NCBI GenBank assembly: GCA_025966315.1
Contig: JAOPUZ010000011.1
Span: 1 to 64,000, forward strand
Direction of reading: 5' to 3'
Length of the DNA: 64,000 nt
Source of the DNA: Frankiales bacterium
GTDB lineage: Bacteria; Actinomycetota; Actinomycetes; Mycobacteriales; Jatrophihabitantaceae
The notes under the pieces are model-generated. The model was not told where the DNA came from and made no database searches. It saw only the letters and a program-made list of their open reading frames with translations. Positions 1 through 64,000 of this stretch are shown here, in pieces (the first letter of the stretch is position 1; each line of letters begins with the position of its first letter). The position numbers and the translations under genes are program-made.

Positions 1-80
1 GTCCCCGAATGCAGTGCTTCCATAACCACAAACCTAAACGCAGGGTCCGACAGAAACCGGGCCGTAAACGCCCACCGGTC

Positions 81-114
81 GAGAATCATCAACAAAATAA
101 GCCGAAAGCGAACA
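81..114. repeat. 34-bp direct repeat, left copy
   Basis: This 34-base stretch recurs at 937-970 with 33 of 34 bases identical; the single difference is A versus G at the fourteenth base. The two copies bracket the 15-bp minisatellite, so the whole block looks like a unit of flank, satellite, flank. Read on the minus strand both copies would encode CSLSAYFVDDSR, but no convincing gene contains it. The sequence shows a duplication; its function is unknown. Confidence 0.75.
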
Positions 115-226
115 CCCGCCCCGAGTCACCGACACCGACCCCGACACGATCGCTACCGATGCGCGAGTGGCCTCAAGCCGCGCGCGGTGAGGAACCGCGG
201 CCACCAGCACAACACGGACGACAGCC

Positions 227-840
227 GCGACACCAACAGTCGCAACGCCAGGGCCTGCAGCATCAACAGCCGCAACACCAACGCCTGCGACACCAACGGC
301 CGCAACACCAACGCCTGCCGCATCAACAGGCGCGACACTAACAGCCACAACGCCAACGCCTGCGACACGAACGGCCGCGACACCAGCGCCTGCGACACGA
401 ACGGCCGCGACACCAGCGCCTGCGACACCAGCGGCCGCGACACCAACAGCGGCGACACCAACGCCTGCGACACCAGCGCCTGCAGCACCAACGGCCGCGA
501 CACCAACGCCTGCGACACGAACGGCCGCAACACCAACGCCTGCGACACCAACGCCTGCGACACCAACGCCTGCGACACAAACGCCTGCGACACCAACGGC
601 CGCGACACCAACGCCTGCGACACCAACGGCCGCGACACCAACGTCTGCGACACCAACGGCCGCGACACCAACGCCTGCGACACCAACGCCTGCGACACCA
701 ACGGCCGCGACACCAACGGCCGCGACACCAACGCCTGCGACACCAACGCCTGCGACACCAACGCCTGCGATACCAACGCCTGCGATACCAACGCCTGCGA
801 CACCAACGCCTGCGACACCAACGCCTGCGACACCGGCGGC
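227..840. repeat. 15-bp tandem minisatellite, about 41 units
   Basis: Degenerate tandem repeat with the core unit GCGACACCAACGCCT, alternating with a GGCCGC-containing variant. Because the period is five codons and the unit has no stop in any phase, all six frames are open here: plus frames read ATPTP, RHQRL and DTNAC, and minus frames read GVGVA, ALVSQ and RRWCR. The Pro/Thr-rich plus frame (open 191-1138) would resemble a cell-wall linker, but it has no start codon before 845. I see no ribosome binding site or domain that singles out one frame, so this is annotated as a repeat, not a gene. It could be the linker part of a degraded surface protein. Confidence 0.85.
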
Positions 841-845
841 CGCGG

Positions 846-1445
846 TGTCTGAGTCGGTTTCTGGATGTCGCGCTGTCATAGGGGTAAACGTAGACACGGG
901 GCCCGACAAGAATCGATCCGAAGCGACCAGGCCGCCGAGAATCATCAACGAAATAAGCCGAAAGCGAACAACAGCGTGCCGTCACAAGTGCAAGCACGTC
1001 GGCCAGCCGCCAGCCGTAGCCGGGTTTCGGATGTTGGTTGGTGGAGTTGGTGTGTGCCTGGTAAGGACGATTTGGACAGGACACGGCAGATTCTCGGAGT
1101 GCACCGCACCGACACTTTCCCTATATTGTTATGGCTAAATCACGGTCAGTAACATTGTCGGGCCCGACCCGAAACAACAACGGCCCGCAGCACGTGAGCC
1201 AGGATAACCTTGCAGTCATCCCAGCTCGCTCGTTGATCCTCAGTCCTAATTGGTCATCACGAACAAGTGAGAGGGGCGTCCTGCAGGCCGCTCAGCGCCT
1301 GCGGGTCTGTTCCGCTGGAGGGCCAGCTGTTGGCGGCGACGCGAAAGTGTCGGGGCCGGCTTGCATCCAGGTCGAGCTGACCCGGGAGAACTGCTCTGTC
1401 GAGGCGCCAGACGCTCGCTCGATCTATTCGCCGGGGATTGCTGGC
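846..1445. other. Intergenic stretch with right flank repeat, no gene supported
   Basis: About 600 bases between the minisatellite and the glycoside hydrolase gene. It holds the right copy of the 34-bp repeat (937-970). Short open frames here are continuations of the satellite frames and lack homology I recognise. Composition becomes less GC-rich around 1110-1250. I see no RNA gene or clear promoter in it. Confidence 0.5.
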
Positions 1446-1890
1446 CTAGCGTCGAGCCGCGGCGGCCTTAGCGGCGGCGGCCTTGACGGCGGCGGCCTTC
1501 TTAGCAGCGGCTTTGCGTACGGCGGCGGCGTGCTTGGCGGCGGCGGCTTTGCGTACAGCGGCGGCCTTCTTGACGGCGGCGGCTTTGCGTACGGCGGCGG
1601 CTCGCTTCACCGCAGCATTGTGAGCGACAACTGCGGCGCGCTTGACGGCAACGGCGTGCGCCGCAGCAGCAGCTTTGGCGGCGGCAGCCTTGGCGGCGGC
1701 AGCTTTCGCGGCGGCGGCAGCCTTGGCGGTGGCGGCAGCCTTGGCGGCGGCAGCAGCCTTGGCGGCGGCAGCAGCCTTAGCAGCGGCAGCAGCCTTAGCA
1801 GCGGCGGCGGCCTTAGCGGCGGCGGCGGCCTTGGCGTCCGCAGCGGCCTTAGCAGCCGCGGCAGCGGCAGCAGCCTTCGCCGCGCCATCG
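1446..1890 (-). repeat. Ala/Lys-encoding low-complexity repeat
   Basis: The 3' end of the glycoside hydrolase gene is a GCC/GCG/AAG repeat encoding mainly AAAAAK and KKAAAVR units. Plus-strand reading gives matching poly-Ala or Gly/Ser frames, which explains several spurious antisense open frames. Such basic tails in actinobacteria often bind polyanions such as DNA or acidic cell-wall polymers; that role is inference here. Confidence 0.8.
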
Positions 1891-3203
1891 TCAGAGGGTG
1901 CACCGGCTGTGGAACCCGCGGGCCCCGCCGAAGCCGCGACCGGCGCCAGCGCCGGGACGGTCGAGCCCGGAGTTGACCGAGCTGCGAGTTGGCTCAGCTG
2001 AAAGGTGCCGTCCCAGACCTGGTCATCGTGCGCCCAGTAGAGGCCTTGGAATCCACAGGTCACCGCTTGATTCATCGAGACCGCGAGTAGTCCGTCGCTA
2101 CCAGTGCTGCGGTAATGAGCGAGGTTCGACGCGGTGAAGCCAGGATTCTCACCGGCCTTGCCGAAGCCGTACTCGTCCGCCAGGCGGCTGACCCAACGTA
2201 CGGCGGACCATCCAGAGTAATTAGGCGCATTGACTGACACGGCACGGTCCGTCGTGGCGCAACCGCTATCGGCGCCGGAGCCGTCGGCCACCGAGGACAT
2301 GTACGCAACAACGTTCGGCTGGCCGACGAGGTCGGCGTAGACCTGGCCCCACACCGCGCCGACGCCGAGTGTTCCGTTCGGCAGGTTGGCGGCGATGGCG
2401 CTCGTCCACTTGTTGGGTACGACGCCCATGCCGGGCGTGACGATCTGGAAGTAACCCGCGAAGCCGGTCGCCTGGATCACGCCAATCTGCCATTTTGCGA
2501 CGTCGGCGAGTGACGCGATGTACCAGTCAGCCCACTGGCCGACCTGAGCCTGGGTGAGACCGGGCGTGCCGGTCTTCCAGGTCGGGAACGGATTGCGCTG
2601 CACCGTTGGTGGTAGGCCGACGCCGGTCAAAGCGTGCACGTCATAGCCCCAATAGGCGCCGCTCTGCGGGTATAGCAGCTCGCTCTTGCCACCGCTGGTC
2701 ACCCGGATCGCCCAGAAGTTCTTGAATCCGAGCGCGGCGTCCGCGTGGGCGAGCATGTCCGCGGCGTAGCTGCGCAACTGCTGGTCGAAGACGAGGTTGA
2801 TCTCGGACGAGGACTTGCCGGTCTGATCGACGAAGTGACTATCCGGCAGGGCTGCGGCCCACGCGGGTACGAAGTGCAAGCCCAGGCCGAGGGTGACTCG
2901 CATTCCGGCGTTCTGGTACGCCAGCAACTGGGCGCGCATCTGCTTCTCGTAGTTGGCGTCGAAAACGCCCGGCTTCGGCTCGTACGCGCGCCAGCTGAGT
3001 TCCATCATGGCGACCTTCAAGCCCGCCGCGGATTCGGTGGCGGCGGTGGCCGGGTGGGTGTCCAGGGTCGCGACGAACGGTCGTGGAGTTGCTGCTGCGG
3101 CAGTTGAGGCGTTGGCGATCATGCTGGTGCCAGTGGCCGTCAACGCGAGCACGGCGAAGCTGACGATGAATGATCGCGTGCGTGCGCGGCGGATAACATT
3201 CAT
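1446..3203 (-). CDS. Secreted GH-A-type glycoside hydrolase with Ala/Lys-rich tail
   Basis: 585-residue protein starting at the ATG at 3203, chosen because AGGGG lies about 9 bases upstream and because a signal peptide (RRARTR followed by a hydrophobic stretch and an AxA-type cleavage region near residue 35) starts there; an upstream in-frame start at 3326 would add 41 non-conserved residues. Residues 40-430 look like a TIM-barrel hydrolase of the GH42/GH-A type (SWRAYEPKPGVFD, GLGLHFVPAW, GGKSELLYPQ, GLYWAHDDQVWDG). The last ~145 residues are AAAAK repeats resembling a histone H1 or HupB tail. Its place beside glycosyltransferases suggests it trims or degrades an exported polysaccharide. The exact substrate and catalytic glutamates are inferred, not proven. 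Confidence 0.7.
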   Translation of the reverse strand: MNVIRRARTRSFIVSFAVLALTATGTSMIANASTAAAATPRPFVATLDTHPATAATESAAGLKVAMMELSWRAYEPKPGVFDANYEKQMRAQLLAYQNAGMRVTLGLGLHFVPAWAAALPDSHFVDQTGKSSSEINLVFDQQLRSYAADMLAHADAALGFKNFWAIRVTSGGKSELLYPQSGAYWGYDVHALTGVGLPPTVQRNPFPTWKTGTPGLTQAQVGQWADWYIASLADVAKWQIGVIQATGFAGYFQIVTPGMGVVPNKWTSAIAANLPNGTLGVGAVWGQVYADLVGQPNVVAYMSSVADGSGADSGCATTDRAVSVNAPNYSGWSAVRWVSRLADEYGFGKAGENPGFTASNLAHYRSTGSDGLLAVSMNQAVTCGFQGLYWAHDDQVWDGTFQLSQLAARSTPGSTVPALAPVAASAGPAGSTAGAPSDDGAAKAAAAAAAAKAAADAKAAAAAKAAAAAKAAAAAKAAAAAKAAAAAKAAATAKAAAAAKAAAAKAAAAKAAAAAHAVAVKRAAVVAHNAAVKRAAAVRKAAAVKKAAAVRKAAAAKHAAAVRKAAAKKAAAVKAAAAKAAAARR

Positions 3204-3290
3204 TGGGTACGGCCCCTGTGGTCGGCTGCGTGGCGGGTCAGTAGTTGACGTCTCAGTAGTCAGATCGGTTACTCTCTGCAACTCTTTAGA

Positions 3291-4532
3291 GTGTCGAAAC
3301 CACGGCAATTCCAAAGATCTCCTCAAGTACGGTCAAATTCGGTCGACTTCTCTCGCATTTCGACTACTCGGCGTCAGGAGCGCGCTATCCGGATCGCATT
3401 CCTGAGTCACACTGCGTTGTCCAGCGTGTTCCGCGTGGGAAGTCATCACCTCGCTCGCGAATTGGCCGCGATGGGGCATCACGTCGTCCACATCAGCAAT
3501 CCCGTGTCCGTCGCGAGCCTGGTCGGGCGCGACCCGGAATTCCGGCGGCGGGCCCGGCTGGCGGTACCGCTGCGGCTACACCGGCATGACGACGTCCTGC
3601 ACGCCGTTCCGTGGAGCGTCTTCCCGCTGTCTCGCGATCCCATCGGACGGCCGCTCACGCTCGGCTCTACCGGTCTGCTGCGCCGCCGCCTCGCCGCCGC
3701 CGGACTGTTGCCGATCGACGTGGCGCTGGTGGACGAGCCCAAGCTGGCGTACCTGCTCCCGATGCTGGCCGCGGCGACGGTGATCTACCGGCCGACCGAC
3801 GTCAACGCCGCCCCGAGCACGCGAGGCGCGGAGGACCGCCTGCTCGCCGATTGCTCCGTTTGCTCGGATTGCCGTGGTGTGATCGCGACCTCGCAGCACG
3901 TCCTCGATGAGCTGACTCGCCGGCATCGGTTGAGCCGGACAGCCGTCATCGCCAACGGCGTGGATTTTGAGCGGTTCAACCGAGCGGGGGCCGCACCCTC
4001 GATTGAAACGGGTGCCGGCTCAACATCCGACAAGCGTCAGGGCGCCGTCTACGTGGGTGCATTGGACGCCCGTTTCGACTGGGCCGCGTTGACGGCGGTG
4101 GCCGCGGCCCGACCGGACGTGGGTATCGACCTGTTCGGCCCGGCCGGCACGCGACCGTCCAACGTGCCGCCCAACGTCCAGCTGCGTGGTCCGGTGCCGT
4201 ATTCCGAATTGCCGCTGGTACTGGCGCGTTACCGGGTGGGCTTGTTACCGCTTTCCGACGAGCCAACCAACGCCGGGCGCAGCCCTATGAAACTCTACGA
4301 ATACCTCGCGGCCGGCCTGTCCGTCTGGACGCGGGCCACGGCGTCGATGCCGGCCGAAATGCAGGACGTGCATCGGTACACCGGAGCGTCGGACGCGGTG
4401 AGCGCCTTCGCGGCCGCGTTGGCCGACCCGTTGACGGGGGACGGGATGCGGGCGGCCCGGGCCATGGATTGGTCCGCCCGAGCGGTGCAGTTGCTCGAAG
4501 CGATAGCGGTTATGACCCGGACGGATCGGTAG
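3291..4532 (+). CDS. GumK-like glycosyltransferase
   Basis: 413-residue cytoplasmic or membrane-peripheral glycosyltransferase. The N-terminal Rossmann region begins at about residue 33 (RIAFLSHTALSSVFRVGSHHLAREL), a signature shared with GumK-type glucuronosyltransferases. The C-terminal GT-B half contains ANGVDFERFN and the NAGRSPMKLYEYLAAGLSVW donor-binding segment typical of GT4-like enzymes. The annotated GTG start at 3291 gives about 30 unconserved residues, so a later start is possible. It is divergent from the secreted hydrolase (87-base intergenic region holding both promoters) and overlaps the convergent GT39-like gene by 23 bases. Likely adds a sugar to a lipid-linked exopolysaccharide intermediate; the sugar is unknown. 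Confidence 0.75.
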   Translation: MSKPRQFQRSPQVRSNSVDFSRISTTRRQERAIRIAFLSHTALSSVFRVGSHHLARELAAMGHHVVHISNPVSVASLVGRDPEFRRRARLAVPLRLHRHDDVLHAVPWSVFPLSRDPIGRPLTLGSTGLLRRRLAAAGLLPIDVALVDEPKLAYLLPMLAAATVIYRPTDVNAAPSTRGAEDRLLADCSVCSDCRGVIATSQHVLDELTRRHRLSRTAVIANGVDFERFNRAGAAPSIETGAGSTSDKRQGAVYVGALDARFDWAALTAVAAARPDVGIDLFGPAGTRPSNVPPNVQLRGPVPYSELPLVLARYRVGLLPLSDEPTNAGRSPMKLYEYLAAGLSVWTRATASMPAEMQDVHRYTGASDAVSAFAAALADPLTGDGMRAARAMDWSARAVQLLEAIAVMTRTDR

Positions 4533-6468
4533 CCGCTGCGTCGCGTCCACCCCGCTGGCGACCCAATGCCGCCAGTGTCGAGCCGCCGATCACGATGAGG
4601 ATCGCGCCCCCCAGCAATGCCACGAAGGTGCCGGCCGGCGCGTTGCGAACGGGCACCGGCAGATTCGCGCGACAGGTGCCGGCCGGCTTCGCTGCCAGCG
4701 GGCCGACTTGCCACACCTGGATTCCCTCCGACGAACGGCTCGCGGTGCGATAGATCAACGTGCCGTTCGTACTGATCCAGGCGGCGAGTTTCGGAGTCAT
4801 GTTGCCGTAACTGTTGCGAGCGTCCTTGGGGGACAGCAGGAAGACGTGGACATCGGCCGCCAGCGCCGTCGGGCCGTCCTGGTAGTCGGTCACGAGCTGA
4901 TCGGCCAGCGCGACCTGCCATCGAGCTTGGCTGCCACTGGCGTTCACGGGGGTGCACGCGGGCAGGTTGCGCGCGACAAACGCTGCGGCCTGGGTCGTCC
5001 CGTCGTCTCGTCCGATCAGGTAGTAGTGGCCCCAGCCGACGAGCGCCAGCCCCAGCCCGAGCACGCAGATCACGCCGGCGGCGATCAGTCTCGGCGTCCC
5101 GCCGCTGAACCGGTGCGGGCGATTCGCGCCGGTCGTTGTCTGCGCGCCGGTCGTTGTCTGCGTACCGGTCGTTGTCTGCGTACCGGGCGTCGGCTGCGCG
5201 ACGGCCGCCCCGGTAGCTGCGAATGCCTCGACGCTCACCGGTTCGATGGCCGGCCACCAGCCGGCCAGGCCCGCGATCCCGTACGCGCACAGCAGCGCCG
5301 ATACCGGGACGGTATACATCGTGAATTGCTGATTGCCTTGGCCGAAGGCGAAGGAGTAGCCGAAGAACGCAAAACTGGTGAGCGAATACGCGATGACGAC
5401 GGCTACCGGCTCGCTCACGGACTGCCGCGCGATCAGTCGCATGGCCGTCCGGACAACCAGTACGACCAGCACCATCGCGGCCAGTGCCAGCTGGACGTAG
5501 CCACTGGCGTACAGCCAGGCGGTGCGTGAGAATTCGCCGCTGGCCGAGCTCTGTGCGACGTTGATCCCGGAGGTCTGCAGCAGTCCGGACAAGCGGCGCA
5601 GGCTGACTGTTTGCTGGCTCCAGAAGTAGCTGCCGTGTCCGGTGATCGCGGCCCACAGCGGGAACGTCAGCCAGATGAGTGCGCCGAGGCCGAGAGCGGC
5701 GAGGGCGATGAAGCTGCGGCGGCGATCACGCAGGACGAGTGCGGCCAGCAACGGTGTGAAGGCTTCGAACACCACCAGCTGTTTGGTCAGGCACGCGAGG
5801 GCGACGGCGATTCCGAGGCCGGCGACCTGGGTCGGGACGGAGCGGTGCCGCCAAGCGGTCGCGATCACTACGACGCCGGCGCCGGCGAACAGTGCCGCGG
5901 GCTCGAGCAGCACCGTTCGCCCGAAGCCCAGGAAGAACCCGTTGGTGGCGACGAGCAGCCCGGCCAACGTACCGATGAGCAGTCGCCGACGGTCGGCGAG
6001 CCGATCCATCGCTCGGGCCGGGCCGCCCCGGCCGATCACACAGACCAGCACGACTACGCCGACACCGAAAAGGGCGTTGAGATATCGCAGCGCGTGCAGG
6101 GAATCCAGCACCGGGCCGGTGCCGGTACGGGTGAGGAACTGCCAGGCGGCGGCGACCAGGAAGTACAGCGGCGGGTGGACCAGGAACGGCCCGCGGGCAA
6201 TCGATACGGCGTCGTTGTTGAGGATGTGCCGGGCAAGCTCGGTGTACACGACTTCGTCCTGATCGAAATCGGGCGATCGGTTCAGCCGCAGCATGAGCAG
6301 CAGCGCGGCGATCGCCGCGGCGACCCCGAACAGGAACGCCGGCCGGTCAACCAGCCGCCGCCGGCCCGCCGCCGAGGGGTCGTTCGGGTCGTTCGGGTCG
6401 TCCGCATCGAGCTCGAGTTGGGTCGCGCCATCGGCACGGCTCACGGTGATCGGCTCCCTGATCGTCAA
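4510..6468 (-). CDS. GT39-like integral membrane glycosyltransferase
   Basis: 652-residue polytopic membrane protein. After a short Asp/Asn-Pro-rich cytosolic leader (DDPNDPNDP) come about ten hydrophobic segments. The first extracytoplasmic loop has SPDFDQDEVVYTELARHIL, matching the acidic motif of the ArnT/PMT/GT39 superfamily that uses polyprenyl-phosphate sugars. A TQTTTG/AQTTTG linker, encoded by an 18-bp repeat near 5130-5185, precedes the last periplasmic domain (residues ~470-620), and a final membrane helix sits near the C terminus. It lies 55 bases downstream of the GT4-GAF gene on the same strand, so probably the same transcript. Likely transfers a sugar to the exported glycan or to protein outside the membrane. 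Confidence 0.75.
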   Translation of the reverse strand: MTIREPITVSRADGATQLELDADDPNDPNDPSAAGRRRLVDRPAFLFGVAAAIAALLLMLRLNRSPDFDQDEVVYTELARHILNNDAVSIARGPFLVHPPLYFLVAAAWQFLTRTGTGPVLDSLHALRYLNALFGVGVVVLVCVIGRGGPARAMDRLADRRRLLIGTLAGLLVATNGFFLGFGRTVLLEPAALFAGAGVVVIATAWRHRSVPTQVAGLGIAVALACLTKQLVVFEAFTPLLAALVLRDRRRSFIALAALGLGALIWLTFPLWAAITGHGSYFWSQQTVSLRRLSGLLQTSGINVAQSSASGEFSRTAWLYASGYVQLALAAMVLVVLVVRTAMRLIARQSVSEPVAVVIAYSLTSFAFFGYSFAFGQGNQQFTMYTVPVSALLCAYGIAGLAGWWPAIEPVSVEAFAATGAAVAQPTPGTQTTTGTQTTTGAQTTTGANRPHRFSGGTPRLIAAGVICVLGLGLALVGWGHYYLIGRDDGTTQAAAFVARNLPACTPVNASGSQARWQVALADQLVTDYQDGPTALAADVHVFLLSPKDARNSYGNMTPKLAAWISTNGTLIYRTASRSSEGIQVWQVGPLAAKPAGTCRANLPVPVRNAPAGTFVALLGGAILIVIGGSTLAALGRQRGGRDAAATDPSGS

Positions 6469-6523
6469 CAGTCAGCGGCCAGCTGCTCAGCACGCCCCAC
6501 GATGTCGCGTAGGACATTGCGGA

Positions 6524-8140
6524 TCAGCGCGAGTCACCAGCTGGGCTCGAAGCCAACACTCTAAGGGCAATGTGTAGGTGGTCTGGACCGAACGGGGCGC
6601 GTTCGTCGGAATTCGTGGACAACCCGAGCACGGAGACGGTGTGCCGGGTTCGTCGTACCGGCACCAGGATGGACGAGCTCAGCTCCGGTCGGTGCAGCAG
6701 GTTGCGCAGTTCCGCCGGCAGCGGGGCGGTGGATGAGATGAGCACCGGACGGTTGGCCCGCGCGATGTAACGCGCGACCGGGGCGTCGGCGCGGAAGCCG
6801 TGCTGCCGATGGCGCCAGATGTGCGCTTGCGCGGCATCGGTGTGCCGTGACATCAGGGACAAACTCACCTGCTCGACGGCGAGGGCGTCGGCCAGGCGAT
6901 CCAGTAGTTGTTCGGGATGTTGCCAGCGCGCCGGGATGGCCGCGCTCGCCCGACGATCCATGTTGCCGGCGATCGCGCCGTGCATTGTGTCGGCGTAGGC
7001 ACCGGCCATCACGTTCACGCTCATGGTCTTGGATCGCTCGAGTGACTTCGCGGACAGCTCGGCCAGCAGGGCCGGGTCACCCAGCAGCCGCTGCATCGCC
7101 GCGCCCAGGGCCATCGCGTTGCCCGGCGCGACGAGCAGCCCGGTATGCGACGCGACTTCACGCACCCCAGGCAGATCCGAGGCCAGGGGCACGCAACCCG
7201 CGGCCATGCCTTCCATCAGCACCAGACCGTAGGCCTCGGCCGTGGTCGTGCTCGGCAACGCGATGACGTCGTGTTCGAGGTAGACCTGCCAAAGGTCGGC
7301 GTCGCTGAGCCGGCCCAGCAGCTGTACGGCCGGCATGTCGGCCCGCGCGATCCGCTCGGTGATCTGCGGCAACATCGGGCCGGCACCGACGATGGACAGC
7401 CTGATGCCGTGCTGGCCCGCGACCGCATCCAGCAGAACGTCCACGCCCTTGTAGCTGCGCAATTGCCCGACGAAGAGCACCTTCAATTCGCGCGGGAGCA
7501 CACTCGTCGACGATCGAGGCGGCCGCGAGACGGCGGGGGCGGCCTCGACCGCCCAGGGAATGACGGTGACCTCCGGGCCGGTGGCGTGGCGGATCTTGGC
7601 GTGGTAATCGTGCGAGCTCACGACGACGACGTCGGCGAACTTCGACAGCAACCGATTGAGCTTGTTGTAGACGGCACACCAGCGTTCCCAGGAGCGAATC
7701 GCCAGATCCGAATGATGGGTGTAGACGATCGCGGGACGGTTGTGGTGGTGCACCGACCGCACGAACAGCAGGAACAGCTCGCTGATCGTCGGCACCGGGC
7801 CGTGCACGTTCACCACGTCGTAGCCGTGCAGCTGGCGTCGCAGCCGCGGCCAGAATAGTGCGAACGCCGAGATCCGAACCTCGTCACGCATGTACTTCGG
7901 GTAGTCATCGCGGCTGAGCACTTCGACGTGATGACCCTGCTCCTCCAGTCCCCGGCGCAGCAGGTCGACCGTCTTGGAGATACCGCTGATCACGGGCGGT
8001 GCTTCGGAGGTGAGAATCAGAATTCGTAACGAACCGGACCGAAATGGTCGCGGGTTCTGCTGAGCGCCAGCGCGGCGATTCGAGGTGCGACGCCTTGCTC
8101 GCAGTCCTCGTCGGGCCGAACCGACCAGTGCAAAAGACAT
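6524..8140 (-). CDS. GT4 glycosyltransferase fused to a C-terminal GAF-like domain
   Basis: 538 residues from the ATG at 8140, preferred because GGGAG lies just upstream; an ATG seven codons earlier (8161) is the alternative. Residues ~38-390 form a GT4 GT-B enzyme (LTSEAPPVISGISKTVDLLRR, VVNVHGPVPTISEL, FVGQLRSYKGVDVLL, EAYGLVLMEGMAAGCVPLASD with the EX7E motif). Residues ~400-538 (HPEQLLDRLADALAVEQVSLSL through VPVRRTRHTVSVLGL) resemble a GAF sensor fold, which is unusual on a glycosyltransferase. This suggests sugar transfer gated by a small ligand. It sits between a GT4 gene (113 bases upstream) and the GT39-like gene. The GT call is firm; the GAF assignment is by pattern only. Confidence 0.75.
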   Translation of the reverse strand: MSFALVGSARRGLRARRRTSNRRAGAQQNPRPFRSGSLRILILTSEAPPVISGISKTVDLLRRGLEEQGHHVEVLSRDDYPKYMRDEVRISAFALFWPRLRRQLHGYDVVNVHGPVPTISELFLLFVRSVHHHNRPAIVYTHHSDLAIRSWERWCAVYNKLNRLLSKFADVVVVSSHDYHAKIRHATGPEVTVIPWAVEAAPAVSRPPRSSTSVLPRELKVLFVGQLRSYKGVDVLLDAVAGQHGIRLSIVGAGPMLPQITERIARADMPAVQLLGRLSDADLWQVYLEHDVIALPSTTTAEAYGLVLMEGMAAGCVPLASDLPGVREVASHTGLLVAPGNAMALGAAMQRLLGDPALLAELSAKSLERSKTMSVNVMAGAYADTMHGAIAGNMDRRASAAIPARWQHPEQLLDRLADALAVEQVSLSLMSRHTDAAQAHIWRHRQHGFRADAPVARYIARANRPVLISSTAPLPAELRNLLHRPELSSSILVPVRRTRHTVSVLGLSTNSDERAPFGPDHLHIALRVLASSPAGDSR

Positions 8141-8253
8141 GGTGCTCCCGGCATTCGTCATTGGCGAATGTATAAATCCCCGTGGCGCAACCAGCTTCGG
8201 TCACGTTGATCTTGGTGGTGCGACGTGTCGTACGAATAACTAAGAGATCGAAG

Positions 8254-9423
8254 TCATGTTAAAAGTACGTGACGCTTTGCGCGATCGTAGAGCAATTCGA
8301 GTTTTGCTGTCTGAGAGTCGATGGAAAATTCCGCGGCCACCCGGCGTTGTCCGGCGTGTCCCATTTTGGCGGCCAGCTCCGGATCGTTGAGAAGCTGTTC
8401 CAGTCGCTTGCTGAGGGCGGAAACATCGCCTTCGTTGACCAGCCAGCCGGTGATGCCGTCCAACACCGCTTCGGCCACGCCGCCGTGGTCGTAGGCGACG
8501 CTCGGCAGTGATTGCTGTGCGGCCTCGAGAAAAACCAGGCCAAAACCTTCGCAGTCACCGTCTGGCGCAACCCGAGACGGCCCGCAGAAGACCGTGTGTG
8601 AAGCGAGCTCGGAGGCAATCTCGGCCGAGGTGCGCATCCCGGTGAATCGAGCGTTGACGCCGAGTGTGCGGGCCAGTTCCTGCAAGGTTGCCGCCAGCGG
8701 TCCGTAGCCGACGATCGTGACCGGGATGGAGCGCAATGGCTCAGGCAACGCGGCAACCGCATGCAGCAAGTCGCCCACGCCCTTTTTCGGCACCAGCCGC
8801 CCGACGAAGACGATGCCGGGCTGCCGCCGCGAGTGGTCCGACGGCGCTCGCGGGGGTACGCCGATGTGATGCACCACCACCTTGTCCGGCGGTGCGCCCA
8901 ACGCGATCAAACGGCGCCGGACAAAGTCCGACACCGCGATCAGCAGGGACGCTTCGGCGAACAGGGCCCGCAGCCGGCGGCGGTACCACCAGCCCCGCAG
9001 CCCGGCCCGGGCCGGCAAACGGGTGATGTCCATGCCGTGGAAGGTGACCAGCAACGGCTTGCCGGCCCGGCGTGCGTACGGCATAGCGGACAACCCGTCG
9101 GGGGCGAAGTGGGCATGCACGAGGTCGACGTCCGGCGCTTCGACGACCCGGCGCAGCTGGCGGCGGGCGCCGGGATGCCCGGGCAACCGCATGGCCACCT
9201 TTCCCCAGATCGTGTTCGGGTACGGAGCGAGGTCCGCGGCCAGCAGTGGCACCTCCGTATTCCGGAAACCGACGCGTATCGCGGACCAGCGTTTCAAGGC
9301 CAGCGTCTGATCGCGGACGAAGGTCTCCGAATGGGCCAACCAGAAGTTCCGCCAGACGACCAGCTTGGGGCGCTCGCCGAGGACACCGCGTTCGTCCGGG
9401 CGGGCGGGATCAGCCGTGGCCAC
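8254..9423 (-). CDS. GT4-family glycosyltransferase
   Basis: 389-residue GT-B enzyme of normal length. It shows the acceptor domain (VVWRNFWLAHSETFVRDQ, LVHAHFAPDGLSA, VTFHGMDITRL) and the donor domain (GIVFVGRLVPKKGVGDLL, VGYGPL, then DCEGFGLVFLEAAQQSLPSVAYDHGG, containing the EGFGLVFLEA EX7E motif). The ETFVRDQ and HFAPDG motifs are typical of colanic-acid or exopolysaccharide WcaL/WcaC-like transferases. Its start overlaps the flippase gene by 14 bases, indicating translational coupling in a flippase-GT4-GT4/GAF-GT39 operon. Role inferred: elongation of a lipid-linked repeat unit on the cytoplasmic face. Confidence 0.8.
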   Translation of the reverse strand: MATADPARPDERGVLGERPKLVVWRNFWLAHSETFVRDQTLALKRWSAIRVGFRNTEVPLLAADLAPYPNTIWGKVAMRLPGHPGARRQLRRVVEAPDVDLVHAHFAPDGLSAMPYARRAGKPLLVTFHGMDITRLPARAGLRGWWYRRRLRALFAEASLLIAVSDFVRRRLIALGAPPDKVVVHHIGVPPRAPSDHSRRQPGIVFVGRLVPKKGVGDLLHAVAALPEPLRSIPVTIVGYGPLAATLQELARTLGVNARFTGMRTSAEIASELASHTVFCGPSRVAPDGDCEGFGLVFLEAAQQSLPSVAYDHGGVAEAVLDGITGWLVNEGDVSALSKRLEQLLNDPELAAKMGHAGQRRVAAEFSIDSQTAKLELLYDRAKRHVLLT

Positions 9424-10891
9424 GATTGCCTGCCGGCCGCAGCCTCGTGAGCTTTGCCCTCACCAGCTGCACGTCACTGCGCCGCAATCCGTAGAAGCGC
9501 CTCGCTGCGATGCCATTGACCCTCGACATGGAGATGATGTTCAGCTGACTCGTTGTGACGTTTCCGATGAACGTCGCGATCGCGGCGCCCATCGAGCCCA
9601 TTGACGGCACCAGCAGGAACAGCACCATGACATTGACAATACTTGCCGCCAATAGTGACATGCTGCGCAACCCGGGCCGTCCGCGAGCCGACAGCCCGGC
9701 GCCGGCAATCGATCCGGGCGTGACCACCACCACCGCTACCAGCAGCACGAAGGCCGACGGGATGGCCGGCCGGAAATCCGGTCCGAAGAGTAACGGCAAG
9801 CCGAAGGGGACGCACAGCGCCAGCAAACCGCCGAAGGCAATCGAGGCCGCGCCCGATATCCGCGCTGAGGCACAGAGCCGCTCGTCATCGCGACCCGCGG
9901 CATCCGAGGCGAACGTAACGTCACGGACGGCACTGTGCAGGATCAATGCGACGTCGCTGATGTTGACAGCGACGGCATACAGGCCGAGCTGGTACGCGCT
10001 GGACAGCGGCGTCATCACGACCTGATCCAGGCGTGACAGCAGCACCCCGGACAGCGAACCGAGCCAGATTCGCGAGCCGTAACTCACCATTGGCCGGTAC
10101 CCGACGTCGGAATGCGGTTCCGTGCCGCGAGCGACCTCGGCCAGCTTGGGCAGCTCGAGGTATGCCAATCCGCCGACCACCGGGGCAAGCGCGATGACCG
10201 CGGTCGCCGTCGTCGGAGTCAGCTGTCCGGCCAGCGCGAGCCCCGCGATGGCGATCAGCCTGACCACGGCCGAAATCGCTTGCTCGAGCGCCACCAAGCG
10301 CCACGCGTGCAAGCCGGCCGCGCTGGCTCGCAGCACTAGTACCAACAGGGTCGGCAACAGCGCCAGCGATGCCATCACGATCAGCCGGCGCAGACCCGGC
10401 GTGTCTCCGGCCAGAATCGGCGATGCCGCGATCGACACCAGCGTGCCGAACACCCCGGCCAGCGCGATCATGGTGGCACCTCGACGCCGGGCAAAGCGCA
10501 ACGTGGCCGGTGTTCGGGCGACGAGATATGTGACCGCCTCGGGCACGCCGAAGGTCGCCGCGGTGGTCGCCAGCAGCAGCGGAGCGGTAGCGGCCGCAAT
10601 TTGGCCGCGGCCGTCGACGCCCAGCGCGTACGTCAGGATCGGCATGCTGATCAATGCCGCGGCCGGCGTGACGGCGTTGCCGAGGGCGGTGGTGATCATG
10701 TTCGAGCCGAGCCGGGGCGACCGGTCCTGACGCGATCCCGCCGGTTCGGGTGGCAAGGCCGACGCCGATGACGACGCCGATGCCGCTGCCGCCGATGCCG
10801 ACGCCTCTGACGCCGGTGCCACTGACGCCGATGCCGCTGACGCCGATGGCGTTACCGGCGGTCGCAGTAACGTTCGGATTTTCCCCCGCAC
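9410..10891 (-). CDS. Wzx/MurJ-like polysaccharide flippase
   Basis: 493-residue polytopic membrane protein with about 12-14 hydrophobic segments from residue 65 onward (LGNAVTPAAALISMPILTYALGVDGRGQIAAA is the usual PST/Wzx opening), so it probably flips lipid-linked oligosaccharide across the membrane. Residues 12-50 are an Ala/Ser-rich low-complexity leader encoded by 9-bp repeats at 10755-10852; the true start could be the ATG at 10699, directly before the first helix. It heads the minus-strand glycan operon and overlaps the next gene by 14 bases. Confidence 0.78.
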   Translation of the reverse strand: MRGKIRTLLRPPVTPSASAASASVAPASEASASAAAASASSSASALPPEPAGSRQDRSPRLGSNMITTALGNAVTPAAALISMPILTYALGVDGRGQIAAATAPLLLATTAATFGVPEAVTYLVARTPATLRFARRRGATMIALAGVFGTLVSIAASPILAGDTPGLRRLIVMASLALLPTLLVLVLRASAAGLHAWRLVALEQAISAVVRLIAIAGLALAGQLTPTTATAVIALAPVVGGLAYLELPKLAEVARGTEPHSDVGYRPMVSYGSRIWLGSLSGVLLSRLDQVVMTPLSSAYQLGLYAVAVNISDVALILHSAVRDVTFASDAAGRDDERLCASARISGAASIAFGGLLALCVPFGLPLLFGPDFRPAIPSAFVLLVAVVVVTPGSIAGAGLSARGRPGLRSMSLLAASIVNVMVLFLLVPSMGSMGAAIATFIGNVTTSQLNIISMSRVNGIAARRFYGLRRSDVQLVRAKLTRLRPAGNRGHG

Positions 10892-10948
10892 GGGGATAGA
10901 TACTCCCTGATCAGCACGGCCGCCGTTGTCCTACCGGCGACTCCGGGG

Positions 10949-11497
10949 TCAACCGAGGGCGGGCAGCCCGTCGATCGAGCGGGCGTTCTTCGTCCGGGCG
11001 TAGTCGATAAAGGCGGCTGCGCCCTTTTTCTGCTGGTGCAGATCGAGCACGGTGCGATCGGTGACGTGGACCATCTCCGGGACGGCGTAACCACAGGATT
11101 CCTGCACGCGCTCGACGTCGACGAGCACAATGGACCGCTGCCCGACGGTTCGGTCCTTGTCGAAATACCCACGCAGCGCGTGGAAATCCGGATCCGCCGG
11201 CAGCACGACTCGGCCCTGCCCGTATAGCCGCACGATGTTCGGACGCCCGTCGAACGCCGGGAACATCAACGTGATCCGGCCGTTCTCGCGCAGATGTGCG
11301 ATCGTCTCCGAACCGGAGCCGTAGTAGTCGAGGTAGGCAACCTGTAGTGGGCCCAGCACGGCGAACGTACCGGCCATCCCCTTGGGCGAGACGTTGACGT
11401 GCCCGTCGGCGGACAACGGCGCGGTCCCGGTGAAGAACATCGGTTGGGCGACAAGCCAGGCGGCCAGTTTGTCGCTGATCTGCTCGAGTACCTTCAT
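10949..11497 (-). CDS. Pyridoxamine 5'-phosphate oxidase-family (FMN-binding split barrel) protein
   Basis: 182 residues from the ATG at 11497, which has GGAGGG about 6 bases upstream; the longer upstream frame is an antisense artefact of the fumarase gene. The sequence (MFFTGTAPLSADGHVNVSPKG, YLDYYGSGSETIAHLRENGRITLMFPAFDG, RLYGQGRVV) is the PPOX/FMN split-barrel family seen widely in actinobacteria, likely binding FMN, F420 or heme. It lies 32 bases downstream of the fumarase stop-start region on the same strand and could share its transcript. Substrate unknown. Confidence 0.85.
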   Translation of the reverse strand: MKVLEQISDKLAAWLVAQPMFFTGTAPLSADGHVNVSPKGMAGTFAVLGPLQVAYLDYYGSGSETIAHLRENGRITLMFPAFDGRPNIVRLYGQGRVVLPADPDFHALRGYFDKDRTVGQRSIVLVDVERVQESCGYAVPEMVHVTDRTVLDLHQQKKGAAAFIDYARTKNARSIDGLPALG

Positions 11498-11529
11498 CGC
11501 GCCCTCCGGCGGTGGGTGGATTGCGGTGA

Positions 11530-12963
11530 TCAGCCCGCCGGTGTGGTCATCGAAAGCACGTCCAGGACCTCGTCCAGCTTCTGCTCGGTGATGACGCCGG
11601 ATTCGACGTGACCGCGCTCGATCACGACCTGGCGGATGGTCTTGCGCTCGGCCAGCGCCTGCTTCGCGATCTTGGCCGCCTCGTCGTAACCGACGTAGTG
11701 ATTCAGCGGCGTGACGATCGACGGCGAGGACTCGGCGTACTCGCGGCAGCGCTCGACGTTGGCTTCGATGCCGACGATGCACTTGTCGGCGAAGACCCGG
11801 CTGACGTTGGCGAGCAGGCGGCACGATTCGAGCACGTTCCGGGCGATGACGGGCAGCATCACGTTCAGCTCGAAGTTGCCGGTCGCGCCACCCCACGCCA
11901 CGGCGGCGTCATTGCCGATGACCTGGGCGACGACCTGGCAGACCGCCTCGCAGAGCACCGGGTTCACCTTGCCGGGCATGATCGAGGAGCCGGGCTGCAG
12001 GTCAGGCAGGAACAGTTCGGTCAAGCCCGTTCGCGGGCCTGATCCCATCCAGCGGATGTCGTTGCTGATCTTGTTCATGCTGACGGCCACGGTGCGCAAT
12101 GCACCGGACAGTTCGACCAGTCCGTCGCGCGCGCCCTGGGCTTCGAAGTGATCAGGAGCCTCGGTGAGTGGCAGCCCGGACTCAGCGGCGATCAGGGCGA
12201 TGACGTCGGCGGCGAAACCGGCGGGCGCATTGATGCCGGTGCCGACGGCGGTACCGCCCAGGGGCAGCTCAGCGACCCGGGGCAGCGTCGTTTTGAGGCG
12301 CTCGACGCCGTAGCGGATCTGGGTGGCGTAGCCCCCGAACTCCTGCCCGAGGGTGACCGGAGTCGCGTCCATCAGGTGGGTACGACCCGACTTCACCACC
12401 TGGGCGAACTCGCTGGCTTTGCCTTCAAGGGCAGCGGCCAGGTGCTGCAAAGCCGGGATGAGGTCGACCACGACTGCTTTGGTCGCTGCGACGTGGATTG
12501 CGGACGGGAACTGGTCGTTGGAGGACAGCGGGTCGTTGACGTCGTCGTTCGGGTGGACGGTCACGCCCTCGTCCAGGCGGTCGGCGGCCAGCGAGGCCAG
12601 CACCTCGTTCGTGTTCATATTCGAGGACGTTCCCGAGCCGGTCTGGAATACGTCGATCGGGAATTCGGCGTCCCAGTCGCCGCGGGCCACCTCGGTCGCC
12701 GCGGCGGCAATGGCCTCGGCCTTGGCCGGATCCAGCAGGCCGCGCTGAGCGCGCACCCGCGCGACCGCGCCCTTGATCAGCGCCAGTCCGGCGATCAATT
12801 CGCGCTCGATCGGCTGACCGGAGATCGGAAAGTTCTCGACCGCCCGTTGGGTCTGCGCCCGCCAGCGCGCGTCGATCGGGACGCGTACCTCGCCCATCGA
12901 GTCCTTCTCGATCCGGTAGTCCGTCGATGAGGTGGATCCGGCTGACTTGGCGACGTCGGACAT
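11530..12963 (-). CDS. fumC: Class II fumarate hydratase
   Basis: 477-residue homotetrameric TCA-cycle enzyme interconverting fumarate and malate in the cytoplasm. Start taken at the ATG at 12963 (MSDVAKS), with AGGAG upstream; an extension to 13020 is unconserved. Family motifs are clear: [57 protein letters not shown], and the lyase signature [11 protein letters not shown] that carries the catalytic serine loop. The order fumarase-glpX-DUF4245 parallels mycobacterial Rv1098c-Rv1100, supporting vertical inheritance. Confidence 0.97.
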
Positions 12964-13099
12964 CGTTGGCTCGACTCCTAAAGGGTGTGGTGAGGGGCGC
13001 TCACGAGGGTAGCCAGCCACGGCCGCTCGTTGGACGGCCCTGTGGCCGGGGTTACTGCGAGTTGGCTTACTGCGAGTGGTTACCGCGGGTCACCGCGGG

Positions 13100-13603
13100 T
13101 TACTGCGGGCCGGGATAGGTCTGACCGGGTTGCGCCGGGTACCCGCTGTGCACCGGGTACTGCGACTGGGCGCCGGTCGGCTGCCCGAACGCCGACTGCT
13201 CAGAACCGGTGGGTGGCAGCTGGCTCGGCGATTCGGCCGGACGTCCGTACCCGAGCTGTACCGCGGTCTGCTTGGCGGCTTCGGTGACCGGGATGGCGAC
13301 GACGGCCGTGCCGTACGCGCAGATCTCGCTCCAGTTACCGCCGAGCTCGGTGGTGTCGAACCGCATCGCGATCAGCGCGTTGCCGCCACGGGCCTGGGCT
13401 TCGGCGAACAGTCGCAGCATGGCCTCGTTGCGACTGTCGATGACGTTCTTCGTCATGCCCTGCAGCTCGCCACCCACCAGCGACTTGAAACCGGCGCCCA
13501 TCTGGGAGAACGCGTTCCGGGATCGCACGGTGACTCCGAAGACCTCGCCGCAGACTCGCTGGATTTCCCATCCCGGAATGTCATTCATCGTTACGCAGAG
13601 CAT
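13100..13603 (-). CDS. YbjQ/UPF0145 family protein with Gln/Pro-rich tail
   Basis: 167 residues. Residues 1-115 match the YbjQ/UPF0145 heavy-metal-binding-domain fold (NDIPGWEIQRVCGEVFGVTVRSRN, GELQGMTKNVIDSRNEAMLRL, ARGGNALIAMRFDTTELGGNWSEICAYGTAV), thought to form pentamers; the biochemical role is not settled. The remaining ~50 residues are a Pro/Gln/Tyr-rich disordered tail. AGGAC sits 5 bases before the chosen ATG. It lies between glpX and fumC, 29 bases downstream of the glpX start region, all on the minus strand. Confidence 0.85.
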   Translation of the reverse strand: MLCVTMNDIPGWEIQRVCGEVFGVTVRSRNAFSQMGAGFKSLVGGELQGMTKNVIDSRNEAMLRLFAEAQARGGNALIAMRFDTTELGGNWSEICAYGTAVVAIPVTEAAKQTAVQLGYGRPAESPSQLPPTGSEQSAFGQPTGAQSQYPVHSGYPAQPGQTYPGPQ

Positions 13604-13632
13604 GAAGTGTCCTTTCGACGTTCTGGTTCGTG

Positions 13633-14709
13633 CTAGTTCCGATCGAAATCGATCGCCGAGTATGCGCGCAGCTTCGACAGCTGGTGCAACGAATCGACGC
13701 TGCGGATCGTCCCCGACTTGGACCGCATCACGATCGATGAGGTCGCCACCGCGCCCCGGTCGTACCGGACCCCCCGCACCAGCTCGCCGTCGGTGATGCC
13801 GGTAGCGCAGAAGAACACGTCCTCGCCGTTGACCAGGTCGCGGGTGGTCAGGACGCGGGTCAGGTCGTGCCCGGCGTCCTGGGCCTTGCGCCGCTCGTCG
13901 TCGTCGCGCGGCCAGAGCCGGCTCTGGATGGCCCCGCCCATGCAGGTCAGCGCGGCGGCGGAGATGATGCCCTCCGGGGTGCCGCCGATGCCGAGCAGCA
14001 GGTCGACGCCGGTCCCGGGCCGGGCCGCCATGATTGCCCCGGCCACGTCGCCGTCAGAGATGAACATGATGCGGGCCCCGGCTTCGCGGACCGCGCGGAC
14101 CAGGTCGGCGTGGCGGGGACGGTCCAGGATCACGACCGTGACGTCAGACGGCTTGCCGCCCTTCGCCTTGGCCACCCGGTTGATGTTGACCGAAACGGGC
14201 GCGGTGATGTCGATGACGTCGGCCGCCTCCGGCCCGGTCGCGATCTTTTCCATGTAGAACACGGCGGACGGATCAAACATCGAACCGCGCTCGGCGACCG
14301 CGATCACGGCAACCGCGTTGGGCTGTCCCTTGGCCATCAAGGTGGTGCCGTCGATCGGATCGACCGCGACGTCACATTCCGGGCCAGTGCCGTCGCCGAC
14401 GTGCTCGCCGTTGAACAGCATCGGGGCGTCGTCCTTCTCGCCCTCGCCGATTACGACGACTCCCCGCATCGAGACGGTGCTGATCAACGTCCGCATAGCG
14501 TCGACCGCCGCCCCGTCACCACCGTTCTTGTCGCCCCGGCCCACCCAGCGCGCCGCGGCCATGGCGGCGGCCTCGGTGACACGGACGAGTTCGAGGGCGA
14601 GGTTTCGGTCCGGCGACTGCCGGTTGACGGCCAGTTCGGGTGGCACCTGGACCGAGTGCTCGTAATCTGCGTTGATCTGCTGGTCCGGCGCGGGGCGGGC
14701 TTCACTCAT
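13633..14709 (-). CDS. glpX: Class II fructose-1,6-bisphosphatase
   Basis: 358 residues from the ATG at 14709 ([11 protein letters not shown]); a frame extending to 14778 lacks conservation. It hydrolyses fructose-1,6-bisphosphate in gluconeogenesis. Key motifs: [30 protein letters not shown], the metal-binding [12 protein letters not shown], and the GlpX signature [19 protein letters not shown]. Length and motifs fit the sole FBPase of actinobacteria. The neighbouring DUF4245 gene is divergent, as in mycobacteria. Confidence 0.97.
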
Positions 14710-14888
14710 CAGGGACCGGCCTTTCGGGCTTTTCGGCTGCGCACTTTGCGCTATGCGCAAGCTGCGGGGAGTGGTCAAACCTTATCGGTTGGCTGACGTG
14801 TTGCTGGCCGCGCCGGGCGTCCTCGCGGTGTCTGCTCCGCCTCAGAATCACCGGGCAGGTTGGGCATCAGGCGAACGAGGCGTAGATC

Positions 14889-15437
14889 ATGGGTGACATG
14901 ACCCGTCCACTGACGTCCTCAGAACGGCAGCGGCTGCGCAGCCCGGCAAACTTGTGGCGAGCCCTGATCGTGCTGCTCATCGTGGTCGGCGCCGCGGTCG
15001 TGCTGGTGTGGCCGCGCGGCTCGACCAACGACGGCATCAACGTCATCGACGTGACGGCCCCGATCGAGTCCGCCCGTCAGCAGGCCGGCTTCCCAGTGGT
15101 AGCGCCGGTCGGTCTGCCGTCCGGCTGGCGTCCGACCTCGACCGACTTCACCCCAGCCGGACCGTCCAGTCCGGCCAGCTTCCGGATCGGCTACGTCAGC
15201 CCGCGTAACCAGTACGCCGAGTTTCTGGAAAGCAACGATGCCGCTGACGCCGTCTCGGCCCAATATGGACCGCTGTCGGTGGACGGCAACGTGAGCGTGG
15301 ACGGAAGCAGCTGGAGCGGGTTTCGTACGGACAGCGGACGGCAGCTGATCCGGCATCAGGTCGGCACGGTGACGGTCATCGTGACTGGTTCGGCCGACAC
15401 CGCCGAATTGGTGCAGCTGGCCGGTTCGCTGCGTTGA
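14889..15437 (+). CDS. DUF4245 membrane-anchored protein
   Basis: 182 residues: a short basic cytosolic N terminus, one membrane helix at ~24-43 (ALIVLLIVVGAAVVLVWPRG) and an extracytoplasmic domain with the conserved GFPVVAPVGLPSGWRPTSTDF segment. This is the DUF4245 family, found beside glpX in mycobacteria and relatives; function unknown. It ends 11 bases before the convergent xseB stop. Confidence 0.9.
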   Translation: MGDMTRPLTSSERQRLRSPANLWRALIVLLIVVGAAVVLVWPRGSTNDGINVIDVTAPIESARQQAGFPVVAPVGLPSGWRPTSTDFTPAGPSSPASFRIGYVSPRNQYAEFLESNDAADAVSAQYGPLSVDGNVSVDGSSWSGFRTDSGRQLIRHQVGTVTVIVTGSADTAELVQLAGSLR

Positions 15438-15447
15438 ATCGGACGGG

Positions 15448-15657
15448 TCAGGACTCGTCGCTCGCGGCAATCGCGGCGTCGAGCTTGCTGCGGGCACCGT
15501 CCAACCAGCGCTGGCAGAGGTCGGCGAGCTTCTCGCCGCGCTGCCACAGGGCCAGCGACTCCTCCAGCGGTTGGCCGCCGGATTCGAGCTGGGCCACGAT
15601 CTCGCGTAGTTCGTTGCGGGCCTGCTCGTAGCTGAGCTCGGCGTCAGGACTGGTCAT
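15448..15657 (-). CDS. xseB: Exodeoxyribonuclease VII small subunit
   Basis: 69 residues from the ATG at 15657. The motif LSYEQARNELREIVAQLESGGQPLEESLALWQRGEKL followed by a Cys-containing helix is the diagnostic XseB coiled-coil. It partners with XseA to degrade single-stranded DNA in both directions during repair. Its start lies 14 bases inside the end of xseA, implying translational coupling. Confidence 0.96.
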   Translation of the reverse strand: MTSPDAELSYEQARNELREIVAQLESGGQPLEESLALWQRGEKLADLCQRWLDGARSKLDAAIAASDES

Positions 15658-16957
15658 CGTCGACCACCGTAACGGCTGCCGTCTTACCCGGTGTCGTCTT
15701 AGCCGGTGTCGTCCTGGCCGGTGTCGTCCTGGCCGGTGTCGTCGTGTTTGGAGCCGGCGGCTCACCGACCGCGAGGGCAAGCTCACCGCGCGCGACCCGC
15801 GCGACCAGCAACTCGCCGGGACCAACCTGATCGGCGTCGCGAATCAGCTCACCTTGGGCGTTCCAGAGCACGGCGTAGCCGCGGTCCAGGATGGCTTGCG
15901 GAGAAAGGCTCACGACCCGCGCCAGCAATTGCCGGCTCTCCGACTCGGCCAGATCGAGCAGGTTCCCTAGCCGTGCTCGCGAGCGCGCATGCAGGCGGCT
16001 GATCTCATCGGATTGCGCCGCCAGGTTGTTGGCCACCGTCCGCCGCAGCCGCGCGGGCAGCCCGGCCATCAGCTCGGCCTCGCTGTCCAGCCGGCGGTGC
16101 ACGGCCGCACGTAGCCGCTGGCGCGAATCGGCGATGGCGCGCAGTTCGTCACTGAGGTCCGGGACCACCCGACGCCCCGCGTCCGTTGGCGTAGACGTGG
16201 CGAGGTCGGCGACCAGGTCGAGCAGGGGTTGGTCCGTCTCGTGCCCGATGGCGGACACCACCGGGGTTCGGCAGGCCGACACCGCCCGCAACAGGGCCTC
16301 GTTGGAGAACGGCAACAAATCTTCGACACTGCCCCCGCCGCGGGCGATGACAATCACCTCGACGTCGTCGGCCCGGTCCAATTCGGTCAGCGCCGCGATG
16401 AGCTCGTTGACCGCCGAGGTGCCTTGGGTGGCGGTGTTGCGGATCTCGAATCGAACGGCCGGCAGCCGCCGGCGGGCGTTCTCGACCACGTCGCGTTCTG
16501 CCGCGCTCGCCCGGCCGGTGATCAGCCCAACGGTGTGGGGCAGGAACGGTAGTCGGCGCTTGCGGTCGAGCGCGAAGAGACCTTCGGCCGCCAGCAGTTG
16601 CTTCAGCCGCTCGATCCGGGCGAGCAGCTCGCCGATGCCGACTTGGCGGACCTCGTTCGCACGCAGGCTGAGGGTGCCGCGCTCGGCGTAGAAGTCCGGC
16701 CGGGCCCGCAGGATCACCCGGGCGCCTTCGGTGATCCCGTCCGGCAGCACCGACCGGTGACAGGTGACCTGCATCGAGATATTGGCGTCGGTATCGCGCA
16801 GGGTGAGGAAGTGGGTGGCCACGCCCGGGCGGCGGACGAACTGGGCAACCTGGCCCTCGACCCACACCTCGCCCAGGCGCCCGATCCATTCGGTGAGGGC
16901 TTGGCTGATCCGGCGTAGCGGCAATGGCTGTTCCGGCGAGGAGTCGAGCTTGCTCAC
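15644..16957 (-). CDS. xseA: Exodeoxyribonuclease VII large subunit
   Basis: 437 residues. The N-terminal OB fold (~12-110; LTEWIGRLGEVWVEGQVAQFVRRPGVATHFLTLRD) binds ssDNA; the catalytic core contains IGLITGRASAAERDVVENARRR-type and VIVIARGGGSVEDLLPFSNEALLRAV segments, and the downstream helices form the XseB-binding stalk. The last ~40 residues are an unusual TTPAR/TTPAK linker encoded by a 15-bp repeat (about 15680-15740), absent from typical homologues. Together with xseB it sits in the order seen in mycobacteria (Rv1107c-Rv1108c). Confidence 0.96.
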   Translation of the reverse strand: MSKLDSSPEQPLPLRRISQALTEWIGRLGEVWVEGQVAQFVRRPGVATHFLTLRDTDANISMQVTCHRSVLPDGITEGARVILRARPDFYAERGTLSLRANEVRQVGIGELLARIERLKQLLAAEGLFALDRKRRLPFLPHTVGLITGRASAAERDVVENARRRLPAVRFEIRNTATQGTSAVNELIAALTELDRADDVEVIVIARGGGSVEDLLPFSNEALLRAVSACRTPVVSAIGHETDQPLLDLVADLATSTPTDAGRRVVPDLSDELRAIADSRQRLRAAVHRRLDSEAELMAGLPARLRRTVANNLAAQSDEISRLHARSRARLGNLLDLAESESRQLLARVVSLSPQAILDRGYAVLWNAQGELIRDADQVGPGELLVARVARGELALAVGEPPAPNTTTPARTTPARTTPAKTTPGKTAAVTVVDDDQS

Positions 16958-16963
16958 CGGCCG

Positions 16964-17686
16964 CTACTCAACCGGCGGGAGGGGAGTGGCCTTGCCGGCC
17001 GCGCGTTTGACCGCCGCCGACTTCGCGGCCGGACGCTTGGCTGGCGCGGTGCGCTCGCCGGGGACGGTCTGCTCGCCGGGCACGGTGTGCTCGCCGAGCA
17101 CCGGCTTGAGTGGTGCTGCGGTGAGCGGCGTTGCCTTGGCCGGGCTGGCCTTCTTGGCGGGTTTCTTGGCCGCCGCGCGCTTGGTCGGCCGGGTTCGGGG
17201 CTCGGCTGGCGGCAAGTCGGACGCGGCTGTGATGTATCCGACATCGGTCAGTAAGTCGGTGGCTTCGTCGGACAAGTCGTCCAAGTCCACGAGCACCGCC
17301 TGGTCGTCGAGCGTGACGTCCTCGAAAGGCGTGTCGCTGAACGGTGCGTCGTCGTAGGCCACGTCATCCAGAGCGGCGTCGTCGAACGGTGCCCGAGCGG
17401 GCCGGCTGGTGCTGGTCGGCCCGTGTGCTGGCGGGTCGTCGAAGGTCGCCCATGCCGGCGGCGCATCCGACTCGCCACGTAGCTGCCGGATCACTTCATC
17501 ACCCCGGGAAGCCAACGTCGCCAGCCGTTGCTGTACGCGCAGTGACGCCTGCATCGCCGTCGAAATTGCGAGCAGCGGCACGGTGGTCGCCGCGGTGGGC
17601 AGCGTTGCCGGCAGTTTGCGGGCCTCTTCCGTCGCGGTGGCGGCGAGGCCGAGGATGATTTTGATGGGCGTAGGCACGTCGGACAT
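16964..17686 (-). CDS. Lipid-droplet-associated-type protein (Rv1109c-like)
   Basis: 240 residues from the ATG at 17686 (MSDVPTPIKIILGLAATATEEARKLP); an ATG six codons earlier exists. The N-terminal ~70 residues form an amphipathic helix region (LGLAATATEEARKLPATLPTAATTVPLLAISTAMQASLRVQQRLATLASRGDEVI) matching the family annotated as lipid-droplet-associated in mycobacteria, at the same locus between xseA and ispH. An acidic middle (DDAALDDVAYDDAPF) and a basic Ala/Lys/Pro-rich tail follow. It ends 6 bases before xseA. Function beyond membrane or lipid association is not established. Confidence 0.75.
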   Translation of the reverse strand: MSDVPTPIKIILGLAATATEEARKLPATLPTAATTVPLLAISTAMQASLRVQQRLATLASRGDEVIRQLRGESDAPPAWATFDDPPAHGPTSTSRPARAPFDDAALDDVAYDDAPFSDTPFEDVTLDDQAVLVDLDDLSDEATDLLTDVGYITAASDLPPAEPRTRPTKRAAAKKPAKKASPAKATPLTAAPLKPVLGEHTVPGEQTVPGERTAPAKRPAAKSAAVKRAAGKATPLPPVE

Positions 17687-17742
17687 GTACTTAGCGTGCC
17701 GCACGGACGGTGTACATGCGAGTCAGTACGTAGGATTGGGGT

Positions 17743-18729
17743 ATGTCAGCTTCGACGCCCGTTACCGAGCCGCGAAAGCGCGTGCTCATCGCCAAGCCAC
17801 GCGGGTATTGCGCTGGCGTCGACCGGGCGGTCCAGACGGTCGAGATGGCGCTCGGGCACTACGGCGCACCCGTCTACGTGCGTAAGCAGATCGTGCACAA
17901 CCTGCACGTCGTCCGCACTCTCGAAGCACAGGGCGCGATCTTCGTCGAAGAGACGGACGAGGTTCCGGAAGGCGGCGTCGTGGTTTTCTCTGCCCATGGC
18001 GTGGCGCCGGTCGTGCACGCCGAGGCAGCGCAACGGCAATTGCGCACCATCGACGCGACCTGTCCGTTGGTGACCAAGGTGCACAACGAGGCTCGGCGTT
18101 TTGCCGCCGAGGGTTTTGACATCGTCCTCGTCGGTCACGAAGGCCACGAGGAAGTCATCGGTACGACCGGTGAGGCTCCGGATCACATCAAGCTCGTCGA
18201 CGGTCCGGACGATGTCGCGAACGTCGTGGTCCGGGATCCGGCAAAGGTGGTGTGGCTGTCGCAGACAACGTTGTCGGTCGACGAGACGATGGAGACGGTC
18301 CGGGCCTTGCAGAACCGGTTCCCGCTCATGCAGTCGCCGCCGAGCGACGACATTTGCTACGCCACGCAGAATCGGCAGGCCGCGGTGAAATCGGTCGCTC
18401 CCCAGGTTGACCTCTTCCTGGTCGTCGGTTCGTCCAACTCGTCGAACTCGGTCCGCATGGTCGAGGTCGCGGAGGCGGCCGGCGCCAAGAGCGCCAAGCT
18501 CGTCGAAAACGTGCGGGCCATCGATCCGACCTGGCTCGACGGGGCGTACACGATCGGCCTGTCCTCGGGGGCGTCTGTGCCGGAGGTGCTCGTGGCCGAG
18601 GTTGCGCAGTATCTGGCCGACCTCGGTTACGGCGAGCCGGAAGAGGTCAACCACATTGAAGAGAGCCTGGTTTTTGCGCTGCCGCAGGAGCTGCGCCGAG
18701 AGCTGAAGCTGGCTCCGAAAAGCAGCTAG
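17743..18729 (+). CDS. ispH: 4-hydroxy-3-methylbut-2-enyl diphosphate reductase
   Basis: 328-residue iron-sulfur enzyme of the MEP pathway, making IPP and DMAPP from HMBPP. The three cluster-binding cysteines are at 23 ([10 protein letters not shown]), 107 (ATCPLV) and 205 (ICYATQNRQ); the catalytic TQTT-like [12 protein letters not shown] and the substrate-binding SSNSSNS loop are also present. It is divergent from the lipid-droplet-type gene, with a 56-base intergenic region. Length and motifs are standard. Confidence 0.98.
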
Positions 18730-18746
18730 CCCGCGTGAGCCAGGCC

Positions 18747-18877
18747 GAGTGGGATCAGTGCGCGAGCGGGCTCAGTGCTGGAGTGAACCCCGTGCCGGAG
18801 CGGGCTCCGTGCCAAAGTGACTCAGGGCCAAAGTGATTCAGTCCCGAGTGACTCAGTGCTTGAGTGGGCTCAGCGGC
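18747..18877. repeat. Degenerate 15-17-bp tandem repeat after ispH
   Basis: Eight imperfect units of the form GAGTGGGCTCAGTGCTG lie between the convergent ispH and DUF6542 genes, the last one running into the DUF6542 stop codon. The repeat contains AGTGACTCA-like half-palindromes. No terminator with a U tract is evident, so the array may serve as the transcription-stop region or simply be a minisatellite. Confidence 0.6.
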
Positions 18878-19424
18878 GGCTGATCGTCCGGATACCGGCG
18901 ATGACCAGCACGACCGCGGTGGCGGCGGCGATGGCCGGGAATCCGTAGACCAGCCAGTTGGCGGCGGCGTCGGTGAGTTTCGAATGGTCCTTCAGGCCGT
19001 GCGAACTGATGTACAGCTTCGCGGCCGAGCCGACGAAGTACACCAACGGCGGCGATATGACGACGCCGAACATCTGGCCGCGCCGGACCGCGAGGATGGC
19101 CACCAGAGAAGCGACAATCAGCCCATAGTTGAACACGCCCTTGAGCGATGACCCAGTCACCTGATCGATCACGCCGCCAATGCCGGCGATGACGATCAGC
19201 AGCAGGACGGCCGCCCAGCCGGGCAGACCACGTTCGTTGCCGGCCGGCCGTTTCGAGGAGGAGCTGCGGACGGTTGGGCGATTGACCGGCGCAGCCTGCG
19301 TCCATTCGCCAGGCTCGCTCGGAACATCGGACGCAGGACCCTCGTAAGGGGAGTGGGCGCGGCGTTGTCTGTCCGGCCGCTCCGCCGGGTCGGGCACGTA
19401 GGTCGCTCCGTTCGTGGGTCGCAC
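18870..19424 (-). CDS. DUF6542 family membrane protein
   Basis: 184 residues starting at a GTG. A disordered cytosolic leader (~65 residues, Pro/Ser/Arg-rich) precedes about four membrane helices (AAVLLLIVIAGIGGVIDQVTG, YGLIVASLVAILAVRRGQMFGVVISPPLVYFVGSAAKLY, WLVYGFPAIAAATAVVLVIAGI). This DUF6542 gene lies between ispH and ychF, as Rv1111c does in mycobacteria. Function unknown. Confidence 0.85.
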   Translation of the reverse strand: MRPTNGATYVPDPAERPDRQRRAHSPYEGPASDVPSEPGEWTQAAPVNRPTVRSSSSKRPAGNERGLPGWAAVLLLIVIAGIGGVIDQVTGSSLKGVFNYGLIVASLVAILAVRRGQMFGVVISPPLVYFVGSAAKLYISSHGLKDHSKLTDAAANWLVYGFPAIAAATAVVLVIAGIRTISRR

Positions 19425-19430
19425 GGGACG

Positions 19431-20552
19431 TTACGGTACCGCCCCCGGCTTGGCGTGGACCGTAAGAGCGCGCGAGCTTGCCAGTAATTGCTCAGGTCCG
19501 GGCAGCGGCCCGTCGGGTTCGCCGTCGACCACGGCCAGATCGGCGAGTCGGCGGGCGCTGACCAAGACGCGGCTCTCCAGGGCTCCGACCGAGCCGTTGA
19601 AGGCAAGCACCGCCGCGTCCAGCGAGCGACCGAGTTTGTCGTAGTGACCAATCAAGGTGCCGATCCGCTGGTAGAGCTCGCGACCCAGGCGGGCGATCTC
19701 GGCGGTGTTCTCGGCCATGGCCTGCTGCCGCCAGGTGAGGCCGATGGTTCGAAGCAGGGCGACGAGCGTTGACGGCGTGGCCAGCACGACATCGTGGGCG
19801 AAGGCGTGTTCGAGCAGCGTCGGATCCTCGCGCAACGCCGCGTCCAGAAAGCTGTCCGCGGGTACGAAACAGACCACGAATTCGGGGCTGCCGGCCAACC
19901 TGGCCCAGTACTCCTTGGCGGATAGCGCGTCGATGTGCGTACGCATCTGCCGGGCGTGCGCGCGCAGCCGGTTGGCACGAGTGCTTTCGTCCCGCGCCTC
20001 CATAGCTTCCAGATAGGCGCTGAACGCGACCTTGGAATCGACCACGACGTGCTTGCCGCCGACCAGATTCACCACCAGATCCGGTCGAAGGACGCCGTCC
20101 TCGCCGGTGATGGTGTGCTGGGTTGCGTAGTCGATGTGCTCGACCATGCCGGCGGCCTCGACGGCCCGTTCCAGTTGCAGCTCACCCCATCGTCCCCGGA
20201 CTTGCGGAGCGCGCAGGGCGGTGACCAGCTGACGTGTCTCGTTCCGCAGGTCCTGGGTGGTCGATCGCATTGCGTCGAGCTGCTCGTCCAGCGCGGCATT
20301 GGCGGTCAGGCGGTCCCGTTCGGTGAGGCGTAGCTGCTGGTGCACCTGGGTCAGCGCACTCTGCAGCGGATCGACCAGAGCTTGAACGGCGTGCTGACGT
20401 TCCCCCAGATCGGCGGCCGCCGCGTGTCGGCTCGCACTGACCTGCGCTTGGGCCAGGGCGGAAAGGGCAGCGCGATTGCGCGTCCAGAGGTGGCCGAGCA
20501 GCGCGCCGAGACCGATTCCCAGCAGGAGGCAGAGGATCGCGGTGAAGGTCAT
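19431..20552 (-). CDS. rmuC: RmuC-family DNA recombination protein
   Basis: 373 residues from the ATG at 20552 (MTFTAILCLLLG); a TTG ten codons upstream is the other possible start. An N-terminal membrane helix (1-22) and a coiled coil (~40-120) lead into the RmuC nuclease-like domain with the hallmark RGRWGELQLERAVEAAGM, PDLVVNLVGGKHVVVDSKVAFSAYLEA and FVPADSFLDAAL segments. The family limits DNA inversions and is linked to PD-(D/E)XK nucleases. It ends 6 bases from the DUF6542 start, suggesting a shared transcript. Confidence 0.93.
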   Translation of the reverse strand: MTFTAILCLLLGIGLGALLGHLWTRNRAALSALAQAQVSASRHAAAADLGERQHAVQALVDPLQSALTQVHQQLRLTERDRLTANAALDEQLDAMRSTTQDLRNETRQLVTALRAPQVRGRWGELQLERAVEAAGMVEHIDYATQHTITGEDGVLRPDLVVNLVGGKHVVVDSKVAFSAYLEAMEARDESTRANRLRAHARQMRTHIDALSAKEYWARLAGSPEFVVCFVPADSFLDAALREDPTLLEHAFAHDVVLATPSTLVALLRTIGLTWRQQAMAENTAEIARLGRELYQRIGTLIGHYDKLGRSLDAAVLAFNGSVGALESRVLVSARRLADLAVVDGEPDGPLPGPEQLLASSRALTVHAKPGAVP

Positions 20553-20660
20553 GGAAGTAAGGGTGGACCAGGCCTCTGACAATTCTGTTGAGGACGGGCG
20601 GAGTTCGTCCGATCGAGTTGTGGCGCGAAGGGCAGTGCAACCGCATTAGACTTGCGGCCC

Positions 20661-21734
<1,074 letters not shown>

Positions 21735-21906
21735 TGAACCCAGGAATCCCAGTAAAATTGGGCCCTGCAGCCTTCTCTCGAGCGCGCCGCTGAGCGCAGA
21801 TCGCCGATTAGGTGCGCCGCCTCACGTGCCTCGCAGCAGGGTGCCATGGTGTTATGCGCGCCACAACGGCTACGTCCGCGTGCATGTGCGCCCTCGCTAG
21901 AGCTTC

Positions 21907-24900
21907 CTAGCGCTCGTCTTCGAGCGCTTCCCGGACCCCGTACGAGTTTCGCTCCGACAGGCGGTCGATGATATGGAGGCATCGAATCCGTTGATCTTCG
22001 CTCCCTTGCCGATACACGGAGAGCACCACCCGCATGATGGGTTGACCGAGCATGCTTCGCGCAGTTCTGATGTCACCAAGTTCAGCACCCGCGGCGGCCA
22101 CCGCCTGTTCACACGCGCGGAGGGCAAGTTCGGGCTCAAGACCGCGGATTTCGTCTAGGTCATCGATGAGCTTGTCGAAGTGCTCGGTGAAGGCATCGCT
22201 TGCCAGAAATGCATCTATCAGGTGGTTGATGTCGCCAGCTGCAACATCGGTCAGCTGTCGCATGGCGTTGGCGGCTGCATTTCGTACCTCTGGATCGTCA
22301 TCGTTGAACAGCGCAGCTAGGCGCTGTCCAACGTCCGCCACATTAGCGGCGAAGACTTCGGCTACCCCTCTGCGGGCAGCAGCAGGCAGTTCGGCCACGC
22401 TCTGTGGACTTGCCGAGGGGATGCCGTCCCTCATGGCGGCGATCGCCCACACGTGCCCAGCCCGTCGAGCGATGTCATCTGACGCAGCGAGGCCGCGAGA
22501 CAGAACAGGCGCGAAACGGTCGGGAGCTCGGAGGATGAGATAGGTCATGAGCCGCTCGACATAGTGGCTATCCAACAGAGCGTCATCCGCAGCCAAGAGA
22601 CGTTCTGCCGCAAGGTACGCACGCTCGGCGTCGTGGTTCATTAGCGCAAGGACGCCCTCCGCGGCGTATACCCGCACCCCAAGAATCGGGTCCTCCGCCA
22701 GCTGCTCCACCACTGGGCCGAGCGTGTCTAGGTGGTCGGCCGACTGGAAGAGAGCGACGGCGGCAGCGTCGGCCACCTGCCCGCGCGTGCAGTTCAGGCC
22801 GGCCGAATCGAGCTCGCCACCGTAATAGGTCTGGCCGGAATGGGTCTTGGTCTGCGCCCACTCGCGATCCGGATCAGGATCGTTAGCGAATGACGCGACG
22901 AGAGTGACCATGCGTTCGGTCATTGGTTGCATGGCGCGAGCAACAAAGCAGATGGTTCGACCAACGTCCGGCCGATAGAGACTCGCGGCATGCTCGCAGC
23001 CATCCGCAAGCAAGTTCGGATTCACCTTCGACGCGATGCCCCGAATGACGGCGTCGATCGCTGAAGAGTGAACTCGTTCATCGAACGTTAGCGCCAGTGT
23101 CGCGAACCGTTCCGGTTCGACGGCAGCACGACGCTCGAGAACCTGCGAAAGCTCTCGCGCCCCACCGACCGGTTTTGGGCCCTGCCAGGTCGTCTGATCC
23201 TGGTTGTGCGTATGCAGCGCTTCGATCCACTCCGAGTCCGTCAGATTCGCCGCGTCGTCTTCCGGTATCGGCGATCCAACGAAGTGCGCCATCACGGGAT
23301 TCGGCGACGACGGCGGCGAGTCAGAGAACAGCTCCTCCAGGCGCTGAAGCTCCGTGAGAGCCGCATTCGACAGGCGATCGCTATCCAGAGCAGACAACAC
23401 GTGGTAACGAGCTCGGCCGGGCGACTCGCGCTCCCACGAGGGCTGATACGCAAGGATCGCGGTCTCGACGCGCGCAAATGCGTCATCGGAACACGTGGGC
23501 GTCCAAGCCTCTAGCAGTTCTCGACTGGCCCACCACGGGCTGTCCATCCAGCCGAGCATGAAGTTTCGAGGGTCGCTGCTTAGCCAATCCACCGCCATGT
23601 CCGCTGGGCCCGCGACAGTCAGAGCGCGGCAAGCGAGGAATCGCAGTTCGTCGCTATCTGCGGAGGAAAGCACGCGCCAGTAGTCCAAGCAGCGTGGTGG
23701 GTCGGTGCGGCCAAGTTCGCAGAGTGCGTCTTCGACTGCGTCGAAGACGCTGTCGTCGACCGTGTACGAGTTGCCTCGGTGGCGGAACGCCCAGCGGCTG
23801 CCGGTCGGGAGACGCTCATCGGAATGGCTCTGATTAGCCTGCGCGACCGTGACCACGAACGGGAGCACCGCATCCAGGAAGGCGATGGGGTGAGAACGGG
23901 CAACCTCGCCGATGACGCCGTCGCCCTGCGAATGGTCGGCGAGGTACCCGTCGAACGGATCGTCTGAACCATCAGCTTGCGATCTTGCGAGACCCCGATT
24001 TAGATAAGCGCCGATCAACCGGGCTGCCGCGGCGACGTCCTCGCGCGCTAGGCCGTAGACGATTGACCAAAAGTCGCTATTGACCGCGATCGGTCCGCGC
24101 GCGTCGTCGAGCTCCCCACGTTCGAGGAGTTCGATCGCGAGATCAACCGACTCCGGCCTGATCGACCACTCGACGAGAGTCTTCAAGCGGAGTCGCCACT
24201 CCTCGGATACTCCTACGAATGGGCGCACCAACCCGGCGACGCGCGCCGGACGCGTTCGCGCTGCCAACATCAGTTGGTGGAACGCCCGCTCGACCCGTTC
24301 CGGGTCACTTAGCCAAGTAGTCCAGAGTCCGAGTTTGTCGACGACTTCGAACCACTTTGGAATACTGAGTAGGGCGAGCAGGCGCCAGGCCGCCGGATCG
24401 TCGCTCCAGGCTGCCGCCTCGATGGCCGTCCAGTCCTCCGGTGACGGATCAATCTGGCCCAGCACATCCGCGACAACTTCTTTGATGTGTGACCGCATGT
24501 CTGCTGAACCGACGAGACTCGAAGTGGTTGAACGAAAGCCACCAGGGTCGGTAGCGAGGAGGTACTCCAACACCTGTCTCGTCTGCGCTCTTCGAAACAA
24601 GTGCTGGCCAGAGGCGATGAGGAAGCCCGAGAGACTCTGCCCGCTGGCTACGAACGTTCGGGCGAACAGGTAGTCAAAGTACGACTCGTGGAAGAACGAG
24701 ATCAAATTGCTTTCACGAACCAGCACGGACGCAGACTCCAGCGCGTGCCACTCTTCGGGCGCGGCCGTATCGAGGACCGACTCGGGGGCACTTAGCCGTT
24801 CGTGGTCGTTCATGTAGTCAACGAGAGCACCGGTGATCACAGTCCAATCGAGGTGCCCAACCTCGTGGCCGATCTTTGTCCGCAGCTCTTCGGTGTATCG

Positions 24901-26304
24901 GCCGTAGAGATCCTGCAGTGTGGGGTACTCCGCGGATTGAGCTTGAGCGGACAGACGCAGGAAGATCGCGAGATGGAGCGGTGTACGCAACAGGCTTAAC
25001 GTGATGGCCGAACTCGGAACCTGAACGCCGGCGGCCTCCAGGGTTGCCCGAACGTCGTCCTCGCTAAGCTGGTCGATGCTTATTCGGTCAGTCCGATTCT
25101 GATGGCTGAGCCGGCGGAGGCGGGGGTCAGCTTCGAGATCAACCGTCCGGACCACCAACAGCACCTTGACGTTCCCGCTCGTCAATAGCTCGTCGAGTAC
25201 CTCGTCTATCGACTCGAATACGTCGGGGATACGACCGCTGTACATGCTGACCGCATCGAGTTGGTCCACGACTAGAAGCGCGGGAGAGCCGTCGGCGACG
25301 CCGCTAAGCACGACGCCGGGCGAGTCGGTACCGAGGCCGATCTCGTCACCCAACTTTGCCGAGGTTGTGATCGATGGATCTAGTGTGTCCATCCGGGCCA
25401 CGGCCACGAACCAACCCGCCGCCTCAAGCGTCCGGGCGACCTCTGCCACAACTGTCGACTTCCCACTCCCGGCACGGCCGTCAATGAACAACACCTGCTT
25501 GCCGTCTTCCGCCGTCAAAGCAGCTAGGACGCGACTGGCGCTAGACGACGGGACCAGACCGATGTCCGGCTCCGACTTCGCCATGCGGCGACTTTGCCGT
25601 TCTACTGTTGCGTGAAGCTTGGCTACGGCATTTTGATCGCCCGCGAGGCGGCGCCGAGTGAAGCCTTGCGATTCCAAATGGATCCAGATTCCTGGTCCGG
25701 TGAGGTTCTGATGGAGGTTGGTGTCGCAGTACTCCCGAAGGGCAGCGATAACGAGCGCCGGTTCCTCCACGAAGAAGCTCTTGTATGTCGCGTTGACAAT
25801 GCGGCGAAGGGCGTCCTGAGGCTCATGCTCGACGTGGACAGACTTCAGGTGCTTCCACGCATCTTCTTCGGAGACCGCCCACGCAGCGACGAGCGCAACG
25901 AAGTCATGCTGTTGGTCTTCGGAGAGGCTGGCTTTGAACTCGTCCACGCCAGTGGTCCGTCGACTCCGTTCGCAAAGCGTGCCGAGCGGGGTCGTCGAGA
26001 CGGCCGAGACGAAGCGAAACTGACGTCCCATCTGGAGTTGGACGAGGGCGTTCGCGAGCACGCCCTCCTTGACGAGGCGGTTGATGGTCCAGCTGTTAGT
26101 CGACAGGGAGCCCTTAACTTGCTCGCCCCACGTATGACCGGCTTCGTCGATCTCGAATTCAATGCCTTGACCGGCAGCCCCCGGGGGTTCGGGACGGAGC
26201 CGGGTAGCAGTGCCTGTAAGAAGTTCGGCGATGCGAAGCGCCGTCCAAAGGTGTTCGTACTGATTCCCCGCTTTGTCGGCGGCTCCGCCGGCCATCGCTG
26301 TCAT
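21907..26304 (-). CDS. STAND/NACHT-like NTPase with N-terminal QxK nuclease-like domain and HEAT-like repeats
   Basis: 1465-residue multidomain protein. Residues 13-100 look like a restriction-type fold with D53 and Q62-V63-K64 (FEIDEAGHTWGEQVK), the QxK variant seen in Cap4/DUF4297- and Mrr-like effectors. The P loop GRAGSGKST is at 276-284, Walker B-like PALLVVDQLDAVS at 341-353, and a sensor-type VLLVVRTVDLEADPRLR follows, so the core is a STAND/NACHT ATPase. A winged-helix-like region follows to ~560. Residues 600-1465 are helical with HEAT-like units (EDPILGVRVYAAEGVLALM, DDDPEVRNAAANAMRQL). This nuclease-STAND-sensor order is that of Avs/NLR-type anti-phage proteins. It lies in an accessory island with HEPN, PIN and integrase genes. 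Defence is inference; the ligand is unknown. Confidence 0.7.
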   Translation of the reverse strand: MTAMAGGAADKAGNQYEHLWTALRIAELLTGTATRLRPEPPGAAGQGIEFEIDEAGHTWGEQVKGSLSTNSWTINRLVKEGVLANALVQLQMGRQFRFVSAVSTTPLGTLCERSRRTTGVDEFKASLSEDQQHDFVALVAAWAVSEEDAWKHLKSVHVEHEPQDALRRIVNATYKSFFVEEPALVIAALREYCDTNLHQNLTGPGIWIHLESQGFTRRRLAGDQNAVAKLHATVERQSRRMAKSEPDIGLVPSSSASRVLAALTAEDGKQVLFIDGRAGSGKSTVVAEVARTLEAAGWFVAVARMDTLDPSITTSAKLGDEIGLGTDSPGVVLSGVADGSPALLVVDQLDAVSMYSGRIPDVFESIDEVLDELLTSGNVKVLLVVRTVDLEADPRLRRLSHQNRTDRISIDQLSEDDVRATLEAAGVQVPSSAITLSLLRTPLHLAIFLRLSAQAQSAEYPTLQDLYGRYTEELRTKIGHEVGHLDWTVITGALVDYMNDHERLSAPESVLDTAAPEEWHALESASVLVRESNLISFFHESYFDYLFARTFVASGQSLSGFLIASGQHLFRRAQTRQVLEYLLATDPGGFRSTTSSLVGSADMRSHIKEVVADVLGQIDPSPEDWTAIEAAAWSDDPAAWRLLALLSIPKWFEVVDKLGLWTTWLSDPERVERAFHQLMLAARTRPARVAGLVRPFVGVSEEWRLRLKTLVEWSIRPESVDLAIELLERGELDDARGPIAVNSDFWSIVYGLAREDVAAAARLIGAYLNRGLARSQADGSDDPFDGYLADHSQGDGVIGEVARSHPIAFLDAVLPFVVTVAQANQSHSDERLPTGSRWAFRHRGNSYTVDDSVFDAVEDALCELGRTDPPRCLDYWRVLSSADSDELRFLACRALTVAGPADMAVDWLSSDPRNFMLGWMDSPWWASRELLEAWTPTCSDDAFARVETAILAYQPSWERESPGRARYHVLSALDSDRLSNAALTELQRLEELFSDSPPSSPNPVMAHFVGSPIPEDDAANLTDSEWIEALHTHNQDQTTWQGPKPVGGARELSQVLERRAAVEPERFATLALTFDERVHSSAIDAVIRGIASKVNPNLLADGCEHAASLYRPDVGRTICFVARAMQPMTERMVTLVASFANDPDPDREWAQTKTHSGQTYYGGELDSAGLNCTRGQVADAAAVALFQSADHLDTLGPVVEQLAEDPILGVRVYAAEGVLALMNHDAERAYLAAERLLAADDALLDSHYVERLMTYLILRAPDRFAPVLSRGLAASDDIARRAGHVWAIAAMRDGIPSASPQSVAELPAAARRGVAEVFAANVADVGQRLAALFNDDDPEVRNAAANAMRQLTDVAAGDINHLIDAFLASDAFTEHFDKLIDDLDEIRGLEPELALRACEQAVAAAGAELGDIRTARSMLGQPIMRVVLSVYRQGSEDQRIRCLHIIDRLSERNSYGVREALEDER

Positions 26305-26509
26305 TCAGACCCCCTCGGCTGGATCCGGTCACCTGGTCGAGCATTGGGAACTCTCACTCGCAACTGTGCGCTTTCTCGACAGCAGGAGTGGGTATGCGCG
26401 ACGTGTTTCATCCGCGGTCGCTGCTGACGTCACATGCTCTCCTCGGTACACCTTCAAGACCACGCCACGGGTGCTGCCTTCGACGCGGTGATGCTCAACG
26501 ACACTCTTC

Positions 26510-26875
26510 TCACGCGGTCGGCTTAGCGCGCGTGATGTGATCTCGGCTGCCTCGATCATCGAACGGACTATAGTCATGATCTTCGCGAATCGGCCTGGCT
26601 TCTACCAGAGTCGCCTCGCCATATCGGGCCTGGTCGCGTAGGTCGACCAGATTCCACAGTATGTGGGCATGGTCCTGCGGAGCGTTCTTCAACTCCGCCC
26701 ATTTCGTGAGCCACTCTCGACGCGCGCGATGCCGGCGCGCCTCCTCCTGCATGGTGAGCATGTATGCCTGGACGCTCAGCTCCGCTGCAGAGTGTGCGTT
26801 GTCGAGCGCCACAGCCAGCTCAGCTTCCCCCTCGCGTTCTGCCGCTGCGAGGAAGCTGCGAGCTCGCTCGAGCAA
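26510..26875 (-). CDS. HEPN-like helical protein
   Basis: 121 residues from a TTG start; the frame stays open further upstream without ATG or GTG. The helical pattern AEREGEAELAVALDNAHSAAELSVQAYMLTMQEEARRHR followed by LWNLVDLRDQARYGEA matches small HEPN-domain proteins, although the catalytic RX4-6H motif is not evident (RDQARYGE instead), so it may be an inactive or partner HEPN. It lies 205 bases upstream of the STAND gene and 82 bases downstream of the broken integrase. A different frame over 26329-26577 reads IVRSMIEAAEITSRAL, a helix expected at the C terminus of such proteins, so the 3' end may carry an indel. Confidence 0.5.
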   Translation of the reverse strand: MLERARSFLAAAEREGEAELAVALDNAHSAAELSVQAYMLTMQEEARRHRARREWLTKWAELKNAPQDHAHILWNLVDLRDQARYGEATLVEARPIREDHDYSPFDDRGSRDHITRAKPTA

Positions 26876-26957
26876 GGCTTCAGCGTCGAGGCCTCCGTGC
26901 GGCGGATCAGGCGCTGAGCGGCGCGGCAGAGCCTTCGCGCCGCTCAGCTTGTCGGGT

Positions 26958-27874
26958 CTACCGGGCGGCGCCGGCGAGGTAGGCGGCGACTATGTACGTG
27001 GCGTGCCGATCGAGCGAGACCCGGGCTCGGTCGTACCGCATGGTGGTACGCGGATCGGCGTGCGAGGCAGCCTCTTGAACGTCGCGCAGCGGCACGCCGG
27101 CATCGAGCGCAGCGGTGATGAACGCGTGCCGCAGGGTGTGGGGGCCGATTGGCTTATCGACGCCCGCGCGGCGGGCGACGCGGCGCACGATCCGGGAGGC
27201 GCAATGGCGATCCATCCGCTGCCCGTCCGGACGCAGAAAGATCGGTCCGTCAAGCCGTTCGCCGATCGCCAGATCGATGGCGCGGGCGGCGCGAGGGGGA
27301 TGGTGACGATCTTGCCGCCCTTGCGCAGCACGCTCAGGGTTCGGTGCCCGCGCTCGAGGCCGAGTTTGTCGATGTCGGCTCCAAGAGCTTCGGAGATCCG
27401 CAGCCCGTTGATAGCCAGAAGCGAGATGAGCGCGTGCTCGTTCGGTGCGCCGAGCCCGGCCGCGACTAGCAGGGAGCCGACCTCGTTGCGATCCAGGGCG
27501 ATCGCGTGGGACTCGTAGTCGAGCCGCGGACGGCGAACGTGTACCGCGGGTGAGTGCTCGAGCAAGTCCTCTTCGACGGCGTAACGGAAGAACCCGGCGA
27601 TCGTGCACAGCCGGCGGGCGATCGTCGCGCGTGCCCGGCCGTGGGACTCCATGTCGCGGCCGAAACACTCGATGTCGGCACGCCGGGCCTGGAACAGGTG
27701 CAGCTCATGCTGCTGACACCAGACGGTGAACATGCGCAGGTCCAGTGTGTACGCATCACGCGTCAGGCCGCTGTAGCCAGCCAGGAACCCGGCCAGCGCG
27801 ATCCGTTCGGCCTCGCTGAACAGTGGCTCGACTGCGACGACGACGTCGGTCGACTCGATGGTGGTGGTGGTCAT
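26958..27874 (-). pseudogene. Tyrosine recombinase/integrase, single frameshift
   Basis: Start at the ATG at 27874, with an excellent GAGGAGGT site 6 bases upstream. The first frame gives the SAM-like core-binding domain (LAGYSGLTRDAYTLDLRMFTVWC) and the first catalytic arginine (INGLRISEALGADI) and reaches KGGKIVTIPLAP near 27285. The continuation RAIDLAIGERLDG is in the next frame, followed by HTLRHAFITAAL (H-x-x-R), ASHADPRTTMRYDRAR with the nucleophilic tyrosine, and the end at 26958. All catalytic residues survive, so a single base (net -1) in the CCGCCCGCGCC stretch near 27279-27295 breaks an otherwise intact site-specific recombinase. It may have mobilised this island. Sequencing error is the alternative. 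Confidence 0.8.
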
Positions 27875-28209
27875 GGGTGACCTCCTCGGAGTCAGGCTGG
27901 AGCCCGGCCTCCGCGAAGTGTCGGACTCCAGCAGATGGGTGACACTCCCAGATTGCGCCCGAATCGCCACCCCTGACGCCCACCAAAGCGGAAGTGGCGC
28001 CGCCTTCTTCCTTCGACGGGCGTGCGTGATCGCAACGAACCTGCTCTGCTGATCGCCGCCAGGCTCGGCACCGCCCAGGAACGTGCGCTGATCTAGCTGC
28101 GGGGACCTGCGCCGACTCGCGCGCGATCAAGCTGGTCTTTGCTGGCCTCGGTCGCGGAGCCAAGGCCACGCTGCCGCCGGCCCGTCACGAACGATAGCTG
28201 CCGTAAGCG
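27875..28209. other. Intergenic, no gene supported
   Basis: A 335-base gap between the integrase and the membrane nuclease, both on the minus strand. It carries the integrase ribosome binding site near 27881-27888 and presumably its promoter. I see no open frame with family features, no RNA gene and no clear attachment-site repeat. Confidence 0.4.
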
Positions 28210-28976
28210 TCAGCGCCCGGCGCCGTCGAGACCGAGAGCATTCCGGATGGCCGAGTGCAGCACCTCGACGTCGTCCGGCCCCGTAACAAACACCGGGCTC
28301 AGGACCGGATAACGGAAGAACATGGCCAGCGCGCCCGGGGTGGGCGGGTCGCGAAACACAACCAACATCCGTTGTACGCCAAACCTTTCCTGCATCGTGG
28401 CGACCTGCTGCGCGATTCGCTGAAAGGCCTGGTGGGACATGTTGCGTGCGGCCTTAATCTCGATGCCGAGTCGCATATGGTTCGCGCCAACGACGAGCGC
28501 GTCAAACCCAGGGTCTCTCCCGCCGTCTGAGGCAACCAGGCCTAGGTCCGGATCACTATCCGCGATGGCCTTGAGCATCTCGAGGACTAACGCTTCGTAC
28601 GCCAAGCCGGTCAGAGCCGGGGCGACGAGCTCCGGTGACGCTTGTGCCAGGCGGTTGATCGTGCCCAGAAGGTTGGCGCGCGCATCCGGTGGTGCGTCGT
28701 CGACTGCTTCGGCAAGGGCCTCCTGGGCCGCGCTGAACTCGGCTTCGTTGTCGCCGACCTTGAACGGGTCGGCAGGACGCCGGCAATTCCGATCAAGATG
28801 AACAGTGCTCCAAGAGCAAGTAGCGCCGCCGGGCCGGCTTCAACGTCGCGCGTGAACGTCGCCGTCCCGCCAGCGCCCATCCCTACGAGACCGATGGCGC
28901 CGAGAATCCAACGCTGCCACGGCTCGAGCTTGATCGGCCGTTTCGGCGTCGGTGGTTTAGCGGGCTCGTCGGCCAT
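28210..28976 (-). pseudogene. Membrane-anchored PD-(D/E)XK-like nuclease, split by a frameshift
   Basis: The 5' frame (from ATG 28976) encodes two membrane helices (WQRWILGAIGLVGMGAGG and LLALGALFILIGIAGVLP). Near 28764-28780 the coding sense moves to another frame, which reads DPFKVGDNEAEFSAAQEALAEAV, a helical linker, then AYEALVLEMLKAIAD and the core RDPGFDALVVGANHMRLGIEIKAAR with an E-I-K catalytic motif and an upstream aspartate, like Mrr or restriction-type nucleases. The downstream frame has no start of its own for the first ~60 codons, so these are two halves of one gene with net loss of one base. It starts 3 bases after the PIN gene, implying an operon. Function inferred: membrane-tethered nuclease-like effector. 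Confidence 0.65.
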
Positions 28977-28979
28977 GGG

Positions 28980-29816
28980 TCACACCTGGTCGAGGACCGT
29001 GAGGCCTTCGGCCGTAGCCGTCAGCTTCATTCCAAGATCACGGGTCAACAGGGCGACGTCCTTACCGCTAATCCGTTTGGCGGCGAGGCAGCGCTCGATG
29101 ATCTCGCTGTCGACAGATGGAAGTGGTCGATGTGAGAGCGGGTCCAGCAGCAGCTCAATCTCGACCACTGGGCTGAGGCCGTACGAACGGTCTCGGTTCT
29201 GGAACATGTCTCGCATAGACCGCAATGTGACCCGGGCGCGCGCCTTGAGGTCTTGCTTGTCCTTGCCAACCTTGATGTTCTTGCCGTTGATTTTCTGACG
29301 GTCAAGCTCGCGCACGACGGCGATCGGAACGATCACACGGACCTTGCCACCCGTTCTGCGGCCGGCGATGGTCTCCCAGTCAGCGTGTTCGAAGATCACG
29401 TCGTGGTGCAGGAAGAAATTGGTGTCCGGCACTACGAACTTGTCAGGTGACTTGCTCCACCGGGCCTCGATCGATCGGTACTTCGTGATCAAGTCATCGA
29501 ACACGCGCAGACGATCCGTTTGCTCCGCCCTGAACGTCTTGTGGATCGATGGGCCGTTGTCGGCTTCGCCGAAAATGCGATGGGTTTCCATGAGCAACCA
29601 CGAGCGCCGCGTCAACACCAACGTCTCGATGGTGTCGCTGTCAAAGGCGAACCCGAGCGTCTCTGCCGAGGCACTTGCCCACTGCTGGTATTCGGATAGG
29701 ACCTTTGATGCATCGCCAGAGCCGAGGTTGCCGATGTTTGTCCGCACCTCGGTGAGGTAACTAAGCACTGTCTCCATGCTCTGGCCGTCACGAGGGATCA
29801 CGAGCGGCAGTTGCAT
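28980..29816 (-). CDS. PIN-domain ribonuclease-like protein
   Basis: 278 residues. An N-terminal helical region (1-120) precedes a PIN domain: FVVPDTNFFLHHD (D131), PIAVVRELDRQK (E170), and ISGKDVALLTRDLGMKLTATAEGL (D253, D260) give the acidic quartet expected for a metal-dependent RNase. The layout resembles PIN proteins of the larger, non-VapC type (PhoH-like or defence-associated) and not a ~130-residue VapC; no antitoxin gene is adjacent. It is followed after 3 bases by the split membrane nuclease. An internal ATG at 29777 is an alternative start. Confidence 0.75.
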   Translation of the reverse strand: MQLPLVIPRDGQSMETVLSYLTEVRTNIGNLGSGDASKVLSEYQQWASASAETLGFAFDSDTIETLVLTRRSWLLMETHRIFGEADNGPSIHKTFRAEQTDRLRVFDDLITKYRSIEARWSKSPDKFVVPDTNFFLHHDVIFEHADWETIAGRRTGGKVRVIVPIAVVRELDRQKINGKNIKVGKDKQDLKARARVTLRSMRDMFQNRDRSYGLSPVVEIELLLDPLSHRPLPSVDSEIIERCLAAKRISGKDVALLTRDLGMKLTATAEGLTVLDQV

Positions 29817-30380
29817 GCTTACACCCAGATTCTCTTGGCGCGGGTTGGGCGCCGCTAGCTGCGCCGGTCGGGCTGCTCAGGGGCTGTCCCTCATGGAAGA
29901 ACTCGGCCACGTCCGAGGGCAGCGAGCGCTCCGGCTCGGGACGGGCGAGCTGCCGGATCGCCGCCGTATCGCCTCGTGTGATCACCGCCCCGAACCTCCA
30001 CAACGATCATCCTCGCATCCAGTGAGCCGAGCTGCCAGCGATGCCCGCTCAACGGCACGAGCCGAAGGCCGAGGCGCTATACGGATTCATCTGCGCGACG
30101 ACACTGATGACGCATAGTGCTCGAGATCGACGGCTCTGGCACCCGCATGACCGTCCCGATCGTTCGGTCGGCGAGCTTCATTGACCACCTTCTAGGCGAC
30201 GTCGTGCGCGACTGAAGGTTGGGGGGGCTGCTCGAGTTACTACGCCCTGACCGGTGGACCTCGGGCGAGCTTCTCTGCCCGTCCGAAGGAGGCTCGGGTT
30301 GGCAAGTGCGGCCGTGGAATTCGCGCGCCGAGCCGGCCGGAACGCCGGCACCTCCTCGCGGCGGAAGTCACGGACAAGGC
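29817..30380. other. Intergenic region, no gene supported
   Basis: About 560 bases between the divergent PIN gene and the SRPBCC operon, marking the right edge of the island. A 32-codon frame starting with GTG at about 30117-30215 (ending IDHLLGDVVRD) has coding-like codon use but no recognisable family and may be the tail of a lost gene. A run of seven G lies near 30222. Confidence 0.35.
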
Positions 30381-30432
30381 TTGACGCAACCTATCGGTTG
30401 CCATATGGTTTAGGCAACCAATAGGTTGCGTC
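30381..30432 (+). promoter_or_regulatory. Promoter with twin GCAACC-N4-GGTTGC operators
   Basis: A -35 box TTGACG (30381-30386) and a -10 box TATGGT (30404-30409) are separated by 17 bases. Two 16-bp palindromes of the form GCAACC-N4-GGTTGC (arms at 30383-30402 and 30413-30432) cover the spacer and the likely transcription start; the two arms are also inverted repeats of one another with 19 of 20 matches. A regulator bound here would block polymerase. The ArsR-family gene at the end of the operon is the obvious candidate (autorepression, inferred). Confidence 0.75.
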
Positions 30433-30457
30433 AGTCAGTCCGTTGAAGGAGGCCGCT

Positions 30458-30940
30458 ATGCCCGGCACGAGTACCGACTACCTCACGACTGCCCGAGTGA
30501 ACGCCCCGGCCGACGTCGTGTTCGACCACGTCACGATCACCAAGCGGATCACCGCCTGGTGGAGCCCGGTGACGGGTTCGGGCCTGACCGGTGGCGAGCT
30601 GCGGTTCCCGATGGTGGCGGATCAGCCGCCTCTGCTCGTCCGCGTCGACGAGGCGACCCGCCCCAGGATCGTCCGCTGGACGGTGCTCGAGTGCACCTTC
30701 ATGGAGGACTGGGTGGGAACGCAGCCGACGTTCACCATCACCGCGCTCGACGACACCTCATGCGAGCTCAGTTTCGAGCACCGCGGCCTGGACGACGAGC
30801 TTGAGTGCAAGGAGATGTGCAGTCGCAGTTGGGATCATTTCATCGGCACCAGCCTCCGCGAGCTGGCCGAGGGCGGCCCTGGCGCTCCCAACCGCAGCCC
30901 GCGAGACCTCGCCCGCCGCGCGGCCGAGGAGAACGCCTGA
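30458..30940 (+). CDS. SRPBCC-family protein
   Basis: 160 residues from the ATG at 30458, with AAGGAGG 6 bases upstream; an in-frame start 5 codons earlier lacks a site. The SRPBCC/START-like fold opens with DYLTTARVNAPADVVFDHVTITKRITAWWSPVTG and closes with CSRSWDHFIGTSLRELAEGG, the usual long C-terminal helix. It probably binds a hydrophobic ligand; specificity is unknown. First gene of a three-gene operon with an AHSA1-type protein and an ArsR regulator. Confidence 0.8.
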   Translation: MPGTSTDYLTTARVNAPADVVFDHVTITKRITAWWSPVTGSGLTGGELRFPMVADQPPLLVRVDEATRPRIVRWTVLECTFMEDWVGTQPTFTITALDDTSCELSFEHRGLDDELECKEMCSRSWDHFIGTSLRELAEGGPGAPNRSPRDLARRAAEENA

Positions 30941-31037
30941 TCCCGGTTTCCCGGGGACTGCCCAGCGTCACCGGGCCGCCCTCGGGATCGGCGATCGTTC
31001 GCCGGCATTCCTAGTCGCACCTCAACAGGAGGAAGTT

Positions 31038-31469
31038 ATGGCGTTCCCCGACCGCATCGAGCGCACGGTCACCCTGACCCGCGCGCCGCGGGAGGTGTGG
31101 CAGGCGCTCACCACAGCCGAGGGGCTGAGCGCGTGGTTCGGCGAGCGCGCGAGCATCGACCTGCGACCCGGTGGCGCTGCGACGCTGACCTTCGGCGGCG
31201 GGATGACAGTCGACATGCGCATCGAGCGCGTGGACGAACCCACGGTGTTCGCATACACCTGGCGGCTGCCCGACCTTCCCGCGGACGATCCCCGCCGCAC
31301 CTACGTCGAGTTCACGCTGGAGCCCGTGGGCGACGGCACCCTGCTTCGTCTCGTCGAGACCGGCTTCGCTCAGCTTCCCGTCGACACCCGGCGCGAGACC
31401 TACGACTCCCACAGCGAGGGCTGGTCGCGAGAGCTGGCCGAGCTGGTGGAGCACGTCGATGGACCCTGA
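31038..31469 (+). CDS. SRPBCC/AHSA1-family protein
   Basis: 143 residues from the ATG at 31038 (AGGAGGAAG upstream). It has the AHSA1-like pattern RIERTVTLTRAPREVWQALTTAEGLSAWFGERASIDLRPGG and WSRELAELVEHV. In actinobacteria such proteins are routinely paired with an ArsR repressor, as here. The gene overlaps the ArsR gene by 11 bases. Ligand unknown. Confidence 0.88.
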   Translation: MAFPDRIERTVTLTRAPREVWQALTTAEGLSAWFGERASIDLRPGGAATLTFGGGMTVDMRIERVDEPTVFAYTWRLPDLPADDPRRTYVEFTLEPVGDGTLLRLVETGFAQLPVDTRRETYDSHSEGWSRELAELVEHVDGP

Positions 31470-31791
31470 TGCCGAGGCTGTTGCCGAACAGGTCTTTGTC
31501 GCCCTCGCTGACCCGACCCGCCGCACGATCTTGACCGCCCTCGCCACCGACGGCCCGTCCACCGTCACCGATCTTGCCGCTCGTCTGCCGATCACCCGCC
31601 AGGCCATCGCCAAGCACCTCACCCTCATGACCGACGCCGGCCTCGTCACGCCCGAGCCCGGCGAGCGCCGGCGAGTGCGCTACCGGCTGCGGTCTGCGCC
31701 CGTGCAGATCGCCCAGCAGTTCCTCGCCGCGCTCGCCCACGACTGGGACGACCGGCTCGACGCCCTGCGGCGCTACCTGACGACGCCCTGA
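31459..31791 (+). CDS. ArsR/SmtB-family transcriptional regulator
   Basis: 110-residue winged-helix repressor: VFVALADPTRRTILTALATDGPSTVTDLAARLPITRQAIAKHLTLMTDAGLV, with the recognition helix near residues 43-62, then the wing ERRRVRYRLRS. It lacks the metal-binding ELCVCDL motif, so it probably senses something other than arsenic-type metals. It is translationally coupled to the AHSA1 gene and likely binds the palindromes at 30383-30432. Confidence 0.9.
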   Translation: MDPDAEAVAEQVFVALADPTRRTILTALATDGPSTVTDLAARLPITRQAIAKHLTLMTDAGLVTPEPGERRRVRYRLRSAPVQIAQQFLAALAHDWDDRLDALRRYLTTP

Positions 31792-32083
31792 CCGCACCAC
31801 GCTCCAAACGACAGCGATGCCGGCGACGACGAACGACGCTCGACCGTATTCGCCGCCGATCCATCGTCGCGATCAGCGCCAGGTGGGTTCGGCCACCGTT
31901 CGGTTCACCACCGCGCGTCGTTCTCATCCACGCGCGGCACCAGCCAGGAACGAACGCATACAGCGGTTCGAGCGCTCGCCGGGCGATAATGACCGCGCCG
32001 CATGTGAGCGCTGCCGTGGGTGATGCAGCTCAACCTCACGCGTTCTGGCGCTGTGTCTTGTCGGCTGGTGGTTCGATAGATAC
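31792..32083. other. Intergenic, no gene supported
   Basis: About 290 bases between the ArsR gene and the GH13 gene. No open frame with family features; presumably contains the GH13 promoter, which I cannot place with confidence. Confidence 0.4.
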
Positions 32084-33703
32084 GTGTCGAGCTCCGGTTG
32101 GTGGCGCAACGCGACGATCTACCAAATTTATCCGCTCAGTTTTGCCGATGCCAGCGGCGATGGGTTCGGCGATCTGCGCGGGATCATCGACCGTCTGGGT
32201 CATTTGGCTGGGGAGACGGATTCGCTCGGGGTCGACGCGATCTGGTTGTCGCCGATCTACCGGTCGCCGATGGTCGACTTCGGCTATGACGTGGCCGACC
32301 ACTGCGCGGTGGATCCGCGCTTCGGGTCGCTGCAGGATGCAGATGCGTTGATTCGAGAAGCGCACTGGCGCGGTCTTCGGGTGCTGCTGGACTACGTGCC
32401 CAACCACACCTCCGACCAGCATGAGTGGTTCGAGCGGGCACGTGGGTCGCGGGCAGATCGGTATCGGGATTGGTACGTGTGGGGCGATCCGTCGCCGGAT
32501 GGTGGCCCCCCGAACAATTGGTTGTCGGCGTTCGAGCGGGTCGGCCGCGCGTGGACGTTCGACGAGGCAACCGGACAGTATTACCTGCATTCGTATACGG
32601 CACAGCAGCCCGATCTGAACTGGCGCAATCCCGCGGTGCGGGCAGCCATGCACGACGTCATGCGGTTCTGGCTCGATCGCGGGGTCGACGGGTTCCGCGT
32701 CGACGCCCCGCACCGACTGGGCAAGGACGAGTTGCTGCGCGACAACGCCCCGGACGTCGTCGACCTGCGCGTAGCCACACAGCTCGACGACCGGCGGCAC
32801 CGCAACCTCGACGATCCGGTCGTCCACGAGTACCTTCGCGGACTGCGCCTAGTCACCGACAGCTACCCCGAGCGGGTGTTGATCGGCGAGGTGGGGGTGC
32901 ACCACCCGGTCCGCCGTCGCGACTACTACGGTGCCGGTGACGAGCTGCACATGGTGTTCGACTTCGGATTCTGGTCCAACCCCTGGCGGGCTGAGGCGTT
33001 TCGGCGCAGCGCCTGGGATCAGCAGGCCGTGATCGAGTCAGGTGGCTGGCCCACCCATGCGCTGTCCAATCACGACCTGCCGCGCCACGCGAGCCGATAC
33101 GCCCACCGGACTGCGACCGGTATGGATACGACCAGCCGGTCCCGCGCGGCCGCGGTCCTGCTCACCGCGTTGCCCGGGACGACGTTCCTTTATTACGGCG
33201 AGGAGATCGGGATGACCAACCTCGACGTCCCCGACGAGCGCGCCAGCGACCCCGACGGAAGGGATCCGGCGCGCACGCCCATGCAGTGGGACTTCTCCTC
33301 GCCGGCCGCCGGGTTTTCGAATGCCAGCCCGTGGCTGCCAGTCCCGAACGCCGGGCCGGACGTCCGTAGCCAGTCCGCGGACCCCGGCTCGCTCCTCTCG
33401 CTCTACCGCGAGTTGCTGCACTTGCGACGCACCCACCCCTGCCTGCAGTCCTCCGGCTACGCCGACCTCGATACCGGCCCGGACGTCTATGCGTTTCGCC
33501 GGACCGACGGCGACCGCGCGCTTCTCGTCGCGATCAACTTCGCGGACACACCGCGGCTAGCGGCGATCCCGCCCGGGTGGCTCCCTCCGAACGCCACCGT
33601 GAACCTGAGTACAGGCGCGAGACCGCCCGGCGGGGTCGTCGATCTACGCGATCTGGTGCTCGAAGCAGACGAGGCACTGATTCTCGACATCGCAGCTAGG
33701 TGA
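32084..33703 (+). CDS. GH13 alpha-glucosidase
   Basis: 539-residue cytoplasmic enzyme (no signal peptide) starting at GTG. The (beta/alpha)8 barrel has all GH13 regions: DYVPNHTS, the nucleophile D207 in GFRVDAPH, the acid/base E269 in LIGEVGVH, and the transition-state stabiliser D331 in LSNHDLPR. Opening motifs (WWRNATIYQIYPLSFADASGDGFGDLRGI) and RTPMQWDFSSPAAGFS are those of oligo-1,6/alpha-1,4-glucosidases. It hydrolyses alpha-glucosidic bonds in short oligosaccharides such as maltose or isomaltose; exact linkage preference is not readable. It appears to be transcribed alone. Confidence 0.93.
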   Translation: MSSSGWWRNATIYQIYPLSFADASGDGFGDLRGIIDRLGHLAGETDSLGVDAIWLSPIYRSPMVDFGYDVADHCAVDPRFGSLQDADALIREAHWRGLRVLLDYVPNHTSDQHEWFERARGSRADRYRDWYVWGDPSPDGGPPNNWLSAFERVGRAWTFDEATGQYYLHSYTAQQPDLNWRNPAVRAAMHDVMRFWLDRGVDGFRVDAPHRLGKDELLRDNAPDVVDLRVATQLDDRRHRNLDDPVVHEYLRGLRLVTDSYPERVLIGEVGVHHPVRRRDYYGAGDELHMVFDFGFWSNPWRAEAFRRSAWDQQAVIESGGWPTHALSNHDLPRHASRYAHRTATGMDTTSRSRAAAVLLTALPGTTFLYYGEEIGMTNLDVPDERASDPDGRDPARTPMQWDFSSPAAGFSNASPWLPVPNAGPDVRSQSADPGSLLSLYRELLHLRRTHPCLQSSGYADLDTGPDVYAFRRTDGDRALLVAINFADTPRLAAIPPGWLPPNATVNLSTGARPPGGVVDLRDLVLEADEALILDIAAR

Positions 33704-33962
33704 CTATCCCTCCGCTCGTTGGCGGCGAAGGTCGAGAACGTGTCCGAAGCCGACGAGTCGAGTTGGCCCAGCTTCTATCGCTGCCTCCGTGCCGGGCGAG
33801 CGATGACACGATAACGTCGCCGCGACCCGCAACTACCGATTTCGACCTAGCCCAGCTGCATCTCGCGGCGGGTGAGCCCGTGGTCTGGCGTCATGGGCTC
33901 ATGTTTGCATGACGCGTCCGACGACCATCTGGCCCACTTGGGCCGCGGGACGACCGGCGCCG

Positions 33963-34580
33963 TCAGCGGCCACCGGTGGGGCGCGGACCGTATTTCGCCG
34001 CCTGTTGCGCCGGACCCTCGATCCGAAGTTGCACCTCTCGGCTCTCGACGTCGATGACGGTCGCCACGAACCGGCCGTCCTCGATGTCGAGGTAGCCGAG
34101 CGTGCCGATCAGACCCATGTAGCCGTAGGGCAGCATCGCGCTGCCCGGGTTGACGATCGCGGTTCCGTCGGCCAGCCCCCAGATCATCGGGACGTGACTG
34201 TGGCCGCATACCGCGATGTCCACGCGCCGACCGAACACGCGCAGCAGTACGTCGGCCGCGTCCGCATCGGAGCGGCCCTCGAGCCGTTCGAGATCGTGCG
34301 TCATACCGATCGTGAGACCGCCGACCTCGATCAGGACGTCGTCCAGCACGCGCGGATCGACCGGAATGCCTGGCCGATTCGCCAACGGCATGAGGGTGTC
34401 ACCGTTGCCGCGGCTGACGACCGTCGGTGCGATCTGTTCCAGCCTGTCGACCACAGAGATCGAATGCAGATCACCACCGTGCAGGATTCGTTCGCAGCCG
34501 GCCAACGCATCGAGCACGGCCGGTGCGAGCTCGGCGCCCGCCTCGGGAACGTGCGTGTCCGAGATCAGTCCGATCAACAC
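33963..34580 (-). CDS. YfcE/MJ0936-type metallophosphoesterase
   Basis: 205 residues, calcineurin-like phosphoesterase: MLIGLISDTHVPE (D8, H10), ILHGGDLHS, VSRGNGDT (the GNxD site), and CGHSHVPM, NPGSAM completing the dimetal centre. The family hydrolyses phosphodiesters; the physiological substrate is unknown. It overlaps the upstream SbcD-like gene by 7 bases, so the two phosphoesterases are co-translated. Confidence 0.9.
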   Translation of the reverse strand: MLIGLISDTHVPEAGAELAPAVLDALAGCERILHGGDLHSISVVDRLEQIAPTVVSRGNGDTLMPLANRPGIPVDPRVLDDVLIEVGGLTIGMTHDLERLEGRSDADAADVLLRVFGRRVDIAVCGHSHVPMIWGLADGTAIVNPGSAMLPYGYMGLIGTLGYLDIEDGRFVATVIDVESREVQLRIEGPAQQAAKYGPRPTGGR

Positions 34581-35344
34581 GAGGCCACGCCCAGTTCAGC
34601 CGCGAGCGGTCGCCGCTCGATACGGACGGGTTGACCGGCCACGAAGGACACGAGGTTGACGCTCGGGTCGGGGCCTTCGCTCGGTGAGCCACAGTAACTG
34701 GCGAGCACCCCGTTCGCGTCAATCTCGACGTAGCGGTGCCAGTGGCCCAGGGCAACGTAGTCGCACTCGAGCGCCGCGATCTCTTCCTCACGGATCAGGG
34801 AGCTGTAGGGCGAGACCCGGCCCGCCGGCACGTAGTGCCCGTGAACTACGACGATTCGCCAACGACTGGGATCGGACGGGGTATATCCGTCTAGTGGCCG
34901 GTTCGCCGGCGAGTGCTCCTCGATGCCGCGCGCCCAGACGGCCAGACCCAAGTCGTCGAAGATCACCTCGTCACCCTTCGGGTCTCCGACGAAGACGATG
35001 TGCTCGCCCGCCTCGCTGAGGTCGACGCGCTGATAGATCGACGTTTCATCGACACAGTCGTGGTTGCCGGGGATCACCAAGGTCGGTTGCCGCAGTCGGC
35101 TGAGCGCGCCGATGACCCGGGCGATAGACGGGGCTTTGACCCGTGCGTGGTCGAACAGATCACCGGCGATGATCACGAGATCGACGTCCTCGACGAGCGC
35201 GACCTTCACAACCGCATCGAGGGCGTCGGGCCCGTAACGATCATCGTCAACATGGACGTCGGATACATGCAACACCTTGAGGGTGGGCCGACCGGCCAGA
35301 TCGTCATCCTGAGCTGGGGATGCGCCAGCCAGCTGAACCGTCAC
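34574..35344 (-). CDS. SbcD/DNA-repair-exonuclease-like metallophosphoesterase
   Basis: 256 residues from the GTG at 35344 (AGAGG upstream); the frame extends to 35425. Motifs LKVLHVSDVHVDDD, IIAGDLFDH, VIPGNHDCVD, VVHGHYVP and LGHWHRY define a dimetal phosphoesterase of the SbcD/Mre11-like group, but it is shorter than SbcD and no SbcC is adjacent, so it may be a stand-alone phosphodiesterase. Coupled to the YfcE-like gene by a 7-base overlap. Confidence 0.85.
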   Translation of the reverse strand: MTVQLAGASPAQDDDLAGRPTLKVLHVSDVHVDDDRYGPDALDAVVKVALVEDVDLVIIAGDLFDHARVKAPSIARVIGALSRLRQPTLVIPGNHDCVDETSIYQRVDLSEAGEHIVFVGDPKGDEVIFDDLGLAVWARGIEEHSPANRPLDGYTPSDPSRWRIVVVHGHYVPAGRVSPYSSLIREEEIAALECDYVALGHWHRYVEIDANGVLASYCGSPSEGPDPSVNLVSFVAGQPVRIERRPLAAELGVASC

Positions 35345-35425
35345 GTTGCCTCTGCCTCTGCCTGACTCTGTCGACGTTGCCGCAAGGCTCCGTGGAGGCC
35401 CGCGCCTCTCGACCGATTTTCGCAT

Positions 35426-36257
35426 AGGACGCTCTCTTGCCGCCGTCTATCAGTCGCGGGATGTACGGCGCCTCACGACCAATACACCTCACGTCCGCCA
35501 ACGTCGGCGGCGACGAGGACTTCGCGGCGGTTACCCGCACTGACGACGCGGCAAATAGCGCCCCGCCGGCTCCGCTCGGCGACTACGGCTTGACCGCGCG
35601 TTCATTTACCGATGCTGGCGGCTCACGACGCAGGCGAGCTTGCTCGTCCGATCTCGGGGGCACTCGAGCGGCGCACTCACTTAAAGGCTGACCGGGTATC
35701 GAGATGTGGCCGCGACGTCCACCAACGATCTCAAATCGCCCGCCGGCGAGCGCGCGGGCAGAGAGGTCGTCGTCATCACCGCATTGTTCGCAGGTAAACG
35801 GTGCTATATCTCTTCGTCTGCACGAAGGTGTCTCGTTCTTAGGGTGTCCCCGGCGCGCACCTAACGACGGATCTCGCGTGGGTGCGCCCACCTCGCAGCC
35901 GGGCGTGGCGCGTGCCTGCGACGACCATGTCTATGGATTGGTTCGGACGGCCTGCACGGGCCGAAGATCGAGGCGCCGGTTGAGCTCCGGCGCGAGAACT
36001 GCAGGCACACATCGAGTTGGATTTCTCATCGGCACCGCGTGCCCTCGCCCGACGAGGTACGGCGTGGTTTTCAAGCTGTCTGGACGGTGGTGTGCCGGAC
36101 ACCGTTGTTCTGGTCGCGGAGGCGTTAGTGGTCGTTGGTGATCGTCTGCCGCAACAGATCAGACTGGAGACGAATCAGCTGTCGTGCTCGCCGGCACGTC
36201 GGCGAGCGTGCTACTCAAGCCAGGCAAGAAGGTGCGCGACCGCGACGGTTTGGGTCA
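35426..36257. other. Long region without a supported gene
   Basis: About 830 bases between the SbcD-like gene and the TetR gene. The open frames are short, overlap on both strands and show no family signature. A 102-codon minus frame (35583-35891) contains FTCEQCGDDDDL but has no second cysteine pair and no ribosome site. An inverted repeat GCGCCGG-N7-CCGGCGC lies at 35973-35993. It probably contains degraded genes. Confidence 0.45.
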
Positions 36258-36863
36258 TCAGTTGGCCGTGGTGAGCGCCTGCTCGAATGCCTTGAGTGCG
36301 ATGGCGGCGGACTGCTGCAGCTCGTAGGCGGTGGCGCCTGCGGCGGCGTGGACGGCTTGGCCTTCGGAGACGACCATGACGAAGCGTGCCAGGGCTGCCG
36401 GTGCGGCGTCGGCGGGGAGGTCGCCGTCGGTGCGGGCGCGGGTGAGTCGCGCCGCGAGTGCCCGTTCCCCAGTTAGGCGGCTGGTCGCGAGGAACTGCGT
36501 CACCGTGTTGTTGGCGGGGCTGGCGGAAAGCCCGCCTTGGATGGACAGGCATCCTGGTGGACGGTCGGGTCGGGTCAGCGCCACGGCATTGCGGTTCAGG
36601 TAGTCGCAGACCACTTCCAGCGCGGTGGGTAGCGCGAGGGCCTCGCGGAAGTACGCCAGCTCTCTCTCGGCATAACGCTGGACGACCTGTTGGAACAGTT
36701 CTTCCTTGGTGCCGAAGACCGCGTACAGGCTGGGCTTGTTAACGCCCATCGCCGCGGTCAGTTCGGAGATGCTGGTGCCTTCGTAGCCCTGTCGCCAGAA
36801 CACCTCGACGGCTCGATCCAGTGCGTCGTCCATGTCGAAGGTTCGTGGTCGCCCGCCGGCCAT
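36258..36863 (-). CDS. TetR/AcrR-family transcriptional regulator
   Basis: 201 residues from the ATG at 36863, with AGGAG 5 bases upstream. N-terminal HTH: RPRTFDMDDALDRAVEVFWRQGYEGTSISELTAAMGVNKPSLYAVFGTKEELF, then a ligand-binding domain containing PGCLSIQGGL, typical of the YezE/AcrR group. It is divergent from the LLM-oxidoreductase/SDR genes and palindromes lie in the shared intergenic region, so it probably represses that operon and itself. Confidence 0.93.
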   Translation of the reverse strand: MAGGRPRTFDMDDALDRAVEVFWRQGYEGTSISELTAAMGVNKPSLYAVFGTKEELFQQVVQRYAERELAYFREALALPTALEVVCDYLNRNAVALTRPDRPPGCLSIQGGLSASPANNTVTQFLATSRLTGERALAARLTRARTDGDLPADAAPAALARFVMVVSEGQAVHAAAGATAYELQQSAAIALKAFEQALTTAN

Positions 36864-36909
36864 GGGACTCCTGTCCTCGTCGATACCGCCCCCATCATAC
36901 CCAGTTTGC

Positions 36910-36978
36910 AACCGATCGGTTCAGAACTTTGCGTTCTGTGTCCCGGACTGTTAGCGTCCGAGTTATTAACCGAACGGT
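36910..36978. promoter_or_regulatory. Putative TetR operators AACCGATCGGTT and AACCGAACGGT
   Basis: The TetR/LLM intergenic region carries a perfect 12-bp palindrome at 36910-36921 and a near match at 36968-36978, 58 bases apart. They share the AACCGNNCGGT core. One is close to the TetR start and the other immediately upstream of the LLM ribosome binding site, as expected for a divergent autoregulated operator pair. Binding is inferred. Confidence 0.65.
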
Positions 36979-36997
36979 ATGAAACTCGGAGGACGGC

Positions 36998-37882
36998 ATG
37001 AAGACCACTCGTGAACTGGGGCGGACGCTCGGGCCGGTAGGCGTGTGGAGCATGGAGCTGCGCGGCGCGGGCAAGCGGGCGGTGCAGGACGCGGTCGCAG
37101 AGCTGGACGCGCTCGGGCTGCGCGCGCTGTGGATCCCCGGCCTGGACGGCAACGGCGTCTTCGACGACGCGGCCAACCTCTTGGCGGCGGCCCCGCACAG
37201 CTCGGTCGTGCTTGGTGTACTCGGCATCTGGGGCCAGGCGGCCGACGATGTCGCGAGTCGCGTTGCGGACCTCGACCAGACGTACGGCGCTCGAACGGTC
37301 GTCGGGCTCGGAGTCAGCGACCCCAACACCGCCGTGAACCACGGCCAGACTTTCGGCGACCCCATCGACGCGATGGGCGCCTACCTCGACGGGCTGGACG
37401 CCGCCGGGACGCCGCTGCCCGCATCTCGGCGCCTGCTCGGCGCGATGGGCCCGCGCATGGTGAGGCTCGCGGCCGACCGGACCGCCGGCATCCACCCGTT
37501 CCTGGTTACTCCGCAATACTCAGCCAACCAGCGGGCCGCGATCGGGCCGGAGCCGTTGGTCGCGCCGCATCAAGCCATCGTGCTCGATACCAACCCCGAT
37601 CGGGCCCGGGCGACGGCCCGCGCCGGTGTTGGGATGTTCATCGGCTTCCCCGCGTATCGCAATAACCTGCGCCGCCTCGGCTACGGCGACAGCGACCTCA
37701 TCCCCGGAGGCAGCGACCGCCTCATCGACGGGCTCGTCGCCTGGGGAGGCATCGATGACATTTGCCGACGCCTGCACGAACACCTCGACGCCGGAGCCGA
37801 CCAGTCGCCGTCCACGTGCTCGGCGCGGACGGCATCCCGCTCGCCGAGTGGCGGGAACTGGCGTCTGTCGTCCCGTCGTTGA
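36998..37882 (+). CDS. LLM-class F420-dependent oxidoreductase, C terminus frameshifted
   Basis: 294 residues as read (TIM-barrel LLM family: LGPVGVWSMELRG, LGLRALWIPGLDGNGVFD, VLGVLGIWGQ, TVVGLGVSDPN, AADRTAGIHPFLVTPQ), probably F420-dependent. After HEHLDAGAD the annotated frame becomes aberrant (QSPSTCSARTA). In the next frame the sequence continues as VAVHVLGADGIPLAEWRELASVVPSLKAL to a TGA at 37893, the normal LLM ending, so one C appears lost near 37802-37804. The gene follows a TetR-type operator and is followed by an SDR gene. Whether the protein is functional depends on whether the indel is real. Confidence 0.8.
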   Translation: MKTTRELGRTLGPVGVWSMELRGAGKRAVQDAVAELDALGLRALWIPGLDGNGVFDDAANLLAAAPHSSVVLGVLGIWGQAADDVASRVADLDQTYGARTVVGLGVSDPNTAVNHGQTFGDPIDAMGAYLDGLDAAGTPLPASRRLLGAMGPRMVRLAADRTAGIHPFLVTPQYSANQRAAIGPEPLVAPHQAIVLDTNPDRARATARAGVGMFIGFPAYRNNLRRLGYGDSDLIPGGSDRLIDGLVAWGGIDDICRRLHEHLDAGADQSPSTCSARTASRSPSGGNWRLSSRR

Positions 37883-37959
37883 AAGCCCTCTGACCACTGG
37901 CCGCCAACGGTCAGCCGGAATCGACCACCTCACCATCACCAACCAAGGAAGAGATCATC

Positions 37960-38709
37960 ATGGGACAGCTGGACACCAAGACAGCACTGATCACTGGCGG
38001 AAGCACAGGCATCGGCCTGGCCACCGCCCACCGTTTCGCCGCCGAAGGCGCACACGTCTTCATCACCGGCCGGCGCCAAGCCGAGCTGGACAACGCCGTC
38101 GCAGCGATCGGTGACAACGCCACCGGCATCCGCGGCGATGTCTCCGATCTCGACGACCTCGATCGGGTGTTCGCCGCGATCACCACACGCGGGCGTGGGC
38201 TGGACGTACTGTTCGTCAATGCTGGCGGCGGCGCGTTCGCCACTCTCGAGCAGCTGACCCCCGAGGGCTTCGACGACACCTTCGGCATAAACGTGCGCGG
38301 CGCCGTCTTCACCGTGCAGAAGGCACTGGCCCTTCTCAACGAAGGCGCCTCCGTCATCGTCACTGGCTCGACCGCCGCAAGCAAGGGCAACCCGGCCTTC
38401 GGCGTTTACGCCGCATCCAAGGCCGCCTTGCGCTCGTTCACCCGCACCTGGGCGGCCGAGCTCGCCGGCCGCAACATCCGGGTCAACACCATCGCCCCCG
38501 GACCCACCAACACCCCCGGGCTCAGCGGCCTGGCGCCCGACCCGAGCCAGGCCCAGGGCCTGCTCGACATGCTCGCCGGCAACGTCCCACTCGGCCGGCT
38601 CGCCCACTCCGACGAGATCGCCAACGCCGTCCTGTTCCTCGCATCGGACCAGGCCAGCTTCGTCACCGGCACCGAACTGTTCGCCGACGGCGGGGAAGCA
38701 CAACTCTGA
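37960..38709 (+). CDS. Short-chain dehydrogenase/reductase
   Basis: 249-residue NAD(P)-dependent oxidoreductase with a classical SDR layout: cofactor motif TGGSTGIG (12-19), NAG at 87-89, catalytic S137, Y150 and K154 (YAASK), and the C-terminal GTELFADGG. The substrate cannot be read. RBS GAAGAGA precedes the ATG. Lies 67 bases after the restored end of the LLM gene, probably in the same TetR-controlled operon. Confidence 0.93.
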   Translation: MGQLDTKTALITGGSTGIGLATAHRFAAEGAHVFITGRRQAELDNAVAAIGDNATGIRGDVSDLDDLDRVFAAITTRGRGLDVLFVNAGGGAFATLEQLTPEGFDDTFGINVRGAVFTVQKALALLNEGASVIVTGSTAASKGNPAFGVYAASKAALRSFTRTWAAELAGRNIRVNTIAPGPTNTPGLSGLAPDPSQAQGLLDMLAGNVPLGRLAHSDEIANAVLFLASDQASFVTGTELFADGGEAQL

Positions 38710-38714
38710 GTAGC

Positions 38715-38762
38715 CGCCGCTGCGGTTGCCGCCTCCCTGGCGGAGGAGCAGCCGCAGCGGCG
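38715..38762. terminator. Convergent hairpin terminator
   Basis: Inverted repeat with 15-base arms (38715-38729 and 38748-38762, 14 of 15 paired) and an inner CCGCC-TCCCT-GGCGG stem. It lies just after the SDR stop and before the convergent MocR gene end. No U tract, as usual for high-GC actinobacteria. Confidence 0.75.
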
Positions 38763-38826
38763 AAGGTGCGGTCATGGTCGCCATGACCAGTGGCAATCAA
38801 GTCTTGTGCCAGGCCAAGCCAGCTGG

Positions 38827-40263
38827 CTACGTCAACGCCCGGCAGAGCGCGTCCAAGGCTCCCGCCCACGCGCTGTCCGATGGTGCTGCGTAGTTGACCA
38901 CCAGCGCGTCCTGCTCGGGCGCCGGAGAGCCGGAATCCGCCACGCCGTAACGGAACTTGGCCATCCCGCTGACCGCTAGGCCGTGGGCGGCCGCGGCCTG
39001 GACCGCCGCGCGCTCGGTGCCGCGCGGGAGTTCGAGAACGGCTTGCAGGCCGGCGGCGAGCCCGACCACTCGGATGTACGGGGCCCGCTGAGCCATCGCG
39101 GTCACCAACTGGTCGCGGCGGCGCCGGTAGCGTAGCCGCATAGCGCGCACGTGCCCTTCGTACGCGCCGGACGCGATGAACTGCGCCAGCGTCAGCTGTT
39201 CGACCGCACTGGACATGTAGTCGCCGTGCCCTTTGGCCGCCACGATCTGCGGCACCTGCTCCTCGGGCAGCACCATCCAACCGAGCCGCAGTCCGGGCGC
39301 CAACGATTTGCTCACCGAGCCGAAGTACACGACTCGTTCCGGGTCCAGGCCCTGCACAGCGCCCACTGGCTGACGGTCGTATCTGAACTCGCCGTCGTAG
39401 TCGTCCTCCAACAGCAGTCCGCCGGTGGCACGCGCCCAGTCGACAGCTGCGGCCCGCCGGTCCGGGTGCAGCGCTACTCCGGTCGGGTATTGATGCGCGG
39501 GCGTGAGCAGCACCGCGCTGACCCCGCGCAGCCGGGCCAAATCATCGATCCGTGCGCCCCGCTCGTCCACGGCGATGGTCGGGGTGCGTAAGCCAGCGCT
39601 GGTCAGCACGTCGCGATAGAGATCCAGTCCATACGATTCGATGGCCACGGCCCGCGCGCCCTGAGCCCTGAGAGCGTGGGCGATCAGCATCAGACCGTGG
39701 TGGAAGCCGGAGCAGATTACGATCTGGGCCGAGGTTGCATACACCCCGCGTACCCGGGCCAGATAGTCCGCGAGGACGGTGCGCAGCTCCTCCCGGCCGC
39801 GGGCGTCGCCGTAGCCGAAGGCGTCGTCCGGCGCCGCGGTCACGGCGCGGCGGGCAGCGGCGAGCCATTGTTTGCGGGGAAATCCTGCGAGGTCGGGGGA
39901 TCCGGGCAAGAGGCTGTAGGTCGGACGGAGTTGGGCCAGCCGCGACTGGGTGATGGGCGCGACTCTGCGCGGCTCGGCCCTCCTGGCTACCTGGGTCCCG
40001 GAGCCCTGCTGTGCGGTGAGCCAGCCTTCGGCGACCAGTTCGGCATAGGCGTCGGCGACGGTGTTTCGCGCGATTCCGAGATCGGCGGCAAGCGAGCGCG
40101 ACGAGGGCAGTCGAGTACCTGCCACCAGACGTCCAGTACGCACGGCTTCGCGCAGAGCATCCGTGAGCCCAGCCCGCAGTCCAGAGCCGGTCAGTTCTAG
40201 ATGCAAGTCCGTACCGAGCGTCGAGGGCTGCGCGCCGGCCGAATTGGCCCACGAATCTGGCAT
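38827..40263 (-). CDS. MocR/PdxR-type PLP-dependent transcriptional regulator
   Basis: 478 residues. The GntR winged helix is at ~30-95 (LREAVRTGRLVAGTRLPSSRSLAADLGIARNTVADAYAELVAEGWLTAQQGSGTQVA), fused to a fold-type I aminotransferase domain (115-475) with the PLP lysine K319 in FGSVSKSLAPGLRLG, DDYDGEFRY and HQYPTG. MocR proteins sense PLP or a PLP-amino acid adduct. It is divergent from the epimerase gene with a palindrome in the 82-base intergenic region; pdxST are not adjacent, so a role in PLP synthesis is not supported by context. Confidence 0.93.
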   Translation of the reverse strand: MPDSWANSAGAQPSTLGTDLHLELTGSGLRAGLTDALREAVRTGRLVAGTRLPSSRSLAADLGIARNTVADAYAELVAEGWLTAQQGSGTQVARRAEPRRVAPITQSRLAQLRPTYSLLPGSPDLAGFPRKQWLAAARRAVTAAPDDAFGYGDARGREELRTVLADYLARVRGVYATSAQIVICSGFHHGLMLIAHALRAQGARAVAIESYGLDLYRDVLTSAGLRTPTIAVDERGARIDDLARLRGVSAVLLTPAHQYPTGVALHPDRRAAAVDWARATGGLLLEDDYDGEFRYDRQPVGAVQGLDPERVVYFGSVSKSLAPGLRLGWMVLPEEQVPQIVAAKGHGDYMSSAVEQLTLAQFIASGAYEGHVRAMRLRYRRRRDQLVTAMAQRAPYIRVVGLAAGLQAVLELPRGTERAAVQAAAAHGLAVSGMAKFRYGVADSGSPAPEQDALVVNYAAPSDSAWAGALDALCRALT

Positions 40264-40301
40264 GGAAATGGACCATACGCCAGTGCCACCTGCGGCCTAC
40301 C

Positions 40302-40315
40302 GTCAGGTACCTGAC
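40302..40315. promoter_or_regulatory. Perfect palindrome GTCAGGTACCTGAC
   Basis: 14-bp perfect inverted repeat midway between the divergent MocR and epimerase genes, 31 bases before the epimerase start. Its position fits an operator of the MocR regulator. Binding is inferred. Confidence 0.6.
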
Positions 40316-40345
40316 CAGCAATACTTCGCCTAGAAAGGACGAATC

Positions 40346-40927
40346 ATGAAGGTCTTTCTCGCTGGAGCATCAGGAGTGCTCGGGCAGCGGCTCATCCCGC
40401 GATTGATTCAGGCCGGACATGCGGTGGGTGGCATGACACGCAGCCCCAGCAAAATCGAATTGGTGGCCCAGCTCGGCGCCGAACCGATTCTCTGTGATGT
40501 CTTCGACCGCGACGCCCTGATCGAGGCGCTGCGCGACTTCCAGCCGGACGTCATCGTGAACCAGCTGACAGATCTGCCGGACGACGCCGCCAAGATCGGT
40601 GAGCACGCCGAGCTCAACGCTCGCATCCGAACCGAGGGCAATCAGAATCTGCTCGATGCCGGGCGCAAGAGCGGGTCGCCGAAATACCTCGCCCAAAGCG
40701 TTGCCTGGCAGCTTCCCGACGGACCGGATGCGCGCGCGGTCGCGGAACTGGAGCGCTCCGTTCTTGCCGAAGGCGGCGTCGTACTGAGCTACGGACAGTT
40801 CTATGGACCCGGCACCTACAACGAGGACGCAGTGCCGGCGGAGCCGAGGGTTCAGATCGACCGCGCGGCCGAACGAACCGTTGAGGCGCTGGACGAGCCG
40901 TCCGGAGTTGTCCTCATCGTTGATTGA
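40346..40927 (+). CDS. NAD(P)-binding epimerase/reductase-like protein
   Basis: 193-residue Rossmann protein of the extended-SDR/epimerase type, but short: MKVFLAGASGVLGQRLIPRLIQAGHAVGGMTRSPSK gives the GxxGxxG-type NAD(P) site (GASGVLG), then PDVIVNQLTDLPDD and LAQSVAWQLPDGP, and YGQFYGPGTYN in the usual active-site-tyrosine region. The C-terminal substrate domain is reduced. GAAAGGA precedes the ATG. Probably the main target of the divergent MocR regulator. Substrate unknown. Confidence 0.8.
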   Translation: MKVFLAGASGVLGQRLIPRLIQAGHAVGGMTRSPSKIELVAQLGAEPILCDVFDRDALIEALRDFQPDVIVNQLTDLPDDAAKIGEHAELNARIRTEGNQNLLDAGRKSGSPKYLAQSVAWQLPDGPDARAVAELERSVLAEGGVVLSYGQFYGPGTYNEDAVPAEPRVQIDRAAERTVEALDEPSGVVLIVD

Positions 40928-41020
40928 GCGCGCCAGGTGTTCCGGGCCCCGTCTCGGAGTGCTCCAGCCGACGTTCTAACGATCTCATCCCCGCCCGTTG
41001 GCCCATTGACACGAATTGCT

Positions 41021-42349
41021 ATGTCCGCATCACGAATCTCCGCCCCGGCGCGGCGCGGCCCTACCTTGCCCGCCGGAGTTGCCTTGGCTGGTGGGGCGAT
41101 CACCTTCATGAGCCTTTACCTCGGGGCGGGGGTGCTGACGCCGCTCCTGGTGGTCTACAAGGAGCGCTGGCAGTTCCCGCCGTCGCTCCTCACGCTGGCC
41201 TTCGCTGTTTACGCAGTCGGATTCCTTGCCGCGATCCTCACCCTGGGCTCGTTGTCCGACCATGTCGGTCGCCGACCGGTTCTCATCGGAGCGCTGATCA
41301 TCCAGCTCGCGTCGAACGTGTTGTTCCTTGTCGCTCCCGATATCGGGTGGGTGATCGCCGGCCGCATCGTGCAAGGCGTGGGCACCGGCGCCGCCTCCAG
41401 TGCGTTGACCGCGGCGCTGGTCGAGATCGCCCCGGCCAGCCGGCAGCGGCTGGCCACGATCTTCGGCAGCGTCAGCGTGACGGGTGGGCTTGCCGTCGGG
41501 TCACTGCTCGCCGGCCTCGCGATCCAGCTGACGCCGGCCGCGAACTCAATCGTGTTCATCGCCTTGATCGCCTTGACGATCCTCGGCGTCGCGGTCATCG
41601 CCTTGACTCCCGAGACCGGGTCCCGCATTCCCGGTGCGCTCCACTCACTCGTGCCGCGCATCTCCGTCCCGCGGGCCGCCAGAAGGGAATTCACCGCGGC
41701 TGCGCCGGTGGTCGCCGCAGCGTGGATGCTCGCGGGCCTCTCGGGCGGACTGGCCCCTAGCATGGTCCGCACCGTCTTCCATCTGAACAGTCCCCTGCTC
41801 AACGGCGTGTCCGGGTTCGTGGCGCCGGCCGCTTCGGCCGTCGTCGGACTCGCGTTCGCTCGGATAGCGCCCCGATGCGCTATGAGCATCGGCATCTACG
41901 CGGCCCTCATCGGGGCGATCGGCATCGCCGGTGGCGTGTACGTCGGCAGCCTGGCGATCATGATCGTCGGACAGGCCATCGCCGGCGTCGCATTCGGTGC
42001 GGCATTCACCGCAGCCCTGCGGCTCCTGCTACCGCTCGCCGCGGCAGACCAGCGGGCCGTCGTTGTCTCGGCGATCTACCTGGTCTCCTACGTCGCGTTC
42101 GGAGTGCCCATCGTCATCGCGGGGTATCTCGCCGGCCCCCTCGGCGAAGTTCAAGCGGTCTATTGGTATACGGCGCTGACGGTCCTGCTGGCCCTTGGCA
42201 GCCTCATAGCTCAGATCCGCATCAAGCGCCACGCCCGAAGCGTTCATGCCTCAGCGCGCGGCTCCGGCCGGGTGGCGAGCAGAGGTTCTACGTCCGAGGC
42301 AGACGACGCCCTTCCGGCGCCAGCGAAACTGACTGCGGGGACCAGATGA
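41021..42349 (+). CDS. MFS transporter
   Basis: 442-residue 12-helix permease from the ATG at 41021 (a longer frame from 40937 lacks a hydrophobic or conserved N terminus). The MFS motif A is GSLSDHVGRRPVLIG and the helix-4/5 stretch GRIVQGVGTGAASSALTAALVE matches drug:H+ antiporters. The C-terminal tail is basic and disordered. Its stop codon overlaps the ATG of the next fragment as ATGA. Substrate unknown. Confidence 0.88.
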   Translation: MSASRISAPARRGPTLPAGVALAGGAITFMSLYLGAGVLTPLLVVYKERWQFPPSLLTLAFAVYAVGFLAAILTLGSLSDHVGRRPVLIGALIIQLASNVLFLVAPDIGWVIAGRIVQGVGTGAASSALTAALVEIAPASRQRLATIFGSVSVTGGLAVGSLLAGLAIQLTPAANSIVFIALIALTILGVAVIALTPETGSRIPGALHSLVPRISVPRAARREFTAAAPVVAAAWMLAGLSGGLAPSMVRTVFHLNSPLLNGVSGFVAPAASAVVGLAFARIAPRCAMSIGIYAALIGAIGIAGGVYVGSLAIMIVGQAIAGVAFGAAFTAALRLLLPLAAADQRAVVVSAIYLVSYVAFGVPIVIAGYLAGPLGEVQAVYWYTALTVLLALGSLIAQIRIKRHARSVHASARGSGRVASRGSTSEADDALPAPAKLTAGTR

Positions 42350-42510
42350 ACACGAAGCTCGACCCGGTGGGGAGCCCAGCCGCGGAGATCCAACACGTCG
42401 AGGGTGCACCGGTTGAATCCGCGACCGCGTGGCTTGTCGCCTTGGACATCGATGGCCCCATGCTGCACGAGAACGGCTCCATTCCGGCACCGCGCTTGCC
42501 CGTGGCCTGA
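42346..42510 (+). pseudogene. N-terminal fragment of a HAD-family hydrolase
   Basis: 54 codons, coupled to the MFS stop by an ATGA overlap. The sequence WLVALDIDGPMLHENGSI is the first HAD motif (DxDGT-type, here DIDGP) of Cof-like phosphatases; everything after it is missing, and the reading frame ends after running into a different gene remnant. The T-to-P change in the motif suggests relaxed selection. Confidence 0.55.
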
Positions 42511-42584
42511 CTGTCGTCACCCGCAACGCCCGCGACTTCGAACGCGTCGGTGTCGAGTACCTCAACCCATGGTCAGCTGACTGA
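42483..42584 (+). pseudogene. C-terminal remnant of a VapC-like PIN toxin
   Basis: In the frame offset from the HAD fragment, the sequence reads TALARGLTVVTRNARDFERVGVEYLNPW up to a TGA at 42584. This is the typical VapC ending (…GLTVVTRNxRDFexxGVxxxNPW) containing the last acidic catalytic residue. The rest of the toxin and any VapB gene are absent. The join to the HAD fragment at about 42483 marks a deletion or recombination junction. Confidence 0.75.
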
Positions 42585-42689
42585 TTCCGGTAGTCGCGGC
42601 GTCTGACCGCACAGCGGGCTACCTCGCGCGCCGTGGACGCCTCCTAGCTCAGCGACCTCTAGTCGCGCGAGTTGGTGAAAAATGGGACG

Positions 42690-44903
42690 TCAGGAGCTGG
42701 TCAGGATGACGAGTTGCTGGGTGGCTCGGGTCATCGCCACATAGCGGTCGACCGCTCCTTCGATGCCCGTGCCGAAGCCCGCTGGGTCGATGAGGATGAC
42801 CAGGTCGAACTCGAGTCCCTTCGACAGTTCGGGGGTTAGCAACCGCACGCGGGATGTCGCCTGGAACATCTGATCGTCGATGTCACCGCTGCCGATGACG
42901 CACGCGATCCCGTCGGCATGCGCCGCGAGCCAGGTGTCGAGGATCGAGCCCAGTTCCGAAGCGGATCCGTGTACGACAGGAACGCCGGTGCTGCGGATCG
43001 AGGTCGGCACGTTGGCGTCTGGGAGCACGGCCCGAATCACCGGCTCGGCTTCGGCCATGACCTCTTCCGGCGTCCGGTAGTTGATGCTCAAGGACGCCAG
43101 CTTGATCTGGCTGAGCCCGATCCGCTCGAGCCGTTCCTGCCATGACTCCGTGAACCCGTGCCGGGCCTGGGCCCGGTCCCCGACGATGGTGAAGCTGCGG
43201 GACGGGCAGCGGAGCAGCAACATCTGCCACTCGGCGTCGGTCAGTTCCTGGGCCTCGTCCACGACGATGTGCGCGAACGGGCCGGCAAGCAGGTCCGGAT
43301 CGATGGTGAGCAGGGCGGTCTCGTCGATCAGCAAGGTCTCGGTGTCCTCGCCGCGCAGCATCGTCACTGCGCCCTCACCGTCGTCATCGGAGTCCATGAT
43401 GTTGTCGACGACCTTGGCCATCTGTTCGCGCTCGACAGCGACGGCGGCCTTGTGGCGGCGCGTGCGCCGTGACGCCTCCGGGTCGCCGAGCCGCTGCCGC
43501 GCTGCGTCCAGGATCGGCAGGTCGGACACCGTCCAGGCGTGGGCGTCCGTGCGCTGCAGGGCCTGAACGTCATCGGGGCTGAGCCATGGGGCGCACTTGC
43601 GTAGATAAGCCGGGACCGACCACAGGTCTCCGATGAGATCGGCCGCTTCGAGCAGCGGCCACGCCCGGTTGAAGGTTGTCAGCAACTCCCGGTTTTGCAG
43701 CAGCGACTTCCGGAGCAGGTCAGCCGAAACGTCGCCGTCGTGCTTGTCCATCAGGATCGTGAGCAGCTCTTCCCAGATCTGATCGCGCCCGTCGTTGTGC
43801 GGCGTACCGGGTTCGGGCGCCTCGAACGCCTCGGCCCAATCGTCGGGACTCAGCCAGATGTTGGACCAGTGCGTCGTGACCGTCAATCCCTTGGTGGGCG
43901 GGTCCTCGTAGAACCGTACGGCGGTCTCGACGGCCTTCACCAAGTTCGCGGACGACTTCAGCCGGGCCACGTTCGGGTCGCTCTCGATCGTCGCTGCGAC
44001 TCCTTCGGCGACGAGGTCCCGCAGCGTGCAGGTCTGCACGCCCTCTTCTCCCAGGCTGGGCAGCACGTCGGCGACATAGGCCAGATAGGGCTGGTGCGGA
44101 CCGACGAACAGCACCCGGCCCCGGTGGTGACCGAGACGAGGGTCGGAATAGAGAAGGTAGGCCGAGCGGTGCAGCGCGACGACCGTCTTGCCGGTACCGG
44201 GCCCGCCATCTACGACGAGCGCGCCGCGGGATCCCGCGCGGATGATGGCGTCCTGATCAGCTTGGATGGTGCCGAGCACATCACGCATCTGGCTCGTCCG
44301 ATTGCTGCCCAAGCTGGCGATGAAGGCGGACTGATCGTCGAGCGTCGCGCGGTGGTCGAACTCAAGGGTTCCATCTGTGCTGAACACCTCGTCCCAATAA
44401 TCACTGATCCGGCCACCGGTCCACCGATACCGGCGGCGGCTGGTCAGGCCCATCGGGTTGGCGTGGGTTGCTCCGAAAAAGGGCTCGGCCGCGGGGGAGC
44501 GCCAGTCGAGCAGCAGCCGACCACCCTCGCTGTCCGTGAGGCCAAGTCGCCCGATGTACACCGGCTCCGGGTTGTCCGCGCTGACGATGTGGCCCAGGCA
44601 CAGGTCCCAGCCGAAGCGACGCAGAGCGCGCAGCCGCGCGGCCAGCCGGTGGATCTCCATGTCCCGGTCCATCGCCTTTTGGCCGATGCCGCCCGGTGCC
44701 TTGCGCTCGGTATCGAGGCGTTGGGACAGGTCGGCGATCGACTGCTCGAGGCTCCCCGCGATAGCGGCGAAATGCTGCTCGTCGCCGGCGATCAGCGCCG
44801 GGTCGGCCTTGCTTCTCAGGTTGGCGGGTAGGTCGAACGCGCTGGCAACACTGGTGGTGCGGGCGGTCAGGGGGTTCACGTCATCAGCTCCGATCTGAGG
44901 CAT
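42690..44903 (-). CDS. helR: RNA polymerase recycling motor ATPase HelR (HelD-like)
   Basis: 737 residues from the ATG at 44903 (GGGAG 7 bases upstream); upstream extension to 45062 is unconserved. UvrD-like superfamily 1 ATPase that enters RNA polymerase, removes it from DNA and, in HelR, displaces rifamycins. A long N-terminal coiled coil (~40-95) precedes GYIG-like YIGRLGLTDSEG, the P loop GGPGTGKT (233-240), HIVVDEAQELTDAEWQMLL (Walker B), SINYRTPEEVM and the C-terminal VAMTRATQQLVIL. The rifamycin-associated element 58 bases upstream supports HelR over a generic HelD. Expected phenotype: rifamycin tolerance induced by the drug. Confidence 0.92.
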   Translation of the reverse strand: MPQIGADDVNPLTARTTSVASAFDLPANLRSKADPALIAGDEQHFAAIAGSLEQSIADLSQRLDTERKAPGGIGQKAMDRDMEIHRLAARLRALRRFGWDLCLGHIVSADNPEPVYIGRLGLTDSEGGRLLLDWRSPAAEPFFGATHANPMGLTSRRRYRWTGGRISDYWDEVFSTDGTLEFDHRATLDDQSAFIASLGSNRTSQMRDVLGTIQADQDAIIRAGSRGALVVDGGPGTGKTVVALHRSAYLLYSDPRLGHHRGRVLFVGPHQPYLAYVADVLPSLGEEGVQTCTLRDLVAEGVAATIESDPNVARLKSSANLVKAVETAVRFYEDPPTKGLTVTTHWSNIWLSPDDWAEAFEAPEPGTPHNDGRDQIWEELLTILMDKHDGDVSADLLRKSLLQNRELLTTFNRAWPLLEAADLIGDLWSVPAYLRKCAPWLSPDDVQALQRTDAHAWTVSDLPILDAARQRLGDPEASRRTRRHKAAVAVEREQMAKVVDNIMDSDDDGEGAVTMLRGEDTETLLIDETALLTIDPDLLAGPFAHIVVDEAQELTDAEWQMLLLRCPSRSFTIVGDRAQARHGFTESWQERLERIGLSQIKLASLSINYRTPEEVMAEAEPVIRAVLPDANVPTSIRSTGVPVVHGSASELGSILDTWLAAHADGIACVIGSGDIDDQMFQATSRVRLLTPELSKGLEFDLVILIDPAGFGTGIEGAVDRYVAMTRATQQLVILTSS

Positions 44904-44960
44904 GCGCGACTCCCATATCCGTCGTTTCCGGCCTCGGCCAGCGATTCTGCGGCAGATCCC

Positions 44961-44979
44961 GGGTCTTGCCGCAAGCCCC
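44961..44979. promoter_or_regulatory. Rifamycin-associated element (RAE)
   Basis: 19-bp inverted repeat GGGTCTTGCCGCAAGCCCC, 57 bases before the HelR start. It matches the known RAE pattern (GGGGCTTGCGGCAAG-type palindrome) that sits upstream of rifamycin-resistance genes, including helR, in actinobacteria and mediates rifamycin induction. The dyad is imperfect only at the outer T and C pair and the centre. Confidence 0.85.
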
Positions 44980-45074
44980 CGGTGCGCTATAAGTTGAAAG
45001 TGGCAAGGAGTGAGTACTCCCCTTTCCTTTGGGCGTAAGGCTCCAGCGATGTCCCGCTTCAACCTCGCAGGCTA

Positions 45075-45114
45075 TCCCGTCACGGTGTCAGCACTCCCGT
45101 CACGGTGTCAGCAC
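45075..45114. repeat. Two perfect copies of a 20-bp direct repeat
   Basis: TCCCGTCACGGTGTCAGCAC occurs twice head to tail (45075-45094, 45095-45114), about 75 bases before the next gene on the plus strand. It may be a recent slippage duplication or a pair of regulator sites. Confidence 0.8.
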
Positions 45115-45187
45115 CGATCGCGCGCCATAATCAGCGGCTTCGCGCCTAGCTTGACCCGCTCGGTTGGACAATTATTCTGGTCCGACG

Positions 45188-45604
45188 ATGCAAGAGTTCG
45201 GGACACTCAGCGAGTTGACGACGGCCATCGGACTACGCGATGACACCGGCGACGGGTTCGTCCACGGCTTCGATCGAGAGTCGGACTGGACGTACCGCGG
45301 CAGCGGCCATGGATTGCAGGGATTTCAGGCTCAATCAAGATGGCTGGTCACATTCGCCGTCCCGGCCGGCCATGACGAGGGCTATCTCATCGCCTATGCG
45401 GTGGAAGGCGTGTGGAACGACGCGTACGAATTCGTCTACCGGGAATCGGGCCGGTGCCTCTTGCTGGGTGGTCCGTGGTCTGAATCGCAGGACCGCGCCT
45501 TGTATGCCGCGGCCAAGCAGCAGCCCTGGTGGTTTCAGGATGCTGCCGCGCCTGGGCCCGCCATCGAAGAAATCGCAAACTGGCTCCAGACAGCAATCGC
45601 CTGA
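45188..45604 (+). CDS. Hypothetical protein
   Basis: 138 residues from the ATG at 45188 (a TTG 8 codons upstream is in frame). No family recognised. It is acidic and Trp/Tyr-rich (ESDWTYRGSGHGLQGFQAQSRWLVTFAVPAGHDEGYLIAYAVEGVWNDAYEFVYR), without signal peptide or membrane helix, and appears to be a compact cytosolic alpha/beta protein. Codon use is typical of neighbours. It converges with a small basic gene across a hairpin. Confidence 0.6.
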   Translation: MQEFGTLSELTTAIGLRDDTGDGFVHGFDRESDWTYRGSGHGLQGFQAQSRWLVTFAVPAGHDEGYLIAYAVEGVWNDAYEFVYRESGRCLLLGGPWSESQDRALYAAAKQQPWWFQDAAAPGPAIEEIANWLQTAIA

Positions 45605-45645
45605 CCGCCGCGCCTCGGCGGCGCCCCGAGCGCCTCGCCGGTCAG
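45601..45645. terminator. Bidirectional terminator containing both stop codons
   Basis: Outer arms CTGACCG (45601-45607) and CGGTCAG (45639-45645) each carry a stop codon of one convergent gene; an inner stem CCGCCG-CGCCT-CGGCGG lies at 45605-45621. The arrangement suggests a shared terminator for the two convergent genes. Confidence 0.55.
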
Positions 45646-45797
45646 TTGCGGACGCGCGCCATTTTCGCACCGTGTAAGCGAAGCTGGCGTTCCTTCTGAC
45701 GAGCTCGGTAACGCCGGACAACTTCCAGCTCGTTCGCCGACGGGACCTGCTCCGCGCGGGAGCGGTAGTCGTCATTCGTTGATTCTTCGTCCGTCAT
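45642..45797 (-). CDS. Small basic hypothetical protein (51 aa)
   Basis: 51 residues from the ATG at 45797, with a GGGGGA ribosome site 6 bases upstream. The product starts MTDEESTNDDYRSRAEQ and continues as a predicted basic helix (NELEVVRRYRARQKERQLRLHGAKM). Codon third positions are GC-rich, unlike the antisense frames. No family recognised; possibly a nucleic-acid-associated small protein. Confidence 0.5.
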   Translation of the reverse strand: MTDEESTNDDYRSRAEQVPSANELEVVRRYRARQKERQLRLHGAKMARVRN

Positions 45798-45997
45798 TTC
45801 GATTCCCCCGGCGAATTAGTGGTGAGAGGTAAGCATGTGCCATCGTGGCCCGAATTAGGGTCATGTGAAATCGACGTCACATTGTCTGGCTGCGGTACGT
45901 ATTTCGACGACTACAGAAAGTGAATGTCGGTCTATTGGTAGCGTCAGCCGCAGTCCGCACTCCGGCCAATAGCGGCCGCTAAACCCTGGGGGACCCT

Positions 45998-46633
45998 TTG
46001 GACACCACCGTCACCGATGCGCTGCTGTCGACTACTCGGTCTGTTCGCAAGCGTCTCGATCTGGAGCGACCGGTCGAGCGTGACGTGATACTCGACTGCA
46101 TCCGCCTAGCGCTGCAGGCTCCGACCGGTGGCAACTCGCAGACCTGGCGTTGGCTGGTGGTCACCGACGCCGGCAAGCGGGCCGAGCTTGCTCGTCTCTA
46201 CCGTGAAGCAGCTTATGAGAACTTAAAGATCCAAGCCGCCCGGACCGACGTCCCCGATCAGACGCACCGGGTCTATGAAAGCGCGGTCTACCTGGCCGAG
46301 ATCATGGAACGCGTTCCGGTGCACGTGATTCCCTGCATTCAGGGCCGCGTCGACGGTGCGAACAATGCCGGCGCCGCGGGATTCTATTCTTCGATCCTGC
46401 CGGCCGCTTGGAGCTTCTCACTTGCCCTCCGGTCCCGCGGGCTCGGATCAGCGTGGACGACGGCGCACCTGTCCAAAGAAAAGGAGGCCGCCGAATTGCT
46501 GGGAATTCCGGACAATGTCAGCCAAGCGGCACTGCTTCCCGTCGCCTACACGATCGGCTTGGACTTCAAGCCGGCCAACCGCGGCCCGGTCGAAGACGTT
46601 ACGTACTGGGAGGAATGGCCAAGCGACGCCTGA
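45998..46633 (+). CDS. Nitroreductase-family protein
   Basis: 211 residues from a TTG start. The FMN-dependent nitroreductase fold is shown by TTRSVRKRLDLERPVERDVILDCIRLALQAPTGGNSQTWRWLVVTDAGKR (FMN-phosphate-binding arginine and the APTGGNSQ loop), AAWSFSLALRSRGLGSAWTT and LLGIPDNVSQAALLPVAYTIG. It probably reduces a nitro, quinone or flavin-type substrate with NAD(P)H; the substrate is unknown. It stands alone on the plus strand. Confidence 0.88.
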   Translation: MDTTVTDALLSTTRSVRKRLDLERPVERDVILDCIRLALQAPTGGNSQTWRWLVVTDAGKRAELARLYREAAYENLKIQAARTDVPDQTHRVYESAVYLAEIMERVPVHVIPCIQGRVDGANNAGAAGFYSSILPAAWSFSLALRSRGLGSAWTTAHLSKEKEAAELLGIPDNVSQAALLPVAYTIGLDFKPANRGPVEDVTYWEEWPSDA

Positions 46634-46679
46634 GCGAACCCGGACGTCCCGGCGTGCAATTCACGCCGAGACGCTCAGG
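46629..46679. terminator. Bidirectional hairpin terminator
   Basis: Outer arms CCTGAGCG (46629-46636) and CGCTCAGG (46672-46679) include the stop codons of the convergent nitroreductase and alpha/beta-hydrolase genes; an inner perfect stem GGCGTG-CAATT-CACGCC sits at 46651-46667. Confidence 0.65.
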
Positions 46680-47472
46680 TCAGGAATTGGCCGACGACGG
46701 CGCCCAATGACGCGGCACTGAAGATGTTGTAGTGCGTCAGGCCCGGCAAGATCGCCATCCGCATTTCGGTCGGCAACGTCCCGTCCCACCCCGCATCTTG
46801 GAGCCCGCCGCCGAGCAGGGCAAAGAATTCGGCGGCCTGGGTCGGTGAGATGCTGTCGGCATCGCCGTACACCAGCAGCGTCGGGATCGTCATCGCGCTG
46901 ATTTCCTTGCTCCAGTCATACGGTTGCCGCAGAAGCTCGCCGGTCTTGTCCATCAGCATCGGGAACGATTCCGGGTCGGGTGCGACCGCCTTCCAGGCTG
47001 CGAACATCGGCGATTGCGACAGCTGGGCGAACCCAGCGCTTCCGATGAGATCCATCCCGGCCCGTACACCGGGGAACCAGGCGTCGCGGCGATGAGCCGT
47101 CGACACCAGGACCAGCCGCCGGACCAGGTCTGGGTGCTGGATGGCCGAACGGACACTGGCGCCGCCGCCGAGGGAGTAACCCAGCACGTCAGCGATCGGC
47201 AATTCCAGGTGTTCGATGACCGCGGCGATGTCGTCACCGAAGGCTTCGTAGCTGAAGGGCCGGTCGATGTCGCGGGTATGACCGTGTCCCTGGAGCTCGA
47301 TGGCGACTACGCGGCGCTGCGCGGCCAGTACGTCCAGCAAGTCGCCGAACATCGTGGTCAGTCCGAAGCCGCCATGGGTGACGACGAGAGGGACGCCGCC
47401 GTCGCCGCGACTCTCCCAGTACAGGTTCATGCCATTGACCGGGGCGTAGCCGGTAGTCACCGATGAGCTCAT
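46675..47472 (-). CDS. Alpha/beta hydrolase
   Basis: 265 residues from the ATG at 47472; longer antisense frames extending to 48921 run opposite the aminopeptidase gene and are rejected. The fold shows [17 protein letters not shown] (oxyanion HGG), [17 protein letters not shown], the nucleophile elbow GYSLGGGAS (G-x-S-x-G), an acid in [12 protein letters not shown] and the histidine in LPGLTHYN. No signal peptide. Substrate unknown; family includes esterases, lactonases and haloperoxidases. Confidence 0.88.
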
Positions 47473-47571
47473 CGGCAGATTCTGACACCAGCGGCGTCGG
47501 ACCAGGCGCAGGCGGTGACTGCGGGACCACGCGCGCGGGCCGGAGTAAGCCGCGGACGTAGTCTGCAACGC

Positions 47572-48783
47572 ATGATCACTGCCTATGCCGAACTGGTGGT
47601 CCGGGTCGGAGCGAACGTGCAGGCCGGCCAGGACGTCTACGTCACCGCCGATGTCAGCCATGCCGAGGTCGCTCGTGAGATCGTCGAGCAGGCTTACCTG
47701 GCCGGCGCCGGTCGGGTCGTCCTGCAGTACGAAGACGGTGCAGCCCGTCGTTCCGCGCTGCGGCACGCGCCGATGTCCACCTTGACCTCGGTCACGCCGT
47801 GGGAACAGGAGCGGCTGCGTGACTGGGAGCGCCAGGGTGCTGCGCTGATCCACCTGACCGGTAACCCGGATCCGCACTTGTTCGACGGCATCGACCCAGC
47901 TCGGCTGTCGGCGATGCCGCTCGAGGCTGTGAGGATGCGGCGCGATTTGATGATGCACGGCAAGGTGGCCTGGACGATCGCGGCCGCGCCGAACCCGGGC
48001 TGGGCCCAGCAGGTTTTCGGCGAGCCGGACGTCGCACGACTCTGGGATGCGGTGGCCATTGCCATGCGTCTGGGCGAGGCGGACGTGGTCGGCGCCTGGC
48101 GAGAACATCGCGAGCGCCTGTCCAAACGTGGCGCCGCGGTCGAGGCGCTGCAGCTGGACGCCGTCCACTTCGTGGGGGACGGGACCGACCTCACCGTCGG
48201 ACTTATCCCGGGATCGCGCTGGACGAGCGGGTCGCTGACCACGGTGTCCGGCGTGGAGTTCATGCCGAACCTGCCCACCGAGGAAGTGTTCACCAGCCCC
48301 GACCGGAAACGCGCGGACGGGATCATGCGGCTGACCCGGCCGTTGGTGCTCGGACGCGAAGGCACCCTGGTTGAGGGCCTGGTCGTCCGGTTCGCGGGCG
48401 GGCGCATCGTGGACGTGCGGGCCGACGCGGGAGCCGACGCCGTGCGAGCCCAGCTGGATTCCGATGAGGGTGCCCGCAGCCTGGGCGAGGTCGCCCTGGT
48501 CGATGGCGATTCCAAGGTCGCGGCGGCGGGCGTGATCTTTCACGACACCCTGTACGACGAAAACGCCGGCTGTCACATCGCCTGGGGCCAGAGCTTCCCG
48601 TTCGCGCTGGCCGATGGGCTCGACCTGTCGGCAGACGAGCTCGTCGCCCGCGGCTTGAACCGATCGACAGTGCACACCGACGTCGTCATCGGTGGCCCCA
48701 CGGTCAGCGTCGAGGGCATCACCGTTGACGGACGCGTCGTCCCGATCATCGACCACGACCGCTGGGTGCTGCCCACCGCGTAA
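47572..48783 (+). CDS. M29-family aminopeptidase
   Basis: 403 residues from the ATG at 47572. Family M29 (AmpS, aminopeptidase T/II) metalloenzyme: [24 protein letters not shown] at the N terminus, then [32 protein letters not shown] (first metal glutamate), and the C-terminal [17 protein letters not shown] and [13 protein letters not shown] with the HTDxxIG metal-binding signature. Cytosolic, cleaves N-terminal residues from peptides. Standard length. Confidence 0.95.
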
Positions 48784-48817
48784 GCGCCGAGCAACGGTGA
48801 GGCCGGCCGAGAGTCCG

Positions 48818-48997
48818 TCAGTCCGGCGTCTGGGTCGAGGCCCGCTTCGTCCCCTCGGGATCGGCCGTACGTTCGTCCGAATCTTCAAGAATGATCTTGG
48901 CTTGTTCGCGGGGATCGTCACTCCCCTCGATCTGCTCTTCGGGGAGCAGGTCAGCGCGGCTGTCGATACGCGGGTCCTCGGGCGTGGGCTCGGTCAT
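48818..48997 (-). CDS. Small acidic conserved hypothetical protein (59 aa)
   Basis: 59 residues from the ATG at 48997 (MTEPTPEDPRIDSRADLLPEEQIEGSDDPREQAKIILEDSDERT). This short acidic protein pattern (SRADLLPEEQ…SDDP…AILEDSDERT) recurs in actinobacteria; function unknown. The gene is convergent to the aminopeptidase. Confidence 0.75.
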   Translation of the reverse strand: MTEPTPEDPRIDSRADLLPEEQIEGSDDPREQAKIILEDSDERTADPEGTKRASTQTPD

Positions 48998-49106
48998 GTG
49001 ATCACCATAAACGCAACTGCGGTTGGGGGTGCGTGAGACCTGAACGGGCGTGCGGCGGCTGCTCATGCAGTCACCGCACGCCCGTTGGTGCCAGCTCGCT
49101 AAGTCC

Positions 49107-50591
49107 TCAGGCGTCGACCAGGATGCCGCGATCGGTCTCGAAACGGCTGTCGTCCACCGACTGGCACCGCATCTCGTATTCGGTCATCGTGTGCGGCCAC
49201 TGCGTGACGATGCGGCCTTCCGGGGTCCGGTAGTAGTTGCTGCAGCTGGCCTGCCAGACCTCGACCTGGCCGAGGTCGTCCTGCAATTTCTCGTTGTAGT
49301 CGTCCATCACCTCGCGACGGACATCGATCCAGGCGAGATTCTCGCGGTCCATCAAGCGCAATTGAGCCACGATGAAATCGGCCTGGGTTTCTAGCATGAA
49401 CAGGATCGAACCGTTGTTCGTGTTCGGCCCGTACATCATGAAGAGGTTCGGAAAGCCGGCCGTCATGATCCCGAGATAGGCCTCGGGCCCGTGTTGCCAA
49501 GCGTCGTCCAAAGCCAATCCGTCCCGGCCCGTGACCTTGATCGCGGACAGGTACTTGCGGACCTGATAGCCGGTCGCACAGATGATCGTGTCCACCTCAC
49601 GCGCAGTGCCGTCGTTGGAGACGATTCCGTTGACGGCGACACGTTCGATCCCCGAGGTCACCAATTCGACGTGATCCTGATTGAACGTCGGGTAATACTC
49701 GTTCGAGATGAGCGGACGAAGACAGCCGAAGGGCACGTGCGGGGTGAACTTCTCGCGCAGTTCCTGATCTTGAAGACTCTCGATGTTCTTCAGCCCGGCT
49801 TCGGTGGCGGCGGCGAGCAACTTCGGGTCACTGAAGGTGATCCGGCCATCGAGTTCGGCGTAGATCTCGTCGCGTTTCTGTGCCGTCAGGATCGGGTCTT
49901 GGGCCAAAGCCAACTGCTCGGCCTCGTCCACCGCGTCGTCGACCTTGGGTGCGATCCACGGAGCCGAGCGCTGGTAGACGTAGAGCTGCTCGACGTCGGG
50001 TGCGATTTTCGGTATGAACTGCACGGCGCTGGCGGCACTGCCGATGACGGCCACCTTCCGGCCCTTGAGTTCGTGATCTTCACGCCAACGCGAGGCGTGA
50101 AACACCGTTCCCTCGAAATCCTGCAGGCCTTCGATTTCGGGCCAATTCAACTCGTTGAACATGCCCTGCGCCGCAATGAGCACATCGACGGTGAGTTCTT
50201 GCTCGTCATCGGTGGTCAAGCGCCAGCACGCATCCGCTTCGTTCCAGTGCGCGGCGGTGACCTTGCTGCCTAGGCGCAGATGTGGCCGCAACCCGTACTT
50301 CGTCGCCACCATATCCATGTATTCGAGGATTTCCGGCTGCGCGGCGTAGGCCCGGCTCCAGCGCGGATTCGGTTCGAAGGTGAACGAATAGAGCCGCGAC
50401 TTCACGTCACAGGTCAACCCGGGATACCGCGTGTTGTACCAGGTACCGCCCACGCCGGCCGATTTCTCGATGATCACGAAGTCCTCGTAACCCGCGGCGC
50501 GCAGTTTTATGCCGGCGGCCATACCGCCCGGGCCTGCGCCGATGATGGCGATGCGACGTGACCGGCCCGAGGTTTGCTGGTTTGCACCCAC
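49107..50591 (-). CDS. Baeyer-Villiger-type flavin monooxygenase
   Basis: 494 residues from the GTG at 50591 (AGGAG 9 bases upstream). FAD site IAIIGAGPGGMAAG near the N terminus, GVGGTWYNTRYPGLTCDV, the BVMO fingerprint FEGTVFHASRW (FxGxxxHxxxW), the NADPH site VAVIGSAASAVQF, and ATGYQVRKY. Class B monooxygenase oxidising ketones to esters or lactones, or S/N-oxygenating; substrate unknown. Divergent from a methyltransferase gene with a 161-base shared promoter region. Confidence 0.92.
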   Translation of the reverse strand: MGANQQTSGRSRRIAIIGAGPGGMAAGIKLRAAGYEDFVIIEKSAGVGGTWYNTRYPGLTCDVKSRLYSFTFEPNPRWSRAYAAQPEILEYMDMVATKYGLRPHLRLGSKVTAAHWNEADACWRLTTDDEQELTVDVLIAAQGMFNELNWPEIEGLQDFEGTVFHASRWREDHELKGRKVAVIGSAASAVQFIPKIAPDVEQLYVYQRSAPWIAPKVDDAVDEAEQLALAQDPILTAQKRDEIYAELDGRITFSDPKLLAAATEAGLKNIESLQDQELREKFTPHVPFGCLRPLISNEYYPTFNQDHVELVTSGIERVAVNGIVSNDGTAREVDTIICATGYQVRKYLSAIKVTGRDGLALDDAWQHGPEAYLGIMTAGFPNLFMMYGPNTNNGSILFMLETQADFIVAQLRLMDRENLAWIDVRREVMDDYNEKLQDDLGQVEVWQASCSNYYRTPEGRIVTQWPHTMTEYEMRCQSVDDSRFETDRGILVDA

Positions 50592-50752
50592 GCTGATGTG
50601 CTCCTGTCCTAATGGTCCTAGGTATCGGATGTGCGTGCGATCACCGGCGCTGCTCGACTTCGGGCGGGCGGCGATCATTACGCTCCTTAGTTTGCGCAAC
50701 GAAGGACGTCGCGGCAAGGGCTGCCCGACGCGGGCGTTGCTAGCCTGCTGAG

Positions 50753-51475
50753 ATGGACCAGCCACCGGACACCAACGCGGCCATCTGGAAGTCTGCTGAA
50801 GTCATCCAGAATTGGGCCGCCGAGGCTGACGACCGGGAACGCAAACGCGGCGAGCCCCGGCGGTTGATGGCGGAATTGCTTCCGTTCGACCAGTCGGAGA
50901 AATTCACCTTTCTGGACCTCGGCGCCGGAACCGGCGCGGCCAGCCGTGGAATCCTCGCCCAATACCCGAACAGCACCGCGATTCTGGCCGACTTCTCACC
51001 GCAGATGATGGGAGCGGGCGAGCGCGAGATGCAGCCTTTCGCGGGCCGTTTCCGCTACGTCGAATTCGATATGGCGGTCGGCGGCTGGCCCGACGACATT
51101 CCGACGTCGGTGGGCGCGATCATCACCTCATTGAGCGTTCATCATCTGACCGACACCCGGAAGCAGAGCCTGTTTGGCGAGATCTACGGTCGGCTCGCCG
51201 CCGGCGGCTGGTATCTCAACTACGACCCGGTGACGGCGCCCGATCGGATTGTTGAGGCAACCTGGCAGCGGGTCAACGAGCGCGAGGACCCGACCGCGGC
51301 GCACCAGCGTCAGCACCGGTCGCACAGCGAGCAGGAACGCTGGGACAACCATGTGCGGTACATGATCCCGTTGGCACAACAGCTCGACTATCTTCGGGCC
51401 GCTGGTTTCGAAGGTATCGACGTGTACTGGAAGCGCCTGGAGAACGTGATCTACGGCGGCCGCCGCCCGAACTGA
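50753..51475 (+). CDS. Class I SAM-dependent methyltransferase
   Basis: 240 residues. SAM motif I is FTFLDLGAGTGAASRGI, followed by ILADFSPQMM (acidic end of strand 2), FDMAVGGWP, and ITSLSVHHLTD (motif IV region). The C-terminal ERWDNHVRYMIPLAQQLDYLRAAGFEGIDVYWKRL is typical of small-molecule methyltransferases. Substrate unknown. Upstream divergent from the monooxygenase. Confidence 0.88.
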   Translation: MDQPPDTNAAIWKSAEVIQNWAAEADDRERKRGEPRRLMAELLPFDQSEKFTFLDLGAGTGAASRGILAQYPNSTAILADFSPQMMGAGEREMQPFAGRFRYVEFDMAVGGWPDDIPTSVGAIITSLSVHHLTDTRKQSLFGEIYGRLAAGGWYLNYDPVTAPDRIVEATWQRVNEREDPTAAHQRQHRSHSEQERWDNHVRYMIPLAQQLDYLRAAGFEGIDVYWKRLENVIYGGRRPN

Positions 51476-51641
51476 CCGACGGCCCCCGGCCCACCTGCTG
51501 CTGCATAGTGCGCCCGAGTTCCCGGTTTGATCGCCGGGGAGCGGGAAGTCCGGCCGCGCTAGGTCCGTCCGTTGGTGCCAAGGGCTTTCTGGAGAAAGAA
51601 AAGAAGTAGCGAGATCAGACTGCTGGCGTGATCCTCTCAGG

Positions 51642-52073
51642 ATGGGGATCATTCCTGAGATCGTCTATTCCGCACGGACCGACGACGTTGACTGGGTCGC
51701 GCTCAAAGCCGCGCTGGTCGCCGGCGACTTCGACAACGAGCGGACGGCGGAGGAATACCGGCGCTCGCATGAGAACTCCCACGCCGTGATCTTCGCCCGC
51801 GGGGCCGCTGAATACATCGGCAATGGGCGCATTCTCAGCGACGGTGTGTGCAACGCCTATCTGGTCGACATCTGGACCGCGCCGCAGTACCGGCGCGCAG
51901 GTATCGGCTCGGAGATCGTCCGGCGTTTGGTGGCCACCGTGCCCGGCCAGCACGTTGCGCTGTTCACCGAGGACCGAGCCGAGTTCTACCGCACGCTTGG
52001 CTTCGCGGACCAGCACGGCGGGATGAGCCAAGTCTCCGGCCGCTGGCTCAACCGCCCGATCACGCCGAGCTGA
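51642..52073 (+). CDS. GNAT-family N-acetyltransferase
   Basis: 143 residues; GNAT fold with the acetyl-CoA binding segment VDIWTAPQYRRAGIGSEIVRRLVATVPGQHVALFTEDRAEFYRTLGF (R/Q-x-x-G-x-G/A is QYRRAGIGS). Substrate unknown. GGATGGGG-containing leader; transcribed alone. Confidence 0.88.
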   Translation: MGIIPEIVYSARTDDVDWVALKAALVAGDFDNERTAEEYRRSHENSHAVIFARGAAEYIGNGRILSDGVCNAYLVDIWTAPQYRRAGIGSEIVRRLVATVPGQHVALFTEDRAEFYRTLGFADQHGGMSQVSGRWLNRPITPS

Positions 52074-52134
52074 GTGGCCGCCTGCGGTTTGTCCGCCGAG
52101 CTTCACGCTGCGGCCCCTAGCGCCGTGGGTCCGC

Positions 52135-53472
52135 TCAGCGAGCTGGCTCCAGGTCCCAGGCCGCACCGCACGAATCGCAGACGAACAGCACGGCGCCGCG
52201 CTCGTAGCCACGGTTCTGGGACGGTGCGATGACGCTGGCCACCTGAGCGTCAGGCGAACCGCATTCCGGACACGGTCCCGGATCTGGCGTCCCCGACCGC
52301 GGCGTCGTGGCCGCCTCCTGGTAACCGACACCGATCAACAGCACGCCGCCGTCGGTCTGGGCGATGGCGGCCGTCAGTACCTCGTCCACGTCCGTTTCGC
52401 CGTTCCCACGCAGCGGGACGATGACGTGCGGCGTCTGCCCGAAACCGGCCGACATCGCCTCGGTGGCGGCCTCGACCACCGACTCACCGGCTTGTCGGAC
52501 GACATGGCCGTGTATCGGATGCTCACTGACCGAGATCGGCTGCGCGTCCGGCGGGAGCAGCGCGAGCACGGCGGCCGGGATATGAAAGGTAGCGCCGCCG
52601 GGGGAGTCCGGTCCGGGCGCACCGATCACGCTGTGATGACTGTGGTCGTGGTCTTCGTCGTGACCGTGACCGTGGTCGTCGTCACCGTGGTCGTGGCTGT
52701 GGCCGTGGTGGCTGCCGTGGTCGTGGCGGTTGGCCTGGTCGGGATCAGGCGCCTCGCTCTGGGACGCCGCGCCCTCGAGGTGACGCAAGACCTGGTCCAG
52801 TGAGATCACGTCCCCGTACTTCTGATCGATATCGAACAGGTTCATGGCCCGGGTGGCTTCGTGCCGGTCGTACACCGCATCTTCGACCACGATCATGTTC
52901 AACCGGTTGCTACAGCCGTCGACGACGGTGGCGCGCACGCAGCCGCTGACCGCTTCGCCGCAGACGATCAGAGTGTCGATCTTTTCGCTGACCAGGTAGG
53001 CCAACAGCGGCGTCCCGAAGAAAGCGCTCGGACCCGTCTTGGTCAACACGACCTCGCCGGGCAGCGGCGCGGCCTGCTCCACGATGTCGTACCGCCGACT
53101 GTGCCGATCCGCGGCTGCCGCGTCGCGTGACCCGGCGCCGCGACTGCCGCGCCGGGCGCTCCAGCCGGGGATGCCGGTGTCCTCGACGGCCATCCCGGTC
53201 AGGTGGATGACCGGAAGACCGGCCGCGCGGCCGGCGGCCAGCAAGGCCTCGACCTTCTCCAGCGCTGCCCAGCCCGCCAGCCCCGCGCTGTTCGGCCATT
53301 CCTCGATCGCTTCGAGCAGCGGCTGCGGCCGGTCACCGATCGCGCCGCGATAATTGTCGACGGACAGGATCGCGGCCTTGTTGCCGAACCCGTAGGGACG
53401 CTTGGGCTTCATCCGGGCGAGGTGGGCACGGTCGTTTTCAGTCAGGAACTGGTCCCAGACGCGGGTCGTCAT
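52135..53472 (-). CDS. Isochorismatase-family amidase fused to His-rich linker and zinc-ribbon domain
   Basis: 445 residues, about twice the usual family length. Residues 30-235 form a cysteine hydrolase of the isochorismatase superfamily with D39 (LSVDN), K145 (LTKTG) and nucleophile C178 (AVSGCVRAT), like N-carbamoylsarcosine or ureidoacrylate/maleamate amidohydrolases. Residues 250-280 are a His/Asp-rich run (HGSHHGHSHDHGDDDHGHGH), and 290-445 is a second domain ending in CPEC (401-404) and CDSC (432-435), a zinc ribbon. The linker and ribbon imply zinc or nickel binding. It lies 120 bases downstream of the MFS gene on the same strand and may belong to the neighbouring catabolic cluster. 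Confidence 0.85.
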   Translation of the reverse strand: MTTRVWDQFLTENDRAHLARMKPKRPYGFGNKAAILSVDNYRGAIGDRPQPLLEAIEEWPNSAGLAGWAALEKVEALLAAGRAAGLPVIHLTGMAVEDTGIPGWSARRGSRGAGSRDAAAADRHSRRYDIVEQAAPLPGEVVLTKTGPSAFFGTPLLAYLVSEKIDTLIVCGEAVSGCVRATVVDGCSNRLNMIVVEDAVYDRHEATRAMNLFDIDQKYGDVISLDQVLRHLEGAASQSEAPDPDQANRHDHGSHHGHSHDHGDDDHGHGHDEDHDHSHHSVIGAPGPDSPGGATFHIPAAVLALLPPDAQPISVSEHPIHGHVVRQAGESVVEAATEAMSAGFGQTPHVIVPLRGNGETDVDEVLTAAIAQTDGGVLLIGVGYQEAATTPRSGTPDPGPCPECGSPDAQVASVIAPSQNRGYERGAVLFVCDSCGAAWDLEPAR

Positions 53473-53553
53473 GGTGGTTGGACTCCTATGGTTCGACTTA
53501 ACCTTGGGTTCGGTTGGTTTGCGGTGTGCGGGTTAGGTTTTGCGGCGAAAAGC

Positions 53554-53596
53554 GGTTAGTGCGGTTAGTTCGGTTAGCGATGGTTAGGGCGGTTAG
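53554..53596. repeat. GGTTAG tandem repeat, 9-10-bp period
   Basis: Five GGTTAG motifs at 53554, 53563, 53572, 53582 and 53591 (with an outlier at 53531), separated by 3-4 variable bases. The array fills the leader of the isochorismatase-type gene and touches the MFS stop codon. On the transcript (minus strand) it reads CTAACC. Function unknown. Confidence 0.75.
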
Positions 53597-54852
53597 GGAT
53601 TGGCGGGTTCGGGCTCGGACTGCGGTTTGGTGGTCTGGCCGATCGCGGCGCCGGCCCGAGCGGTCAGCGATATGGCGGCCAGCGGAATCAGGGTAAAAAC
53701 GCCGAGCGCGATCCGGACGTTCACGAGCGATGCCAGCGCACCGGCGGTAAGTGAGAAGGCGGGCCGCAGCCCCAGGTGCACCATCGAGAACAGAGACATC
53801 ACCCGGCCGCGCATGTGTTCCGGGCTGAGTACCTGCAGGCCCGCACTCAAGACTGGAATATTGAATGCAAAACCCAGGCCGATCGGGACGGCCAGCACCG
53901 CGGCCTCCGGAAGAGCCTGGCTGACCGCGACGCCGGCCACGCCGACGGCCTGCAGCGCGAAGGCACTGGCCAGCAGCCGATTGGCCCGAATGCGCCGGGA
54001 CAGCCAGCTGAAGATAACGAGCCCGACGGTGGCCCCCAGGCTGTAGGCGGTGACCAGTAGGCCGGCCGAATCGGCGCTCAGGTGCAGGCTCTGCTTGGTG
54101 ATTTCCGGTGCCAGTGTGCGCAGCGCCTCGACCGAGGCATTGGCCAGTGCCACTGCGACCAACAGGGACAGCAGCACCGGCGTCCCGAGGGCGAAGCGCA
54201 ACCCTTCGCGGCCGGAGCCGCGCATGCTCCGCCGCGACCCGTGATCAGGCATGGACACCTTGCGCAGCAGATACATCGCCACGATCGGGGCGACGAAGGA
54301 GGCGCTGTTCACGGCGAAGGCCGCGGTCGGCGTGGACACCGCCAGGATCAGCGCCGACAGGGCCGAGCCGACGACCTGACCGAGATTGAACTGCAGGGTA
54401 TTGACCGCGGTCGCGCGCGCGATCTCGTCGCGGCGCACCAGGGCCGGCAGCAAGGAGGCAAGCGCGGGCTTGGCCAACGCATAGGAACAGCCCAGCAGGG
54501 TGGCCAGCGCGATCAACACCGGGGCGGTGATGTGACCGGTCGCGGTGAGCACGGTGATCACCACAGCCACCGCGAGCGAGAACACCTGGGTCCACACGAC
54601 GACCCGGCGCCGGTCGTAGCGGTCGGACAACATGCCGCCGAACATCGACAGGGCGAAGATCGGGGCGAAGGTCGCGAAGTTGAGGACGCCGACCATCAGC
54701 GGGGAATCGGTGAGCTTGAGCACCAGGACCGAGGCGGTCACATTTTGCAGCCAGGTGCCGACGTTGGACAGGAAGCCGCCGGTCCAATAGACCCGGAAAC
54801 TGCGCTGCGTAAAGAGACCCCAGCGGGATTCGGGTGCGGTCGGCTGGCTCAT
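53593..54852 (-). CDS. MFS transporter (EntS-like MFS_3 group)
   Basis: 419-residue 12-helix permease from the ATG at 54852 (AAGGAGAG 8 bases upstream). The opening RSFRVYWTGGFLSNVGTWLQNVTASVLVLKLTDSPLMVGVL and GGMLSDRYDRRRVVVWTQ are the MFS_3/EntS pattern of siderophore- and drug-type exporters. Convergently organised with nothing; divergent from the cupin gene of the catabolic cluster, so it may move that pathway's substrate or product. Confidence 0.88.
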   Translation of the reverse strand: MSQPTAPESRWGLFTQRSFRVYWTGGFLSNVGTWLQNVTASVLVLKLTDSPLMVGVLNFATFAPIFALSMFGGMLSDRYDRRRVVVWTQVFSLAVAVVITVLTATGHITAPVLIALATLLGCSYALAKPALASLLPALVRRDEIARATAVNTLQFNLGQVVGSALSALILAVSTPTAAFAVNSASFVAPIVAMYLLRKVSMPDHGSRRSMRGSGREGLRFALGTPVLLSLLVAVALANASVEALRTLAPEITKQSLHLSADSAGLLVTAYSLGATVGLVIFSWLSRRIRANRLLASAFALQAVGVAGVAVSQALPEAAVLAVPIGLGFAFNIPVLSAGLQVLSPEHMRGRVMSLFSMVHLGLRPAFSLTAGALASLVNVRIALGVFTLIPLAAISLTARAGAAIGQTTKPQSEPEPANP

Positions 54853-54905
54853 TGTCGTTCTCTCCTTCCCTTTATTTCCAGGAGGTTTCGCGAGTCCGCC
54901 CGGGC

Positions 54906-54933
54906 TTGACTTCAAGATTGGATACCATATCCT
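54906..54933 (+). promoter_or_regulatory. Promoter of the cupin operon with GGATA-N3-TATCC operator
   Basis: -35 TTGACT (54906-54911), 16-base spacer, -10 TATCCT (54928-54933). An inverted repeat GGATA-CCA-TATCC (54920-54932) overlaps the -10 box. It resembles the palindrome at 56467-56483 (shared G-R-ATAC-N2-TAT-Y-C pattern), so a common repressor, probably GntR-like, is inferred. Confidence 0.6.
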
Positions 54934-54989
54934 CTAATTCGGCGCGCCTCAGATTAGCGCTCCGAGCTGCATCCTGGAAGGGGATCCGC

Positions 54990-55508
54990 ATGACCACCGC
55001 TCGTACCGAACAACGCCTCGTCGTCAAAGAACAGGCGTTGAGCGAGACCGAGAACAGCGAGATGGGAGTCCGGGAGGAGTGGAACAAGAAAAACCCGCCC
55101 ACCGAAGCCATCATCGTCAAGAACCTCAAGACGACCGAGCTCATCTCGCGCCCGTACCGCAACACCAAGGCTCGTTTCTACCGCCTGGGCCACGACATCC
55201 GGCTGCAGCCGCACGTCAGTGAGCTGCCCCCGGGCAAGGCGTCGGTCAACCACCGGCACACCACCGAAGCCGTCATCTACATCGTCTCGGGCGTGGGTCA
55301 CACCATCGTCAGCTGGGACGGCGAGAACCAGGAGCGCATCGACTGGGAGGAAGGCGACATGTTCAGCTTCCCGGTCTGGATGTGGCACCAGCACTTCAAC
55401 GACAGCGAGACCGAGGTCTGCCGTTACCTCGCGGTCCAGGACACCTTCGCCATCAAGGCTCTCGGTTTGCACCAGATCGAGCGCTTTCCCGGCGATACCG
55501 AAGGCTGA
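54990..55508 (+). CDS. Cupin-domain protein
   Basis: 172 residues from the ATG at 54990 (GAAGGGG upstream). Cupin motif 1 HRHTTEAVIYIVSGVGHTIV (H88, H90, E93) and motif 2 FPVWMWHQHFN (H133, H135) give a complete metal site, so it may be a dioxygenase or isomerase in the pathway. An N-terminal helical extension (NPPTEAIIVKNLKTTELISRPYRN) is typical of the ethanolamine/gentisate-type cupins near ring-degrading enzymes. First gene of the plus-strand cluster, 11 bases before the AAA+ gene. Confidence 0.85.
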   Translation: MTTARTEQRLVVKEQALSETENSEMGVREEWNKKNPPTEAIIVKNLKTTELISRPYRNTKARFYRLGHDIRLQPHVSELPPGKASVNHRHTTEAVIYIVSGVGHTIVSWDGENQERIDWEEGDMFSFPVWMWHQHFNDSETEVCRYLAVQDTFAIKALGLHQIERFPGDTEG

Positions 55509-55519
55509 GACGAAGCACA

Positions 55520-56416
55520 ATGACGGTGGTTTCTGCGGCTAGCCTCGCCGATCTGCAACGCCCAGGTGTTTCGGTCACCGGCATCCTGCCCGACGATTCC
55601 TGGCAGGACCAGTGGCACGGCATCGTGGTCGACGAGGGCATGAAATCACGACTGCTCAGTTTTGGACTGTTTTGCTTGACCCAGCGGGCCGGCATCTCGC
55701 CGGTCGGATTGCCGGTGCATGGGCTGGCCCTGCTTTCGGGGCCGCCCGGCACCGGTAAGACCACGCTCGCGCACGGGGCGGCCAATATGGTCGCCGCGAT
55801 CTTGCGGGAGCGGGGACTGGCCGACGAGGTGCTGTTCGCGGTCGTTGATCCGCACGCGTTCCCGAGCGAATTCCTGGGTGAAAGCCAGCGGGCGGTAGCT
55901 CGGCTGTTCCGGGACACGCTGCCCGAACTCGCCGGCTTCGGCCGGCCGTTGATCGTCCTGCTGGACGAGGTGGAAGCGCTGGCCGTAACCAGGTCGCGGG
56001 CCTCGCTGGACACCAATCCGGTCGACGTCCACCGGGCCACCGACGCGGTGCTCACCGGCGTCGACCGGCTGGCCGCACAGCACCCCAACGTGGTGTTGCT
56101 GGCGACCACCAACGATGTCGCGACGGTGGACGGTGCCTTTCTGTCCCGGGTCGATCTGCACGAAACCTTCGTGCTGCCAGGGAAGACGGCCGCGGCTGAG
56201 ATTCTCTCCTCGTCGTTGGCCGAACTGGGAGTGGCCTTGTCGGCGCACAGCCCGGAGCTGATCGAGCTGGCCGCGCGGTGCGTGACGGCGGAGTTGGACG
56301 CGCGCCGGATTCGCAAGCTGGTGCTGCGCGCATTAGTCAGCAATGGACCGGAACTTGCGTTGCGTCCCGAGACGATGACGGTGCGACACGTCATCAGCGC
56401 TCTCGACAGCATCTGA
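55520..56416 (+). CDS. TRIP13/Pch2-like AAA+ ATPase
   Basis: 298 residues from the ATG at 55520. Walker A GPPGTGKTT (74-82), pore-loop region SEFLGESQRAVARLF, Walker B LIVLLDE (144-150), sensor 1 ATTND (195-199) and a C-terminal lid with FLSRVDLHETFVLPG. This combination is the Pch2/TRIP13 subgroup, which in eukaryotes and CBASS systems remodels HORMA proteins; no HORMA or cyclase gene is here. It lacks the long N-terminal domain of eukaryotic Pch2. Set between a cupin and a hydrolase, it may assemble or activate an enzyme of the cluster, a role comparable to MoxR/CoxD chaperones. That function is inference. Confidence 0.8.
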   Translation: MTVVSAASLADLQRPGVSVTGILPDDSWQDQWHGIVVDEGMKSRLLSFGLFCLTQRAGISPVGLPVHGLALLSGPPGTGKTTLAHGAANMVAAILRERGLADEVLFAVVDPHAFPSEFLGESQRAVARLFRDTLPELAGFGRPLIVLLDEVEALAVTRSRASLDTNPVDVHRATDAVLTGVDRLAAQHPNVVLLATTNDVATVDGAFLSRVDLHETFVLPGKTAAAEILSSSLAELGVALSAHSPELIELAARCVTAELDARRIRKLVLRALVSNGPELALRPETMTVRHVISALDSI

Positions 56417-56466
56417 ACCGCGTCACATCGTCTGGTCACAATCGGCCGGATGCTTTACCTTCGTAA

Positions 56467-56483
56467 TTGAATACAGTATTCAA
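56467..56483. promoter_or_regulatory. Perfect palindrome TTGAATAC-A-GTATTCAA
   Basis: 17-bp perfect inverted repeat, 18 bases before the start of the alpha/beta-hydrolase gene, overlapping the likely core promoter. GntR/FadR-type operators have this AT-centred form. A related palindrome is at 54920-54932 upstream of the cupin gene. Regulator gene not found in the window. Confidence 0.7.
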
Positions 56484-56500
56484 CGACAGGGAGTTGGGAT

Positions 56501-57454
56501 TTGCGTACCGAGGAAGTGTCCTTCTACAGCGAAGGCTCGCGCCTAGCGGCCTATTGGCGTACTCCGGATGAGTACACCGGACGGCTGCGGGCGATTATCC
56601 AGGGCCCGGGCTGGCTCGGCCTGCGTGACGCCAAGCTGTACGTGCGATACCACGAAGCGCTTACCGCGGCCGGTTTCGGCGTGCTGGTGCTGGACTATCG
56701 CGGTTTCGGCGATTCCGAGGGCGACCGGTCCCGGCTCTCGTTCAGCGGCCAGCTGCTCGATCTTATGAACGGCGTCAGCTACCTGACCACGCGTGCGGAC
56801 GTCGACCCCGACGCCATCGGCGTGTTCGGTAGCGGCGGTACCGGTGGCGGCAACGCCGTGCTGCTGGCGGCAAATGACGATCGGATCAAGGCCGCGGTCA
56901 GCCAGGTTCCGGTGGCCGACGGCACCGACTGGCTGCACCGGATGCGCTCCGAGCACGAGTGGCTGACGTTCGAAGCGATGCTGGCCGAGGACCGTCGCGA
57001 TCGGGCCGCGGGCGGCAAGGGTCGACTGGTACACCCTCGTGAAGAGATCATGGTGCCGACGCCAGAACGGCGGGCTACCAAGGTGAAAGCCGATGTCGAC
57101 GACCGGATCCCGACCGCGGTCTCGCTGGCCGCCGCCGATGAGATCCTGAAGTACCGCCCGCTAGAAGCGGCGACCGGCCTGCAAACCCCGTTGATGATCG
57201 TTGCGGTGGAGGGTGACGCCACCACGCCGACCGATCACGCCGAAGCGTTGTACGAGGCAGCCGGCGGTCCACGCTCGCTGATCATGCAGCGGCACACGAC
57301 GCACTACGCCGCGTACGACCAGTACTGGGAATCAGTAACCCCGCGAATCGTCGAATGGTTCGACCGTTATGTCGTCAACGGCAACGTCGTCGTCCGGCAG
57401 GTCACCGAGCGTGTCGAGAGCATCGAATATCTGGGAGGAACTCATGCAGGTTGA
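56501..57454 (+). CDS. Alpha/beta hydrolase of the dienelactone/ring-opening type, odd nucleophile elbow
   Basis: 317 residues from a TTG start. Alpha/beta-hydrolase fold with GPGWLGLRDAKLYVRYHEALTAAGFGVLVLDYRGFGDSEG and the second half IGVFGSGGTGGGNAVLLAANDDRIKAAVSQVP, LMIVAVEGDATTPTDHAEALYEA (acid) and RHTTHYAAYD (histidine). In relatives the elbow reads GxSxGGG; here it is GSGGTGGGN, so the canonical G-x-S-x-G serine is not clearly present. Its 3' end overlaps the cyclic-amide hydrolase gene by 11 bases. Likely acts on an intermediate of the same pathway. Confidence 0.8.
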   Translation: MRTEEVSFYSEGSRLAAYWRTPDEYTGRLRAIIQGPGWLGLRDAKLYVRYHEALTAAGFGVLVLDYRGFGDSEGDRSRLSFSGQLLDLMNGVSYLTTRADVDPDAIGVFGSGGTGGGNAVLLAANDDRIKAAVSQVPVADGTDWLHRMRSEHEWLTFEAMLAEDRRDRAAGGKGRLVHPREEIMVPTPERRATKVKADVDDRIPTAVSLAAADEILKYRPLEAATGLQTPLMIVAVEGDATTPTDHAEALYEAAGGPRSLIMQRHTTHYAAYDQYWESVTPRIVEWFDRYVVNGNVVVRQVTERVESIEYLGGTHAG

Positions 57455-58850
57455 TCGTAAAGTCGTTGGCGGCATGGTCGTCACGCCCACCGGAACAGTG
57501 CAGGCCGACGTCCTGATCGCTGACGGTCGGATAGCCGGACTGGTCAGCGCCGAGGTGAGCAGCGGAATCGACGCCGAGACCATCGACGCGACGGGCAAAC
57601 TGGTGCTGCCCGGGATGATCGACGTGCACGTGCACACCCGCGAACCGGGGTACACGCACAAGGAAGACATCAACACGACCACGCAGCAGGCTGCTGCCGG
57701 TGGCGTGACCACCATATTCGGTATGCCCAATCTTGCTCCGCCGACCACGACGCTGGAGACGTTGGAGCAGGTCTTCGAGCTGTATCGCGCGAACTCGATC
57801 GTCGACTGGAACCACAACCCGGCCGCCACCGATCCGGACGAAGTCAAGAAGATGATCGAGACCGACATCCGGGCGTTCAAGATCTACATGGTGGTCGACA
57901 CCGGGCGCACGTACCCGCACCCGGCCGGCACCGGCATGCACGACCACGGTCACCTGCTGCAGATGATGGACACCATTGCCGGCAGCGGCAAGCGCTTCAT
58001 CATCCACCCGCACGACCAGGCCCTGATGGACTACATCGAAGGCGAATATCTCAAGCGCGGCGAGAACACCCCGCAGGGATACGCCTCGGCCTATGCCGCC
58101 CGCAACGGTGTCATCTGGGACACCGCCATCGACGTGGTGTTGCGGCTGGCTGAGGCCTCGGGCTGCGCGGTGCACATCGCTCACATGCAGACCAAGCGCT
58201 CGATCGAATCCGTGCGGCGGGCCAAGGACCGCGGCGTTGACGTCACCTGTGAGGTCAACCATTGGGCGCCGTTCCTGTCCACCTGGCAGGACGTGGAGAC
58301 CCTCGGCCCCTACGCGCTGTCGTACTGGGTGCCGGACGAGGGCCGCGAGGCCGTCTGGGAAGGCATGCGGGACGGCACCATCGACATGATTTCCTCCGAC
58401 CACGCCCCGCACACCCGCGAGGAGAAGGAAATCGGCTGGACCGAGATGTGGAGTTCGCATACCGGAACGCCGGGCATCCAGTACTACTACCCGATGCTGC
58501 TGGACGCGGTGAACCAGGGCAAGCTCACCCTCGAGCGCGCGGTCGATCTGGCCGCGTTCCAGCCGGCTAAGGCCTTTGGCCTGAACGCGGTCAAGGGTCA
58601 GCTCGCCGTCGGCTTCGACGCCGATCTGGTCATCGCCAACATGGATTCGCCGTGGACCATCACCAACGCCGGTGTGCTGTCCAAGATCGGCTGGACCTGT
58701 TACGACGGCCGGTCCATCTCGGTGAACTTCGAGACCACGCTCGTGCGTGGCGAACCCGTCTTCGCCGACGGCAAGGTCGTCGGCCGGCCCGGCTACGGCC
58801 AGATGGCTACCGCAAAACGAACCACTGCTGATTCGATGAGTGAGGTCTGA
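57444..58850 (+). CDS. Cyclic-amide hydrolase (dihydroorotase/allantoinase/hydantoinase superfamily)
   Basis: 468 residues from the ATG at 57444 (GGGAGGAA upstream). Amidohydrolase with binuclear metal site: H62 and H64 (DVHVHTREPG), carbamylated lysine K146 (FKIYM), H188/H190 (IIHPH), H244 (HIAHMQTKRS) and D319 (SSDHAPHT). The HxHxREPG-THKED motif with the substrate-carboxylate-binding arginine (R66) is closest to dihydroorotase and allantoinase, less to 5-substituted hydantoinases. It would hydrolyse a cyclic imide or ureide, consistent with an N-heterocycle pathway. Starts 11 bases inside the hydrolase gene and ends 2 bases before the LLM gene. Confidence 0.9.
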   Translation: MQVDRKVVGGMVVTPTGTVQADVLIADGRIAGLVSAEVSSGIDAETIDATGKLVLPGMIDVHVHTREPGYTHKEDINTTTQQAAAGGVTTIFGMPNLAPPTTTLETLEQVFELYRANSIVDWNHNPAATDPDEVKKMIETDIRAFKIYMVVDTGRTYPHPAGTGMHDHGHLLQMMDTIAGSGKRFIIHPHDQALMDYIEGEYLKRGENTPQGYASAYAARNGVIWDTAIDVVLRLAEASGCAVHIAHMQTKRSIESVRRAKDRGVDVTCEVNHWAPFLSTWQDVETLGPYALSYWVPDEGREAVWEGMRDGTIDMISSDHAPHTREEKEIGWTEMWSSHTGTPGIQYYYPMLLDAVNQGKLTLERAVDLAAFQPAKAFGLNAVKGQLAVGFDADLVIANMDSPWTITNAGVLSKIGWTCYDGRSISVNFETTLVRGEPVFADGKVVGRPGYGQMATAKRTTADSMSEV

Positions 58851-58852
58851 GG

Positions 58853-59830
58853 ATGAAGTACGGATTACTGCTGCCCCACTTCGGCGACGAAGCCGACAAG
58901 GACAAGCTGCTGCAAGGTTCCAAGCGCGCGGAGGAGCTGGGCTTCGACTCGGTCTGGGTGCGCGATCACCTGGTCTTCGAGCCGCACGGTGAGATGGAGA
59001 AGCCGAACCGGACGTTTTACGATGCGCTGACCACGCTCACCGCGATCGGGGCTGTCACCTCGAAGATCGAACTCGGTACTGGTTCGCTCATTCCCTTCCG
59101 GCACCCGCTGGTCACTGCCTTGATGGCCGGCACCATCACCCAGCTCGTCGGCCCACGCCTGATCTTGGGCTTCGGTGCCGGCACCTTCGACCACGAGTTC
59201 GACGCGGTCGGTATGAGTGGCTTGGACCGGGTCGAGCTGGTTCGCTCCAACGCCGAGATCCTCAAGCGGGTCATGACCGAGAACGACGTCTCGTACAAGG
59301 ACGAGTTCTTCGAGTTCCACGACGTGACCATCGAGCCCAAGCCGCTGGGTGGCAAGGTGCCGTTCTGGTACTGCGGCGCCACCCCTCGCTCGGCCCGGCT
59401 GGCGGTGGAGTTCTGCGACGGCTGGATGCCCGGCCGAATTTCGATGGACACCCTGGCCAAGCGGATCACCGACATCGAGGCGGGATCGCAGGCCGCCGGC
59501 CGGACCCGTCCGACCATCGCCGTCATCCCGCCGACGTCGATCGAGAGCACCCGCGAGGAAGCGCTCAAGCACGTCAATATCCCCGGGTTGCTGGCGTGGG
59601 CGAACAAGGCCAAGTTCGCGGTCCGGCCACCGTCGGGATCATTCGAGACGGTGGACGACCTGTCGGGCCAGCTGATCGTCGGCTCGCCCGAAGAGGCCAT
59701 CGCCGAATGCCAGAAGTTCGAAGCCCTGGGCGTCGAGCACCTCGTCTTCGACTTCCGGTTCAAGTTCGACAAATGGTACGAGCAGATCGAACTGCTGGGC
59801 AGCGAAGTCCTGCCGAAGCTAAGGGGCTGA
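58853..59830 (+). CDS. LLM-class F420-dependent oxidoreductase
   Basis: 325 residues. Luciferase-like TIM barrel: LLLPHFGDEADKDKLLQGSKRAEELGFDSVWVRDHL, IELGTGSLIPFRHPLVTALMAGTITQLVGPRLILGFGAGTF, GGKVPFWYCGATPRSARLAVEFCDGWMPG, LIVGSPEEAIAECQKFEALGVEHLVFDF. The standard 5,10-methylene-H4MPT-reductase/LLM pattern suggests F420 or FMNH2 use. It follows the cyclic-amide hydrolase at 2 bases and precedes the SRPBCC gene by 3 bases, so it belongs to the same operon. Confidence 0.92.
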   Translation: MKYGLLLPHFGDEADKDKLLQGSKRAEELGFDSVWVRDHLVFEPHGEMEKPNRTFYDALTTLTAIGAVTSKIELGTGSLIPFRHPLVTALMAGTITQLVGPRLILGFGAGTFDHEFDAVGMSGLDRVELVRSNAEILKRVMTENDVSYKDEFFEFHDVTIEPKPLGGKVPFWYCGATPRSARLAVEFCDGWMPGRISMDTLAKRITDIEAGSQAAGRTRPTIAVIPPTSIESTREEALKHVNIPGLLAWANKAKFAVRPPSGSFETVDDLSGQLIVGSPEEAIAECQKFEALGVEHLVFDFRFKFDKWYEQIELLGSEVLPKLRG

Positions 59831-59833
59831 GTC

Positions 59834-60295
59834 ATGCCGTCGACCTCATTCACCCGCGAACTGACGGTACAAGCGGACCGCGTCAAATGTTGGGCGGTGC
59901 TGACCGATGTCCCGCAGCTGGTGGAATGGGTCAGCGTCGTCAACGAAGCCAAGGAGATCAGCCCGCTCGAGTCGTACTCGGCGGTGCTGATGGACCGGCT
60001 TGGCCCGTTCAAGCTGAAGGCCGATCTGGCCATCGCGGTCAGTGAGGTCGTCGAGGGCGAGCAGATCCGGGTCAAAGCAAACGGTGAGGATCGCCAGGTA
60101 TCGTCGCGGATCGGCATCGACGCGATTCTGGTGCTGACCGACGGTGCCGACGGGGGAACGCAGATCAAGGTGGACGGTAGTTACGAGGTCATCGGCAAGG
60201 TGGCGACCCTGGGCGCCGGCATGATCCGGACCAAGGCCACCAAGATCCTGGACGAGTTCTTCGCCCATACCGGCAACGCGCTGGGCGCGGTCTGA
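59834..60295 (+). CDS. CoxG-like SRPBCC protein
   Basis: 153 residues with the SRPBCC/CoxG pattern (FTRELTVQADRVKCWAVLTDVPQLVEWVSVVNEAKE, LKADLAIAVSEVVEGEQIRVKANGEDRQVSSRIGIDAILVLTD, GMIRTKATKILDEFF). CoxG-type proteins accompany molybdenum hydroxylases and may bind quinone or assist electron transfer. It ends 1 base before the FAD subunit gene. Confidence 0.88.
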   Translation: MPSTSFTRELTVQADRVKCWAVLTDVPQLVEWVSVVNEAKEISPLESYSAVLMDRLGPFKLKADLAIAVSEVVEGEQIRVKANGEDRQVSSRIGIDAILVLTDGADGGTQIKVDGSYEVIGKVATLGAGMIRTKATKILDEFFAHTGNALGAV

Positions 60296-60296
60296 C

Positions 60297-61139
60297 ATGT
60301 TGCCGCCCTTCGGCCTGGCCCGCCCGCGATCCGTCTCGGCCGCGCTGGCCGAGCTGGACGAGGACTCGGTGCCGTACTGGGGCGGCACCGAACTGCTGCT
60401 GGCGATGCGGATGGGCCTGATCCGCCCGCGCCAACTGGTCGACCTGAAGGGCATCGCCGAGCTGACCGAGGTCCGAATCGAGGACGGCGAGTTGGTGCTC
60501 GGCGCCGGGCTGAGTCATGACGAGGTCGCCCGCGATCCCCTGGTGGCCGAACACGCGCCGTTGCTGGCCTACGCCGAGGCGCTGGTCGGCAACGCGCGGG
60601 TTCGGGCCCAGGGCACGATCGGTGGCAATCTGTGTTTTGCCGAGCCTCGATCCGATGTGGCCACCGTGCTCAGCGCCTTGTCGGCCGAGGTCCGGCTGGT
60701 CGCCGCGGACGGGACGGACGGGGCGGACGGGACCGACGGGGCCGACGGGACTAGAGAACGACGGCTGGACATGGCCGCCTTCCTGCTCGGCCCGTACTGG
60801 ACTGACCGGCAACCGGACGAATTGCTGGTCGACGTCCGGATCCCGTTGCCGGTCACGGCCGGGGTGTACCTGAAGTATCAGACCGTCGAACGGCCCACGG
60901 TCGGTGTCGCGGCCGTCGCGCGAGGTGCGGCGGGGTGCCGGCTGGTGGTCGGCGCGGTTGGTGAATTGCCCGCCGGTTTCGATTTCGAGGACGTCGCGAG
61001 CGTGGACGCCGAAGCCATTGCCGGTGAGCTCGAACCGACGCCCGACCTGACCGGCAGCATCTTGTACAAGCGCCACGTCACGGCTGTCTTCATTCGCCGG
61101 GCGCTGGCCGAATTGGCGGAGAAAGTGAGCGCCCCATGA
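60297..61139 (+). CDS. FAD-binding (medium) subunit of a xanthine-dehydrogenase-family enzyme
   Basis: 280 residues. FAD motifs GGTELLLAM (29-37) and TIGGNLCFAE (107-116) define the CoxM/XdhB-type subunit that relays electrons from the 2Fe-2S clusters. A DGTDGADGT linker, encoded by a 9-bp repeat near 60711-60753, interrupts the domain at residue ~145. It is followed by a MIRU-like ATGA-linked element. Confidence 0.9.
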   Translation: MLPPFGLARPRSVSAALAELDEDSVPYWGGTELLLAMRMGLIRPRQLVDLKGIAELTEVRIEDGELVLGAGLSHDEVARDPLVAEHAPLLAYAEALVGNARVRAQGTIGGNLCFAEPRSDVATVLSALSAEVRLVAADGTDGADGTDGADGTRERRLDMAAFLLGPYWTDRQPDELLVDVRIPLPVTAGVYLKYQTVERPTVGVAAVARGAAGCRLVVGAVGELPAGFDFEDVASVDAEAIAGELEPTPDLTGSILYKRHVTAVFIRRALAELAEKVSAP

Positions 61140-61225
61140 GTGAGCATCGCAGCGAGCGCCAGCGAGTGAGGAGCGGAGCGAATGCCAGCGATGAGCGCTC
61201 GCGCGAAGAGCCGGCAGCCTCATGA
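61136..61225 (+). repeat. MIRU-like element with a 29-codon linker ORF
   Basis: The stop of the FAD-subunit gene overlaps the ATG of a 29-codon frame (ATGA at 61136-61139), whose own TGA overlaps the next gene's ATG (ATGA at 61222-61225). The 12-bp sequence ATGAGTGAGCAT is present at both ends, 86 bases apart, and the inside is a repetitive GAGCG/CAGCGAG run. This is the architecture of mycobacterial MIRU elements, which insert at ATGA junctions and keep translational coupling. The encoded peptide (MSEHRSERQRVRSGANASDE…) is unlikely to be a functional protein itself. Confidence 0.65.
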
Positions 61226-61740
61226 GTGAGCATGAGTTGAGTGAGCAGCCGCTGGACACCGAGATCCAGACGCATATCAACGGCCGGCCGATTGCCCGAC
61301 GGGTACGTAACCGCGCGACCCTGGCCCAGTTCTTGCGTGATGACCTAGGCCTGACCGGTACGAAGCTCAGCTGCGAATTGCAGGTCTGCGGCGTGTGCTC
61401 GGTCCTGGTGGACGATCGACCGGTCAGTGCGTGCACCTACCTTGCGGTCGACGTCGATGGCCGCCAAGTGCGAACCGTGGAGGGCTTGGCCTGTAACGGC
61501 AAACTCAATGCGCTGCAGAGCGCCTTCGTCGAGAACTTCGCCCTGCAATGCGGATTCTGCACCGCGGGATTTCTGATGATGTCGACGTCGCTGCTGGAGC
61601 GCAACCCCGACCCGTCCGAACACGAAGTCGTCGAATACCTGGACGGCAACATCTGCCGATGCACCGGTTACGAACCGATCGTGCAGGCCGTACTTGACGC
61701 GGCGGGCCGGATCCGGGCGGCGGGGACCAGCGATGACTGA
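61222..61740 (+). CDS. 2Fe-2S (small) subunit of a xanthine-dehydrogenase-family enzyme
   Basis: 172 residues. Eight cysteines bind two [2Fe-2S] clusters: C51, C56, C59 and C71 (plant-ferredoxin type, CELQVCGVC) and C110, C113, C145 and C147 (CGFC and CRC in GNICRCTGY). It passes electrons from the molybdenum centre to the FAD subunit. Its last codons overlap the large-subunit ATG by 8 bases. Confidence 0.95.
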   Translation: MSEHELSEQPLDTEIQTHINGRPIARRVRNRATLAQFLRDDLGLTGTKLSCELQVCGVCSVLVDDRPVSACTYLAVDVDGRQVRTVEGLACNGKLNALQSAFVENFALQCGFCTAGFLMMSTSLLERNPDPSEHEVVEYLDGNICRCTGYEPIVQAVLDAAGRIRAAGTSDD

Positions 61741-64000
61741 CTCGAAGATGAAAGCGCATCCGGTGTTCCCCGAACATTCCGGAAAGTCCTTTGCCGGCAA
61801 GGCCGTGCTCCGCCGCGACCTCAAAGAGAAGGTGACCGGCGCCGCCGTCTACACGGTCGACGTGGTGCCGCCGGGCTGTCTGCACGCGGTCGTGGTCCGC
61901 AGCGACCGCGCCCATGCGCGGATCATCGACGTGGACCGGAGCGAGGCGCTGGCCGTGCCCGGTGTGGTCGCGGTGATCACCTCCGATGATCTGACCGGGC
62001 TGTTCCCGAGGTTTGGTCACATCGTCCCCGACCACTGCATTTTGGCTATCGACAAGGTGCGTTACTACGGCGAGCCGGTCGTGCTGGTCATCGGTGACGA
62101 CCTCTATTCGGCTTCTGACGGCGCTGATCTGGTCCGGATCGAGTACGACGAGTTGCCGGCCGTGATGACCATCGACGAGGCGCTGGCGCCGGACGCGACG
62201 CTGGTACACGAGGAGCAATACGCCTCGACCGGTGACGAATCCTTCTCGGCGATGGCCGCCGCGCCGGACGACAGCGACACCGCGTTGCCGGCCACGGACA
62301 ACATCACGCACTCCCACGAGCTGGCCTGGGGCGATGTGCAGGCCGCCTTCGCCGCCTCAGACGTGATCGTCGAGACGCTGATTCACTTTCCGATGCTGTA
62401 CGGCTACGCGATGGAGCCCTACAACTCGGTCGCGCACTTCACCGATGACGGTCTGCATGTAACCAGTTCGGCCCAGCATCCGTACATGGTCCGCACCGAC
62501 CTGGCGCGGGTGTTCGACCTGCCGTTGGCGAAGGTGCGAGTCGATGTTCCTTATCTGGGCGGGGGATACGGCACCAAGTCGTACACCAAGCTCGAACCGT
62601 TGGCCGCGATCGGCGCCTGGATCACCAAACGCCCGGTGAAGCTGGTGGTCGATGTCGAAGGTGCCATCTACACCACCCGGGCCGATGCGGCCCAGACCCG
62701 GATGCGGACCGGATTCACCAGCGACGGCGTGATCCTGGCCCGCGAGTACGAAGTGATTCTGGAATCAGGCGCCTACGCCGACAACAGCCCGCTGGTACTG
62801 GCCAAAGCGGTCAACCGTGCGTTCGGGCCGTACCGGGTGCCGAATATCGCCGGGCGCGGTAAGTCGGTCTACACGAATACCGCGCCGGCCTCCTCCTACC
62901 GCGGTTTCGGTGCCCCGCAGGGTGCCTTGGCCGGAGAGCTCAATCTCGACCAGGCCGCCGAACAACTAGGGCTGGATCCGTATGAGCTGCGCCGGCGCAA
63001 CCTCGTCCACCCGGGCGAAGAGATCCTGCCCGGCAAGCGAGGCATCGATGCCGACCTGCACGCAGACCTGGGCATGCTCGAAGAATCGTTGAAACGTGAT
63101 GCCTCCGACCAGCCGATGCACGGGATCGGGGTCGGTCTGGCCGCTTCGGATGCCGGAGCGTTCCCGGTGTCGACCGCCATCGTCCGGATCCAGACCGACG
63201 GCTCGGCCGTGGTGATGAGTGGTGCCACCGAGATGGGTCAAGGCAGCAAGTCGGTGCTGGTGCAGCTGGTGGCCGAGGAGCTCGGCATTCCGATGGAGGT
63301 CGTGCAGGTTGTGCAGTCCGACACCGGAGCGGGCTCGTACGAGCGCACCACCGGCGCCAGCCGGACCACGACGCTGGTCGGGCTCGCCGTGCAGCGGGCC
63401 TGCGGTGACGCGCGGCGCAAGATTGCCGAGATGGCGTCGGAGATCTTCGAGTGCACACCGGACCTGATCGACCATCTGCCGGGTGGTATCAGCGGTCCAG
63501 ACGGACTCAGTGCCACGTTCGGCGAAGTGATCCAGCGCTGGTTCGGTGCCGAGGCCGGCGAAGTCACCGGTGTGGGCACGGTACGTCGAGAGGGTGTCAC
63601 GCAAAAGATGCCGCCCTTTTGGGAAGTCGGCGTGGTCGGCGTGGAGGTCGCGGTCGATCCCGAGACCGGCTTCGTCACCGTCGAGCAGCTGGTCACCGTC
63701 GCTGATGTCGGTTTCGCCATGAATCCCAAGGCTGTCGAGGGCCAGGACCTGGGCGCGGCGACCCAGGGTCTCGGGTACTCGCTCTACGAGGAATTGGTTT
63801 ACGACGGGCCACAGATCGTGAATCCGAATGTGGTCGAATACCGCGTGCCGCGGATGGGCGATCTGCCCAAGAAGATCGACACGATGATTGCCCAGCGCGG
63901 TGATGGCGTAGGCCCGTACGGGGCCAAAGGTGCTGGTGAAGGTGCGCTCAACCCGATGGGACCGGCCGTGGCCAGCGCGATCGCGCGAGCGACCGGAAAG
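61733..64000 (+). CDS. Molybdopterin (large) subunit of a xanthine-dehydrogenase-family enzyme, cut by the window edge
   Basis: 756 codons from the ATG at 61733 with no stop before the window end, so the C terminus (about 20-40 residues by family length) is missing. Domains: aldehyde-oxidase/xanthine-dehydrogenase a/b hammerhead (FAGKAVLRRDLKEKVTGAAVYTVD), the molybdopterin-binding segments GGGYGTKSY, SYRGFGAPQGALAGE (Y389-G393), GATEMGQGSKSVL, and the catalytic glutamate E736 in AGEGALNPMGPAVA. The SYRGFG sequence excludes form I CO dehydrogenase, which has AYRCSFR, so this is a hydroxylase for an aldehyde, purine-like or other N-heterocyclic substrate. The GEGALNPMG environment suggests the latter group but specificity is not readable. 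Confidence 0.93.
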   Translation, partial: MTDSKMKAHPVFPEHSGKSFAGKAVLRRDLKEKVTGAAVYTVDVVPPGCLHAVVVRSDRAHARIIDVDRSEALAVPGVVAVITSDDLTGLFPRFGHIVPDHCILAIDKVRYYGEPVVLVIGDDLYSASDGADLVRIEYDELPAVMTIDEALAPDATLVHEEQYASTGDESFSAMAAAPDDSDTALPATDNITHSHELAWGDVQAAFAASDVIVETLIHFPMLYGYAMEPYNSVAHFTDDGLHVTSSAQHPYMVRTDLARVFDLPLAKVRVDVPYLGGGYGTKSYTKLEPLAAIGAWITKRPVKLVVDVEGAIYTTRADAAQTRMRTGFTSDGVILAREYEVILESGAYADNSPLVLAKAVNRAFGPYRVPNIAGRGKSVYTNTAPASSYRGFGAPQGALAGELNLDQAAEQLGLDPYELRRRNLVHPGEEILPGKRGIDADLHADLGMLEESLKRDASDQPMHGIGVGLAASDAGAFPVSTAIVRIQTDGSAVVMSGATEMGQGSKSVLVQLVAEELGIPMEVVQVVQSDTGAGSYERTTGASRTTTLVGLAVQRACGDARRKIAEMASEIFECTPDLIDHLPGGISGPDGLSATFGEVIQRWFGAEAGEVTGVGTVRREGVTQKMPPFWEVGVVGVEVAVDPETGFVTVEQLVTVADVGFAMNPKAVEGQDLGAATQGLGYSLYEELVYDGPQIVNPNVVEYRVPRMGDLPKKIDTMIAQRGDGVGPYGAKGAGEGALNPMGPAVASAIARATGK

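Follow-up and report, generated by a model that had tools for sequence, protein, structure and literature searches.

The AAA+ ATPase encoded in a catabolic-type gene cluster of the 64,000-nucleotide stretch of Frankiales DNA analyzed here (the window) belongs, judged by its sequence, to the Pch2/TRIP13 family, where its closest kin is Trip13 from the CBASS operons of anti-phage defense, and we consider it somewhat probable (roughly 55%) that its client is a cupin metalloprotein and not a HORMA protein. Pch2 and TRIP13 are widely known as remodelers of HORMA proteins. Our analysis suggests that bacteria reuse a ring ATPase of this checkpoint and anti-phage family to service catabolic enzymes.

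The ATPase gene belongs to a run of nine genes, all on the + strand from 54990 to 64000, and the open reading frame list and Pfam gave each of them the domain named in the first-pass annotation. That annotation had also described the genes as head to tail with gaps of 0-14 bases; the arrangement stands, but two gaps exceed that range, namely those between the AAA+ and alpha/beta hydrolase genes (84 bases) and between the FAD and 2Fe-2S subunit genes (82 bases), both counted to the first listed start codon. For comparison we used a set of 82 ATPase loci, including the window and keeping the best 80 of 92 relatives; all three seeds of the locus search had an upstream cupin, which may bias the set toward this subgroup. 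The features of the window are:

52135..53472, - strand: isochorismatase-family hydrolase with a His-rich stretch (relatives at 15 of 82 loci; Pfam Isochorismatase for representative L066)
53593..54915, - strand: divergent MFS transporter (relatives at 48 of 82 loci; Pfam MFS for representative L061)
54990..55508, + strand: single-domain cupin, 172 aa (Pfam Cupin_2, 49.7 bits; metal-ligand pattern intact)
55520..56416, + strand: Pch2/TRIP13-family AAA+ ATPase, 298 aa (PADLOC TRIP13 model; PDB sequence and fold matches)
55859..55888, + strand: ATPase residues 114-123 (FPSEFLGESQ), predicted as pore loop 1 by alignment to PCH-2
56501..57454, + strand: alpha/beta hydrolase (Pfam Peptidase_S15, Peptidase_S9)
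57444..58850, + strand: cyclic amidohydrolase of dihydroorotase/allantoinase/hydantoinase type (Pfam Amidohydro_1; the 25 NCBIfam matches listed all below cut-off)
58853..59830, + strand: luciferase-like (LLM) oxidoreductase (Pfam Bac_luciferase, 162 bits)
59834..60295, + strand: CoxG-like protein (Pfam COXG, 45 bits)
60297..61139, + strand: Mo hydroxylase FAD subunit (Pfam FAD_binding_5)
61222..61740, + strand: Mo hydroxylase 2Fe-2S subunit (Pfam Fer2_2, Fer2)
from about 61733, beyond the window to about 64081, + strand: Mo hydroxylase large subunit (Pfam MoCoBD_1, MoCoBD_2, Ald_Xan_dh_C)

Past the window edge, the contig (C15; 88,679 bases) carries more of the cluster: an ABC importer (binding protein at 64248, ATPase at 65608, fused permease at 66684), a regulator that by eye resembles GntR, a second binding protein at 69455, two further cupin genes at 70577 and 71264, and an additional amidohydrolase gene at 72319. 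Because the MFS and isochorismatase-like genes recur at related loci, the cluster probably begins upstream of 54990.

The ATPase had been called TRIP13/Pch2-like at first pass, and both its sequence and its predicted fold agreed. Its top PDB sequence matches were PCH-2 and TRIP13, ahead of p97, AFG2, and Rix7, with the PCH-2/TRIP13 match scoring 92.9 bits for the single sequence and 156.9 bits as a profile. Foldseek returned PCH-2, TRIP13, or E. coli Trip13 at ranks 1-15 for the model (pLDDT 92). Walker A K80 and Walker B D149-E150 were invariant in all 35 aligned sequences, and the only Pfam matches at E up to 0.001 were AAA (PF00004), AAA_16, and AAA_22. The N-terminal substrate-recognition domain of eukaryotic Pch2 is absent (the profile alignment begins at PCH-2 residue 124), and the bacterial Trip13 chains in PDB 6p8v are about as short. 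The PADLOC TRIP13 model scored 275-318 bits on five cupin-linked ATPases (275 for the window), and single-gene annotation would therefore count them as defense genes.

A cupin gene lies directly upstream of the ATPase, on the same strand, in 80 of the 82 loci. Since this arrangement is kept across three phyla, the pairing is above chance; strains of Streptomyces and Blastococcus are among its carriers. The upstream cupin is of a two-domain type in 77 loci (68 found by gene calling and nine by tblastn, at places where the gene caller had chosen a different frame or called no gene) and of the single-domain type in three, namely the window, L030, and L031; the latter two cupins are 89% identical to that of the window and occupy the same place. 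The two loci lacking an upstream cupin are L065, a CBASS operon (bacHORMA_2 109 bits, SMODS 86 bits), and L077, where an 11-kb contig carries a catabolic-type locus. At the window locus, the cupin next to the ATPase is of the single-domain type, and a two-domain cupin is encoded about 15 kb further downstream. Among 397 genomes of the order, we found the ATPase in 11 and the two-domain cupin in eight (both at E up to 1e-30), and all eight fall within the 11 (Fisher p about 1e-14, uncorrected for relatedness); in the remaining three, the ATPase has SMODS and bacHORMA_2 as neighbors, as in CBASS. Adjacency and co-occurrence thus show a functional link between ATPase and cupin, as distinct from physical contact.

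The window cupin belongs to the cupin superfamily and carries HRH..E and WHQH metal-binding motifs. In 19 two-domain cupins the histidines are invariant in both domains, in motifs fit for metal. Residues 11-22 of the two-domain cupin, before the first barrel, average 83% identity versus 77-78% for the barrels; this N-terminal tail is predicted, with low confidence, to be partly helical. The tail of the single-domain window cupin does not carry the HYxxQKxRR motif.

Beyond the pair, gene content is more variable. The next most frequent neighbor is an ABC ATPase (49 of 82 loci), with an importer binding protein in 47 and a permease in 46, and the surrounding genes otherwise vary among TPP enzyme, aldehyde dehydrogenase, Mo hydroxylase, and LLM genes. 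If the ATPase were a general assembly chaperone for the cluster enzymes and not specific to the cupin, its embedding in large catabolic-type clusters would be natural; however, the pair is retained at loci whose other enzymes differ, with the cupin as the constant partner, and we regard a general chaperone as quite unlikely. Alternatively, the cupin could be an adaptor or small-molecule sensor that recruits a different client for the ATPase, such as a transporter component or a catabolic enzyme, much as p31comet delivers MAD2 to TRIP13. TRIP13 does use an adaptor (PMC4439613), and the changing genes around the pair and the frequent importer would suit such a role. Yet the cupin is more constant than any other family, and both domains of the two-domain type keep their histidine motifs, as expected for an enzyme. 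We therefore think an adaptor role unlikely, and favor the cupin as client.

The ATPase locus in the window is not of CBASS type III: a cupin stands upstream of the ATPase, and metabolic enzymes and an importer follow downstream. According to sections of PMC4439613 and PMC7159879, Pch2/TRIP13 remodels HORMA proteins, with roles in checkpoints, in meiosis, and in CBASS. We found bacHORMA_2 in none of the eight cupin-type genomes, including the window's own, and in all three CBASS-type genomes; the absence is weaker for G016 and G096 because each is under 90% complete. This indirect evidence speaks against a bacHORMA_2 client for the cupin-type ATPase. The bacHORMA_1 search, which had no positive control, was uninformative because it matched nothing in any genome.

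We built a tree of 65 rows, in which the cupin-linked ATPases (47 rows, including L077) form one side of a branch beside CBASS Trip13, with support of 94/90, just under the tool's star. A single change between cupin-linked and not suffices in all 200 bootstrap trees, with the worm row excluded. L077, L033, L065, and L141 sit on long branches, and the tree is rooted by a single row whose branch is very long. Among the plasmid relatives, an annotated CBASS cyclase lies a few genes downstream in 10 of 13; the window ATPase is 40-48% identical to 12 of these 13 matches and 34% identical to the archaeal one. Four of the 16 group-discriminating positions fall within the 10-residue pore loop 1 (p about 0.001, post hoc), which we located by alignment to PCH-2 using the numbering 217-226 given in part of PMC4439613. 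The window's own genome has SMODS cyclase genes on other contigs (two on C42, one on C11), and these, with the PADLOC label of TRIP13, could indicate a carried-along defense gene still serving CBASS in trans. Against such a role stand the bacHORMA_2 result, in this genome and the other seven of cupin type, and the separate position of the cupin-linked ATPases in the tree, and we consider it highly improbable.

By Pfam, the FAD, 2Fe-2S, and Mo-binding subunits together make up a Mo hydroxylase of the XDH/CODH family. The first-pass annotation had proposed oxidation and ring opening of a heterocycle or cyclic amide. Such breakdown is compatible with the enzyme types, which include the Mo hydroxylase, the LLM protein, and the cyclic amidohydrolase, but none of the nine window proteins, the three Mo subunits included, reached an NCBIfam cut-off among the matches listed.

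The same annotation had suggested that the ATPase matures the molybdoenzyme. CoxD-type AAA+ proteins serve Mo hydroxylases, the two genes share an operon in the window, and all three Mo subunits were also matched at L030, L038, and L041. However, the Mo large subunit lies within reach at 6 of the 82 loci, window included, a lower bound because contig ends truncate many of the loci. Moreover, genomes G006 and G023 encode large subunits 68-69% identical to that of the window (764 and 757 aligned residues), and no close ATPase was found in either at E up to 1e-10 (G006 is 91% complete; the absence is weaker for G023, which is 76% complete). The MoxR-type Pfam model also gave no match to the ATPase at E up to 0.001. 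On the co-occurrence evidence we rejected a maturation role, which we judge very unlikely. The co-occurrence of cupin, AAA+, and molybdoenzyme genes proposed as a check at first pass held in part: almost every ATPase locus has the cupin, but few have the molybdoenzyme.

The molybdoenzyme cluster of G006 and G023 holds a cupin and a EutA-like ATPase unrelated to the TRIP13 type; no EutA-like gene was found in the window's own genome. We also considered an ethanolamine pathway behind the EutA-like gene and rejected it, as six of the 11 genomes searched were EutA-positive and two of these six had EutB, in each case on a different contig. More tentatively, bacterial catabolic clusters might hold dedicated cupin reactivases of two unrelated kinds, one a TRIP13-type AAA+ ring and the other a EutA-type protein, each accompanying a separate cupin family; the TRIP13 type would then have been exchanged between anti-phage defense and metabolism, its HORMA client swapped for a cupin mainly via the pore loop. 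We regard this wider scheme as possible, though doubtful.

In the reading we favor, with the cupin as client, the ATPase would form a hexameric ring whose pore loop 1 takes hold of the cupin at an exposed end, perhaps the conserved N-terminal tail. ATP-driven threading could then partly unfold or loosen the cupin, so that a dead, wrongly metallated, oxidized, or inhibitor-locked molecule, presumably an enzyme, would be reset and take up metal or substrate again; the ring would thus act as an activator. Rubisco activase, diol-dehydratase reactivase, and EutA perform such rescue for their enzymes.

We found no description of a TRIP13-type ATPase paired with a cupin in the titles and abstract openings searched, a scope that leaves out most subscription papers and preprints, and a term search for "cupin" in the accessible text of PMC7159879 had no hit. 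Papers that mention EutA along with cupins dealt with ethanolamine microcompartments, compatible solutes, and one genome annotation. If cupins are indeed clients, the Pch2/TRIP13 family is not tied to HORMA proteins, cupin metalloproteins have an energy-dependent service step, and these loci offer a natural experiment on client change by an AAA+ ring.

Eukaryotic Pch2 and TRIP13 are the best PDB sequence and fold matches of the window ATPase, but they have an N-terminal recognition domain that it lacks, and no HORMA client was found for it. CBASS type III Trip13 (Cap6; E. coli MS115-1, PDB 6p8v; plasmid operons) resembles it in AAA+ family, a length near 300 aa, the lack of an N-terminal domain, and the active-site motifs. 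In contrast to CBASS Trip13, the window ATPase adjoins a cupin instead of HORMA and CD-NTase genes, and the cupin-linked group has its own tree branch and a different pore loop 1. For the two-domain cupin, the nearest sequence relatives are the gentisate, salicylate, and 5-aminosalicylate 1,2-dioxygenases, themselves two-domain cupins, and the gentisate and salicylate enzymes are also nearest by fold. The likeness is weak (fold alignments gave 15-21% identity and TM-scores near 0.5), and scores fall far below the NCBIfam cut-offs, none of which was reached among the matches listed. Finally, Rubisco activase/CbbX (AAA+), EutA, and diol-dehydratase reactivase resemble the proposed system in using ATP to rescue a single enzyme whose gene lies close by; they belong to other ATPase families, and here the putative client is a cupin.

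The ATPase of the window lies in a run of nine genes, all on the plus strand, that begins at 54990 and extends up to the edge of the window:

49107-50765, minus strand: 552-aa frame resembling, by eye, a flavin-containing (Baeyer-Villiger type) monooxygenase, outside the run
54990-55508, plus strand: single-domain cupin
55520-56416, plus strand: Pch2/TRIP13-family AAA+ ATPase, most likely starting at the ATG at 55520

The contig that holds the window is 88,679 bases long, the window being its bases 1-64000, and belongs to a 4.56 Mb genome that is actinobacterial to judge from the other genomes of its order. Past the window edge the run continues with an ABC importer, a regulator that appears GntR-like by eye and a second binding protein, followed by two cupin genes and an amidohydrolase. 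A divergent MFS gene and an isochorismatase-like gene lie upstream, and both recur at related loci. Pfam and NCBIfam domain searches bore out the gene domains named in the first-pass annotation. Its gaps of 0-14 bases held in that most are short, but 84 bases separate the AAA and hydrolase genes and 82 the FAD and 2Fe-2S genes. Going by enzyme types only, a cyclic ureide, imide or N-heterocycle is a plausible substrate of the pathway.

The ATPase matches Pfam AAA, worm PCH-2 and human TRIP13 are its closest relatives among solved structures, fold matches 1-15 of its structure model (pLDDT 92) are all PCH-2, TRIP13 or E. coli Trip13, and the PADLOC TRIP13 defence model (PDLC00915) scores it at 275 bits. 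Because these lines agree, the earlier TRIP13/Pch2-like call is right. With the same model, five metabolic cupin-linked ATPases gave 275-318 bits and three Trip13 proteins of CBASS (an anti-phage operon with HORMA and CD-NTase genes) gave 390-474 bits. An archaeal TRIP13-type ATPase, encoded amid hypothetical genes at locus L141 (4417-5424; Haloarcula plasmid), gave 205 bits.

To survey neighbours we used 82 loci: the best 80 of 92 relatives from a one-genome-per-species scan, the window's own locus and L110. A two-domain cupin lies directly upstream of the ATPase, on the same strand, at 77 of the 82, in a search whose three seeds all had a cupin. Home-made gene calling found 68 of these, and tblastn, applied to exceptions only, found the other 9, where the caller had another frame or nothing. 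At three loci (the window, L030 and L031) the upstream gene is a single-domain cupin of the window type, and two, L065 and L077, are without a cupin directly upstream. The cupin-linked loci come from Actinomycetota, Chloroflexota, Pseudomonadota and one unidentified bacterium. Each locus spans at most ~10 kb on each side and many end at contig edges, making neighbour counts lower bounds: with the window included, a luciferase-like oxidoreductase (LLM) occurs at at least 18 of the 82 loci, a cyclic amidohydrolase at at least 11, a hydrolase at at least 9 and a molybdenum hydroxylase large subunit at at least 6. The constant unit is the ATPase and the cupin, and the neighbouring genes vary.

Genome-wide searches of 397 genomes of the order (E up to 1e-30 for both proteins) found the ATPase in 11 and the two-domain cupin in 8, all within the 11; this sample overlaps the locus sample (G016 is L030, and G185 and G221 are apparently L053 and L108). 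In the remaining three ATPase genomes (G092, G145 and G208, all from a single genus), the genes beside the ATPase include a SMODS-family CD-NTase and bacHORMA_2, a CBASS HORMA protein. Genome-wide, bacHORMA_2 was found in all three of these CBASS-type genomes and in none of the eight cupin-type genomes, the window's included. The window's genome does have SMODS-type CD-NTase matches, on contigs other than the window's (C42, 204-689 and 1201-1539; C11, 6526-7002). Among 13 plasmid records with an ATPase relative, there are 10 in which a gene annotated as a CBASS cyclase follows within a few genes on the downstream side; two are without annotation in that region, and one, archaeal, has no annotated CD-NTase.

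We built a tree of 65 rows, comprising 47 of the 82 loci, worm PCH-2 and 17 others (14 assigned to CBASS through Pfam or annotation, two unannotated plasmids and one archaeal). The cupin group, whose 47 rows include L077, makes up one side of a branch with support of 94/90, just below the level the tool stars; leaving the worm row out of the count, each of the 200 bootstrap trees explains the cupin/other split with a single change. When the tree is rooted on PCH-2, the cupin group is nested within the CBASS rows; if this rooting, which depends on one very long branch, holds, the ATPase would have passed from defence to metabolism. L065 is an acidobacterial CBASS operon (9914-13674) whose Trip13 adjoins the cupin-linked group in the tree and carries DPHRLPSE and ETNPVDVH, close to that group's stretches.

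When 46 cupin-linked rows are set against 16 others (the archaeal row dropped), 16 positions separate the two sets, and four of these lie within the ten-residue pore loop 1 (residues 114-123 of the window's ATPase, placed via the PCH-2 numbering in PMC4439613). F114 is present in 45 of 46 cupin-linked rows versus L in 16 of 16 others, and P115 in 46 of 46 cupin-linked rows. The pore-loop enrichment has p about 0.001, in a post hoc test that ignores relatedness.

In 19 aligned two-domain cupins, the invariant metal-motif histidines are kept in both domains. Ahead of the first barrel lies an N-terminal stretch, TxTTTxxxHYxxQKxRR, which contains H, Y, Q, K and R at invariant positions and is predicted with low confidence. 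In the window's single cupin, a different lead of about 60 residues is conserved, going by three sequences. The closest solved relatives of the two-domain cupin are gentisate and salicylate dioxygenases, too distant to assign a reaction.

At 31 of the 82 loci there is a gene for a EutA-like protein, whose L086 copy scores 370 bits against Pfam EutA. Directly upstream of its gene lies a cupin of another family, cupin10, in 18 of the 31; seven reach the locus edge and six lack it there. EutA-like genes occur in 14 of the 397 genomes (E up to 1e-40), including six of the eight with the two-domain cupin (Fisher p about 1.6e-8, relatedness ignored). Six of the eight EutA-positive genomes without that cupin were inspected (G003 and G303 left out). 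In five, a cupin10-like gene (36-84% identity) adjoins EutA, before it in two and after it in three; in the sixth it is ~1.5 kb off, and a weak two-domain-cupin-like match adjoins EutA instead. EutB was found in two of six EutA-positive genomes (11 genomes searched). A EutA-like ATPase beside its own cupin family makes a second ATPase-cupin pair, seen at L036, L038, L039, L066, L086 and others, and at L149-L154. Two such loci, L151 (G006, of the window's genus) and L152 (G023), are clusters with LLM, EutA-like, cupin and molybdenum hydroxylase large subunit genes. Because their large subunits are 68-69% identical to the window's and searches of these two relatives of the window's genome (G023 being only 76% complete) turned up no close TRIP13-type ATPase, the window's molybdoenzyme type is seen with either ATPase-cupin pair.

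Most likely the cupin is what the TRIP13-type ring acts on, a reading drawn from co-occurrence, which is not equal to contact. Rubisco activase and EutA are reactivating ATPases, and by analogy with them the TRIP13-type ring may reactivate or remetallate its cupin.
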